In this document: positions 1 to 64,000 of the stretch, in pieces | Layout: each line of letters opens with the position of its first letter | Position numbering within the stretch: position 1 is the first letter of the stretch | Origin: Chondrosia reniformis | Lineage: Eukaryota > Porifera > Demospongiae > Chondrillida > Chondrillidae | DNA length: 64,000 nt | Direction: 5' to 3' | Assembly (NCBI GenBank): GCA_947172415.1 | Contig: OX359198.1 | Span: forward strand, 7,593,450 to 7,657,449 | Program-made: the position numbers and the translations under genes | The notes under the pieces: model-generated | Seen by the model: only the letters and a program-made list of their open reading frames with translations | What the model was told of the DNA's origin: nothing | Database searches by the model: none

Positions 1-3000
1 TACTCCGTCCCATGTTGCCAGGGAAGAGGATTCTGATCAGATTGACGGAGCTACTGGTAAGTGTAGAATTACACTTCTACTCATATAACCCTAATTATAT
101 TACTCACAATACTCAGGGAAGGACAAGGCTGCAACTAGAACAAGGTACATGCATGTTTGTGTGTTCTGTGGGGGACCATTAAGATATCCACTCATTTCTG
201 TAGTGATCGCGTCAGAGAAGCAATGTTCCCAGAGTCAGTTTCAAACAGTGAAGTGTTACCCAAGCAAGGAGCAACCAATCAGACGTCCAATGTCCAGAGG
301 CTAGCTCCCGCCAGTCAGATGGTCAAGACTGCCATATCCAACCTCATCAACTATCAGGTTAGTTTGGTTGGCAAGGGACCTGGCTTGTGGTGTCGTGTCA
401 GTGTGCTGCTCTCCACCGCAGGACAATGCTGAGCTGGTCACACGCCACCTCCCGGACCTGACGCAGCTGCTCAACGACACAGACCCCTCTGTCCTGGCGC
501 AGGCAGCCCAGGTGGCACATCAGCTCACAAAGAAGGACGCCAGCAGACATGCTATCATCGGCAACCCTCAAGTACTGACCGCTCTGGTACATGCAATGGC
601 CAACACCAATAGTGTTGAAGTTCAAAGGTCCACTGCTGGAGCTCTACACAGCATCTCCAATGATAAGTAAGTTTGACGCGTAACCATTTAACACTTCCTT
701 ATTTGGTGTTTGCTGGCCTATGCAGGAGTGGAGTTCAGGCAATTTATAATTGTGGGGGAATTCCCTACCTTGTGAGGCTGCTCTCTTCACAGATTGATGC
801 TGTAGTATTTTATGCTATAACTACATTACACAACCTCTTGCTACATCACGAGCCAAGCAGAATGGCAGTCAGACAAGCAGGTAAGCACTATGACAGGCGG
901 GTGAGTGCTGTAGACAGGGGGGTGAGTGCTGTAGACAGGGGGGTGAGTGCTGTAGACAGGGGGGTGAGTGCTGTAGACAGGCGGGTGAGTGCTGTAGACA
1001 GGGGGGTGAGTGCTGTAGACAGGCGGGTGAGTGCTGTAGACAGGGGGGTGAGTGCTGTAGACAGGGGGGTGAGTGCTGTAGACAGGGGGGTGAGTGCTGT
1101 AGACAGGGGGGTGAGTAATGAGATGTAACTTTTCCTTTGATCAGGAGGTATTGAGAAAATGGTGAATTCCCTAACAAAGGATAATGTAAAGTTTTTGGCA
1201 GTTTGTGCTGACTGCCTGCAACTGCTGGCCTACAAAGACCAGGACAGCAAGGTCAGTTCCACTGTCTGGTGTACTGCTGTGTCTGGTGTACTGCTGTGTA
1301 TGGTGTACTGCTGTGTCTGGTGTACTGCTGTGTCTGGTGTACTGCTGTGTCTGGTGTACTGCTGTGTCTGGTGTACTGCTGTGTCTGGTGTACTGCTGTG
1401 TCTGGTGTACTGCTGTGTCTGGTGTACTGCTGTGTCTGGTGTACTGCTGTGTCTGGTGTACTGCTGTGTCTGGTGTACTGCTGTGTCTGGTGTACTGCTG
1501 TGTCTGGTGTACTGCTGTGTCTGGTGTACTGCTGTGTCTGGTGTACTGCTGTGTCTGGTGTACTGCTGTGTCTGGTGTACTGCTGTTGTAGTTGATAATC
1601 CTGCGATTGCAAGGACCGGCTTATCTGGTGCGCCTGATGAGACACAATACGTATGAAAAGCTGTTGTTTACTTGCACAAGAATCCTCAAAGTCCTATCTG
1701 CTTGTCCGAACAACAAACCAGAGATTGTCAAAGTCAGTCACCTTTCTAGTTATCTTGGTCATAGTCACCACTTGTAATTTCTTGCTGAAAGTAGGTGGGC
1801 GGAATGCAGGCTATAGGAATGCATTTGAACAGCAAAAGCAATCGACTCGTGCAAAACATTCTAATAACACTGCGCAATCTTTCTGATGCTGCAACCCAAA
1901 TAGATCACCTCGAAGAGCTCCTGAAGTCACTATTGCAGCTGCTCTCCTCCAGCGACTTGCAAATTGTAGGATATGTGATGGGTATATTGCGTAACCTCAC
2001 ATGTAACAATCCTTCAAATAAGGTAGGTGTGTCACTTCAGTTTGGGCGGGGAACACTTACACATTGAGTGTGGTCTTGACTTAGGCTATTGTGACGCAGC
2101 TTCACGGAGTGGAGAGCATCCTACGGATTCTGCTAAATGTCCAAGATCGTGAGGACATTGTTGAGCCATCCATTTGTACACTGCGACATCTGACAAGCTC
2201 CACCCATCCTTACGCAACATTGGCCCAAGTGGCCATTAGTAATAACTATGGTGTCCCTGTTGTTATCAACTTTCTGCAACCACAAGTGAAGTGGCCAATC
2301 ATTAAAGTCAGTCCTGTCCTCTGTGAATGTGCATGTGATGTACATGTGATGTGCATGTGACTACTTTAATGTTTCTGTCTGTAGGCAGCGGTTGGCTTGA
2401 TCCGTAACCTTGCCTTGTCTCCTAACAACCAAACTGCTCTCCATGATGAAGGGTGTATCCCCAAGTTGGTCCATCTCATGAACAAGGCTTTCCAAGATAT
2501 TGACAAACGAGTGGCCCAGGGGGCACCCCCAGGGTGCATTGTAAGTGGATGTATGACCTCCAACTCCGACCTTTAACCTTTGACCTTTGCTACAGGACGG
2601 CGTGTACATGGAGGAGATAGTACATCGAGTAGTCACAGCACTTCACATCCTTGCAAGGGAACCGAATAACAGAGCTGTCATTCACTCCCTCAACTGTACT
2701 CCACTTTTTGTGAGAGTAAGTCCCTTTCATCATCTTTTGCATATAAGGCTACATTCAGTCGTTTTGCATTCCCATTTTACAGCTGCTGTACTCAGAATCA
2801 GAACAGATTCAATGTGTGGCAGCCAGTGTCTTGTGTGAGATGGTGCAATATCCCGAAGCTGCTGCGGACATGGAAAAGGAGAATGTCACAGGAGCACTCA
2901 TTGAACTGCAAAAGTCCTCTAATCAGACGGTAGTAGCCTTTGCCTCAAACCTTCTCTGCAGACTATCTGGTGATGCACAGGCCATGCCACTTCCTTCCAA

Positions 3001-3908
3001 CATTGCTCAAATGTTGGACAGCGAGGTACCCACCATTGACCCTCCCATCAGCCATCCTTGCCCCACCCATCAGTCATCCTTGCCCCACCCATCAGCCATC
3101 CTTGCCCCGCCCATCAGCCATCCTTGCCCCTCCCACCAGCCATCCTTGCCCCGCCCACCAGCCATCCTTGCCCCGCCCATCAGCCTTGCCACGCCCATCA
3201 GCCATTCCTTTCCTTCTGATACTGTTGATCTATTTGTGTTTGTAGGAATTTAATGACATTCTGGACTTTCCACTTGATGATGCAGCCCATTACACAAGTC
3301 AAAGTACTCCTGCCCGTTACCATAGCAACCCAGGCTCAGAGCTGGCTAGCCCTATAGGGACACCTCAGCATCCATATCAAATTCCAAGGCCATTCACCTC
3401 TCGCTCCATGCCAGCATCAGCTGCCCATTCAATGCCTCCGTCCGCACCTCACTCCCTCCCTCCCTCAGCACCTCACTCCCTCCCTCCCTCAGCACCACAC
3501 TCCCTCCCTCCTTCCAACCCGCAGTCTATGCCTGGTTCGGGAACACAGACTCCAGTCCATCCCTTCATGCAGCCAATCAACCACTTCACACCTGACTATG
3601 ATGTTCCAGTGGACTACATGGCTCAGACAACTTCGACTGCATTCTCTGGTCCTCCTCCTCAAATGCACCAATCGCTACACGTTGGTCCGCCCACCAACCC
3701 TCCTCCACAGACAATGACTGTTCACCATCATCCAAGCTACAACAGTAGTGGGCCCAGTTCCACATTCATGCAACATCCATCTGCTCCTCCGCACTCTCAA
3801 CTTTCGTTCCAAAATTATCATCCACCATCCCCAGCTATCCATGATATAAGCCCCAGTAACCATGGCAACCCTAGATGGTTTGAGGGTCAGTCAATGGATA
3901 TGCAATAA
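1..3908 (+). CDS. CTNNB1: Beta-catenin (armadillo repeat), 5' end off window
   Basis: Beta-catenin is the armadillo-repeat adaptor that links cadherins to alpha-catenin and is the nuclear effector of Wnt signalling. Predicted exons are 1-56, 117-144, 204-357, 422-666, 726-880, 1145-1251, 1592-1732, 1795-2022, 2085-2306, 2385-2540, 2596-2715, 2783-3025 and 3246-3908, all with GT-AG borders and consistent phases. The translated exons follow vertebrate beta-catenin almost block by block: [91 protein letters not shown]. The groove motif NVKFLAV is kept. Only the tail of the N-terminal region is visible, so the GSK3 phospho-degron cannot be judged. The long Pro/Ser/His-rich C-terminal exon ends in QSMDMQ and lacks the DTDL PDZ ligand of bilaterian proteins. 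Identity is near certain; exact exon edges are inferred. Confidence 0.96.
893..1118. repeat. 21-bp intronic minisatellite (beta-catenin intron)
   Basis: About ten tandem copies of a 21-base unit (core gtgagtgctgtagacag plus a G run) fill the intron at 881-1144, starting 12 bases after the real donor. Each unit contains GGTGAGTG, a good 5' splice-site consensus, so the intron carries a ladder of donor-like sites. Units differ mainly by gcggg versus ggggg. Confidence 0.95.
1264..1588. repeat. 15-bp intronic minisatellite (beta-catenin intron)
   Basis: Around 21 near-perfect copies of tgtctggtgtactgc fill the intron between the exons ending at 1251 and starting at 1592. The 15-base period keeps several frames open on both strands, which creates spurious ORFs. 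No coding role is implied. Confidence 0.95.
3040..3210. repeat. ~21-bp intronic minisatellite (beta-catenin last intron)
   Basis: Imperfect tandem copies of a CCCATCAGCCATCCTTGCC-type unit occupy most of the last intron (3026-3245). It is another pyrimidine-rich intronic minisatellite. Confidence 0.85.
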
Positions 3909-4192
3909 CTGTCAAACTTTGCATGTGGTGCTAAATTGTAGAGTTCTATACACACAATATATTAATTTCTTACTATATTTGTTTTTATACTGCTTGGTAA
4001 TTGCATGTAAGATCGCTATTGGTCATGGGTGGAAGGGTGGAATTCCCAGAAACAGTTGTCTCTCCCAGTGGAAGAAAAGTAGTAGAAAACTCTTGTTCTC
4101 ATACAAAGCTCTCAATGGGCCTTGACTCTGAAGTAGATGTAGTATGTAAGAAAAATGGTGTTTGATTATTCACATAACTAGTCAGGACCAAA

Positions 4193-5651
4193 ATGGCGTC
4201 ATCAGGTGCTCAGGAACATGCTCGCAGGAGAACGAAAGATATCGTGAGAAGACTTCGTGAACAGGTCTGTGCGCTAGCTATTCCTTCATTACTCGTATAT
4301 AAATATAACCGCTTTCGCGGCATTCGATTGCTTTATGAATTTAAATCTTTTCATATGTTTTATAACAGTTGGAATTCTACTTTGGAGATATGAATTTGAG
4401 CAGAAGCAACTTTTTACATCAAAAACTGAAAGAAAGCGAATGTGCGGTAGTCATTGACACGTCACATGTGCACCACGTGACATGTACTTGTACTTACCAT
4501 TTTATAGATGTACCTATCGAAGTTTTGATTACGTTTAACCGTTTGAAAGCCATTTCCACAGATAGCAATCTCATACAAAAAGCAGTGGAAAGCAGTTCTC
4601 TGTTGAAGGTAGTGCATGCTGATGCTACTCATTAGAGGTGCGTCAATACTGTTGTCCCTTAGCTGTCCGAAGATGGTACTGGAATTGGGAGAGTGGAGGC
4701 TTACAGTCCCCCCAGTGATGTGAACAACAGAACAGTTTATGTTGAAGGACTCTCAGAAGCAACAACAATTGACAGCCTAAAGAATGATTTTGGAAAATGT
4801 GGTCCAATTGACTTTGTAAGGTGCGACCCTCAATAATGTAACCATATATGCTTGTGCGACTGTGTGCTTGTGCAACCGTGTGCTTGTGCGACCGTATGCT
4901 TGTGCGACCGTGTGCTTGTTCTATCTGTAGCCTCCCATATCACAAGGTTTCAAAGGACTTGAAAGGATTTGCTTTTGTAACCTTCTCTGAAGGAGCTAGT
5001 GCCATAAGAGCTTTACAAGTGTGCCAACCCTTATTTATTGATTGTGTCATGTAATTGTATTGTTACTATTTTCATTTCAGAATTTTGATAATTTTACATC
5101 TGGTCTGGAACCACAGTATCCTACTAAAGAGAGTCTGATAGCAGAGCTTGACAAATCCAACAGCAAGGTAAGTGAAGATGGAGGCAATAAGGGTAGGAGT
5201 GGCAATGAAGGTAGGAGTGGCAGTGAAGGTGGGAGTGGCAGTGAGGGGGATGCAGTGGAGCCATCAACAAAAAAGTTGAGAGTAGAGACTAGTGACTATA
5301 CTGGTGATAAGAAAAAGAAAAAGAGAAAAAGAAGAAAGAAACAGTTACACAAATATTCTTACAAAGTATTGCACCAGTGAGTAAAATCCTTTATTACTAT
5401 ATGGTCAGCTGTACATTAAAATATCCCATAGACTTGAGTGGATCAGATTAAAGAAAATTTATGTTCAATTGCAAAAAGAAGGAATGTCTCAAGCCAAGCA
5501 ACTCTTCAAAGTAGAACAGAAAAAAAATCCACATTTAAAACAAGTAATGCTTGAGATGTAGATGGTGTTCATCACATGACATGTTATCTTTTACCCTTAG
5601 GCATTCAAGCTGTCCCACAAATCAGTTGATGAGCTCTTCACTGCTGCATAA
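4193..5651 (+). CDS. LARP7: LARP7-like La-related protein without C-terminal xRRM
   Basis: This is a La-module RNA-binding protein; LARP7 relatives bind the 3' U-tail of 7SK, U6 or telomerase RNA. Predicted exons are 4193-4264, 4369-4441, 4508-4608, 4663-4820, 4931-5018, 5081-5376, 5432-5543 and 5601-5651, giving about 316 residues. The La domain starts at residue ~22 (LEFYFGDMNLSRSNFLHQ) and continues with IEVLITFNRLKAISTDSNLI. RRM1 follows, with RTVYVEGL and KGFAFVTF. Next come a Gly/Ser/Glu repeat, a lysine-arginine run (KKKKKRKRRKK) and the block EWIRLKKIYVQLQK, which matches the vertebrate LARP7 segment just before the linker to the xRRM. The frame then stops at 5651, and only a foldback repeat follows, so the xRRM that clasps 7SK is missing. 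The donor at 4442 (GTGCGG) is chosen because it restores the EYVPIEV reading. Identity is strong; the short C-terminus is a model. Confidence 0.85.
4844..4926. repeat. Short 15-16-bp intronic minisatellite (LARP7)
   Basis: About five copies of a tgtgcttgtgcgaccg unit lie in the LARP7 intron just upstream of the acceptor at 4929-4930. Confidence 0.8.
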
Positions 5652-5744
5652 TGGACTGCTAGTGTCCAGTATACATACCTTTGTTTTATGCATAATTCAT
5701 GTATAAGAGATATGTATTGGGTATTTTTGTTTCTCGTCAAACTC

Positions 5745-5899
5745 AAAGGATAGACTTGATGAGTATCTGTGAGTGCCGACACCAAGTTTCAGCTTCATAT
5801 ATATCTCTTATTTGCTAGAGATCAGGTAATTTATCAACGCATAATTGCATAATACTATAAATGGCTGACCGTTAGAAGTTTGGTACTACGTATATATAA
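5745..5899 (+). repeat. Left remnant of the satellite-flanking element
   Basis: The stretch gtgccgacaccaagtttcag resembles the reverse complement of a 169-bp satellite monomer. It is followed by gcataattgcataatactat, which recurs nearly unchanged at ~19645. It looks like the start of the same element that flanks the satellite on the right (19481-20435), cut off here by the foldback insertion. Confidence 0.6.
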
Positions 5900-6274
5900 A
5901 AGTAAATAAAAACATTTAAAAAATGAAATGAGAAGTAGGGATGGCAGTCCCTGCAACAGTACCTACCAGTATCTAGAAAAAGCAATGAAACAAGACAATG
6001 ATCATATAATAAGGCTGACAATACACAAATGGAATATATACTGCCTCAAATTTCAGTGACTTAACAAGACACATCACTTCCATGTTTGGGTGCACCATGA
6101 TGGCTGAAGTAGGGATAGTGTGCCCAAACATGGAAGTGATGTGTCTTGTTAAGTCACTGAAATTATTATATGATCATTGTCTTGTTTCATTGCTTTTTCT
6201 AGATGTGATAGGTACTGTTGCAGGGACTGCCATCCCTACTTCTCATTTCATTTTTTAAATGTTTTTATTTACTT
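5900..6274. mobile_element. Foldback (long inverted repeat) element
   Basis: The left arm 5900-6090 and right arm 6123-6274 are near-perfect reverse complements around a ~32-base loop. They could form a hairpin of more than 150 base pairs. The left arm carries an extra ~39 bases (about 6020-6058) that the right arm lacks. No ORF or transposase is present, so this is a non-autonomous foldback or MITE-like element. It sits just after LARP7 and splits the satellite-flanking element. Confidence 0.85.
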
Positions 6275-7253
6275 GTATTCCTACTTTTTTTATACTTATT
6301 AAAACTAGTTTGTAAGTTTTTTTAGCAATAACGTCATAGTCGAAGATAAAGAGGATATGACAAAGAACTCCTAATTAGAAAATGGCTACAAAAAGGTTCC
6401 AATTTTCTTACGCGCCACAGAAAACCGTCTTTGCACAAATCGTTTAAAGACAGAAAGGTGCCTATTCCCTAGTTGCTAAAACTTTTAGACGATATGCCCC
6501 TAAGATGTATTAATCTACAAGCGCGTTTATGCACTAGCGTGAAATAAAAGGAAGAATAATAAGAAAATGAGGAAAACCGGAAGTAGGCCTGAAACCGTTT
6601 TACAAACTTAGAGCCTTTATGCGCTCTTGAAAACAGCTTCCCTCAATTGAAATCGTACAAAAAAGACACATTATGAGTTTAAAAGAGGTAAAAACGCATT
6701 CGCTGCCTACTTATAAGGTGTTAAATGAAGTTTAATCGAAGATTAAAGGGGGTTAATGAACTGAACCGGTCGCATCCGCTATACCTTGATTGAAGGCTGT
6801 ATCGAGCATGCGCAGTCACTGCCTCGTGAAGTAGTGCTCAACAGCAGGACAATTTCTTTTTCCCCCTTTTCTTTTGTATTGTAACATAGGATCTCCACTC
6901 TTGTAGAGGGTGTCATTGGGAACCTGGGTCTGTGTCCCCCGGTGTGTCCTCTTCTGTGAGTCAATGTTAGTATATAGTTTGACTCATACTGTTAGGCTCA
7001 AGGGGGTTAAGTACAAGGGTCAAAGGACACGGTGGGTGCAACCCAGGTCCCATACGCCAAGGAGGCTCTCATTCAATGAGTCCCTCTAGCCAGATTGGGT
7101 AGATCTAGAGTCTATTTATATAGAGGGTTACTCTATATAGGCTTGGGGTATCATGCACTATAGATGTACTCGTAGGCACTGGAGAACCAACTAGTCCAGA
7201 GGTGAGGAGTCATTAACCCGTAATACATTGAATACGGCATCCATTTTTCGGGC
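6275..7253. other. Stretch with no recognisable gene
   Basis: I see no convincing coding exon, tRNA or snRNA motif here. Short ORFs are present but carry no family signal. It may be inserted DNA separating the two halves of the left flanking element. Confidence 0.5.
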
Positions 7254-8045
7254 CATCCCTACTTAGAGAGTACTACCGTACTCTCTGATATATCTGCAAA
7301 ATTAGAACGCTTTCAAGGATTTCTAATAGACATGGATATGCACTGTGTAGAACTTGATTGTTGTTGAAGTAGTACCTATCCATATAAAACATATGGATGT
7401 CGTTAAAGTGAAATTTCGCCAATCGACAGCCAACGAAACTCCAAAGAAAAAAAGTTGGACCATACCGAACGCTACAATCCACGACACTCATAGGCCGGGA
7501 TCGGTGGTAACGTTCAGCTTATCGAATCTGCCGAAGCAAATTACTGCCGAGTTGAGCATTGGGTGTCGCTTGTGTGAGAAGAACCAGTTCTTCTCGATAT
7601 GGCCGACTCATATGAATCCTTAAAGATATCAGATGCCAATCCCACATTACGTGGAACCACCCCCGTAATCCGGATTATTGGTGAACACGTCTCTATGGCA
7701 CCAACCGATTAGGAGACAGCTTCAGAGTATAAGCGCTACCAACCTCTATGGGAACCGCAATCACCATAGAGATATCCCGGTAGGCCTACTTTATAAGGTT
7801 TTTCGCTTCTATTTAAACAACAAAAATTCCAAAGAAAACGGTTGTGGTTGGCGCTTTTCCATACTTAAGAATAGGGTATTTTCAAGAAAAATGTAGTCGA
7901 AATGTTTCAATTACATTGTGTTAACGAGATTCTACAGTATTTTCCAGATTCCAGATTACTGAATCGTTTCAAGAAATTTTAAAGGTATACAATCAATATC
8001 AATATTGGTTCATCTCGGAAAGTGGATAAAATTCTGTGTCTTGAT
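7254..8045 (+). repeat. Flanking module, plus orientation, left copy
   Basis: This is a diverged copy of the ~720-bp module found inverted inside the satellite and direct at 19700-20435. Shared landmarks are catatggatgtcgttaaagtg, ggccgactcatatgaatcct, gcaccaaccgattaggagac and the end gataggccgagcagaacaac. Relative to the other copies it has about 30 extra bases near 7512-7545. That keeps an 89-codon basic frame open (7354-7623), and I recognise no family in it. Confidence 0.8.
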
Positions 8046-9360
8046 AGGCCGAGCAGAACAACGTTTCTGGTCCAGAATTTTATGTACATTGAGGGCTGTA
8101 ACTCTATCAAATGGGGAGATATGAAGCTAACACTTAGTGTCAGCATTCACAGACATCTATACAACATGTCCAATGAGTTTTTGAAATTTTGATGGAACTT
8201 AAAATTTGCCCTATCTTGCACCATACATTAACTTTGTATACCAGAATTTATTGTACATTGAGGGCTGTAACTCTATCAAATGGGGAGATATGAAGCTAAC
8301 ACTTAGTGTCAGCATTCACAGACATCTATACAGCATGTCCAATGAGTTTTTGAAATTTTGATGGAACTTAAAATTTGCCCTATCTCGCACCATACATTAA
8401 CCTTGTATACCAGAATTTTATGTACATCGAGGTATGTAACCCTATCAAATGGAAAGATATGAAGCTGTGACTTTGTATCAGCATTCACAGACACTAATAG
8501 AGTATGTCCAATGAGTTTTTGAAATTTTGATGGAATTTAAAATTTGCCTTATCTCGCACCATACGTATCTCTCACCATACATTAAATTTGTATAGCAGAA
8601 TCTAATGTACATTTAGTGCTGTAACTCTGTCAATTGGAAAGATGTGAAGCTGAAACTTGCTGTCAGCATTCACAGACATCCATAAAACATATCCAAAGAG
8701 TTTTACAAATTTTGATGTTCACTCATATTTGCCCTATCTCTCACCATACATTAAATTTGTATACAAGAATCTAATGTACATTTAGTGCAATAACTCTGTC
8801 AATTAGAAAGATGTGAAGCTGAAACTTGCTGTCAGCATTCACAGCTATCCTTAAAGCATATCCAAAGAGTTTTGCAAATTTTGATGTTCACTCATATTTG
8901 CCCTATATCTCACCATACGTACATTAAATTTGTATCACCATACATTAAATTTGTATAGCAGAATCTAATGTACATTTAGTGCTGTAACTCTGTCAATTGG
9001 AAAGATGTGAAGCTGAAACTTGCTGTCAGCATTCACAGACATCCTTAAAGCATATCCAAAGAGTTTTACAAATTTTGATGTTCACTCATATTTGCCCTAT
9101 ATCTCACCATACATTAAATTTGTATACAAGAATCTAATGTACATTTAGTGCTGTAACTCTGTCAATTGGAAAGATGTGAAGCTGAAACTTGTTGTCAGCA
9201 TTCACAGACATCCTTAAAGCATATCCAAAGAGTTTTACAAATTTTGATGTTCACTCATATTTGCCCTATATCTCACCATACTTTAAATTTGTATACAAGA
9301 ATCTAATCTACATTTAGTGCCGTAACTCTGCCAATTGGAAAGATATGAAGCTGAAACCTC
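8046..9360 (+). repeat. 169-bp satellite array, block 1
   Basis: Tandem monomers of about 169 bases, spaced by matching landmarks at 8091, 8260 and 8429. Two subfamilies are visible. One (8046-8600) has gagggctgtaactctatc and gaagctaacacttagtgtc. The other (after 8600) has gctgtaactctgtcaattgg and gatgtgaagctgaaacttg. Monomer length is close to nucleosome-repeat size. Confidence 0.92.
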
Positions 9361-10075
9361 TTGGCTGTATGCACATATAGCTATACAGTATATCCTGCTA
9401 GTTTTGTAAAATTTCAAAAAAGGATACCCGAGTTACTGCAGATCGAAAAATACCCTATTCTAAAGTATTGAAGATTCGCCAACCACAAGCGTTTTCATAG
9501 GCTATTACTTTATTTAAATAGAAGATAAAACCTTATAATAGTAGGCCTACCTGGACACATCTCTATGGTGGTTGCGGTTCCCATAGAGGTTGGTAGCGCT
9601 TAGACTCTGAAGCTGTCTCCTAATCGGTTGGTGCCATAGAGACGTGCTCACCAATAATCCGGATTTCGGGGGGGTTCCACGTAATGTGGGATTGGCATCT
9701 GATATCTTAGGATTCATATGAGTCGGCCATATCGAGAAGAACTGGTTCTTCTCACGCAAGTGACACCCAAAGCTCAACTCGGCAGAGCGTTACCACCGAT
9801 CCCGGCCTCTGAGCGTCGTGGATGGTAGCGTTCGATATGGTCCAATTTTTTTCCTTTGGAGTTTCTTTAGCAGTCGATTGACGATTTTTCACTTTAGCGA
9901 CATCCATATATTATAATATGGACAGATACTACTTCAAAACAATCAAGTATTACAGAGTGAATATCCATGTGTATTAAAATCTTTAAAAGCGTTCTCGTCA
10001 TTCAAAATATACATATAAAAGTACCGTATTTTCAATATTCCCTTCTCTAGGTCGGCCATTTATATTATTACGAAA
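9361..10075 (-). repeat. Inverted ~720-bp module, internal copy 1
   Basis: This is the flanking module in minus orientation, embedded in the satellite. It includes a 76-codon minus-strand frame (9547-9777) that is identical in all three internal copies and in the direct right-hand copy. That identity is better explained by recent amplification than by selection. Short internal inverted repeats surround ctctatggtggttgcggttc. Confidence 0.9.
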
Positions 10076-13035
10076 CTCCCGTACATTAAATTTCTATACA
10101 AGAATCTAATGTACATTTAGTGCAATAACTCTGTCAATTGGAAAGATGTGAAGCTGAAACTTCTTGTCAACATTCACAGACATACATAAAGCATATCCAA
10201 AGAGTTTTACAAATTTTGATGTTCACTCATATTTGTCCTATCTCTCACCATACATTAAATTTGTATACAAGAATCTAATGTACATTTAGTGCTGTAGCTC
10301 TGTCAATTGGAAAGATGTGGAGCTGAAACTTGTTGTCAGCATTCACAGACATCCTTAAAGCATATCCAAAGAGTTTTACAAATTTTGATGTTCACTCATA
10401 TTTGCCCTATCTCTCACCATACATTAAATTTGTATGCAAGAATCTATTGTACATTTAGTTCAATAACTCTGTCAATTGGAAAGATGTGAAGCTGAAACTT
10501 GTTGTCAGCATTCACAGACATACATAAAGCATATCCAAAGAGTTTTACAAATTTTGATGTTCACTCATATTTGCCCTATCTCTCACCATACATTAAATTT
10601 GTATAGCAGAATCTAATGTACATTTAGTGCTGTAACTCTGTCAATTGGAAAGATGTGAAGCTGAAACTTGCTGTCAGCATTCACAGACATCCATAAAACA
10701 TATCCAAAGAGTTTTACAAATTTTGATGTTCACTCATATTTGCCCTATCTCTCACCATACATTAAATTTGTATACAAGAATCTAATGTACATTTAGTGCA
10801 ATAACTCTGTCAATTGGAAAGATGTGAAGCTGAAACTTGCTGTCAGCATTCACAGACATCCTTAAAGCATATCCAAAGAGTTTTACAAATTTTGATGTTC
10901 ACTCATATTTGCCCTATCTCTCACCATACATTAAATTTGTATACAAGAATCTAATGTACATTTAGTGCAATAACTCTGTCAATTGGAAAGATGTGAAGCT
11001 GAAACTTGTTGTCAGCATTCACAGACATCCTTAAAGCATATCCAAAGAGTTTTGCAAATTTTGATGTTCACTCATATTTGCCCTATCTCTCACCATAAAT
11101 TAAATTTGTATGCAAGAATCTATTGTACATTTAGTTCAATAACTCTGTCAATTGGAAAGATGTGAAGCTGAAACTTGTTGTCAGCATTCACAGACATCCA
11201 TAAAACATATCCAAAGAGTTTTACAAATTTTGATGTTCACTCATATTTGCCTTATCTCTCACCATACATTAAATTTGTATACAAGAATCTAATGTACATT
11301 TAGTGCAATAACTCTGTCAATTGGAAAGATGTGAAGCTGAAACTTGCTGTCAGCATTCACAGCTATCCTTAAAGCATATCCAAAGAGTTTTGCAAATTTT
11401 GATGTTCACTCATATTTGCCCTATATCTCACCATACATACATTAAATTTGTATCACCATACATTAAATTTGTATACAAGAATCTAATGTACATTTAGTGC
11501 TGTAACTCTGTCAATTGGAAAGATGTGAAGCTGAAACTTGCTGTCAGCATTCACAGACATCCATAAAACATATCCAAAGAGTTTTACAAATTTTGATGTT
11601 CACTCATATTTGCCCTATCTCTCACCATACATTAAATTTGTATACAAGAATCTAATGTACATTTAGTGCAATAACTCTGTCAATTGGAAAGATGTGAAGC
11701 TGAAACTTGCTGTCAGCATTCACAGCTATCCTTAAAGCATATCCAAAGAGTTTTGCAAATTTTGATGTTCACTCATATTTGCCCTATATCTCACCATACA
11801 TTAAATTTGTATACAAGAATCTAATGTACATTTATTGCTGTAACTCTGTCAATTGGAAAGATGTGAAGCTGAAACTTGTTGTCAGCATTCACAGACATCC
11901 TTAAAGCATATCCAAAGAGTTTTACAAATTTTGATGTTCACTCATATTTGCCCTATCTCTCACCATACATTAAATTTGTATGCAAGAATCTATTGTACAT
12001 TTAGTTCAATAACTCTGTCAATTGGAAAGATGTGAAGCTGAAACTTGTTGGCAGCCTTCACAGACATACATAAAGCATATCCAAAGATTTTGATGTTCAC
12101 TCATATTTGCCCTATCTCTCACCATACATTAAATTTGTATAGCAGAATCTAATGTACATTTAGTGCTGTAACTCTGTCAATTGGAAAGATGTGAAGCTGA
12201 AACTTGCTGTCAGCATTCACAGACATCCATAAAACATATCCAAAGAGTTTTACAAATTTTGATGTTCACTCATATTTGCCCTATCTCTCACCATACATTA
12301 AATTTGTATGCAAGAATCTATTGTACATTTAGTTCAATAACTCTGTCAATTGGAAAGATGTGAAGCTGAAACTTGTTGTCAGCCTTCACAGACATACATA
12401 AAGCATATCCAAAGATTTTGATGTTCACTCATATTTGCCCTATCTCTCACCATACATTAAATTTGTATAGCAGAATCTAATGTACATTTAGTGCTGTAAC
12501 TCTGTCAATTGGAAAGATGTGAAGCTGAAACTTGCTGTCAGCATTCACAGACATCCATAAAACATATCCAAAGAGTTTTACAAATTTTGATGTTCACTCA
12601 TATTTGCCCTATCTCTCACCATACATTAAATTTGTATACAAGAATCTAATGTACATTTAGTGCAATAACTCTGTCAATTGGAAAGATGTGAAGCTGAAAC
12701 TTGCTGTCAGCATTCACAGCTATCCTTAAATCATATCCAAAGAGTTTTGCAAATTTTGATGTTCACTCATATTTGCCCTATCTCTCACCATACATTAAAT
12801 TTGTATACAAGAATCTAATGTACATTTAGTGCTGTAGCTCTGTCAATTGGAAAGATGTGGAGCTGAAACTTGTTGTCAGCATTCACAGACATCCTTAAAG
12901 CATATCCAAAGAGTTTTACAAATTTTGATGTTCACTCATATTTGCCCTATATCTCATCATACTTTAAATTTGTATACAAGAATCTAATCTACATTTAGAG
13001 CCCTAACTCTGTCAATTGGAAAGATATGAAGCTGA
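10076..13035 (+). repeat. 169-bp satellite array, block 2
   Basis: About 17 head-to-tail monomers, all in the same orientation as block 1. Variants such as tatagcagaatc, tatacaagaatc and tatgcaagaatc alternate in recurring runs, suggesting higher-order duplication of groups of monomers. The repeated 60-codon frames here are by-products of the repeat. Confidence 0.92.
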
Positions 13036-13757
13036 AACCTCTTGGCTGTATGCACATATAGCTATACAGTATATCCTGCTAGTTTTGTAAAATTTCAAAA
13101 AAGGATACCCGAGTTACTGTAGATCGAAAAATACCCTATTCTAAAGTATTGAAGATTCGCCAACCACAAGCGTTTTCATAGGCTATTACTTTATTTAAAT
13201 AGAAGATAAAACCTTATAATAGTAGGCCTACCTGGACACATCTCTATGGTGGTTGCGGTTCCCATAGAGGTTGGTAGCGCTTAGACTCTGAAGCTGTCTC
13301 CTAATCGGTTGGTGCCATAGAGACGTGCTCACCAATAATCCGGATTTCGGGGGGGTTCCACGTAATGTGGGATTGGCATCTGATATCTTAGGATTCATAT
13401 GAGTCGGCCATATCGAGAAGAACTGGTTCTTCTCACGCAAGTGACACCCAAAGCTCAACTCGGCAGAGCGTTACCACCGATCCCGGCCTCTGAGCGTCGT
13501 GGATGGTAGCGTTCGGTATGGTCCAATTTTTTTCCTTTGGAGTTTCTTTAGCAGTCGATTGACGATTTTTCACTTTAGCGACATCCATATATTATAATAT
13601 GGACAGATACTACTTCAAAACAATCAAGTATTACAGAGTGAATATCCATGTGTATTAAAATCTTTAAAAGCGTTCTCGTCATTCAAAATATACATATAAA
13701 AGTACCGTATTTTCAATATTCCCTTCTCTAGGTCGGCCATTTATATTATTACGAAAC
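13036..13757 (-). repeat. Inverted ~720-bp module, internal copy 2
   Basis: Nearly identical to copies 1 and 3. Its 76-codon frame lies at 13228-13458, which is 3681 bases from the copy 1 frame. The flanking satellite junctions are the same (gctagttttgtaaaatttc on the left, acgaaactcccgtacattaa on the right), so modules and monomers were amplified together. Confidence 0.9.
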
Positions 13758-15859
13758 TCCCGTACATTAAATTTCTATACAAGAATCTAATGTACATTTA
13801 GTGCAATAACTCTGTCAATTGGAAAGATGTGAAGCTGAAACTTCTTGTCAACATTCACAGACATACATAAAGCATATCCAAAGAGTTTTACAAATTTTGA
13901 TGTTCACTCATATTTGCCCTATCTCTCACCATACATTAAATTTGTATACAAGAATCTAATGTACATTTAGTGCTGTAGCTCTGTCAATTGGAAAGATGTG
14001 AAGCTGAAACTTGTTGTCAGCATTCACAGACATCCTTAAAGCATATCCAAAGAGTTTTACAAATTTTGATGTTCACTCATATTTGCCCTATCTCTCACCA
14101 TACATTAAATTTGTATAGCAGAATCTAATGTACATTTAGTGCTGTAACTCTGTCAATTGGAAAGATGTGAAGCTGAAACTTGCTGTCAGCATTCACAGAC
14201 ATCCATAAAACATATCCAAAGAGTTTTACAAATTTTGATGTTCACTCATATTTGCCCTATCTCTCACCATACATTAAATTTGTATACAAGAATCTAATGT
14301 ACATTTAGTGCTGTAACTCTGTCAATTGGAAAGATGTGAAGCTGAAACTTGCTGTCAGCATTCACAGCTATCCTTAAAGCATATCCAAAGAGTTTTGCAA
14401 ATTTTGATGTTCACTCATATTTGCCCTATATCTCACCATACATTAAATTTGTATAGCAGAATCTAATGTACATTTAGTGCTGCAACTCTGTCAATTGGAA
14501 AGATGTGGAGCTGAAACTTGTTGTCAGCATTCACAGACATCCTTAAAGCATATCCAAAGAGTTTTACAAATTTTGATGTTCACTCATATTTGCCCTATCT
14601 CTCACCATACTTTAAATTTGTATAGCAGAATCTAATGTACATTTAGTGCTGTAACTCTGTCAATTGGAAAGATGTGAAGCTGAAACTTGCTGTCAGCATT
14701 CACAGACATCCATAAAACATATCCAAAGAGTTTTACAAATTTTGATGTTCACTCATATTTGCCCTATCTCTCACCATACATTAAATTTATGTACAAGAAT
14801 CTAATGTACATTTAGTGCAATAACTCTGTCAATTGGAAAGATGTGAAGCTGAAACTTGCTGTCAGCATTCACAGCTATCCTTAAAGCATATCCAAAGAGT
14901 TTTACAAATTTTGATGTTCACTCATATTTGCCCTATATCTCACCATACATTAAATTTGTATACAAGAATCTAATGTACATTTAGTGCTGTAACTCTGTCA
15001 ATTGGGAAGATGTGAAACTGAAACTTGCTGTCAGCATTCACAGCTATCCTTAAAGCATATCCAAAGAGTTTTGCAAATTTTGATGTTCACTCATATTTGC
15101 CCTATCTCTCACCATACATTAAATTTGTATACAAGAATCTAATGTACATTTAGTGCTGTAACTCTGTCAATTGGAAAGATGTGAAGCTGAAACTTGCTGT
15201 CAGCATTCACAGACATCCATAAAACATATCCAAAGAGTTTTACAAATTTTGATGTTCACTCATATTTGCCCTATCTCTCACCATACATTAAATTTGTATA
15301 GCAGAATCTAATGTACATTTAGTGCTGCAACTCTGTCAATTGGAAAGATGTGAAGCTGAAACTTGCTGTCAGCATTCACAGCTATCCTTAAAGCATATCC
15401 AAAGAGTTTTACAAATTTTGATGTTCACTCATATTTGCCCTATATCTCACCATACATTAAATTTGTATACAAGAATCTAATGTACATTTAGTGCTGTAAC
15501 TGTGTCAATTGGAAAGATGTGAAGCTGAAACTTGTTGTCAGCATTCACAGACATCCTTAAAGCATATCCAAAGAGTTTTACAAATTTTGATGTTCACTCA
15601 TATTTGCCCTATCTCTCACCATACTTTAAATTTGTATACAAGAATCTAATGTACATTTAGTGCTGTAACTCTGTCAATTGGAAAGATGTGAAGCTGAAAC
15701 TTGCTGTCAGCATTCACAGCTATCCTTAAAACATATCCAAAGAGTTTTACAAATTTTGATGTTCACTCATATTTGCCCTATATCTCACCATACTTTAAAT
15801 TTGTATACAAGAATCTAATCTACATTTAGAGCCCTAACTCTGTCAATTGGAAAGATATG
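13758..15859 (+). repeat. 169-bp satellite array, block 3
   Basis: About 12 further direct monomers of the same subfamily as block 2. The first monomers match those that follow copy 1, so block plus module forms a higher-order unit. Confidence 0.92.
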
Positions 15860-16588
15860 AAGCTGAAACCTCTTGGCTGTATGCACATATAGCTATACAG
15901 TATATCCTGCTAGTTTTGTAAAATTTCAAAAAAGGATACCCGAGTTACTGTAGATCGAAAAATACCCTATTCTAAAGTATTGAAGATTCGCCAACCACAA
16001 GCGTTTTCATAGGCTATTACTTTATTTAAATAGAAGATAAAACCTTATAATAGTAGGCCTACCTGGACACATCTCTATGGTGGTTGCGGTTCCCATAGAG
16101 GTTGGTAGCGCTTAGACTCTGAAGCTGTCTCCTAATCGGTTGGTGCCATAGAGACGTGCTCACCAATAATCCGGATTTCGGGGGGGTTCCACGTAATGTG
16201 GGATTGGCATCTGATATCTTAGGATTCATATGAGTCGGCCATATCGAGAAGAACTGGTTCTTCTCACGCAAGTGACACCCAAAGCTCAACTCGGCAGAGC
16301 GTTACCACCGATCCCGGCCTCTGAGCGTCGTGGATGGTAGCGTTCGGTATGGTCCAATTTTTTTCCTTTGGAGTTTCTTTAGCAGTCGATTGACGATTTT
16401 TCACTTTAGCGACATCCATATATTATAATATGGACAGATACTACTTCAAAACAATCAAGTATTACAGAGTGAATATCCATGTGTATTAAAATCTTTAAAA
16501 GCGTTCTCGTCATTCAAAATATACATATAAAAGTACCGTATTTTCAATATTCCCTTCTCTAGGTCGGCCATTTATATTATTACGAAAC
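15860..16588 (-). repeat. Inverted ~720-bp module, internal copy 3
   Basis: The third inverted module has its 76-codon frame at 16059-16289, 2831 bases from copy 2. Sequence and junctions are essentially those of copies 1 and 2. Confidence 0.9.
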
Positions 16589-19480
16589 TCCCGTACATTA
16601 AATTTCTATACAAGAATCTAATGTACATTTAGTGCAATAACTCTGTCAATTGGAAAGATGTGAAGCTGAAACTTCTTGTCAACATTCACAGACATACATA
16701 AAGCATATCCAAAGAGTTTTACAAATTTTGATGTTCACTCATATTTGCCCTATCTCTCACCATACATTAAATTTGTATACAAGAATCTAATGTACATTTA
16801 GTGCTGTAGCTCTGTCAATTGGAAAGATGTGGAGCTGAAACTTGTTGTCAGCATTCACAGACATCCTTAAAGCATATCCAAAGAGTTTTACAAATTTTGA
16901 TGTTCACTCATATTTGCCCTATCTCTCACCATACATTAAATTTGTATGCAAGAATCTATTGTACATTTAGTTCAATAACTCTGTCAATTGGAAAGATGTG
17001 AAGCTGAAACTTGTTGTCAGCATTCACAGACATACATAAAGCATATCCAAAGAGTTTTACAAATTTTGATGTTCACTCATATTTGCCCTATCTCTCACCA
17101 TACATTAAATTTGTATAGCAGAATCTAATGTACATTTAGTGCTGTAACTCTGTCAATTGGAAAGATGTGAAGCTGAAACTTGCTGTCAGCATTCACAGAC
17201 ATCCATAAAACATATCCAAAGAGTTTTGCAAATTTTGATGTTCACTCATACGTACATTAACCTTGTATACCAGAATTTATTGTACATTGAGGGCTGTAAC
17301 TCTATCAAATGGGGAGATATGAAGCTAACACTTAGTGTCAGCATTCACAGACATCTATACAGCATGTCCAATGATTTTTTGAAATTTTGATGGAACTTAA
17401 AATTTGCCCTATATCTCACCATACATTAACCTTGTATACCAGAATTTTTTGTACATCGAGGTATGTAACCCTATCAAATGGAAAGATATGAAGCTGTGAC
17501 TTTGTGTCAGCATTCACAGACACTAATAGAGTATGTCCAATGAGTTTTTGAAATTTTGATGAAAAATTAAAATTTGCCCTATCTCGCACCATACATTAAC
17601 CTTGTATACCAGAATTTATTGTACATTGAGGGCTGTAACTCTATCAAATGGGGAGATATGAAGCTAACACTTAGTGTCAGCATTCACAGACATCTATACA
17701 GCATGTCCAATGATTTTTTGAAATTTTGATGGAACTTAAAATTTGCCCTATCTCGCACCATACATTAACCTTGTATACCAGAATTTTATGTACATCGAGG
17801 TATGTAACCCTATCAAATGGAAAGATATGAAGCTGTGACTTTGTATCAGCATTCACAGACACTAATAGAGTATGTCCAATGAGTTTTTGAAATTTTGATG
17901 GAATTTAAAATTTGCCTTATCTCGCACCATACGTATCTCTCACCATACATTAAATTTGTATACAAGAATCTAATGTACATTTAGTGCTGTAACTCTGTCA
18001 ATTGGAAAGATGTGGAGCTGAAACTTGTTGTCAGCATTCACAGACATCCTTAAAGCATACCCAAAGAGTTTTACAAATTTTGATGTTCACTCATATTTGC
18101 CCTATCTCTCACCATACATTAAATTTGTATGCAAGAATTTAAAGTACATTTAGTGCTGTAACTCTGTCAATTAGAAAGATGTGAAGCTGAAACTTGGTGT
18201 TAGCATTCACAGACATACATAAAGCATATCCAAAGAGTTTTGCAAATTTTGATGTTCACTCATATTTGCCCTATCTCTCACCATACATTAAATTTGTATG
18301 CAAGAATTTAAAGTACATTTAGTGCTGTAACTCTGTCAATTAGAAAGATGTGAAGCTGAAACTTGGTGTTAGCATTCACAGACATACATAAAGCATATCC
18401 AAAGAGTTTTGCAAATTTTGATGTTCACTCATATTTGCCCTATCTCTCACCATACATTAAATTTGTATGCAAGAATCTAATGTACATTTAGTGCAATAAC
18501 TCTGTCAATTGGAAAGATGTGAAACTGAAACTTGGTGTTAGCATTCACAGATATCCTTAAAGCATATCCAAAGAGTTTTGCAAATTTTGATGTTCACTCA
18601 TACGTACATTAACCTTGTATACCAGAATTTATTGTACATTGAGGGCTGTAACTCTATCAAATGGGGAGATATGAAGCTAACACTTAGTGTCAGCATTCAC
18701 AGACATCTATACAGCATGTCCAATGAGTTTTTGAAATTTTGATGGAACTTAAAATTTGCCCTATATCTCACCATACATTAACCTTGTATACCAGAATTGT
18801 TTGTACATCGAGGTATGTAACCCTATCAAATGGAAAGATATGAAGCTGTGACTTTGTGTCAGCATTCACAGACACTAATAGAGTATGTCCAATGAGTTTT
18901 TGAAATTTTGATGAAAAATTAAAATTTGCCCTATCTCGCACCATACATTAACCTTGTATACCAGAATTTATTGTACATTGAGGGCTGTAACTCTATCAAA
19001 TGGGGAGATATGAAGCTAACACTTAGTGTCAGCATTCACAGACATCTATACAGCATGTCCAATGATTTTTTGAAATTTTGATGGAACTTAAAATTTGCCC
19101 TATCTCGCACCATACATTAACCTTGTATACCAGAATTTTATGTACATCGAGGTATGTAACCCTATCAAATGGAAAGATATGAAGCTGTGACTTTGTATCA
19201 GCATTCACAGACACTAATAGAGTATGTCCAATGAGTTTTTGAAATTTTGATGGAAATTAAAATTTGCCCTATCTCCCGCCATACGTACATTAACCTTGTA
19301 TACCAGAATTTTTTGTACATCGAGGTATGTAACTCTATCAAATGGAAAGATATGAAGCTGTGACTTTGTATCAGCATTCACAGACCCTAATAGAGTATGT
19401 TCAATGAGTTTTTGAAATTTTGATGGAAATTAAAATTTGCCCTACGTACGTACATACCAACCTAATGTACATACGTAGAT
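16589..19480 (+). repeat. 169-bp satellite array, block 4
   Basis: Direct monomers switch between the two subfamilies: gatgtgaagctgaaacttg type to ~17255, gagatatgaagctaacactt type to ~17940, the first type again to ~18600, then the second to the end. Several switches occur at the same point (cactcatacgtacattaacc at ~17250 and ~18600), marking a duplicated junction. Confidence 0.9.
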
Positions 19481-20435
19481 ACGTATAGTGAGAGATACGT
19501 AGGGCAAATATTGACATACTTCAAAATTTCTAAAACTCATTGGGCATGCTATATAGTTGTCTCTAAATGCTGACACCGGTATAGCTTTCCACATGATCGA
19601 GTGGCAGCACAAACAGCATGGTTCAATTTTTTATTATATACCGCATAATTGCGTAATACTATAAATGGCCTACCGTAAGTAGGGCCAATAATTATTAATT
19701 TTAGTACTATATCTCCAAAACTAGAATGTTTTCAAAGATTTTTTATCCATGTGTATATGCACTGTGTAGTACCTGATTGATGTTGAAGTAGTACCTATCC
19801 ATATAAAACATATGGATGTCGTTAAAGTGAAATTTCGCCAATCGTCGGCCAACGAAACTCCAAAGAAAAAAGTTGGACCATACCGAACGCTACCATCCAC
19901 GACGCTCAGAGGCCGGGATCGGTGGTAACGCTCTGCCGAGTTGAGCTTTGGGTGTCACTTGCGTGAGAAGAACCAGTTCTTCTCGATATGGCCGACTCAT
20001 ATGAATCCTAAGATATCAGATGCCAATCCCACATTACGTGGAACCCCCCCGAAATCCGGATTATTGGTGAGCACGTCTCTATGGCACCAACCGATTAGGA
20101 GACAGCTTCAGAGTCTAAGCGCTACCAACCTCTATGGGAACCGCAACCACCATAGAGATGTGTCCAGGTAGGCCTACTTTATAAGGTTTTTCGCTTCTAT
20201 TTAAACAACAAAAATTCCAAAGAAAACGGTTGTGGTTGGCGCTTTTCCATACTTAAGAATAGGGTATTTTCAAGAAAAATGTGGTCGAAATGTTTCAATT
20301 ATTTTCCAGATTACTGCATCGTTTCAAGAAATTTTAAAGATATATTCAATATTAGTAGTTCATCTCGGAACTGGGGAAAGTGGATACAATTCTGTAAGTG
20401 TCTTGATAGGCCGAGCAGAACAACTTTTCTAGTCC
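19481..20435 (+). repeat. Right flanking element with an inverted satellite monomer
   Basis: At 19490-19610 there is one divergent monomer in reverse orientation. It is followed by cataattgcgtaatactata and the module in plus orientation to ~20435, ending gataggccgagcagaacaac. The 76-codon frame of the inverted copies is here on the plus strand (19941-20171). Together with 5745-8045 this element brackets the satellite as a direct repeat. Confidence 0.85.
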
Positions 20436-20878
20436 CAAGTATAAACGATTTTAGCGACAAGTGTTCCGATATGAACGTAAACTAGAATAACCAGCCACAT
20501 TCAATCTTAAATGCTGTAATAGGTTGATGGCTGCCTGCCTCTATATAAAGACCTTCTGACCGCTGCGTTCTGGACTGTCTCTAGTTGTTTCTGGTTGGCC
20601 CGAAGTAGCAATGTTTTAACTTTGAGATGTCCCGATATTTATTGGATAACAGTATATCGCGATATAAATTCTTTTAATCAGTTGTCAGTTTTGCTATATA
20701 TAATAATAATATATACGAAAGGACATTTCAAATTTGAGTAATCTACATACGTTGTCGTAGTTTCAAGTCTTTTTTTATTTAAAATAATTGAAATGGATAA
20801 TTATACAACAATTTGTACAAATGTCAGTCTACTGATGTGATTAATAAGGAATGTTACAAAGAGCCAATTTAAAACAAT
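20436..20878. other. AT-rich intergenic stretch
   Basis: No coding exon or RNA gene is seen. It lies downstream of the stop of the minus-strand receptor gene and probably includes its 3' UTR. Confidence 0.5.
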
Positions 20879-23800
20879 TTACATGTTTTTAGTCTTAATG
20901 ATCTCCCTCAGTGGAATGCTGGAGTTGTTCTGATCTGTGAAGCTGTCGTCCTTGGCAGCCTTTGCATTGTGTATCTTGGTGAGGACATCCTTGAGGTGTG
21001 CCTGGTGGGACAGGGGCTGGGATGTCTCCAGACTGGACATTGAGCTTGGACGAGCAGACTTCTTAGCAGGCACTGGAGGGGGAACTAGAGTCTTCTGAGG
21101 CAGTGGGGGAGGGGGAGGGGGAGGGATAGGCCCATTAGGGCTAGTGCTGCCAAATGGTGAAGCCATGGGAGCCATAGGAATGGGCACAAATACTGGTCCC
21201 CCAGCCACCTCAGTGTCTGTGGCATGGGCAGTCTCTGGGGGAGGCGGGGGAGGAAACACATCATCATTGACTCCATGGTAACTGGTTGCCAGGGGCGATA
21301 TATGGTTGTGTGCCTGATTGTCCTTCCTCTTAAAGCCAGGACTCTGAGAGGTCATGTGATTGCCAGTGAAGGTGGACGAGATGGGCTCGAGAGCATCATA
21401 TTCTTCTTGACCGTAAGATCCAGCAGATCTTGTGGGCTTGCGAGGTTGTGCCTTGTCTGGGACGGCAGGAGGTGAGGCACTTCGTTTGTCCCTGGCAACT
21501 CGCAGCTTCTCAATCCAGTAGGCATTTGTAGAGGCATTGTTCCCGTCCACAGTGTTGGGAGACCTGGCTGTTCGCATGGACATGCTCTTTATGAAGTTGG
21601 GGTCAGAAAAGTGGAGATCATCGTGATGATGCAGCTCTTTCTTTGGCCGGTTGTGGGGCCTCGGTTCCCTAAAGCTCTGAGATCTGGTCTGATGTCTCCC
21701 CAGACCTCTTTCTGGGACGGGGGACCCCTCGGGGGTCTTGTCCAGTATCTGCTGAAAGGCTGCTCTGGCCGCCCTCACTTCCTCTATCAGCTGCATCATC
21801 TCATCAGTGGCAGTTGTATTCAGTGTTTCTGACTTGACCTGATCTCGAGGAATGATACTTGGTGAAGAGCCATCTTCTCCACCATACTGGGTCAAGTGCT
21901 GCATTGAACGAGACACTGGAGCCAAATGTAATGGTACATTTGCTGCAGTCTCCATGGTAACAGCACTGTGATGGCTGTCTAATCCATTAGCTAGTTCTTC
22001 CAGGCTGTCAGACATCCGGTTGCTATGGTCACCACCATGAGGATAGGTCTGTAGGCCGGATAGGGCTCCCTTCAAAGAGTTGTTGGATTCCATCATACTA
22101 GTCCGTGTTCCACCAGAGTGCAAAATGAGACCACTATCTGGTGAATCATCACCTGAAAACTGCCTCTTGTGACTGTTTAGTTCCTTGGAAGCCGACATCA
22201 ACTCTTCATTGTCTGATCGCAGACTTTCTCTGCTGGTGTTGAGGTTGTGTCTTGATCCTGTTCTCTGCTCAGCTTTGAGGACAGAGGACCAGGACGTGTT
22301 TGTCCTGATGCTCAGGGTTGGGTCCAGTGGCTCTGGGGGCTCACCTCTTTCAGGTCGTATCAGTTCTATGATGGGCTTGCGCTCTACTGCTCTTCTCTTC
22401 TGTTTACGAGTCTCAGCTCTGTGACAGCATCTACACACACACAAACATGCACTTACCTCACAAAGTACTGCTAGCAGTGTAGAGCAACTCACCTCACAAT
22501 GCAGCAACAGAAGAGGAACAGACATATACACAGCAAGAGGGCAAACCCTAAGCCAATGGCAAAACTATATACCATATTGAGAGTTATTTCAAAGACGTGT
22601 TCTCTCTCTAGTGGACAAAGGCTTTCATTCAATTCCATTAGCTCTAGTGGGCAGCTCTGAACAACTGGGTACCTCCTCCCATTAATTTCCAGGGAACCTA
22701 CCCCTCTCAGGATGGTTAGAATGTGAAGCATATTGTTTGTGGCATTAGTACTTTTGTACAGTAACTCTGTTCTCAGCAGAGCTGCACGGTGCCCATCCGG
22801 ATAGCATGAAAATGTAGTAGATTCTGATAACACATTTTCTTCCCCAAAACCACAGTTACATTGTTCTTGCACTGTTGTTATGAGAGCTTGAACTAAATCT
22901 CGACCAACTGAGTCCAGTTGAGGAATCTAAAGTGTTAATGGAATTGAAATGGTAAATGAAGTGGCAATTTTAACTTACAGCAAAAGTCTACTACCTCTAA
23001 ATATTGGCAGTTGGCGACCTCTCCAAACACACGTTGGATCACTGCTCTTTCTTGCACTACAACTGAGCACATTTGGTTCAATGACAAGTGCAATAACTCA
23101 CCACTTTTACATGATCAAATACTTACCATCTATGTAGTCTGTTTCAGAAATCTCCAAGGCATTGTCCGTGACTTGGCAGAAGTAGCGACCTGGACTACTG
23201 TTGATGGAAAGCTGCAGGCTACTTTCAGAGCCAAAGATGTCAGTACTACCCACTCTTCTCCAGACAATACTGACGTTATTAAAGCTGCTATAGTTGCAGT
23301 ATAAAGTTTTGCTGTCTGTTTCTATGACAACCTTGTCTTGAGGAATGGAGACCTTCAGGGGAGCTACAGAGGAATAAGGTCATTGCACTACATACTGGCA
23401 TATATGGAATATAGTACTACTACTGTATAAGGAATAGAAGGCTTACTTTTGGGGACCACCTCGAGTCTTGACCTCTTACTACCTTCAGAGTTGGTTACCT
23501 CACATGTAATATTGGTATAGCTGGTCAGGTTAGAACTTGTCAGCACTGATGAGTGGTTACTCGTCATATTTCCTTGGACAGTAGAACCATCCTGTGTCCA
23601 ACTGAAGTGAGGCAATGGAAGGACATCGCTTGGCACAGTGCACTCCACAGACAGGTCAAAGTTCCTTGGGAATGCCACCACATTGTCACCACCAGGTAGG
23701 GCAATGTAGTGTGGTACAACCTTCAAGGCTACCTCGTACGGAGCTAATAGGATTAAAGTAAGGCAATGAGGTAATATATCCCATCGCACTAAATAGTTCA

Positions 23801-25554
23801 GTTCTTTGCAACTCTGTACCTTTTCTGTCAACAATGTTAATGCATTTTGAGAGTGTACTCATATCTTCATCATCTGTTGCTACACAACACAGACGTCCCA
23901 AGAGTGGAGTGCTCTGTAAGGATATGTTAACACAGTCGGGACTGCTTATCATCATCACACTGCTCGAGCTGTTCAGGAGCTTGCTGCCATTCCAGGTCAA
24001 CCAGAGTGTGCCATTGATGGACTCTATACAGCAGCTGAAATGTGAACCTTCAGCAAACAGCACTTCACTGTTATTCTCCTGAGGTCCTGCTGTAGTCATG
24101 ACAACCGGATCTATTGACAATCAACAAGATTAGTATAGTCTAAATTGGCAAAGACTAACTACCAGCTGTCCAATGGAGTGGAGTGGAGATGTGTTTACAA
24201 ATTATTACACTCAACAATGGTCAACAATAACATTCCAGAAGTACAAATGTAACAAGTTGTACATATTAAAATATCACTTTCAAAACAGACAGATAATTAA
24301 GTGAAACTATTCCATTCATGTAAAGGTGACTGGTATAGACAAACTGTTTCAGCTCTGATAACAGAGAAAAGTACACTTATGGGCCCTTGGGTGACTATGC
24401 AAATGGTTAACATCAGGTGTGACTGAAGTGGGTAGGCATTGGCACACCAAGTCCCACTTGTCTGGTAACCTGATACAGACAACAGCAGGAAGATACATGC
24501 ATACCACACACAAGTATTCACTGGCATAGTTTGCATGTCAGCCACCCTGAGAGCATCTCTCTGGGCTCATGTAGCGTTGAGGCTGTAGTCATTGGCAGAT
24601 ACATATCATTTGAATGGTAAAACAATCATATTATGTTGCTGTAGCAACAAATTATCTGAAGTACAAAGTGCCAACACTTCCAGCCTCCCACACAGACTGG
24701 CTGACTCTAACTGGACCATCTGTGCTGGTGTGCAGAGGTGGGCTGTCAGCAGCAGCAACTCAAGGCAGCAGGATGAGCAACATAATACACCAACACATTA
24801 CTGGGCTCAAATGAAAGATGATAAATAGATTGGATGAGTAACTTCTTTAGTAGGGAGTAACTGAAAACACCAGCTCAAGCTGGGGATAAAAACATCTGAA
24901 AAGCTGTGTCAACAATGAATATTATTTGGAACTATGAATTCTGTTGACCTTATAAATATCAATGAAGGGGGGCTGTACTAGGTGGAGCAGGTGAGAGGCT
25001 ATTAACAAGTTTGAAATTCCTAGAGGGGGCAGCTGGTATATAGGTTGAGGGGTAGGGAGGGTACTGTATTACAAGCTCCCAAGATCATCGATTGATACTG
25101 CATATAAAATTACACATTTAAAAAAATCACACAATGTTAGAAACATAATCCAGTGACTAATCTGTAGTGTTTACAATGAGTGAATACCTCCTACAGCCTA
25201 CAGTTGAAAAGTCAATCACCAGAGGTGCGTCATAAGTACACTCGTAACATACCGACATTTGCGTCTCCACTTGCTACTGCACACATGAACATTGACGAAT
25301 AGGCCACGGTGAGCACCACCAACAGCGAAACATACCGTCCGATCTATTAAAAAGAAGAAAATACTTAACAGTGAAGAGCACATAGCTACCGATCGGTATC
25401 GCTAATAATAAAAAGTGAAATGTCTTAGTGGAGTCATTTACGGCACCGCCCGGGGATCGTGGGTTAGACCGTTTTTAAAACTATTCGAAATAAGAACAGT
25501 TTAAACCGACGAGTACTTTCAAGTCACTCGTGTAACGACTAGAGATCTTACCAT
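20879..25554 (-). CDS. Ig-domain single-pass receptor with proline-rich tail
   Basis: Predicted exons in coding order are 25554-25552 (start codon only), 25343-25253, 24110-23820, 23743-23447, 23363-23127, 23062-22979 (tentative), 22907-22493 and 22430-20879, giving about 989 residues. Exon 2 encodes a signal peptide (IGRYVSLLVVLTVAYSS). The next three exons each encode one Ig-like domain with cysteines and NxS/T sites, and all are bounded by phase-1 introns. A cysteine-containing juxtamembrane region precedes the transmembrane helix (FAIGLGFALLLCICLFLFCC) and a basic stop-transfer. The ~515-residue cytoplasmic tail is Ser/Pro-rich with proline runs (FPPPPPPE, PIPPPPPPPLP, VPPPVPAKK) typical of SH3, EVH1 or profilin ligands. 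I do not recognise a named orthologue; adhesion or guidance with cytoskeletal coupling is inference. Confidence 0.75.
24111..25252 (-). other. Large intron of the Ig receptor gene
   Basis: About 1.1 kb between the signal-peptide exon and the first Ig exon. A minus-strand open stretch at 24297-24545 with several cysteines could be an unused or alternative exon, but I found no Ig pattern in it. Confidence 0.5.
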
Positions 25555-25867
25555 TTCTTCCTCTAAGATCAAACTGCTTCAAGTCTGCACTTGCGTACTT
25601 TGATCTGCTGTAATAATATATACATGTAAAATGATCTGAAGAGATTTATACAAGGACGACCACAGCGTCACTCCCACGATCACTAATCATCGTGACAATT
25701 CCAATTATCGTTGAGGTCGATATTATGCAAATCCACATTACTCGGCCAATGAATGGCATAACTGAACTTTCCGCATACGTACGAGTGCACATTTAATTAA
25801 ATACTTAAATATTCCATTTTTCGAAATCAACTAAAATTTCATATTGTTGGAACAAATAGCTTGTAGC

Positions 25868-28800
25868 TTAAAAATCAATTTCGTTTAGACGCGCTCTCTC
25901 CTTCTCAAGTTTGTGTCGCCGAGCCACTTCTAAGGCACTGCCCTTTGGTGGAGAATTAGTCCTATGAATGAGCCTCTTATTTCCAAGTCTCTTAGCAAGT
26001 GATGCTGGCAGCAAGGACCGTCCCTCACCTGCACATACAGACAACAGACACACCACTTGGTAATGGTTTCACTAGCACCCATCAGCAGCTCACCATAAGA
26101 CTGAGATGAGGTGAGATAGGCCCGCCTTTCAGGAGACACTTTTATGGGAGAACTTATTCTTCTTCCATCTACAGAGAATTACTAGATTCCTATAAAGAAA
26201 TGCATGTAAAACCTTACTTACCTTCACCAAGGTCTTTGTCTCTCAGTAACCTGTTTCTCTCTTTTTGTGAATCCTCTGACTTTAACTTGACTGCTTTCTT
26301 CTGTGAGTTATCTTTAATTGATTCGTTTACAAATTCATCATCTACGTATTAAAAGAGTATACACCGACAGCAGGCTTAAGAGGCCGGCAAACTTAAGAGG
26401 ATGGCAGGCTTAAGAGGATAGTACACTTACCATAGGTTCCAAACACAATAGCATCTTCACCTTCTCCAAATGTTAGAGCTGTTTCATCGCCATGGGTACG
26501 TTGTCTGTCATTCAAACAGTCACCTTTACAGTTGATCTGCTGATCTATTGATTGGAAGCACATCTAACAATATCCTGCAATGGCTTACGTACACAAAACT
26601 GTACCTTGAGGAGCTTCAGAGTCTCTTGATGTGTTGATTGCAGGGTTTACCTCTAACTCCTCCTTCATTGATTGAACCCTACTTGCTGGGGGCTCCTTGG
26701 GGAACTCCCTTACCCTTGGCATCTCTCTGCTGCCCGCTTTCCAGTCCAGCCTCCTGGTGTTAGGACTCGGAAATGATGGTGATCTTCCTCGGTGTAAATG
26801 GAACCGCCTATTTGATACTGGTGGGGATTGCCTCCTTATGCTATTCTTCATAGGTGAAGGAGGTCCCATTCTTTGCTGAAGTCTAAGTGGCAGTTGGTGG
26901 TGTGGTTTCAAATGATGATACCTCTCCCTCTCTCTCAGCGGAATTTTAATGTATCTCTTTCTAAAGAAACCCTCCTCCCTCAAGGGACTCCGGTCACGCC
27001 CCTTTCTAAAGACATTCCTATCATGCCCCTCCCTCTGGTGATGCTGTCTTCTACTGGTGTCTCTGTCCTGGTGCTCCCAGAACGGATACTTCAAGTGCTC
27101 CTCTGCAACTGCCCTATCTCCTGCTCTCTCTCTTACATGACTCCTCACACTACTCTCACCTCTATGATTTAGTTTTCTAGGAGATTCATTTTCATAAAAA
27201 GAGCTCTTTAAATTATTGATCATTCGCTGGTCATACGACGGTGACGGTTTGTGCCATGCATTAGGAACAACAATCTTTGACTGCAGTGGAGTTGTGGGAC
27301 CACCGGTTTCTGTGCGAAGGCCACTCCTACCGGACCTTCTGTGCTGAGGAGGGCTGCGCCTTCTAAGAGGAATAAATTACTCCTGAAAGTTAGCTGTGGT
27401 ACAAAATTAACTGTTAAATCTATACAAATGAAAGATACCTTTCAAGACTGGAAGATCTAGTGGAAATACTGGTTTCTGAACCACTTCTAGAATAGGAATG
27501 GGAATGGGATCTGCTATAATTTGACAATGAGGTTGATCTGGAGTCACTTCTGGAATAAGAAAATGTACTTCTAGACCTCGACCTGCTTCTAGACCTCGAC
27601 CTGCTTCTAGACCTCGACCTGCTTCTAGACCTCGATCTGCTTCTAGACCTCGACCTGCTTCTAGACCTCGACCTGCTTCTAGATGCAGAACTGGATCTAG
27701 AACTGAAGTGTAACGTCTTTCTTCTCTGATTCTTGTCAACAAGTTTACTAGCCGTATTATCTGTTAGACTATGTAAACACATTTTAGTGTTAAATCTTGC
27801 ATATGACTATCAACACAGGCTCACACCTTTGAGGCATAAAGTGTGTCTTCACATTTGGAGGTTCCCTAACTGTTTGGGAGTGGGACAGTGTCACAGGGGG
27901 AAGCGAACCTGAATAAGGAGGCAGAAGTGCACCAGCTCTGTTAGGGGGCGTGGCTTGATAAGGGGTGTGGTTTGATAAGGGGTGTGGCTTGATAAGGGGT
28001 GTGGCTTGATAAGGGGTATGGGTTGATAAGGGGTATGGGTTGATAAGGGGTGTGGCTTGATAAGGGGTGTGGCTTGATAAGGGGTGTGGCTTGATAAGGG
28101 GTGTGGCTTGATAAGGGGTGTGGTTTGATAAGGGGTGTGGCTTGATAAGGGGTGTGGTTTGCTTACTAACCTAAAACTGAGTAGGAGAAAGGTGTATTGC
28201 TTAAAGCTGGTATTCTTATTGGAGGTGGCCCTGGGGGAGGGGGTGGCGGAGGAAGAGCTGCCGCAGGGTTGAAGGGGGACATGGCCAAAGCGTTCTGAAA
28301 CATGGCAGACGCCATGGCAGGATTCATACTTAAAACTGCTGGATTTACCTTGAGAGAAGAGGGAGAGGGAGAGGAAGAGGGAGAGGGAGGGGGAGAGGGA
28401 GAGGGAGAGAGAATAAAGACATGCATGGAAACATTACTTGGACAGGTACTGACCAGGCGAGAGATATTCTGCTGCGTGTGTGCTATCGAAGGGTTCAGCT
28501 GAGGGTGGTGCGACTTCTATACAAGGAATAAATGATAATTACAGCAGTGAATGCAAAAGGTTTGTAGATAATGTAAATATTTTCACAGCAATTAAATCAA
28601 AATTGCAAAAGTGTGAGTTTAAAAATGTTCATAAAGTGAATCTTGGCTAACTGAACAATGTAATCCAATACAAATCCTCCATCTCTTTGAAGGCCCTTCG
28701 AAGCTGCTCCCATCATCGTGTCTCAACTCTGAGGCAGATTCACAGACAGGACGCACACTTGTGAGACAAGTTATCCCACTTTTCGAAGGAACTGCACAGC

Positions 28801-28923
28801 ACGGTCATCGCTTTTAGACTGAACGAACCTGATATCGAATGATGGCATTTCAGAGATTCTAACACTTACACTTATGGATTTAAGAGCGTCTTCACGGAGT
28901 TTCTGAGTCAGTCGTTCATCCAT
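25868..28923 (-). CDS. Arginine/serine-rich nuclear protein (splicing-type)
   Basis: Ten exons in coding order: 28923-28870, 28516-28454, 28348-28171, 27908-27827, 27768-27439, 27362-26605, 26544-26431, 26341-26222, 26168-26094 and 26028-25868. All phases agree, giving about 644 residues. The N-terminus (MDERLTQKLREDALKSIS) is followed by a Met/Ala-rich and poly-Pro segment (ALPPPPPPPGPPP), then an RS domain (repeated SRSRSRSR at 27570-27690), then a long Arg/His/Pro-rich region. The acidic segment FGEGEDAIVFGTY and a basic C-terminal helix (ALEVARRHKLEKERARLNE) end the protein. The composition is that of an SR-related factor acting in nuclear speckles or pre-mRNA processing. No RRM is visible and I cannot assign an orthologue. 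The start codon lies in a frame open further upstream, so the first exon is uncertain. Confidence 0.75.
27944..28160. repeat. 17-bp intronic minisatellite (SR-rich gene)
   Basis: About 13 copies of ttgataaggggtgtggc fill the intron between the exons at 28348-28171 and 27908-27827. Variants include ggtatgggt and gtgtggttt. Confidence 0.93.
28365..28412. repeat. GGGAGA-type purine tract (intron)
   Basis: A short (GGGAGA)-like tract. On the coding minus strand it is the polypyrimidine tract just upstream of the acceptor for the exon at 28348. Confidence 0.8.
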
Positions 28924-29220
28924 TTTACTCTTTTCATGGTCTCTGAAGCAATCAATCAAAATGTATTCAAACACAAATTTTAATAGCACTCAATTTCTTG
29001 GAAACTTGGCACATTTACTTGGCAACGCCTATATGTTAAATACGGGTTTTCCTCTTCCTCTTTTAGGGAATATTGTTGCGTAATATGTTATTTTTACAGG
29101 GACTTACTTAGGTACTTTCCAAGGGGAACCACCCTGTGATGTATCCCATTGGTATATAGGCCTATATATATAAAGATAGCGAGAAACTGGATCACCTGAG
29201 TGCATCGAGCTTGTACAGTC

Positions 29221-31521
29221 ATGGCATCGAGTTTAATCTTATCTCCCGGCTCTGAATTAGGAGGAGAAGCTGAAAGTGACCTTTGGCGTGGGAAAAGAAA
29301 AGGTAGTCGAGGCGGTCCTGTGGGAGGCTGTGATGTCGCGCACAAAGATTCTAAAGTATTGGCCAAAGCTCCTACTACAAGAGACACCGGAGGAGATTCA
29401 CTGAAAAAGGGACCTCAACGCGGTTACGAGGTTGTCCTACCGAACGGGTCTGAGATGCGCGAAGGACTGAAGTGTGCCATCTGTGCTTATTTGCTGAGAG
29501 AAGCGATGCAGACTGAGGATGGACAGAGAGTGTGCCGCGGCTGCAGCGAGAGGTATTTAGCAATAGTGCGTCGCCATGGTAACATGGTCAGGGTAAAGTT
29601 TCATATGTTGTAGGAAAAGCCTAGAGGTGAATCCAGATTTTGCAGCGAGGAGGGAAGTGAGGCAACTGCAGGTGGCATGCAGCAATACACAGAAAGGCTG
29701 TCAGTGGAAGGGAAAGTTTGAATCACTAGAAGTGAGTTCCTCTGTGGTTAGGCAAGCCCTGGCATGCAGCTCATCTCATGTCAACTTTTCCAAATATTAG
29801 AAACATTTGAATGATGAGTGTGAGTATCGTGAAGTTCAGTGTCCCTCCTGTGACAAAACGTTGATGGCTTCCAAAATTGAAGTTCACTTAAAGAAGGAAT
29901 GCCCTTTTAGGAAAATTCAATGTAAACATTGCAAAGTGGAGATTCAGAGCAAAGATCTAAAGGTTTGTGATTCATAGACAGTTAATGAGTGATGTTACCA
30001 TATATGGATGTGTGTCTTTAGACTCACAACAAAAGTTGCCATTGCTTTCCAATAAAATGTGAAGCATGCAAAAAAGAAGTGAAGAGGAATGAGGTACTTA
30101 CATCCTCCCCTCCCCCTCTCTTATCCCCTCCCCCTCCCCCTCTCTTATCCCCTCCCCCTCTCTTATCCCCTCCCCCTCTCTTATCCCCTCCCCCTCTCTT
30201 ATCCCCTCCCCCTCTCTTATCCCCCTCCCTCCACTGCAGATGGAACAGCACAAGGAAGAGAGCTGCGAGAAGGTGGCTTGTGTTGTTTGTGATGAAAAGG
30301 TCTGTTAGATATCACTGATTGAATGTTACGAGTACTTGAAAGTGTTAATGTCACTCTATAGGTGGATAGGGCTAGTCGGTCAAAGCATTATTCAGCCAAT
30401 GAATCAGTTTTGTTTGACCATTTGCAAATACTTGGAAAGAGAGTAAAGCTGTGTGAGGGAGCTGTAGCTAGTGAAATGTCAGACAAGAAAGAGACATCAA
30501 TATCTGAGGCTGACTTGCAAGAACAGATTCCTAAGACCTCAGTATGTGTACATTGTCTAGTACCACCTTTCAATTCCTTGGTGGTCACATGTGTGTGTTT
30601 ACCTCTCTCCATCCGATGTTGTTTTAATAGTTGTTTCAAAGTGTATTGGAAAGATTAGCTAAATTGGAGAAGGACAAGGAGACCCTAGAATACAAGTTGA
30701 AAGAACAGACAAATTTAACAAAGAGTTTACAAGATCAAGTTAACCAGCTGACAGCGGTCAAGCCATCCATGGGTGACGTGTTCAGCCCCAGCCAGACTGG
30801 AAATAACAATAACATGTCCTTTACACACAGTTTAGAACAGCAAGGTCCCAACAGCCGGTTGGATAAACTGGAGGCCAAGGTGGAGTCACTCCTTAAAAGC
30901 AAGACATCTTGGCCATCATCGGTACCTCCGGAAGCCCTGAAGAGTGAGGTGCCCATGTTATCAAAGCGAATGGATGACCTGGAACACAGAGTTGAAACCA
31001 TTGGCCTACAGCAGGTTGACCTTGAAGTTCAGCTGCAGGCTTCATTGGTCAGCACTCACAATGGACAGTTCACTTGGCGTATTCCAGATGTGTCGAGACG
31101 TATACGAGATGCAGTCAATAAGCGAGTTACCTCCATTTATAGCCCACCTTTCTTTACTTCTGAGACGGGATACAAGATGTGTATCAGAGTGTACCTGAAT
31201 GGAGATGGCATCGGAGAGAAGACACACATCTCGGTGTTCTTTGTGCTGATGAAAGGAGAGTTTGACCCACTTCTGAAGTGGCCATTTGAGTCACGCATTT
31301 CTCTAATGTTAGTGGATCAAGACAATGGAAGGAATGTTGTTGAGACATTTAGACCAAATGGTCAATCAAAGAGCTTTCAACGGCCTACCACAGAGATGAA
31401 CATTGCTTCAGGAGTACCCAAGTTTGCTCCACTATCACTGCTGAACAATCCGTCCTATGTTAAAAATGATGTAATGTATATTAAATGTAGTGTGGACACC
31501 TCAAATGTTGTTCATGCATAA
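29221..31521 (+). CDS. TRAF-family adaptor with degenerate RING
   Basis: TRAF proteins form trimeric adaptors under TNF/IL-1/Toll-type receptors. Exons are 29221-29552, 29614-29731, 29801-29962, 30022-30093, 30240-30299, 30362-30541 and 30631-31521, giving about 604 residues. After a ~75-residue leader, a RING-like segment reads LKCAICAYLLREAMQ, then EDGQRVCRGCSERY. Relative to the usual CGHRFC motif, one cysteine is Asp and the histidine is Gln. Several TRAF-type zinc fingers follow (for example ECEYREVQCPSCDKTL, CPFRKIQCKHCKVEI, CHCFPIKCEACKKEV). Next come a coiled coil (LERLAKLEKDKETLEYKLKE) and a complete C-terminal TRAF/MATH domain (GQFTWRIPDVSRRIRDA, SPPFFTSETGYKMCIRVYLN, KWPFESRISLMLVDQ). 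ATG 29221 is the first good start. Family is certain; paralogue assignment is not attempted. Confidence 0.93.
30100..30236. repeat. Pyrimidine minisatellite in TRAF intron
   Basis: Tandem ctcttatcccctccccct units fill the intron 30094-30239 and serve as an exaggerated polypyrimidine tract for the acceptor at 30238-30239. Confidence 0.93.
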
Positions 31522-31879
31522 TCCTAATGTGAGACACACTAACACAGAGATTACATTTTTTTCTTTATACATATAGTACTTGCATGTAGTAAATTTAAAT
31601 GTACTTGCTTTCACATAATGCAATTGTCAGATCATTATATTTATGTTTTATGCTTCATCAACAGTGGCAGAGCTACAGAAGTTAGTTAGGACCATGGGGT
31701 CCAGCAGAGACCAATTACTTATTAATTTCATAAGTCACTGTGGTGGATTAATTAGTGAAGACAGTCATCCAACTCACCATCATTGAAGTGTGCCACACTG
31801 ATGAGGGCGGAACAGCTGTCTGTAGTTCTTGGATGACTTGGCTATTATAATAGAATATCGATAATAGTATTGAATAAAA

Positions 31880-34119
31880 ATGGCTGCCTCTGATGAAGTG
31901 ACGAGCGTCAATTCTGTTGAACTAAAGCTATCCGCTGATGATCCTTTATTATCTCTTCGGCCTGAACTGAGTGAGGACAGTGAAATAAGACAACTCTTCA
32001 AGCAGTTCTTGGTGAGTTCGGTTGATCAGACCGGCAACCTCTTTACTCGAATCGTATACCGTGTGCTTCTCTGTCGTACAGGACGCATTGACGTCAGACT
32101 CGAGTATTGCAGTCGACTTTCTCAATACTAGAATGTTTATACTGGACATAATGTCGACCGAAATTAGCAGCCAACTCTACAGCGATAAGGTAAGAGCGGT
32201 TGCAGCCCTAGCTCTCCCATCTCCTTGGCTCCCCTCCCATCTCCTTGGCTCCCCTCCCATCTCCTTGGCTCCCCTCCTACCTCTCCCATCTCCTTGGCTC
32301 CCCTCCCATCTCCTTGGCTCCCCTCCTAGCTCTCCCATCTCCTTGGCTCCCCTCCCATCTCCTTGGCTCCCCTCCCATCTCCTTGGCTCCCCTCCTACCT
32401 CTCCCATCTCCTTGGCTCCCCTCCCATCTCCTTGGCTCCCCTCCTACCTCTCCCATCTCCTTGGCTCCCCTCCCATCTCCTTGGCTCCCCTCCTACCTCT
32501 CCCATCTCCTTGGCTCCCCTCCCATCTCCTTGGCTCCCCTCCTACCTCTCCCATCTCCTTGGCTCCCCTCCCACCTCTCCCATCTCCTTGGCTCCCCTCC
32601 CATCTCCTTGGCTCCTCTACCATCTCCTTGGCTCCCCTCCTACCTCTCCCATCTCCTTGGCTCCCCTCCCACCTCTCCCATCTCCTTGGCTCCTCTCCCA
32701 TCTCCTTGGCTCCTCTCCCATCTCCTTGGCTCCCCTCCCATCTCCTTGGCTCCTCTCCCATCTGCTCACTGCAGACTGATTCGACTGTCTTTCAGTGGAT
32801 CTACGAATGTGTTACTTCTCGCAACGAAGATTTACGGCAGTACGCACTGCAATTTGTTCCAGACCTACTAATGGTGTACATGTTGGCCGTCACTGACAAC
32901 ATTTCTCAAGTCAGTTGGATTTTCTCCTAGCAGTCCTCCCAAGTGTAGTGTGTTCTTTTCCTCAGCAGGTGGCCACACTGGCCGAAATAGCTTTGAGAGG
33001 CATCTCCGAACTTGTGAGTTAGCAGTCATTCACGTTTGCTGTTCTGAAGTTAAAGTCTCTTTCTACTTGCAGAACAGTCAAGTGCAGCCGCGGATAGAAT
33101 GTCTCTCACTGGAGAAACTATCTGTTTTCCACGAGCCAAGCTTTGTTTTGTTAACGCCATCTTTGTCAGAGTCAGCCTTTTCACGTCTGAGCATTAATGA
33201 GGTGCAGGCCATACCTACAAACTTTAAAGGGAAAAGAATTATAGCCTCCAATAGGTACAGTGCTTATCATGTATACATCTCCATGGTAACCAAATCTGCT
33301 CTTTGTAGGTTGTCTTTCCTGTCCAGTGTGATTCGTCTGTTGTCACATTACATGTTGAGTCTATCTGACAAGACTAGAAAGGATTTCTGTCACTTCTGTA
33401 CCAGGCAAGTCACATGATCATCACATGATCCACTATAACTCCTCCCATGCGTTGTTATGTAGGGCTTGTGTGAGAGGAGCCAGTTCTCTCAGCTTCATGA
33501 AGGAGACATACAAAATGGACTGTCTAACTGAAGACGAACTAGAGTCAATGATGAGCCAAAAGCGAATAAACTTGGATGGCCAAGTGTTGACGTCTCTGTT
33601 AAATGGCATTAAAAAGTGTCTGTGAGTCATTCATGTCTAGCTCCTCTCAAATGTCTCATGACCTGCCAATGTTTAGCTTCCAGTCCTGCCACACATCGGC
33701 TCATCAGGCTCTTGCTGCCATCAAGTTCAGAGCTGAATACCAGTTGCACCCGCAGCCTGCTCTGGTCAGTGCTCAAGGCTACCTCAACTCTGTCAGCTGT
33801 AGATTGTGTTCTCCCTCTCTGCAGATCAGTGATGTGCTGGTTCGCTTGGCCTGTGACATCACACCAGATCCACTACCACCATCACCATCCCTATTAGGTA
33901 GGTTACCATGACAACCACCACCAAGGTGTGTAATGCATGTCTGTATCCTGTGCAGCCAAGTTTTCTGGACATCAGATCAGTTTAACAGAACTTCACAAGT
34001 ATTTCAACTCGGTGGCCACCCATGGAAACAAAGAGGCAGAACTTCAGAGAAGTGTCAGTACAAGGAGAATGAGACTTGCATCAAATATGAAATCGGAATT
34101 AACTGAAACTGATGTATGA
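31880..34119 (+). CDS. HYCC1: Hyccin (FAM126), PI4KA-complex subunit
   Basis: Hyccin is a regulatory subunit of the plasma-membrane PI4-kinase IIIalpha complex (with TTC7 and EFR3). Exons are 31880-32011, 32082-32189, 32775-32909, 32969-33013, 33073-33254, 33309-33404, 33463-33621, 33677-33764, 33825-33897 and 33956-34119, giving about 393 residues. Matches to the family, recalled from the human protein, include LRQYALQFVPDLLMVYM (human QFTLQFLPELIWCYL), LEKLSVFHEPS, FCHFCTRACVRGA and QALAAIKFRAEYQLHPQPALV (human [21 protein letters not shown]). The intron after 33404 begins GCAAGT, a GC-AG intron forced by phase. The 585-base third intron is a minisatellite. The gene starts ~360 bases after the TRAF stop and ends ~150 before PRMT3, all on the same strand. 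Invertebrates usually have one gene for the vertebrate A/B pair. Confidence 0.88.
32205..32766. repeat. Minisatellite in hyccin intron
   Basis: About 30 copies of a ctcccatctccttggctcc-type unit (19-20 bases, with interspersed ctcctacct variants) fill almost the whole intron 32190-32774. The long open frames across it on both strands are repeat artefacts. Confidence 0.95.
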
Positions 34120-34269
34120 TGGCAGATATAGTTTTATAATAGCATTTCGTGACTTTTAAATGTACTGTTTACAGTAGAAAATGAATGTCTTTCATATTCC
34201 TTATTATTGTACTTTGAATTTTTTTATTTTGTGCATGCGGTTTACGCAATAATTAGCTGTAATAAGAAA

Positions 34270-36379
34270 ATGGCCGCCGAAGGTTGGTAGTATAATATTG
34301 GTCCAAAATATTACCTATTGTAATTATTCATAACAGAATCTTCAGATGAAGATTGGGAAGAGTGCGATAATGAAAACGAAGATTTCAAAACAAAGTGTTT
34401 ATTTTGTACTTCCCTTTTCAAAACGTCAAAAGATGCTATCGTCCACTGCAAAGCAGATCACCACTTCTCGCTAGCTGAAGTGAAGGAGAGATTTAGTTAG
34501 TCAACTTATGATGCAATTCCCTCGCAAAAGACGTTTACTGACATGTCCGGAAATTGTTTTGCAGAAATGGATTATTACGATTTTGTAAAAATGATCAACT
34601 TCATCCGATCAACTGGCGCTTTGCCCGCAGATGTCACGGAATGTGACGAGGCCCCTTGGCAGGATGAGCAGTACTTGAAATGTGTTCTGAATGAAGATGC
34701 TATCTTATGCTTTGGTAAGAGATGGTAATTACTCCCTCCTCCTCCTTGAAAGATTGTGTTTCTAGATTTTGACAGTGTCGAAGATCTCTTGGCAGCAGAA
34801 AAAGGGAAAGTCCCTTCGGAAACTCTATTCGCTCAACAATTGGAGCAAGCACAAGCTGAGTGCGTAATGTATCGGCAATCTCTTCACAAAGTTGTCACTG
34901 AGTTGGAGATGGTCAAGTGAGCACCTCCCAATATCGTGTTACCACTTGTCACAAGCTGTCGTTGTGCAGGAGTAGGGCCGCAGAGTTGATGACCAATCAA
35001 GAAACTGAAACAGGGAGTACGAGTTCAGCTTCAGATGACTACTTTGTGTCCTACAGTGACTACAGTATTCATGAGGAGATGCTTAAGGTATACGTATGTA
35101 CATTTGCCTAATAAAGTCTTTAGTGTCAGGCAGTTTGAATTCTGCAGGATTCTGTCAGAACTCTTTCTTATGCAAATTTTATAATGAGGAATGAGGAGTT
35201 ATTTAATGGAAAGACTGTTTTGGATGTTGGTTGTGGAACGGCCATTTTGTCTCTGATGGCTGCTAGGGCGGGAGCCAATACAGTGTATGCGGTGGACAAT
35301 TCAACTATTATATTTGAGGCAATGGACATAGTCAGACAGAACCACCTAGATCAAAGTATACAATGTATCCATGGCAACATAACAACTGTCGAACTATCTA
35401 AAGTTGATGTTATTATCTCAGAATGGATGGTAAGTCAAGTGTTACCATGACAACAGGCATGTATATAATGACTACATTAACTTGAAGGGGTATGGGTTGC
35501 TGTTTGAATCAATGCTGGATGCTGTAATAGTTGCCAGAGACAGGTTCCTGAAAGATTCTACACAAAGTGTGTCTGTACTTGAACTAGTATGCCAACTTTA
35601 ATAATTGATAAAACTTTGTGAATTCTCTGTATAACTCAGTATATCCTAATAGCAGTTCGCTGTATATTGCTGGTCTCTCAAATGAGAAATTATTTGCTGA
35701 TAAAGTCACCTTTTGGGACAGTGTATATGGTGAGGTGGTGTATGAGTTTCTGGGTGGCCCTCTGAGACCCACTTATCTCATACATTTAGGATTTCAGATG
35801 TCGTGCATGAAAGCTAAGGTTGTTAGTGAATGTCACATTGTATCAGTTGGAGCAAAGGACTTGTGCACAGAACCAATAGTCATTAAGGTCTGTCATCAGC
35901 TGGTGAATGATCAAATGAAACTTGTATATACAGTATACTTGCTACACTTCCTCATATAAGACATTTGATATCAGTACAATTCAAGTTGAAGATTTACAGT
36001 TTACTGTTCCATTTCACCTTTTATCAAATCAGAATGGAAATCTTCATGTGAGTTTAACCCTGCTTATGTAACTGTTATTGCAGCTAACAATGTCAGTTCC
36101 GTTCCCTAGGGCTTTGTAATATACTTTGATGTATCATTTGTTCCGCCTTCCCAAAAGGGGTGTGTCATCACTATGACAACTTCCCCAGAGGCACCGCCCA
36201 CTCATTGGAAGCAGACAATATTACTCATCTCCAAGCCATGTGGTATTACTAGTAAGGAGGGTATCCATGGGAACCTAAGTTACCATAAATGTCATAATGA
36301 CCCTCGATCAATTGAAATTGAAATTTCCTATTCAACTAAAACTACTTCAGAAACATGCACTTTTGTGATGAGCAGATAA
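34270..36379 (+). CDS. PRMT3: Protein arginine N-methyltransferase 3
   Basis: PRMT3 dimethylates arginines, chiefly on ribosomal protein uS5, using S-adenosylmethionine. Exons are 34270-34282, 34337-34495, 34565-34714, 34766-34916, 34970-35087, 35148-35429, 35488-35566, 35640-35729, 35790-35887, 35961-36047 and 36110-36379, giving about 498 residues (human 531). An acidic start (SSDEDWEECD) leads to the diagnostic N-terminal C2H2 finger (CLFCTSLFKTSKDAIVHCKADH), then YDFVKMINFIRS and a coiled region. The methyltransferase core has YSDYSIHEEMLKD, motif I VLDVGCGTAILSLMAA, the double-E loop SEWM-GYGLLFESMLDA, the THW loop THWKQTILLISKP and a PRMT3-type tail (NDPRSIEIEISYS). Motif I has Ala where the family has the third Gly. 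The borders of the short exons 35488-35566 and 35640-35729 are the least certain. The stop lies 60 bases from the convergent GTPase stop. Confidence 0.92.
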
Positions 36380-36438
36380 TACTATTATAAATAACTTGTT
36401 AGTTTATACAGTATTTACAAATTTGAAGACAAAATGTG

Positions 36439-37305
36439 TTAATTTTCCATCTCTGTACACGGCAATACTGAAGGTAATGAGTGGAGGTCTAATCGGCTTC
36501 CTGTAACAACCAAATAAAATGAATAAATGAAAGATTGCAGCTAGGAGGCGTGGCCATGGTAACAACAAACCTATCTGTAATATTAGTTGATCAACACAGC
36601 TGTCTCTTCTCACGCTGACTTCTGAGTAAAACCCTCCAATCTCTGCTGCAAAATCCTCGCCATCTTTGCTACAAACCTATACATATTGTTTACTTGTCAC
36701 AGAGACAATGTTATACATGTTAACAAACACAACCTGTCTCAAGTGCTCCAAGTCAGTTTTGTTTCCTACAATGCCAATTTCCAACTTTGCTTTCACAAAT
36801 TGCTCAATTTCTCGAATCCATATTTTCATTTTTTCAAATGACACATTGTCAGTTATATCAAACACTGCAAGTACTCCGACGGTACCGTGATAGTAGCTGT
36901 CTGAGATGGCATGATACTGGGGAGGAGGACTTATAAATATGAGGGCGTGGCATCCACTGTCGGGGAGTCGCTTACCCTATCGTGACCGCCTACATCAAAG
37001 AGTTTTATCAACACGTCGACACCATTAATTAGAACCTTTTTGGAAAAGTAACCAAGTCTAAACGGAAACAGTGAAACGTCAAAACGATAGCCTTCACGAT
37101 CTTGGACCTGTGATTTGACCTACCCGACAGTTGGATTAATTGAATTCGGAAAAGTGCCTCTGGCGAAGCGATGCGCCAAGCAAGTTTTCCCAACACCATT
37201 GTGCTGCAAAGGAAAGATATCTTTTATAGAGAATTATCTTACAGTTTGATCTAAATTCAACTCCCTCACTCCAACAAGACAAATTTTCGCTTCCTTAACG
37301 GCCAT
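36439..37305 (-). CDS. Rab-like small GTPase without prenylation motif
   Basis: Exons in coding order are 37305-37270, 37203-37124, 37057-36976, 36916-36734, 36676-36571 and 36500-36439, giving about 182 residues. The P-loop is GHNGVGKT. Switch II is DVGGHDRYHAISDSYYHGTV, where Rabs have DTAGQERYR. G4 is NKTD. The G5 region (FYSEVSVRRDSCVDQLILQI) has SVR in place of SAK. The C-terminus ends PCTEMEN, with no CAAX or CC/CXC cysteine, so membrane anchoring by prenylation is not expected. Overall the helical blocks (GVLAVFDITDNVSFEKMKIW) are Rab-like. His at the position of the catalytic Gln suggests slow GTP hydrolysis; that is inference. It could be an unusual Rab or a Rab-like (RABL) protein. 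It converges with PRMT3 and may share 3' UTR sequence. Confidence 0.82.
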
Positions 37306-37501
37306 TTTATTTAAAACAATAAATGAAATGAAAATGAAGCATCCATTAAAGAACATTTGTAAATTAATGGACATTCAAACAATGAAAAATAATGTAATAC
37401 AACAATGTCATGTAAACTTCTCAAAACTCCTCAAACACGTTCAATTCATCTGTATAAACGTGATATGACTGATTTTAACACATTTAGTTAACACTCAAAA
37501 T

Positions 37502-40500
37502 TTACTGACCTTCATTCAAAAAAGCATCAAAAACTACTTCACTCTCTTGATTAAACCCATCTGAACAATTAAAGTATCTAGGCTTTTTCAAAGTTTCGCC
37601 TTCCTTGACAATATTCAACTCTCTTGTTACTGAGAGTACTTGCTCCTTTGCAGACTTCTGAGCATCCTCTATTGCCAAGCACTACCCAAGTTCAAATACA
37701 CCATACACACGTATATATATGAGTATTATACAACAGTGAACAGCCTTACTTACCAGGATACTTCCCTCACAAGATTTACTATAAACTGCTGCAAAGTTTG
37801 TCTGAATTATATTCAAATAATGATGATGTGGTTTTGGAGTTAAAACTGAAACATTTCTTAAAACCACTCCATTTCCTACATTTAGCTGTTCAGAATACTT
37901 TTCAACCAGACGATAGTGCAAAGCACCTGCAACTGTACCTAAAGCAAACATAAGCAGATTTTATAACATCATTAAATTGTACGCTACTGTTCGCCCCTCC
38001 CCTCAGCTACCGTACGCCCCTCCCCTCAGCTACCGTACGCCCCTCCCCTCAGCTACCGTACGCCCCTCCCCTCAGCTACCGTACGCCCCTCCCCTCAGCT
38101 ACTGTATGCCCCTCCCCTCAGCTACTGTATGCCCCTCCCATCAGCTACCGTACGCCCCTCCCCTCAGCTACCGTTCGCCCCTCCCATCAGCTACCGTACG
38201 CCCCTCCCCTCAGCTACCGTACGCCCCTCCCCTCAGCTACCGTTCGCCCCTCCCATCAGCTACCGTACGCCCCTCCCCTCAGCTACTGTATGCCCCTCCC
38301 ATCAGCTACCGTACGCCCCTCCCCTCAGCTACCGTTCGCCCCTCCCATCAGCTACCGTACGCCCCTTCCCCTCAGCTACCGTACGCCCCTCCCCTCAGCT
38401 ACCGTACGCCCCTCCCCTCAGCTACTGTATGCCCCTCCCCTCAGCTACTGTATGCCCCTCCCATCAGCTACCGTACGCCCCTCCCCTCAGCTACCGTTCG
38501 CCCCTCCCATCAGCTACCGTACGCCCCTCCCCTCAGCTACCGTACGCCCCTCCCCTCAGCTACCGTACGCCCCTCCCCTCAGCTACCGTTCGCCCCTCCC
38601 ATCAGCTACCGTACGCCCCTCCCCTCAGCTACCGTATGCCCCTCCCATCAGCTACCGTACGCCCCTCCCCTCAGCTACCGTTCGCCCCTCCCATCAGCTA
38701 CTGTACGCCCCTCCCCTTAGCTACTGTATGCCCCTCCCCTCAGCTACTGTATGCCCCTCCCCTCAGCTACTGTATGCCCCTCCCCTCAGCTACTGTACGC
38801 CCCTCCCCTCAGCTACCGTACGCCCCTCCCATCAGCTACCGTACGCCCCTCCCCTCAGCTACCGTATGCCCCTCCCATCAGCTACCGTACGCCCCTCCCC
38901 TCAGCTACCGTTCGCCCCTCCCATCAGCTACTGTACGCCCCTCCCCTCAGCTACCGTACGCCCCTCCCCTCAGCTACCGTACGCCCCTCCCATCAGCTAC
39001 CGTACGCCCCTCCCATCAGCTACCGTTCGCCCCTCCCATCAGCTACTGTACGCCCCTCCCTTCAGCTACCGTACGCCCCTCCCATCAGCTACCGTACGCC
39101 CCTCCCCTCAGCTACCGTTCGCCCCTCCCATCAGCTACTGTATGCCCCTCCCATCAGCTACTGTATGCCCCTCCCATCAGCTACTGTATGCCCCTCCCCT
39201 CAGCTACTGTATGCCCCTCCCATCAGCTACTGTACGCCCCTCCCCTCAGCTACTGTATGCCCCTCCCATCAGCTACCGTACGCCCCTCCCCTCAGCTACT
39301 GCACGCCCTCCCCTCAGCTACTGTACGCCCCTCCCCTTAGCTACTGTATGCCCCTCCCCTCAGCTACTGTATGCCCCTCCCCTCAGCTACTGTATGCCCC
39401 TCCCCTCAGCTACTGTATGCCCCTCCCCTCAGCTACTGTATGCCCCTCCCCTCAGCTACTGTATGCCCCTCCCCTCAGCTACTGTATGCCCCTCCCCTCA
39501 GCTACTGTATGCCCCTCCCCTTAGCTACTGTATGCCCCTCCCCTCAGCTACTGTATGCCCCTCCCCTCAGCTACTGTACGCCCCTCCCCTCAGCTACTGT
39601 ATGCCCCTCCCCTCAGCTACTGTACGCCCCTCCCCTCAGCTACTGTATGCCCCTCCCCTCAGCTACTGTACGCCCCTCCCCTCAGCTACTGTACGCCCCT
39701 CCCCTCAGCTACTGTACGCCCCTCCCCTCAGCTACTGTATGCCCCTCCCCTCAGCTACTGTATGCCCCTCCCCTCAGCTACTGTATGCCCCTCCCCTCAG
39801 CTACTGTATGCCCCTCCCCTCAGCTACTGTATGCCCCTCCCCTCAGCTACTGTACGCCCCTCCCCTCAGCTACTGTATGCCCCTCCCCTCAGCTACTGTA
39901 TGCCCCTCCCCTCAGCTACCGTACGCCCCTCCCCTCAGCTACTGTATGCCCCTCCCCTCAGCTACTGTACGCCCCTCCCGTCAGCTACCATATGCTCCTT
40001 TCTTCCTGTCATACTCACCAGAAGGGTCCATTAACTGTATAATAGCATTTCTTTCAGAAAAATCAACAGAAGCTATCAAGGCAGAGAGGAGAGGGACTTT
40101 CCCTTCTGGAAGCTTGCGACTTGATGCCCTCTTCAGTACTTGTGCTACACTGTACCCCTTAACTGTAACACAAAGAGAAGGTAGCCTCAGAATATGGACA
40201 CTAGCGGGCCAATCTACCTCTATCTTTCTCCATCTTCTTCCAAACACCACTGGAAAAATCAATGTTACTCAGATCTGTAATACATGACTTCAAAATAGCT
40301 TTTATAAATCTTAATTAATTTCTTTAAATGTCCTTCAAACTTACTGTCTCCCCTCGAGAATGAGGCATAAGCTTTCCAGGAGCACCTTTAACATGCACCA
40401 GCGGAGTAGGGTGTGGCAGGGCGTGGGCACTGGATGGAGCACTTGCCATTGTGGACAAGGGACCAGGTGGGTCATAACATTCTTCATAACCAGTATACAT

Positions 40501-40916
40501 TTCGTGCTCCAGCAAGGCCTCATCCACCGGCCCACTTGGCCTTGCCCTCTTTGTAGCGTTTATCTGCCGACTGGCTAACTCGTTCCTCTCGCCTCTAGTC
40601 TCTCCCACACGGGAGGGTCCAGAATCCACTTTTGGTGAAATGTTTATTTGCATGATTTCCAAAGCTCCCGTCTCCTCTTCAACCTAAGAGAAGAGAAGTA
40701 ACAATTGACCAGCTTTAGCACACCCTTAGCCTTTGAACTAACGTCTTCGAGAGAAAATAGATTCTCCCAAAGTGTACGTTCATCTGCTGCTTTGATGTTT
40801 TTTACAATTTCCTCATTACAGTTTCTTTGCTGGTGTTTGAATTCAGTCCCATTCTCAGAGCTGTCTCGAGTCTTCTCTCTTCGCAGTTTCTGCAAGGCAT
40901 CCTGCAAGCCGCTCAT
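37502..40916 (-). CDS. HROB: HROB, homologous-recombination OB-fold protein
   Basis: HROB (C17orf53/MCM8IP) binds ssDNA and loads the MCM8-MCM9 helicase during recombination repair. Exons in coding order are 40916-40710, 40683-40345, 40217-40019, 37938-37754 and 37681-37502, giving about 369 residues (human ~650). The start (MSGLQDALQKLRREK) is followed by a low-complexity linker. The conserved block GKVPLLSALIASVDFS, then IIQLMDPSGTVAGALH, then VVLRNVSVLTP and HHHYLNIIQTN aligns clearly with the human segment KVPSMAVMIKSLT...FKDPTGEMQGTVH...HYLNVTPNN. The OB domain is split by a 2.08-kb intron made of a minisatellite. The acceptor of exon 3 is uncertain: 40217 keeps phase, but the family alignment hints that residues encoded just upstream (FGRRWRK) may be included. 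It starts 27 bases from the oppositely oriented neighbour's start codon. Confidence 0.85.
37980..39996. repeat. ~2-kb 23-bp minisatellite inside the HROB intron
   Basis: About 88 copies of a 23-base unit (two C runs, then tcagctaccgtacg) fill essentially the whole HROB intron 37753-40018 region between the exons at 40019 and 37938. Variants alternate (taccgtacg, tactgtatg, taccgttcg, cccat for cccct). The left part mixes variants while the right part (from ~39310) is homogeneous tactgtatg, suggesting recent local expansion. On the transcribed strand each unit carries GGGGAGGGG. The 400-665-codon frames here are artefacts of a period that does not generate stops. Confidence 0.96.
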
Positions 40917-40943
40917 TTTGAGGATTACGCAATGCAATAGAAA
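40917..40943. promoter_or_regulatory. Minimal bidirectional gap, HROB / aminotransferase-like
   Basis: Only 27 bases separate the start codon of HROB (minus) from that of the aminotransferase-like gene (plus). Promoter elements and 5' UTRs must overlap the neighbouring coding exon, or one gene starts at a later ATG (40953 is available in frame for the plus gene). Confidence 0.6.
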
Positions 40944-43118
40944 ATGTCCGCCATGTCATCTGATTGGATAACTGTTCCCGATCATTTACGGGCTAGTTTA
41001 GTTAAGCATGCCGAGTATATTGACCACATACACCAGTCACATAAGATAGAATCTGCCGTAGACCTTTCTAAGGGTGAGTACGAACTGTCAAACTGTTAAG
41101 CAATTCGTAACTTTCTGTCTATTCATGCGCTATGGTTTAGACGACTTTACCTTGTATCCGAAAGTCTTTGGTCCTACGAAAGAAGCTAAGGATGCTATAT
41201 CAGAGGCGTTGAAAGAAGGTAGATCAAACGGATATGCCCAATCTCATGGTAAGCAGTTGTACAAGGTTCCTATTGGGAAAGGCTTCCATTTTCCTGTGAC
41301 ATTTCAATGTATAGGCATGCAATCCTTGAAGACAGCTTTGGCTGAAAAATTTGCAGTTGATGGTTGTGAACTCACTGAAAAGGTATGTACAAGTGCAGTT
41401 ATGACAGTACATGTACCACATTTCCTGTGCTTTATACAGAATGTGATTATTGGACTTGGTGTCAAGCACACTGTGGAGCTGTCACTGGCAGTCCTGTGTA
41501 ATCCTGGGGACAATGTGCTGGTCCCAGAGTTTGGTGATCCTACATATGAGCTGCAAGCTGACTTGAGGAACATCAGAGCCAAGAAGTATTCTGTCAATGT
41601 AGGCACTCTTCTTGTGTACATGTGTGTAATATAGAGATGTTCTGTGCCATAGACCAGTGGTCGAAATGACGTTTTATCTGTTTTATCTGTTTTATCTGTT
41701 TTATCTGTTTCTCGTATTGAGTGGCGGCTTTACGTATTGCTACGGTACAAGACAGAAAAAACTGAATGTTCTACACACGTTTCTGAATGTTTCCTTACCC
41801 GTTTGTCTTGCTGTTTATTTTGAACGAAAACCCGTACTTTAGAGGTGTTTTGCAGTGAGTTGACCCATTCCTTAAAACCATAACCCGTCCTACTGTTTTC
41901 GCTTCCCTTAGCTATAATGTAACAAAATGACGTGAAAGTGATTAAGTGTCGTATTAAGTTACTATTCGCAACGAAAAGTGTCACATTTTGCGACACTGTA
42001 CGACATGCAAGACCGACCAAAATTCAATATGACCAAACAAACTCAGGAGTGCTTATACATTTGACCAAAAAACCTTATTTCAACCACTGATAGACAATGA
42101 CAGGGGCTGTCAATCTGCCAAGTTTAAAGGACCTTATTGATGAAAAGACTAAAGCAATACTGTTAGCAAACCCATCGTTTCCAAGTGGACATGTTTTCAC
42201 AGCCAGCCAACTGCAGGGGATCTTGGAGATTGCTATGGAGCATTCTCTCCCAATCATTTCAGATGAAAGTACACTCTAACATGGCATTACATGCTTTTGT
42301 CAGATTACTGCATGCTTTTGTAAGATTACTGTATCTTGTGTGCCCCAGGGTATCAATGTATGGTGTACTCAGAGGAGAGCTCTCTCCGTTTGGCCAGCCT
42401 GACAGAAGATGTGCCCATCTTGGAATGTGGGGGGCTGGATTCATTTTGTCAGTCTGCAGGATGGAAGTTAGGATGGGTACTCCTGTTTGACAGACATAAA
42501 GCTTTGGAAAGACAAGTGTGCAAGTCTCATTTGATTACAATGGACTGTGTCATTGTATTTGTTGCCTTGCAATATATAGGTAATGGTTTCAATGGAGAAT
42601 CTATCCATGCGATTGCTAGGGGCTCCCGTTCCAATACAGAGTGGCGTGGTCACTTTGATGTCACATGATCTAGGGACCTACCACAAACAGAGGAATAAGA
42701 CCATCCAAGTTAGTGGACATGTGCTCTACTTGCTTGGAAACAACTGGTTGTGCTTTTGTAGGAGAATGCTGACCTGGTGTGCAGAGAGTTAGCAGTTATC
42801 TCGGGCATCCTGCCCCTTGTACCTCAAAGTGGACCTTTCTGCTGCTTCAAAGTAGATTTTCAACTCTTTACAGATGTGTCTGATTGTAACCAGTTTCATG
42901 AAATGCTCTATCAGGAGACTTCCATTTTGGTTGCCCATGGCAACAAGGTGAGTTAACATCTTGGTGTGTTGATATGTATATGATTGTTTTTAAGTGTAAT
43001 TTGATGTTAGTGTGGTCTCCATGGTAACTGGATGAGGATTAACCTAGCTGTTGCACCCAACATTTTGTCAGCCGCAATACAGGAAATTAAAGAATTTTGC
43101 AAGAGACACAAACTGTAG
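40944..43118 (+). CDS. Tyrosine-aminotransferase-like protein lacking the PLP lysine
   Basis: Exons are 40944-41073, 41141-41248, 41315-41382, 41440-41598, 42094-42268, 42349-42515, 42580-42708, 42762-42947 and 43011-43118, giving about 409 residues. Fold-type I aminotransferase landmarks resemble tyrosine aminotransferase: SNGYAQSHGMQSLKTALAE, LAVLCNPGDNVLVPEFG, LIDEKTKAILLANPSFPSG, IISDERYQCMVYSE, DVPILECGGL then AGWKLGWVLLFDR, and a C-terminal Arg in WMRINLAV. In the active enzyme CGGL is followed by AKRW, whose Lys forms the PLP Schiff base; here the residues are DSFC. The PLP-phosphate loop (SGCSQA in human TAT) is GLGVKHT, and NPSNP is NPSFP. The whole frame is otherwise open over nine exons, so this looks like a maintained pseudoenzyme and not a decayed gene. 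A poly(A) signal AATAAA lies at 43120-43125. Confidence 0.82.
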
Positions 43119-43125
43119 AAATAAA

Positions 43126-43479
43126 CAACTAAACTCTATTTGTATTAGCACTAAAGTACCGTAGTTCGGGAAATTTTTGTGTTAGGACATTTTTGTGGGA
43201 AATATTTTCATGTTAAAATATTTTCGTGGTCTCGATCGTATGTTTTGGCATCAATCTCCTCGAAACATTTTATTTTGAAATCTATGGAGTAACTTCGTTG
43301 CTTCTTCACGACTGCCATCTTGACAAATTACACGTGTAAATGCCTTCGCGTTAACAGGCACTTTTCGCGTAAAACAGTATATTTAGTATAGTAAATAACC
43401 TGATCTCGGCGAATTGTTTGTGTTAAGCAATATTTTGTGTAAAGCGACTTCGTGTTAAACATTTTTTACTGTACCTATA
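43126..43479. other. Intergenic stretch, no gene seen
   Basis: AT-rich sequence between the aminotransferase-like gene and the 177-bp satellite. It has short imperfect repeats of tttcgtgttaa and ttttcgtgg type. No coding signal. Confidence 0.5.
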
Positions 43480-45085
43480 TAGATGTATGTCTATTCGCTA
43501 ATACATTAGAAATTAAAAATTAAAAGTAATACACTCTTTGGATTGTAACTCAGGCAAATAATGAGGTATGAAGCTGAAACTTGGTAGAAAGACTCTTAGG
43601 CATAATATGTTAATATCATAAGAGTTTGAGAAAGTTTGGACAAACCTAGCTTCAATCATAGATGTAAGTCTATTCACTAATACATTAGAAACATGGATTA
43701 AAAGGAATACAATCTTGGGACTGAATCTCAGGTAAATATAGAGATATGAATCTGAAACGTGGTCGAAATACTCTGACATATTATGTTAATATCATAAGAG
43801 TTTGAGAAAGTTTGTACAAATCCAACTTCAATCATAGATGTATGTATTTTCGCTAATACATTAGAAACATGGATTAAAAGTAATACACTCTTGGGATTGT
43901 AACTCAGGCAAATATTGAGGAATGAAGCTGAAACCTGGTAGAAAGACTCTTAGGCAGAGTATGTTAATATCATAAGAGTTTAAAAAAGTTTGGACAAACC
44001 TAACTTCAACCACAGATGTATGTCTATTCGCTAATACATTAGATATATGGTTTAAAGGTAATACAATCTCTTGGGACTGAATCTCCGGCAAACCTAAAAG
44101 TATGAAGCTGAAAGCTGGTAGAAAGCTTCTTAGGCATAGTATGTTTATATCATAAGAGTTTGAGAAAGTTTGGACAAACCTAACTTCAACCACAGATGTA
44201 TGTCTATTCGCTAATACATTAGATATATGGTTAAAAGATAACACACTCTTGGAACTGATTCTCAGGCAACTATTGAGGTATCAATCTCAAACTTGGATGA
44301 AATACTCTCAGGCAAAGTATATTAATATCCTAAGAGTTTGAGAAAGTTTGGACAAACTTAACTTCAACCACAGATGTATGTCTATTCGCTAATACATTAG
44401 ATATATGGTTTAAAGGTAACACACTCTTGGGACTGATTCTAAGGCAACTATTGAGGTATCGATCTCAAACTTGGTTCAAATGCTCTCTTGCATAGTATGT
44501 TAAAATCATAAGAGTTTGTAAAATGTTTGGACAAACCTAACTTCAACCACAGATGTATGTCAATTCGCTTATACATAAGATAGATGGTTTAAAGATGAGA
44601 CACTCTTGGGACTGATTCTCAGGCAACTATTGAGGTATCAATCTCAAACTTGGTTCAAATACTCTCTGGCATAGTATATTAATATCCTAAGAGTTTGAGA
44701 AAGTTTGGACAAACTTAACTTCAACCACAGATGTATGTCTATTCGCTAATACTATAGATATATGGTTTAAAGGTAACACACTCTTGGGACTGATTCTAAA
44801 ACAACTATTGAGGTATCGATCTCAAACTTGGTTGAAATACTCTCTTACATAGTATGTTAAAATCATAAGAGTTTGAGAAAGTTTGGACAAACCTAACTTC
44901 AACCACAGATGTATGTCAATTCGCTTATACATAAGATAGATGGTTTAAAGATGAGACACTCTTGGGACTGATTCTCAGGCAACTATTGAGGTATCAATCT
45001 CAAACTTGGTTCAAATACTCTCTGGCATAGTATATTAATATCCTAAGAGTTTGAGAAAGTTTGGACAAAGTTAACACACTCTTGG
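43480..45085 (+). repeat. 177-bp satellite array
   Basis: About nine tandem monomers of ~177-178 bases (landmark atgtatgtctattcgctaat recurs from ~43490 through ~44915). The conserved core is ggtatgaagctgaaacttgg followed ~45 bases on by ataagagtttgagaaagttt. Early monomers keep the gaagctgaaac core; later ones drift to caatctcaaacttggt. The layout parallels the 169-bp satellite at 8046-19480. Confidence 0.93.
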
Positions 45086-45169
45086 GACTGATTGTCGCTA
45101 TGGTTGGATATCAATTACAACACACCTTCCAGTGTTTAAGAGGATGCTGAAGAACCCAGGAATTTAAAC

Positions 45170-45590
45170 TCACTCTCCAACAATGAAGAGGACAGTGACT
45201 CTAATCCATTGCCCAACGATGAAGAGGACAGTGACTCTAATCCATTGCCCAACGATGAAAAGGACAGTGACTCTAATCCATTGCCCAACGATGAAGAGGA
45301 CAGTGACTCTAATCCATTGCCCAACGATGAAGAGGACAGTGACTCTAATCCATTGCCCAACGATGAAGAGGACAGTGACTCTAATCCATTGCCCAACGAT
45401 GAAGAGGACAGTGACTCTAATTCATTGCCCAACGATGAAGAGGACAGTGACTTCAACCTCTTGCCCGGCGATGAAGACGACAGTGACTTCAACCCTTTGC
45501 CCGGCGATGAAGACGACAGTGACTTCAACCCCTTGCCCGGCGATGAAGACGACAGTGACTTCAACCCCTTGCCCGACGATGAAGATAGTA
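45170..45590. repeat. 36-bp minisatellite with open frames
   Basis: About 11 copies of a 36-base unit (gatgaagaggacagtgactc then taatccattgcccaac), with a diverged right half (gacttcaaccccttgcccgg type). One plus frame is open and encodes an acidic 12-residue repeat (DEEDSDSNPLPN). That frame has no ATG in the array and a stop just upstream at ~45133. I cannot support a gene; a 3' exon of an unseen gene is possible. Confidence 0.85.
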
Positions 45591-45894
45591 AACTCCATAT
45601 AATACAAAGGATTGGTAGAGTTGTCCTTAGGATTTGGTAGTACATATAGTCTAGGGTTGCGCTATCTGGAAGGGTTGTGGTTGGGGCCTTAGGGCTTTTG
45701 GTCCAGGCAAGGATCATCGTTAGTGGGCAGAAAAGGGTTGTCCAAAGATGTGAGAAGGGATGAGCTATAGATTTTCCTGATTATCTTAAAAATCAATTAA
45801 TATAGACATATGGAAATTATGTTCTCCAAACGGCATTTTTTATGGGCTATCCAATGTAACCCATTTTGACCTAAATAACCTTCGGGGACCCAAC

Positions 45895-46437
45895 CCTGTA
45901 ACCCAAACACTAACCCTAACCCTGTCACTAACCCTAACCCTGTCACTAACCCTAACCCTGTCACTAACCCTAACCCTGTCACTAACCCTAACCCTGTCAC
46001 TAACCCTAACCCTGTCACTAACCCTAACCCTAACCCTGTCACTAACCCTAACCCTGTCACTAACCCTAACCCTGTCACTAACCCTAACCCTTTCACTAAC
46101 CCTAACCCTGTCACTAACCCTAACCCTGTCACTAACCCTAACCCTGTCACTAACCCTAACCCTGTCACTAACCCTAACCCTGTCACTAACCCTAACCCTG
46201 TCACTAACCCTGACCCTGTCACTAACCCTAACCCTGTCACTAACCCTAACCCTGTCACTAACCCTAACCCTGTCACTAAGCCTAACCCTGACACTAACCC
46301 TAACCCTGTCACTAACCCTAACCTGTCCCTAACCCTAACCCTAACCCTGTCACTAACCCTAACCCTGTCACTAACCCTAACCCTGTCACTAACCCTAACC
46401 CTGTCACTTAGGGTTAGGGTTAGGGTTAGGGTTAGGG
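45895..46437. repeat. Interstitial telomere-like variant array with strand switch
   Basis: About 27 copies of an 18-base variant of the telomeric C-strand (cctaaccctgtcactaac) end at ~46409, where the sequence switches to four to five TTAGGG units. The C-rich part therefore points the opposite way from the terminal telomere and the G-rich part the same way. It marks the inner border of the subtelomeric domain. Confidence 0.95.
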
Positions 46438-46511
46438 GGCAATTTTTATCATTTTAAGGAGTCACTGTATGAAGTCGCATTTAATAAACAACATTATAAG
46501 CTTGAAAATAC

Positions 46512-49500
46512 TTAAAATTTGTAGCGTATGTAATATAAGTTAGCTGTTTTGTCGTAGGTGTAGTCAATTGGGAACAGAATTTGTCCCAGCTTGACTTTCC
46601 TTGTCTGTCCTGCTGTAAACTTGTAGCCATTTTCTCCTAGGTGGTGCCTGAGTGGAGAAAGGATGATGTCTTCACCTTGAAGTCTGTACACTTTCCCGAA
46701 GGATCCATCTGTCTTGATAGCCACAAGTTCTCCAATGGTAGGTTCCAATGTTGTGTTTTCTATGATATCGTCTGCTGTAGCAGACCTCTTTGGTGAGCCC
46801 TCACAGTTGGAGTCACCTAATAAGCTTGTTTGGAGCATGGTTCTTGAAAATTCATGTGCCTCCTTTTGCTTGTCCATGCTTGTTCGTCTGTCATACTCTG
46901 ACAGTTGCTATGTATATGTGATAAGATAAATGTGACTCCGTTCAGCAGGTACTAAAGTAGTCAGCTTACCGTTTTTCTATTGTGCTTCATGGACCTTGCT
47001 AAAGATGTCTTAAGTTTCTCCGATAAGTCCATCTCCTCTAGATTAGTAACAAAACTTGACCTTATAGTGTTGATCCCCACATTTTGACCCGTGAATTGAT
47101 AAAAAATACCCTTTATATAGGTGGACCAGCTGCCAGAAGTAAAGGGACTTCCACCTGGTCTCTGCATGTAGAAGAACATTCAGAAATAAAGATGCAGAAG
47201 TGATTGTTGATCAGTTGACTTACCACAAAGAGGGATGAATTCTTTGGATCCGAGCAAAGGTAAGCCTTCCTGTTTAATATATGTTCCTTTAATTGTTGCA
47301 AAAGTAGGGGGTGATCATCCAGAGAGACCAGATCATCATTGTAAAACTTCTTTGTTTTGTAATCTGACAGGTAGAGAAAGGCGTGGTCCCCCTCCAGATC
47401 TATATGGAGCATGTTGGCCTTGGTGGCATGCTTTCCCAGCGATGGAAGCTTCTTGTGTACCTGTGTTTGCAGGGAGGAAGTGACGACAGACCTAGGTGAG
47501 TCAGACAGTGATAATTTAATACAATATACTTGTGCCTTTACCATAAAATGTAGGGACTGGTACTCTTTTGACCTCCTGGGAGGCAGGTCTGTATAGAATA
47601 GTAGTGCTAGAAATTTTTGTCCTAGCACAGCCTTCTTTATACCAGAGTCTTCACTAGCATATGCATTTTTGCATTGTTTCACCACCTGTAAAATTTCGTC
47701 CCTAAGTAGAAAGATTAGTATATAATTTTGTTATGTTATTTACAAACAACAGAGATACACTAATTAGAAACTTACCAATCAAGCCACATTCTCCGTGCCT
47801 TCAAAGCATCTCTGCTTTGATGAGCTGTAAGGGAACTAGATGCTTTCTTAAAGGATTCTGATTTTTTCTTAAGCCTTTTGTAGAAGGGTGTGTCATATGA
47901 AATGTCTTCTTCTGCTGCTAAGTAGCGTAGAATGTAGCAGAGATGGTCAATGTACGTCCCAATTGTGCTTCCCATTAGGTGCTTATCCTATATTGAGAGA
48001 TATTAGCAAAGATTGGGGCAATGGTGGTGGATCACACTGGCAAGGGAGGTGTTGAGGAAAATTACAAAGTGGTAGGATGGTATTCAGCATTTGACATGGT
48101 AAGACACATATATGTATCAGTGTTTACTAACCTCTAAAGAGTTAACAAAACTTTCCAGCATGTTACTATCCCTAGTATCTTCTAGACTGGGTTCTTGCTT
48201 AAAATTAACTGAAACATAATGTAGATAGTCTGTGCAAAATAAGGAAGTATAATGTTTTTCCTAATTAGGACTTGCATAGCAATTACTTACTCAAAGTGTG
48301 TAATTTGACCTTTTCCCAAGTCGATTCCTGGATACGGTCTCCATCCCTTTTCAAATTTGTGCTGCTTAGAAAGAACCTTTCTGTAGCTTTAATTTGCTTG
48401 GCCAATTGAGGGTGTTGACTGAGGTCAAGATAATTAGGCATTCTTCCTGGTTTTCCTTTTTTTACAGGGGGAACCATGTATTCATAGGTACTGTCGTCAT
48501 CATCCTCAGACTCAGAATCATCAAAAGATGAATCAGAGTGATATGAAGCAGATGATAGTCTGTTGACTACTGGAGGCTGAATATTTAACTCAGGTAAATC
48601 TGTAGCTGTAGTATATGTACCTTGTGGCTCCTTGGGTTGGGGAGGACTTAGGACGAGATTTGTGGCTGGGATGGATGTACCTTGTGGCTCCTTGGGTTGG
48701 GGAGGACTTAGGACGAGATTTGTGGCTGGGATGGATGTACCTTGTGGCTCCTTGTATTGGGGAGGACTTAGGACGAGACTTGTGGCTGGGATGGATGTAC
48801 CTTGTGGCTCCTTGGGTTGGGGAGGACTTAGGACGAGACTTGTGGCTGGGATGGATGTACCTTGTGGCTCCTTGTATTGGGGAGGACTTAGGACGAGACT
48901 TGTGGCTGGGATGGATGTACCTTGTGGCTCCTTGGGTTGGGGAGGACTTAGGACGAGATTTGTGGCTGGGATGGATGTACCTTGTGGCTCCTTGGGTTGG
49001 GGAGGACTTAGGACGAGACTTGTGGCTGGGATGGATGTACCTTGTGGCTCCTTGTATTGGGGAGGACTTAGGACGAGATTTGTGGCTGGGATGGATGTAC
49101 CTTGTGGCTCCTTGGGTTGGGGAGGACTTAGGACGAGACTTGTGGCTGGGATGGATGTACCTTGTGGCTCCTTGGGTTGGGGAGGACTTAGGATGAGATT
49201 TGTGGCTGGGATGGATGTACCTTGTGGCTCCTTGGGTTGGGGAGGACTTAGGACGAGATTTGTGGCTGGGATGGATGTACCTTGTGGCTCCTTGTATTGG
49301 GGAGGACTTAGGACGAGACTTGTGGCTGGGATGGATGTACCTTGTGGCTCCTTGGGTTGGGGAGGACTTAGGACGAGATTTGTGGCTGGGATGGATGTAC
49401 CTTGTGGCTCCTTGGGTTGGGGAGGACTTAGGACGAGATTTGTGGCTGGGATGGATGTACCTTGTGGCTCCTTGGGTTGGGGAGGACTTAGGACGAGACT

Positions 49501-49653
49501 TGTAGTTGGGATGGATGGTGGCCGCTTGACTCCTAGATGGTGAATCTCACCTGGTTTAGATGATGGTTCTGCTGGTGGGTTTGTGTTGTGTCCCTGTTCT
49601 TTCATCCTTTTAAACATTAGAAACTCCTGATACTCTTCTGGCGCAATATCCAT
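46512..49653 (-). CDS. Crypton-like tyrosine recombinase, copy A
   Basis: Exons in coding order are 49653-48291, 48208-48132, 47987-47776, 47701-47224, 47161-46970 and 46907-46512. All have GT-AG borders with agreeing phases, giving about 905 residues. Residues ~45-350 are a 20-residue Pro-rich repeat and an acidic patch (DDSESEDDDDSTYEY) follows. Exon 3 looks like a helical core-binding domain (GTYIDHLCYILRYLAAEE). The catalytic domain shows box I LLFYTDLPPRRSKEYQSL (Arg), the beta-hairpin lysine YLSDYKTKKFYNDD, box II NTIRSSF (Arg kept, usual His is Asn), and MKHNRKTQLSEYDRRT with the second His and the nucleophile Tyr nine residues apart. A beta-rich C-terminal tail follows. This pattern is that of Crypton/DIRS-type eukaryotic tyrosine recombinases. 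No reverse transcriptase is seen nearby, favouring Crypton. Activity is inferred from the kept residues. Confidence 0.82.
48615..49510. repeat. Coding 60-bp minisatellite in recombinase copy A
   Basis: Fifteen 60-base units encode the 20-residue repeat TSIPATNLVLSPPQPKEPQG (minus strand), with alternation of S/N and P/Y at fixed positions. The period is a multiple of three, so frames on the other strand also stay open. Confidence 0.95.
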
Positions 49654-49968
49654 GGTAGTCCTTTGTCTTTGAAGAAGTGAAAAGTTAAGGTGAGTCTGGT
49701 TTAACACTTTCATTTATATACTGAAACGTGCATAAAATTTATTCTGATGTAATATTTCCTTATATGGGTGCATTTTGCCCCTGCTGTTGGTCAATTAACA
49801 AGATTGAGCAGACAAATTCCACTGTTGGGCTTCAATGAGTTCATTAATATGGGAGCAGTGTTAATTGTAAAGGGACCAGACAGCATTCAGATTCAGATTA
49901 ACTGTATCCTAATACAATATTGGTTTAATTATCTAGTTATTATTATTGAGTCATTGGTCTAAAATTAA

Positions 49969-50799
49969 TTATGTCCTCCTTCTTTTGGAATGTAGAAGCT
50001 CTGGCCATGGTAGCTGAACTTCCCTGTCAAAGTTCTGGCCCCAATGCTCCCTAAAGTTGGTGAAGATGGAGTCCCGGAGTGTGGCTTGGCTCCAGGCAGC
50101 GTGGTTGTGAGGAAGCACAGTCCATGCAAGGGCTTGTATGAGTACATGAGACTTCCCCAGGTGTGAACTGCAGTGGTTGAAAGGTAAGGCAGCCAAAAGG
50201 ATTGTATTCCATAGTGTATGGTTAGTTCCTTGGGAAGGATAGGATTGATTTTAGGATGTCTGCTGTAATAGAAGGCCCACCATACGTAATTAATCCAGAT
50301 GTTGAGTGAGGGAGTCCTTCGAAGGAGCACACCCCAGGGTGCTGCTCCGTCCTGTACCAGTTTGCCCGGTACTCATAGACTGTCCTTGTAGGACAGGACG
50401 ATCTTTCAGGTGATGGGCTCAGGATGGCCTGGGGGGTCTCCAAATGAGTACATGTGGAGGATAACTGACTTACTGCCTGGGGTGGTTGAGTCACATCCTC
50501 GGGTGGTTGAGTCACATCCTCGGGTGGTTGAGTCACATCCTCGGGTGGTTGAGTCACATCCTCGGGTGGTTGAGTTACAGCCTGGTATGGTTGAGTCACA
50601 TCCTGGGGTGACCCTGGAAGAGGGAAGACTACTGTGATTGTCCCTTCCATTTTAATAAAATCACTCCAAGACTTACCAAGGAAAAGCTGTTCAGCTTGAC
50701 AAAGCAATAAGAAGACAGCCTCATAGTCCCCATCTATAGGGCTATGTCTTGTGACTAAAGCCTCCAGAGCACGAAGCTTGTCGCAGCACTGTTGTATTC
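49969..50799 (-). pseudogene. Second subtelomeric gene, copy A, frameshifted
   Basis: The minus-strand exon 50799-50677 (GIQQCCDKLRALEALVTRHS onward) ends with a clean GTAAGT donor in phase 1. The next exon starts at 50613, with a Pro-rich 8-residue repeat (VTQPPEDV) and then SPSPERSSCPTRTVYEYRANW. A second frame takes over near 50345 (GAAPWGVLLRRTPSLNIWIN, VWWAFYYSRHPKINPILPKE) and runs towards 49969. How the two frames join (an intron I cannot place, or a frameshift) is unresolved. Compared with copy B, copy A lacks one T in the run at ~50153 (gacttcccc versus gactttcccc). That breaks the downstream frame that in B ends REHWGQNFDREVQLPWPELL. I do not recognise the protein family. An upstream exon is expected beyond 50799. 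Confidence 0.55.
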
Positions 50800-50816
50800 C
50801 TACATTGTTGGTTTGT

Positions 50817-51020
50817 TAATATGTAATTACTTATGTATATATTTATTAACATACATTCTTTTTTCAATTTAGGTTTTGTGGCCAAACAGCTAAGGATGAG
50901 CTATTATTAATTTAAATTTTATGTAATTACTTATGTATATATTTATTAACATTCATTCTTTTTTCAATTTAGGTTTTGTGGCTAAACAGCTAAGGATGAA
51001 CTATTATTAATTTAATTTTT
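50817..51020. repeat. Tandem ~103-bp AT-rich pair, unit A
   Basis: Two copies of a segment running from tgtaattacttatgtatata through ttcaatttaggttttgtggc to the ctattattaattta end, with few differences. Each contains a plus-strand acceptor-like ttttttcaatttag. The region from 51021 to 51652 is AT-rich with no gene seen. The same pair is present in unit B at 59211-59412. Confidence 0.8.
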
Positions 51021-51652
51021 TTATTGTAAATATACTAATAATTATTATGGCTTCGTATATGCATTGCAAAAATGGATGTGCGGGCGATAAAAACATGGTG
51101 TTCCGTATCTAAAATCCGGAAGTGACTTAAAAGTATTTAGCCATTAACTTATCTGTTTTTCAGTACGCAAGAGGCCAAACATTTACATAGGACTATTATA
51201 TACAGCTCCAGCTTATTAATTTTGTAGTTTTATGTCTGTAAAATAGCAGTTGAAATGACACTAATTATATAATAAAATTACAACGTGTCTTGGATTTTCT
51301 CGGATACTGCGTATATTACCATTACAATCGCCCTAATGAAAAATAAACTAAACCTGCTCAAGAAACTAACCAGACATAACTGAGAAACACTATTGATACT
51401 TGTGAACTAATAGAAGACTCTTGAAAAACGTCGAAAGAATGATGCAATTGCAAACAAACTACGCATTTCAGATACATAGGCTACATTAAGTTATAGTCGG
51501 CCAAATGCAACCATTGAACAATTAAAGCAGGCTTAGCACACAAACCCACGTCTTACACATAAAGTAAAAGTGAAATATTGGCTGTATATTAAATTTTTGT
51601 ACCAAAACCATTCAATGAACAGGACGGTCATACATATTAATCATTAAAAAAA

Positions 51653-52869
51653 GCCAGGGGCCCACAAATCACACCCGTGCCTATTTGGCACCCATGCCAC
51701 CCCTTCAAAATGGGCATCATTGGAAAGAGCTCCTCGAGAGCTTTCGATTGATGCCCATTTTGCCCTGCTACATCCCTTCCTCACGGGAGTGGGGGAGGGA
51801 TGTAGCAAAAAAGATATACAGGCTCGCCAAGAAAAGGCAATTAGTGGAAACATTTTCCTGAGAAACTCCCCCACGCTAGCATGCTGAAACCTTGTCAGTC
51901 CATCGTTTGGATCAGGACTCAACCATTTCAAGTCCTAGGTCCATTTTGTGGAGCCTGTCAATTTTTTTGAGCCCCTCGGAATGGAAGACCCCCTGTTCAG
52001 CTATGCCAGGGGCCCACAAATCACACCCGTGCCTATTTGGCACCCATGCCACCCCTTCAAAATGGGCATCATTGGAAAGAGCTCCTCGAGAGCTTTCGAT
52101 TGATGCCCATTTTGCCCTGCTACATCCCTTCCTCACGGGAGTGGGGGGAGGGATGTAGCAAAAAAGATATACAGGCTCGCCAAGAAAAGGCAATTAGTGG
52201 AAACATTTTCCTGAGAAACTCCCCCACGCTAGCATGCTGAAACCTTGTCAGTCCATCGTTTGGATCAGGACTCAACCATTTCAAGTCCTAGGTCCATTTT
52301 GTGGAGCCTGTCAATTTTTTTGAGCCCCTCGGAATGGAAGACCCCCTGTTCAGCTATGCCAGGGGCCCACAAATCACACCCGTGCCTATTTGGCACCCAT
52401 GCCACCCATTCAAAATGGGCATCATTGGAAAGAGCTCCTCGAGAGCTTTCGATTGATGCCCATTTTGCCCTGCTACATCCCTTCCTCACGGGAGTGGGGG
52501 GAGGGATGTAGCAAAAAAGATATACAGGCTCGCCAAGAAAAGGCAATTAGTGGAAACATTTTCCTGAGAAACTCCCCCACGCTAGCATGCTGAAACCTTG
52601 TCAGTCCATCGTTTGGATCAGGACTCAACCATTTCAAGTCCTAGGTCCATTTTGTGGAGCCTGTCAATTTTTTGAGCCCCTCGGAATGGAAGACCCCCTG
52701 TTCAGCTATGCCAGGGGCCCACAAATCACACCCGTGCCTATTTGGCACCCATGCCACCCCTTCAAAATGGGCATCATTGGAAAGAGCTCCTCGAGAGCTT
52801 TCGATTGATGCCCATTTTGCCCTGCTACATCCCTTCCTCACGGGAGTGGGGGGAGGGATGTAGCAAAAA
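51653..52869. repeat. 353-bp tandem repeat with paired hairpins, unit A (about 3.5 copies)
   Basis: Copies start at 51653, 52005, 52358 and 52710; the last is truncated. Each contains two adjacent inverted repeats: aaaatgggcatca...tgatgcccatttt (51707-51719 with 51749-51761) enclosing a gaaagagctc/gagagctttc stem, and ctacatccct...agggatgtag (51768-51777 with 51796-51805). Open frames of 60-95 codons in both strands are shadows of the repeat. Confidence 0.93.
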
Positions 52870-53723
52870 TTTTAGTCTATATGATATGTTATGGTTTACT
52901 TCTATTGCTAATTTGCGTGGGTATTTGCGGTTTAGGAATTAAGTTATTCATTTATATTTTATTGAACTTTTGTATAGCGTATGCAGGAACAATTAATTTA
53001 GCATGTAGTTTAAAGCTAGTGACAAGTGTTCCTTAGTGATTGAGGAAATTTAAAGCTCTCTGTTTTCTGTTAGTGGTGTTCTTTTAGCTCTTAGTTGAGA
53101 CCTAAAAATTGGAAAATTTCGAAAAGTATATCTTTACTTGTGGAAGTCGTATCGACTCCAAATAAACTTTATTGGGCATACTTTTGGAGTAAGAATGATG
53201 AGCTAAAAAACTAGAAGTGTATAGCTTTGGGAAAGGCATAAAACACATGGGGTGTTTTTGGAATTTTGAATTTACCGCAGTTTTGAACAGGAGCCCTGTT
53301 CAAGCCTATACTTTAAGTATTGTTGCGGTTAGATATTTTGCTAGGAATGCATGTTATAACTGCAGCAAACAATGACTAGGAACAGTAGTACATTATATAT
53401 CCATAATTCAATGCTTGGTACGGGCGTGACAGGAATATTAGACTCGTTACCCTTTTCTATCCAAAGAAACATGCTTTCCAAGGTGGCCTACTCGGAAGAG
53501 GACATAAAAGGGTATCGATAAAGGCCGTGTTGAAGTATTTCCATTCCGATGAACGTATCGTTCCTAGTACAGGCCTAACCAAGCTAAATATACGTAATTC
53601 ATCGATCTTATTTGTAAAAAGAACGTTTAATTCTACGATTCCTTTAAAATAATAAGTACGTATATATATATATATTATATATCACTTCCGTGTGGGGATT
53701 GCGCAACAGAAGTAGTCACGAGA

Positions 53724-53777
53724 ATGGCGGGAACTAAAGAAAGGAGAGGTGTGAACGGCAGCTGGAGCTTGTTAAAT
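53724..53777 (+). other. Orphan promoter and first exon facing the telomere, unit A
   Basis: An ETS-like CACTTCCG at ~53692 precedes ATGGCGGG. An open 18-codon exon (MAGTKERRGVNGSWSLLN) then ends exactly at a GTAAGT donor. It looks like the 5' end of a normal gene, but only ~240 bases follow before telomeric repeats and I find no matching downstream exon. Confidence 0.5.
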
Positions 53778-54020
53778 GTAAGTTATAGCAACTATAATCC
53801 ACAATATTTGCCTTGATTATGATTTTTTAGCAACCCTAAATTCTATAGATCGATAGATTTGGGTTGATTTACTAATTTTTTTACATTATTGGGATAAATT
53901 TGGCCTCAAACTAATTATTATGTTTTTCATTTGTACTTAATTTTAAAAACAAGTAAAGGTATAAAAGGATTAGAAAGGGTTAATTATTTGTACTATTACC
54001 GTTTAAAATTCAGGATTAAT

Positions 54021-54129
54021 TAGGGTTAGGGTTAGGGTTAGGGTTAGGGTTAGGGTTAGGGTTAGGGTTAGGGTTAGGGTTAGGGTTAGGGTTAGGGTTA
54101 GGGTTAGGGTTAGGGTTAGGGTTAGGGTT
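54021..54129 (+). repeat. Interstitial TTAGGG tract between units A and B
   Basis: About 18 perfect TTAGGG repeats in the same orientation as the terminal telomere, placed exactly at the right edge of unit A. Confidence 0.97.
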
Positions 54130-54695
54130 ACAGGGATGTCCCCGAGGGGTCATAGTGTCAAATCCTAATAAATTATATATCATTGGATAGCACTCTTCAA
54201 GATCTATCTTCTAACCTAAAAAAACCCTAAAAAAGTTAATTGTTTTTCGAGATAATCGAGAAAAAACAATCAACTTTTTCAATGCTTTTATCCAATACGA
54301 AACCATAAAATTCACTTATTTATGAATTGTAATCCTACCCGAAAATTTAAGGAACTTTTCCGAGACCACGCCCACTAATTAGTTTCAATCAATTAGCTTA
54401 GAACGTAAGCCCCACCCCTTATTGGTTTCGGAGAATCCACCCACTAATTAGTTTCAATCAATTAACTAAGAACCTTATCCCCGCCCCTTTATTAGTTTCG
54501 GAGAACCCGCCCACTAATTAGGGTCAGGGTTGGGTTAGGGTCAGGGTTACAGGGTGTTGCCCAGACATCACCATATGAGATATGGGTATCATCGGAAAGC
54601 TCTCGGTGAGGTGAGTTGATTGGTGAAAAGAAACCCTAAAAAATCCTATTAGTTTTTGAGAAATTTTAGGTTGAATAGGTGTGAAAATTTAATCA
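54130..54695. other. Spacer between units A and B
   Basis: Present once in the window. It contains a palindrome (gttaattgtttttcgag with its complement at ~54235-54275). It also has about 2.5 copies of a ~72-bp unit (ccactaattagtttcaatca) and two halves that each start with an atatcattgga- or gtatcatcgga-type motif. No coding potential. Confidence 0.7.
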
Positions 54696-54830
54696 GGGTT
54701 AGGGTCAGGGTTAGGGTCAGGGTTAGGGTCAGGGTTAGGGTCAGGGTTAGGGTCAGGGTTAGGGTCAGGGTTAGGGTCAGGGTTAGGGTCAGGGTTAGGG
54801 TCAGGGTTAGGGTCAGGGTTAGGGTCAGGG
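54696..54830 (+). repeat. Variant telomeric array (GGGTTAGGGTCA)n
   Basis: About 11 copies of a 12-base variant in which every second telomeric unit is GGGTCA, directly abutting the left edge of unit B. The RVRVRV frame across it is an artefact. Confidence 0.97.
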
Positions 54831-54904
54831 GGCAATTTTTATCATTTTAAGGAGTCACTGTATAAAGTCGCATTTAATAAACAACATTATAAGCTTGAAA
54901 ATAC

Positions 54905-57900
54905 TTAAAATTTGTAGCGTATGTAATATAAGTTAGCTGTTTTGTCGTAGGTGTAGTCAATTGGGAACAGAATTTGTCCCAGCTTGACTTTCCTTGTCTG
55001 TCCTGCTGTAAACTTGTAGCCATTTTCTCCTAGGTGGTGCCTGAGTGGAGAAAGGATGATGTCTTCACCTTGAAGTCTGTACACTTTCCCGAAGGATCCA
55101 TCTGTCTTGATAGCCACAAGTTCTCCAATGGTAGGTTCCAATGTTGTGTTTTCTATGATGTCGTCTGCTGTAGCAGACCTCTTTGGTGAGCCCTCACAGT
55201 TTGAGTCACCTAATAAGCTTGTTTGGAGCATGGTTCTTGAAAATTCATGTGCCTCCTTTTGCTTGTCCATGCTTGTTCGTCTGTCATACTCTGACAGTTG
55301 CTATGTATATGTGATAAGATAAATGTGACTCCGTTCAGCAGGTACTAAAGTAGTCAGCTTACCGTTTTTCTATTGTGCTTCATGGACCTTGCTAAAGATG
55401 TCTTAAGTTTCTCCGATAAGTCCATCTCCTCTAGATTAGTAACAAAACTTGACCTTATAGTGTTGATCCCCACATTTTGACCCGTGAATTGATAAAAAAT
55501 ACCCTTTATATAGGTGGACCAGCTGCCAGAAGTAAAGGGACTTCCACCTGGTCTCTGCATGTAGAAGAACATTCAGAAATAAAGATGCAGAAGTGATTGT
55601 TGATCAGTTGACTTACCACAAAGAGGGATGAATTCTTTGGATCCGAGCAAAGGTAAGCCTTCCTGTTTAATATATGTTCCTTTAATTGTTGCAAAAGTAG
55701 GGGGTGATCATCCAGAGAGACCAGATCATCATTGTAAAACTTCTTTGTTTTGTAATCTGACAGGTAGAGAAAGGCGTGGTCCCCCTCCAGATCTATATGG
55801 AGCATGTTGGCCTTGGTGGCATGCTTTCCCAGCGATGGAAGCTTCTTGTGTACCTGTGTTTGCAGGGAGGAAGTGACGACAGACCTAGGTGAGTCAGACA
55901 GTGATAATTTAATACAATATACTTGTGCCTTTACCATAAAATGTAGGGACTGGTACTCTTTTGACCTCCTGGGAGGCAGGTCTGTATAGAATAGTAGTGC
56001 TAGAAATTTTTGTCCTAGCACAGCCTTCTTTATACCAGAGTCTTCACTAGCATATGCATTTTTGCATTGTTTCACCACCTGTAAAATTTCGTCCCTAAGT
56101 AGAAAGATTAGTATATAATTTTGTTATGTTATTTACAAACAACAGAGATACACTAATTAGAAACTTACCAATCAAGCCACATTCTCCGTGCCTTCAAAGC
56201 ATCTCTGCTTTGATGAGCTGTAAGGGAACTAGATGCTTTCTTAAAGGATTCTGATTTTTTCTTAAGCCTTTTGTAGAAGGGTGTGTCATATGAAATGTCT
56301 TCTTCTGCTGCTAAGTAGCGTAGAATGTAGCAGAGATGGTCAATGTACGTCCCAATTGTGCTTCCCATTAGGTGCTTATCCTATATTGAGAGATATTAGC
56401 AAAGATTGGGGCAATGGTGGTGGATCACACTGGCAAGGGAGGTGTTGAGGAAAATTACAAAGTGGTAGGATGGTATTCAGCATTTGACATGGTAAGACAC
56501 ATATATGTATCAGTGTTTACTAACCTCTAAAGAGTTAACAAAACTTTCCAGCATGTTACTATCCCTAGTATCTTCTAGACTGGGTTCTTGCTTAAAATTA
56601 ACTGAAACATAATGTAGATAGTCTGTGCAAAATAAGGAAGTATAATGTTTTTCCTAATTAGGACTTGCATAGCAATTACTTACTCAAAGTGTGTAATTTG
56701 ACCTTTTCCCAAGTCGATTCCTGGATACGGTCTCCATCCCTTTTCAAATTTGTGCTGCTTAGAAAGAACCTTTCTGTAGCTTTAATTTGCTTGGCCAATT
56801 GAGGGTGTTGACTGAGGTCAAGATAATTAGGCATTCTTCCTGGTTTTCCTTTTTTTACAGGGGGAACCATGTATTCATAGGTACTGTCGTCATCATCCTC
56901 AGACTCAGAATCATCAAAAGATGAATCAGAGTGATATGAAGCAGATGATAGTCTGTTGACTACTGGAGGCTGAATATTTAACTCAGGTAAATCTGTAGCT
57001 GTAGTATATGTACCTTGTGGCTCCTTGGGTTGGGGAGGACTTAGGACGAGATTTGTGGCTGGGATGGATGTACCTTGTGGCTCCTTGGGTTGGGGAGGAC
57101 TTAGGACGAGATTTGTGGCTGGGATGGATGTACCTTGTGGCTCCTTGTATTGGGGAGGACTTAGGACGAGACTTGTGGCTGGGATGGATGTACCTTGTGG
57201 CTCCTTGGGTTGGGGAGGACTTAGGACGAGACTTGTGGCTGGGATGGATGTACCTTGTGGCTCCTTGTATTGGGGAGGACTTAGGACGAGACTTGTGGCT
57301 GGGATGGATGTACCTTGTGGCTCCTTGGGTTGGGGAGGACTTAGGACGAGATTTGTGGCTGGGATGGATGTACCTTGTGGCTCCTTGGGTTGGGGAGGAC
57401 TTAGTACGAGACTTGTGGCTGGGATGGATGTACCTTGTGGCTCCTTGTATTGGGGAGGACTTAGGACGAGATTTGTGGCTGGGATGGATGTACCTTGTGG
57501 CTCCTTGGGTTGGGGAGGACTTAGGACGAGACTTGTGGCTGGGATGGATGTACCTTGTGGCTCCTTGGGTTGGGGAGGACTTAGGATGAGATTTGTGGCT
57601 GGGATGGATGTACCTTGTGGCTCCTTGGGTTGGGGAGGACTTAGGACGAGATTTGTGGCTGGGATGGATGTACCTTGTGGCTCCTTGTATTGGGGAGGAC
57701 TTAGGACGAGATTTGTGGCTGGGATGGATGTACCTTGTGGCTCCTTGGGTTGGGGAGGACTTAGGACGAGATTTGTGGCTGGGATGGATGTACCTTGTGG
57801 CTCCTTGGGTTGGGGAGGACTTAGGACGAGATTTGTGGCTGGGATGGATGTACCTTGTGGCTCCTTGGGTTGGGGAGGACTTAGGACGAGACTTGTAGTT

Positions 57901-58046
57901 GGGATGGATGGTGGCCGCTTGACTCCTAGATGGTGAATCTCACCTGGTTTAGATGATGGTTCTGCTGGTGGGTTTGTGTTGTGTCCCTGTTCTTTCATCC
58001 TTTTAAACATTAGAAACTCCTGATACTCTTCTGGCGCAATATCCAT
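54905..58046 (-). CDS. Crypton-like tyrosine recombinase, copy B
   Basis: Exons in coding order are 58046-56684, 56601-56525, 56380-56169, 56094-55617, 55554-55363 and 55300-54905, each displaced by exactly 8393 bases from copy A and of equal length. All the catalytic residues described for copy A (PPRR arginine, YKT lysine, IRSSF arginine, KHNR histidine, SEYDRR tyrosine) are unchanged. The few differences lie in the N-terminal Pro-rich repeat (N for S at fixed variable positions) and are otherwise silent. Both copies are intact, so neither is obviously decayed. Confidence 0.82.
57008..57903. repeat. Coding 60-bp minisatellite in recombinase copy B
   Basis: Fifteen 60-base units, the same number and nearly the same variant order as in copy A. 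This fixes the duplication of the whole unit as later than the repeat expansion. Confidence 0.95.
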
Positions 58047-58361
58047 GGTAGTCCTTTGTCTTTGAAGAAGTGAAAAGTTAAGGTGAGTCTGGTTTAACAC
58101 TTTCATTTATATACTGAAACGTGCATAAAATTTATTCTGATGTAATATTTCCTTATATGGGTGCATTTTGCCCCTGCTGTTGGTCAATTAACAAGATTGA
58201 GCAGACAAATTCCACTGTTGGGCTTCAATGAGTTCATTAATATGGGAGCAGTGTTAATTGTAAAGGGACCAGACAACATTCAGATTCAGATTAACTGTAT
58301 CCTAATACAATATTGGTTTAATTATCTAGTTATTATTATTGAGTCATTGGTCTAAAATTAA

Positions 58362-59193
58362 TTATGTCCTCCTTCTTTTGGAATGTAGAAGCTCTGGCCA
58401 TGGTAGCTGAACTTCCCTGTCAAAGTTCTGGCCCCAATGCTCCCTAAAGTTGGTGAAGATGGAGTCCCGGAGTGTGGCTTGGCTCCAGGCAGCGTGGTTG
58501 TGAGGAAGCACAGTCCATGCAAGGGCTTGTATGAGTACATGAGACTTTCCCCAGGTGTGAACTGCAGTGGTTGAAAGGTAAGGCAGCCAAAAGGATTGTA
58601 TTCCATAGTGTATGGTTAGTTCCTTGGGAAGGATAGGATTGATTTTAGGATGTCTGCTGTAATAGAAGGCCCACCATACGTAATTAATCCAGATGTTGAG
58701 TGAGGGAGTCCTTCGAAGGAGCACACCCCAGGGTGCTGCTCCGTCCTGTACCAGTTTGCCCGGTACTCATAGACTGTCCTTGTAGGACAGGACGATCTTT
58801 CAGGTGATGGGCTCAGGATGGCCTGGGGGGTCTCCAAATGAGTACATGTGGAGGATAACTGACTTACTGCCTGGGGTGGTTGAGTCACATCCTCGGGTGG
58901 TTGAGTCACATCCTCGGGTGGTTGAGTCACATCCTCGGGTGGTTGAGTCACATCCTCGGGTGGTTGAGTTACAGCCTGGTATGGTTGAGTCACATCCTGG
59001 GGTGACCCTGGAAGAGGGAAGACTACTGTGATTGTCCCTTCCATTTTAATAAAATCACTCCAAGACTTACCAAGGAAAAGCTGTTCAGCTTGACAAAGCA
59101 ATAAGAAGACAGCCTCATAGTCCCCATCTATAGGGCTATGTCTTGTGACTAAAGCCTCCAGAGCACGAAGCTTGTCGCAGCACTGTTGTATTC
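58362..59193 (-). CDS. Second subtelomeric gene, copy B (frame intact)
   Basis: Same layout as copy A: exon 59193-59071 with a phase-1 GTAAGT donor, then the VTQPPEDV repeat exon from 59007, then the frame with APWGVLLRRTPSLNIWIN. Here the run of T at ~58547 is one longer, and the last frame continues WGKSHVLIQALAWTVLPHNH and REHWGQNFDREVQLPWPELL to a stop at 58362. That is a more protein-like end than the shifted frame of A. The join between the second exon and the last frame (~58740) is not resolved. No known domain is recognised. It lies upstream of the recombinase on the same strand, so it could be a companion protein of the same element. Confidence 0.5.
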
Positions 59194-60046
59194 CTACATT
59201 GTTGGTTTGTTAATATGTAATTACTTATGTATATATTTATTAACATACATTCTTTTTTCAATTTAGGTTTTGTGGCCAAACAGCTAAGGATGAGCTATTA
59301 TTAATTTAAATTTTATGTAATTACTTATGTATATATTTATTAACATTCATTCTTTTTTCAATTTAGGTTTTGTGGCTAAACAGCTAAGGATGAACTATTA
59401 TTAATTTAATTTTTTTATTGTAAATATACTAATAATTATTATGGCTTCGTATATGCATTGCAAAAATGGATGTGCGGGCGATAAAAACATGGTGTTCCGT
59501 ATCTAAAATCCGGAAGTGACTTAAAAGTATTTAGCCATTAACTTATCTGTTTTTCAGTACGCAAGAGGCCAAACATTTACATAGGACTATTATATACAGC
59601 TCCAGCTTATTAATTTTGTAGTTTTATGTCTGTAAAATAGCAGTTGAAATGACACTAATTATATAATAAAATTACAACGTGTCTTGGATTTTCTCGGATA
59701 CTGCGTATATTACCATTACAATCGCCCTAATGAAAAATAAACTAAACCTGCTCAAGAAACTAACCAGACATAACTGAGAAACACTATTGATACTTGTGAA
59801 CTAATAGAAGACTCTTGAAAAACGTCGAAAGAATGATGCAATTGCAAACAAACTACGCATTTCAGATACATAGGCTACATTAAGTTATAGTCGGCCAAAT
59901 GCAACCATTGAACAATTAAAGCAGGCTTAGCACACAAACCCACGTCTTACACATAAAGTAAAAGTGAAATATTGGCTGTATATTAAATTTTTGTACCAAA
60001 ACCATTCAATGAACAGGACGGTCATACATATTAATCATTAAAAAAA

Positions 60047-60559
60047 GCCAGGGGCCCACAAATCACACCCGTGCCTATTTGGCACCCATGCCACCCCTTC
60101 AAAATGGGCATCATTGGAAAGAGCTCCTCGAGAGCTTTCGATTGATGCCCATTTTGTGCTGCTACATCCCTTCCTCACGGGAGTGGGGGGAGGGATGTAG
60201 CAAAAAAGATATACAGGCTCGCCAAGAAAAGGCAATTAGTGGAAACATTTTCCTGAGAAACTCCCCCACGCTAGCATGCTGAAACCTTGTCAGTCCATCG
60301 TTTGGATCAGGACTCAACCATTTCAAGTCCTAGGTCCATTTTGTGGAGCCTGTCAATTTTTTTGAGCCCCTCGGAATGGAAGACCCCCTGTTCAGCTATG
60401 CCAGGGGCCCACAAATCACACCCGTGCCTATTTGGCACCCATGCCACCCCTTCAAAATGGGCATCATTGGAAAGAGCTCCTCGAGAGCTTTCGATTGATG
60501 CCCATTTTGCCCTGCTACATCCCTTCCTCACGGGAGTGGGGGGAGGGATGTAGCAAAAA
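60047..60559. repeat. 353-bp tandem repeat with paired hairpins, unit B (about 1.5 copies)
   Basis: Copies start at 60047 and 60400 with the same borders as in unit A. The first copy has ttttgtgctgc in place of ttttgccctgc. The copy-number difference (four cores in A, two in B) accounts for the length difference between the units. Confidence 0.93.
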
Positions 60560-61413
60560 TTTTAGTCTATATGATATGTTATGGTTTACTTCTATTGCTA
60601 ATTTGCGTGGGTATTTGCGGTTTAGGAATTAAGTTATTCATTTATATTTTATTGAACTTTTGTATAGCGTATGCAGGAACAATTAATTGAGCATGTAGCT
60701 TAAAGCTAGTGACAAGTGTTCCTTAGTGATTGAGGAAATTTAAAGCTCTCTTTTTTCTGTTAGTGGTGTTCTTTTAGCTCTTAGTTGAGACCTAAAAATT
60801 GGAAAATTTCGAAAAGTATATCTTTACTTGTGGAAGTCGTATCGACTCCAAATAAACTTTATTGGGCATACTTTTGGAGTAAGAATGATGAGCTAAAAAA
60901 CTAGAAGTGTATAGCTTTGGGAAAGGCATAAAACACATGGGGTGTTTTTGGAATTTTGAATTTACCGCAGTTTTGAACAGGAGCCCTGTTCAAGCCTATA
61001 CTTTAAGTATTGTTGCGGTTAGATATTTTGCTAGGAATGCATGTTATAACTGCAGCAAACAATGACTAGGAACAGTATTACATTATATATCCATAATTCA
61101 ATGCTTGGTACGGGCGTGACAGGAATATTAGACTCGTTACCCTTTTCTATCCAAAGAAACATGCTTTCCAAGGTGGCCTACTCGGAAGAGGACATAAAAG
61201 GGTATCGATAAAGGCCGTGTTGAAGTATTTCCATTCCGATGAACGTATCGTTCCTAGTACAGGCCTAACCAAGCTAAATATACGTAATTCATCGATCTTA
61301 TTTGTAAAAAGAACGTTTAATTCTACGATTCCTTTAAAATAATAAGTACGTATATATATATATATTATATATCACTTCCGTGTGGGGATTGCGCAACAGA
61401 AGTAGTCACGAGA

Positions 61414-61467
61414 ATGGCGGGAACTAAAGAAAGGAGAGGTGTGAACGGCAGCTGGAGCTTGTTAAAT
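61414..61467 (+). other. Orphan promoter and first exon facing the telomere, unit B
   Basis: Identical to the copy at 53724-53777. It sits about 240 bases from the terminal telomere, so no downstream exon can exist on this chromosome end. Confidence 0.5.
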
Positions 61468-61707
61468 GTAAGTTATAGCAACTATAATCCACAATATTTG
61501 CCTTGATTATGATTTTTTAGCAACCCTAAATTCTATAGATCGATAGATTTGGGTTGATTTACTAATTTTTTTACATTATTGGGATAAATTTGGCCTCAAA
61601 CTAATTATTGTTTTTCATTTGTACTTAATTTTAAAAACAAGTAAAGGTATAAAAGGATTAGAAAGGGTTAATTATTTGTACTATTACCGTTTAAAATTCA
61701 GGATTAA

Positions 61708-64000
61708 TTAGGGTTAGGGTTAGGGTTAGGGTTAGGGTTAGGGTTAGGGTTAGGGTTAGGGTTAGGGTTAGGGTTAGGGTTAGGGTTAGGGTTAGGGTTA
61801 GGGTTAGGGTTAGGGTTAGGGTTAGGGTTAGGGTTAGGGTTAGGGTTAGGGTTAGGGTTAGGGTTAGGGTTAGGGTTAGGGTTAGGGTTAGGGTTAGGGT
61901 TAGGGTTAGGGTTAGGGTTAGGGTTAGGGTTAGGGTTAGGGTTAGGGTTAGGGTTAGGGTTAGGGTTAGGGTTAGGGTTAGGGTTAGGGTTAGGGTTAGG
62001 GTTAGGGTTAGGGTTAGGGTTAGGGTTAGGGTTAGGGTTAGGGTTAGGGTTAGGGTTAGGGTTAGGGTTAGGGTTAGGGTTAGGGTTAGGGTTAGGGTTA
62101 GGGTTAGGGTTAGGGTTAGGGTTAGGGTTAGGGTTAGGGTTAGGGTTAGGGTTAGGGTTAGGGTTAGGGTTAGGGTTAGGGTTAGGGTTAGGGTTAGGGT
62201 TAGGGTTAGGGTTAGGGTTAGGGTTAGGGTTAGGGTTAGGGTTAGGGTTAGGGTTAGGGTTAGGGTTAGGGTTAGGGTTAGGGTTAGGGTTAGGGTTAGG
62301 GTTAGGGTTAGGGTTAGGGTTAGGGTTAGGGTTAGGGTTAGGGTTAGGGTTAGGGTTAGGGTTAGGGTTAGGGTTAGGGTTAGGGTTAGGGTTAGGGTTA
62401 GGGTTAGGGTTAGGGTTAGGGTTAGGGTTAGGGTTAGGGTTAGGGTTAGGGTTAGGGTTAGGGTTAGGGTTAGGGTTAGGGTTAGGGTTAGGGTTAGGGT
62501 TAGGGTTAGGGTTAGGGTTAGGGTTAGGGTTAGGGTTAGGGTTAGGGTTAGGGTTAGGGTTAGGGTTAGGGTTAGGGTTAGGGTTAGGGTTAGGGTTAGG
62601 GTTAGGGTTAGGGTTAGGGTTAGGGTTAGGGTTAGGGTTAGGGTTAGGGTTAGGGTTAGGGTTAGGGTTAGGGTTAGGGTTAGGGTTAGGGTTAGGGTTA
62701 GGGTTAGGGTTAGGGTTAGGGTTAGGGTTAGGGTTAGGGTTAGGGTTAGGGTTAGGGTTAGGGTTAGGGTTAGGGTTAGGGTTAGGGTTAGGGTTAGGGT
62801 TAGGGTTAGGGTTAGGGTTAGGGTTAGGGTTAGGGTTAGGGTTAGGGTTAGGGTTAGGGTTAGGGTTAGGGTTAGGGTTAGGGTTAGGGTTAGGGTTAGG
62901 GTTAGGGTTAGGGTTAGGGTTAGGGTTAGGGTTAGGGTTAGGGTTAGGGTTAGGGTTAGGGTTAGGGTTAGGGTTAGGGTTAGGGTTAGGGTTAGGGTTA
63001 GGGTTAGGGTTAGGGTTAGGGTTAGGGTTAGGGTTAGGGTTAGGGTTAGGGTTAGGGTTAGGGTTAGGGTTAGGGTTAGGGTTAGGGTTAGGGTTAGGGT
63101 TAGGGTTAGGGTTAGGGTTAGGGTTAGGGTTAGGGTTAGGGTTAGGGTTAGGGTTAGGGTTAGGGTTAGGGTTAGGGTTAGGGTTAGGGTTAGGGTTAGG
63201 GTTAGGGTTAGGGTTAGGGTTAGGGTTAGGGTTAGGGTTAGGGTTAGGGTTAGGGTTAGGGTTAGGGTTAGGGTTAGGGTTAGGGTTAGGGTTAGGGTTA
63301 GGGTTAGGGTTAGGGTTAGGGTTAGGGTTAGGGTTAGGGTTAGGGTTAGGGTTAGGGTTAGGGTTAGGGTTAGGGTTAGGGTTAGGGTTAGGGTTAGGGT
63401 TAGGGTTAGGGTTAGGGTTAGGGTTAGGGTTAGGGTTAGGGTTAGGGTTAGGGTTAGGGTTAGGGTTAGGGTTAGGGTTAGGGTTAGGGTTAGGGTTAGG
63501 GTTAGGGTTAGGGTTAGGGTTAGGGTTAGGGTTAGGGTTAGGGTTAGGGTTAGGGTTAGGGGTTAGGGTTAGGGTTAGGGTTAGGGTTAGGGTTAGGGTA
63601 GGGTTAGGGTTAGGGTTAGGGTTAGGGTTAGGTTAGGGTTAGGTTAGGGTTAGGTTAGGTTAGGGTTAGGTTAGGGTTAGGGTTAGGGTTAGGGTTAGGG
63701 TTAGGGTTAGGGTTAGGGTTAGGGTTAGGGTTAGGGTTAGGGTTGGTTAGGGTTAGGGTTAGGGTTTGGGTTAGGGTTAGGGTTAGGGTTAGGGTTAGGG
63801 TTAGGTTAGGGTTAGGGTTAGGGTTAGGGTTAGGGTTAGGGTTAGGGGTTAGGGTTAGGGTTAGGTGAGGGTTAGGGTTAGGGTTAGGTTAGGGTTAGGG
63901 TTAGGGTTAGGGTTAGGGTTAGGGTTAGGGTTAGGGTTAGGGTTAGGTTAGGGTTAGAGGGTTAGGTTAGGGTTAGGTTAGGGTTAGGGTTAGGGTTAGG
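61708..64000 (+). repeat. Terminal telomere (TTAGGG)n
   Basis: About 380 TTAGGG repeats run to the window edge with the G-rich strand 5'->3', as expected for a right chromosome end. The stretch to ~63555 is essentially perfect. From ~63560 onward variants (TTAGG, TTAGGGG, TTTGGG, TTAGAGGG, TTAGGTGAGGG) become frequent. Confidence 0.98.

Follow-up and report, generated by a model that had tools for sequence, protein, structure and literature searches.

A telomere-flanked unit with a recombinase-like gene at chromosome ends of the kidney sponge Chondrosia reniformis

Two gene-bearing units at the end of chromosome 10

The window analysed here is the last 64 kb of Chondrosia reniformis chromosome 10, and the contig ends at window base 64000. 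Two gene-bearing units lying between telomere-type tracts are confirmed in it. They are copies of a 7-9 kb unit that carries a recombinase-like gene and is flanked by telomere repeats at chromosome ends of the kidney sponge. Copy 1 (7582 bp, 46438..54019) starts with GGCAATTTTTATC and finishes with CAGGATTAA. Its left border, as read from the repeats, is (TTAGGG)5 (46408..46437, + strand) and its right border is (TTAGGG)18 (54020..54130, + strand). A subtelomeric spacer of about 560 bp, starting with TTACAGGGATGTCC, comes next (54131..54692), and the array (TCAGGGTTAGGG)11.5 (54693..54830, + strand) forms the left border of copy 2 (6877 bp, 54831..61707). The terminal TTAGGG telomere of chromosome 10 (61708..64000, + strand) then runs to the contig end. 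A spacer start like TTACAGGGATGTCC also occurs after the unit at C7R_A, C11R and C1R.

The two copies are direct and share 99.8% identity over 5757 bp and 99.4% over 1774 bp, with 17 substitutions within these two aligned blocks. Their left flanks differ, and so does the number of copies of a 353-bp tandem repeat, 3.4 in copy 1 (51653..52869) vs. 1.5 in copy 2; at C5L, more than 5 kb of this repeat was read. Because the copies differ in these ways and further ones lie at eight other chromosome ends, an assembly duplication of copy 2, envisaged at the outset, is ruled out by the substitutions, the repeat number and the left flank. The initial annotation described a unit of about 7 kb occurring twice in tandem, with telomeric repeats on both sides. 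Two direct copies flanked by such tracts are indeed present. However, they are not strictly tandem, because (TTAGGG)18, the spacer and the (TCAGGGTTAGGG)11.5 array lie between them, and the left border of copy 2, between spacer and unit, is a mixed TCAGGG/TTAGGG array.

The two predicted genes

A putative tyrosine recombinase gene of seven exons, encoding 878 aa and having GT-AG introns, occupies 46512..49653 of copy 1 on the minus strand (exons 1-4: 49653-48291, 48208-48132, 47987-47776, 47701-47542; exons 5-7: 47460-47224, 47161-46970, 46907-46512). The same seven exons are open in copy 2 (54905..58046, - strand), and exon 1 of copy 1 contains a 60-bp tandem repeat, corresponding to a 20-aa repeat (48615..49517, - strand). 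The multi-exon gene described at first as apparently intact is open in both copies; its identity as a tyrosine recombinase agrees with a reading of motifs but draws no support from Pfam, PHROGs, the PDB or profile comparison. The motifs of the predicted protein follow the order R-K-NxxR-H-Y with plausible spacing. Compared with the superfamily catalytic set (R, K, HxxR, H/W, Y), N stands in place of the first H. The H-to-Y distance of 9 is the one seen in XerD. By motif only, the seven-exon gene may be read as a tyrosine recombinase.

Frames of at least 60 aa were listed, and Pfam scans covered seven window frames, the 417-aa C-terminal part of the recombinase and an 822-aa frame at C1R. With E values up to 10, the only Pfam match of the 417-aa part is PF06847 at E 0.15, and only one PHROG is found, at E 0.82. 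Searches of the PDB by phmmer and by profile gave 7wek at 1.4 and, with the profile, 3l9a at 0.047. The hhalign score against other recombinases, namely XerD and five of eight recombinase frames from interior sites in this genome, is 14.3 and thus within the shuffle range (up to 24.6 in 100 shuffles); with three rows, the score is 16.9 (E 0.19). Pattern-based scans of viral_contigs and genome_contigs found no relatives, and tblastn against phages returned 12 records with a best E of 0.4 and no evident meaning.

GT and AG are present at the six introns in all ten copies compared, and the gene is collinear and open in eight of them. At C3L it is open with two offsetting small deletions, and at C2R it is frameshifted. 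The variants comprise 13 synonymous and 15 nonsynonymous changes (p 0.0025-0.028, depending on transition bias). Diversity amounts to 8/579 in noncoding sequence, 15/~1246 at nonsynonymous sites and 13/~335 at synonymous sites; constraint on the gene is weak, because noncoding diversity is near the nonsynonymous value and lower than the synonymous one.

The second gene is located at 49965..50815 in copy 1 and 58362..59209 in copy 2, on the minus strand. It is not intact here: both window copies lack about 1.6 kb (at ~50237 in copy 1) compared with the copy at C1R, leaving a 197-codon frame where C1R has 822 codons. The full form of the unit with this second long gene measures 8.6 kb, and units devoid of the full gene have spread as well. 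The C1R product is tentatively SET-like. In hhalign it scores 24.5, vs. at most 19.9 in 100 shuffles, the N-terminal part alone being aligned with a probability of 9.6%. In hmmsearch the second gene was not listed, whereas shuffled controls were. The 822-aa frame has no Pfam match, AlphaFold2 with three rows gave no usable model (pLDDT 31.5), and no relatives were found in viral_contigs. Between C1R and C2R, 5 synonymous and 16 nonsynonymous differences make no constraint visible.

Distribution and junctions in the genome

The search covered 117 Mb and 28 chromosome ends, and the ends giving a match were read. Units with recombinase exons are present at 9 of the 28 ends, so that the survey proposed at the outset adds copies at eight ends besides C10R. 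Near-full copies are all terminal (10/10) and all in one orientation (10/10). A left-end query devoid of telomere sequence gave 11 matches that begin at the first base of the unit, and AGGG precedes the unit at 11/11 junctions. With the right-end query, nine matches extend to the last unit base, and TTAG follows in 9/9, completed to TTAGGG in 8/9. Left and right junctions together define the register as GGG^TTA. The exact left-end pattern has 12 matches in 117 Mb and the exact right-end pattern nine; since all of them lie at most 26 kb from a contig end and the reversed patterns have no match in 117 Mb, this placement is not due to chance. The left end is complete in 10 of the 11 recombinase-bearing copies. 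Only fragments depart from this orientation: C14L has a left-end stub and C2R a right-end piece that are both inverted. Among the 25 longest inverted repeats (of 50), none links one end of the unit with the other.

A predominance of interior sites, which had been considered, is not what the genome displays: no near-identical interior copy was found in the assembly, where interior sites hold only diverged pieces (C2 3.14 Mb, C11 3.63 Mb, C5 4.10 Mb, C14 2.31 Mb). The piece on C2 has 83-93% identity in its aligned parts, and because of such divergence these pieces are not recent donors. In contrast to their unlike left flanks, C5L and C7R_B have no difference over ~2170 bases, and the same holds for C14L and C14R; flanks of near-identical copies diverge at one common base. 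Such stretches of ~2.2 kb without a difference beside unlike flanks suggest that the unit moved between chromosome ends recently. As the copies are so alike, the events would be recent and the junctions are still readable.

Known systems and possible origins

Yeast Y' elements, which encode a helicase, are protein-coding units of chromosome ends whose tandem copies are separated by telomere tracts. The sponge unit shares the end location, the single orientation to the telomere (10/10 near-full copies, the two inverted fragments excepted) and the occurrence of tandem copies with telomere tracts between them, at C10R and C7R_A/C7R_B. The latter arrangement is similar to that of C10R, with 11 TTAGGG. 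The initial description of an animal subtelomeric unit that resembles Y' and alternates with telomere repeats is upheld. However, the gene of the sponge unit is of recombinase type, and Pfam shows no helicase match for any of the seven window frames, for the 417-aa part of the recombinase or for the 822-aa frame at C1R.

In Caenorhabditis elegans, telomere-like sequence in a single orientation flanks a block, TALT, which is able to reach other chromosome ends (excerpts of PMC4595603). Both TALT and the sponge unit are flanked by same-orientation telomere-like repeats at several ends. According to the same excerpts, TALT consists of host sequence and is amplified in survivors whose telomerase has been deleted, whereas the sponge unit carries its own genes and its host has long TTAGGG tracts at the chromosome termini. 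TATE of Leishmania braziliensis is a tyrosine-recombinase element, classed among tyrosine-recombinase retrotransposons, that forms tandem clusters in telomeric hexamers at GGG^TTA (PMC6681497, in part). A position within telomeric repeats at this constant register is common to TATE and the sponge unit, but the host of TATE is a protist, and its reverse transcriptase has no Pfam counterpart in the seven window frames or the C1R frame. In animals, endogenous nimaviruses of crustaceans have a tyrosine recombinase family tied to insertion in the telomere repeat (excerpts of PMC10871703). They are large viral genomes in (TAACC)n, with recombinases typically associated with C2H2 and SAM-like domains, and their likeness to the sponge unit lies in the pairing of a tyrosine recombinase, putative in the sponge, with an animal telomere repeat. 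Finally, Cryptons are tyrosine-recombinase DNA elements, some of which (CryptonV) insert specifically in microsatellites (PMC8869645, in part), and excerpts of PMC3212892 give no telomere target for them. In Pfam, to which the comparison on this point was confined, the sponge protein matches only PF06847, at E 0.15.

Telomere-targeting recombinase elements are already known (TATE, nimaviruses), and a recombinase-bearing animal case, first regarded as unusual, has published precedents in crustacean nimaviruses (PMC10871703, in part). Among the matches listed, no paper reports a telomeric recombinase unit in a sponge (PMC literature). In this wild animal, many chromosome ends naturally carry a unit with genes of its own, and the case joins two literatures, on telomere-targeting recombinase elements and on telomere backup of the Y'/TALT type.

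The explanation that we favour, and to which we give an even chance, is a telomere-resident mobile element that its own putative recombinase put in place at GGG^TTA and that Y'/TALT-like recombination later copied and truncated. The recombinase would join the element, once excised, to telomeric repeats at GGG^TTA in a single orientation, leaving TTAGGG-type repeats at both borders in the register reported for TATE. At chromosome ends, copies would then increase in number, lose parts and be rearranged through recombination seeded by TTAGGG or through break-induced copying, in the manner of Y' and TALT. Near-full copies are confined to ends in one orientation and register, and the gene is collinear in 8/10 copies. 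GGG^TTA at both junctions is the position reported for TATE, and telomere-specific tyrosine recombinases exist in animals (excerpts of PMC10871703). Against this, the putative recombinase has no family or structure match of weight, constraint is weak, inverted fragments occur, units without the full second gene have spread, and random insertion into hundreds of repeats would give long tracts on the left, where at most five consecutive TTAGGG are found (11/11 junctions). A stronger version, rather unlikely in our view, is an animal tyrosine-recombinase DNA transposon whose sole target is TTAGGG at GGG^TTA and which has a companion gene of chromatin type. It would also serve as a Y'/TALT-like template for eroded ends, and so combine a selfish element with a backup for telomeres.

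Almost as probable as a recombinase-placed element is pure recombination that carries the gene along as a passenger. An eroded end would invade the short TTAGGG motif ahead of a unit on another chromosome and acquire that unit by copying; the recombinase gene would be a passenger or a fossil of the first arrival. This possibility falls a little short of an even chance. The short left tracts fit such a passive amplicon. Left-end stubs give way directly to telomere repeats: 22 nt precede terminal-type TTAGGG at C2L, 6-7 nt in inverted orientation precede a few TTAGGG and a variant array at C14L, and C1R may hold a stub of 3 nt. Aborted copying explains such stubs at least as well as a mobile element does, and the C7R_A copy is left-truncated and joined to TTAGGG. 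Unit, TTAGGG tract and a like spacer start are common to 4 of the 8 copies with the right side described, and on the right side TTTGGG is the earliest variant at C11R and C7R_B, whereas at C1R it comes next after GGCGGG. TALT provides a precedent, spreading to all C. elegans chromosomes in telomerase-deleted survivors (PMC4595603, in part). However, some junctions share very little for homologous invasion, TTAGGG alone (C2R) or TTAGGGTCAGGG (C3L), and the mostly complete left ends, the collinear gene and its weak signs of constraint also argue against a passive amplicon. The TATE register and a mostly open gene would speak for a driver; the very short left tracts, the stubs and the shared distal blocks would speak for a passenger.

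A remnant of a telomere-integrating DNA virus, like crustacean endogenous nimaviruses, cut down to an integration module is very improbable. Such viruses do have telomere-specific tyrosine recombinases (excerpts of PMC10871703), but the 7-9 kb contain two recognised genes, the viral_contigs scans gave no relative for either, and constant ends in most copies point to a complete unit. An assembly artefact, with telomere-adjacent sequence collapsed or duplicated, is hardly credible: although the C5L contig begins inside the 353-bp array, its first 1200 bases without telomere repeats, and C1R, followed to within 18 bases of the contig end, closes with subtelomeric sequence, the assembly has a QV of 69.8 (PMC12181767), and the nine chromosome ends carry copies that differ in substitutions, in the type of deletion, in repeat number and in left flank.

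Organization and distribution of the unit

The published description of the Chondrosia reniformis genome gives 117.37 Mb in 14 chromosomes plus a mitochondrial genome (PMC12181767). The window lies at the right-hand end of chromosome 10 (C10:7593450-7657449) and carries two copies of the unit, at 46438-54019 and 54831-61707 (C10R_1 and C10R_2; names give chromosome number and right or left end). Copy 1 is preceded by (TTAGGG)5 and followed by (TTAGGG)18, a spacer of ~560 bp and (TCAGGGTTAGGG)11.5, which leads into copy 2; terminal TTAGGG repeats then extend to the contig end. The unit begins with GGCAATTTTTATC and ends with CAGGATTAA. Directly left of (TTAGGG)5 lies an inverted 18-bp telomere-like degenerate array (45908-46408), head-to-head with the TTAGGG repeats of copy 1; a head-to-head arrangement is also found at C14L. 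The window further contains long arrays of a 169-bp satellite (8072-19444), further arrays with periods of 23 bp (37983-39988) and 178 bp (43481-45069), and an open frame of 12-aa acidic repeats (PNDEEDSDSNPL; 45140-45640) with a 36-bp period.

The initial annotation placed the unit between telomeric borders. In a genome-wide search for the two borders, exact left-end (12) and right-end (9) patterns match near contig ends only, one left-end match being an inverted stub at C14L, and reversed control patterns for both ends gave 0 matches. Since the patterns contain telomere letters, they cannot show the register by themselves; it is based on the recombinase-side search, the right-end search and junctions read directly, as was the C2R left end, which does not fit the exact pattern. 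The DNA searches, whose counts are lower bounds, gave at least 13 recombinase-side matches, 10 of them near-full, the others being the left-truncated C7R_A, a fragment of 86 bases close to the C11L end and a 142-base interior piece (C11, 3.63 Mb), and at least 12 right-end matches, all near contig ends, with one inverted (C2R). Recombinase-bearing units occupy 9 of 28 ends (C1R, C2R, C3L, C5L, C7R, C10R, C11R, C14L, and C14R), or 11 with the fragments at C2L and C11L. Interior relics were found at the protein level (C5, 4.10 Mb; C14, 2.31 Mb) and for the second gene (C2, 3.14 Mb). By contrast, none of 27 other Phage_integrase matches is near a contig end. Further tyrosine-recombinase frames in the chromosome interior look DIRS-like, and most of them finish with HSFRIGAATT...LGRW. 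Beside the C14 relic, a frame in the first 649 bases of the region (L066) encodes what we take to be a piggyBac-like transposase.

The two genes

Each window copy had been annotated with a multi-exon tyrosine recombinase gene and a second gene. Both genes are present. The first, a putative tyrosine recombinase gene, is open in both copies, with seven minus-strand exons encoding 878 aa; the order and spacing of five motifs (PPRRSKEY, DYKTKK, NTIRSSFVT, MKH, and SEYDRR) resemble those of a tyrosine recombinase, with N in place of the usual H, and no profile tool supported this identity. The second gene is broken, lacking ~1.6 kb relative to the C1R copy (8561 bp), where it is an open frame of 822 codons that might, on its motifs, be SET-like. 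Between C1R and C2R, it shows 5 synonymous and 16 nonsynonymous differences, and no constraint.

For ten copies of the recombinase gene, the comparison covered the final portion of exon 1 together with exons 2-7. GT/AG is found at all six donors and acceptors in 10/10 copies, and the frame is open and collinear in 8/10. The C3L frame is open with small deletions totaling 18 bases, between which the sequence may be out of frame; C2R is frameshifted with premature stops. Among the variants, 13 are synonymous and 15 nonsynonymous; p is 0.0025 if rates are equal and 0.028 at kappa 4. The counts fall to 9 and 8 without C2R, and to 4 and 3 without C2R and C3L (p 0.04-0.10); noncoding variants are 8/579. 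Hence, the recombinase gene may be under constraint.

Junctions and possible modes of spread

Each left flank closes with AGGG, followed by GGCAATT. Near the junction the left flanks are unlike, and they include non-telomeric (C3L) and satellite-like (C2R) sequence and various degenerate telomere arrays. Subtelomeric modules are shared between some flanks, the clearest case being C10R_2 and C7R_B. Longer degenerate arrays precede C10R_2, C7R_B, C11R, and C5L; thus, the limit of five TTAGGG before the unit holds for consecutive perfect repeats only. Subtelomeres of this genome carry assorted degenerate telomere arrays (TTAGGGTCAGGG, CTAGGG, TTTATGGGCTAGGG, TTAGTGACAGCG, and TATAGGTAGG).

On the right, among eight copies compared, a TTAGGG tract and then sequence like the spacer start follow the unit in C10R_1, C7R_A, C11R, and C1R, and long TTAGGG follows it directly in C10R_2, C3L, C7R_B, and C14R. 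At C2L, the ninth right end, TTAG is followed by other sequence. C2R is truncated on this side, with other repeats after it, and C5L passes into a long 353-bp array, the contig beginning inside such repeats. Left-end stubs occur at C2L (22 bases, then TTAGGG repeats) and, inverted, at C14L (6-7 bases, with a few TTAGGG leading into a variant array). Right of the C1R unit, CAGGATTAATTAGGGGGCGGGTTAGGG may be a 3-base stub or merely a variant repeat.

The leading model, to which we give an even chance, is a composite of recombinase insertion at GGG^TTA and later copying by recombination. The register described for TATE is identical to that of the sponge unit (PMC6681497), and telomere-specific recombinases are described in crustaceans (PMC10871703); both raise the prior for recombinase insertion. 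Passive recombination carrying the recombinase gene as a passenger is a close second, at slightly less than an even chance: short left tracts, left-end stubs and shared distal blocks make recombination more likely, and end restriction and orientation are explained by this model as well as by the composite one. Over ~2170 bases, no difference separates C5L from C7R_B or C14L from C14R, and the two window copies differ by 3 substitutions.
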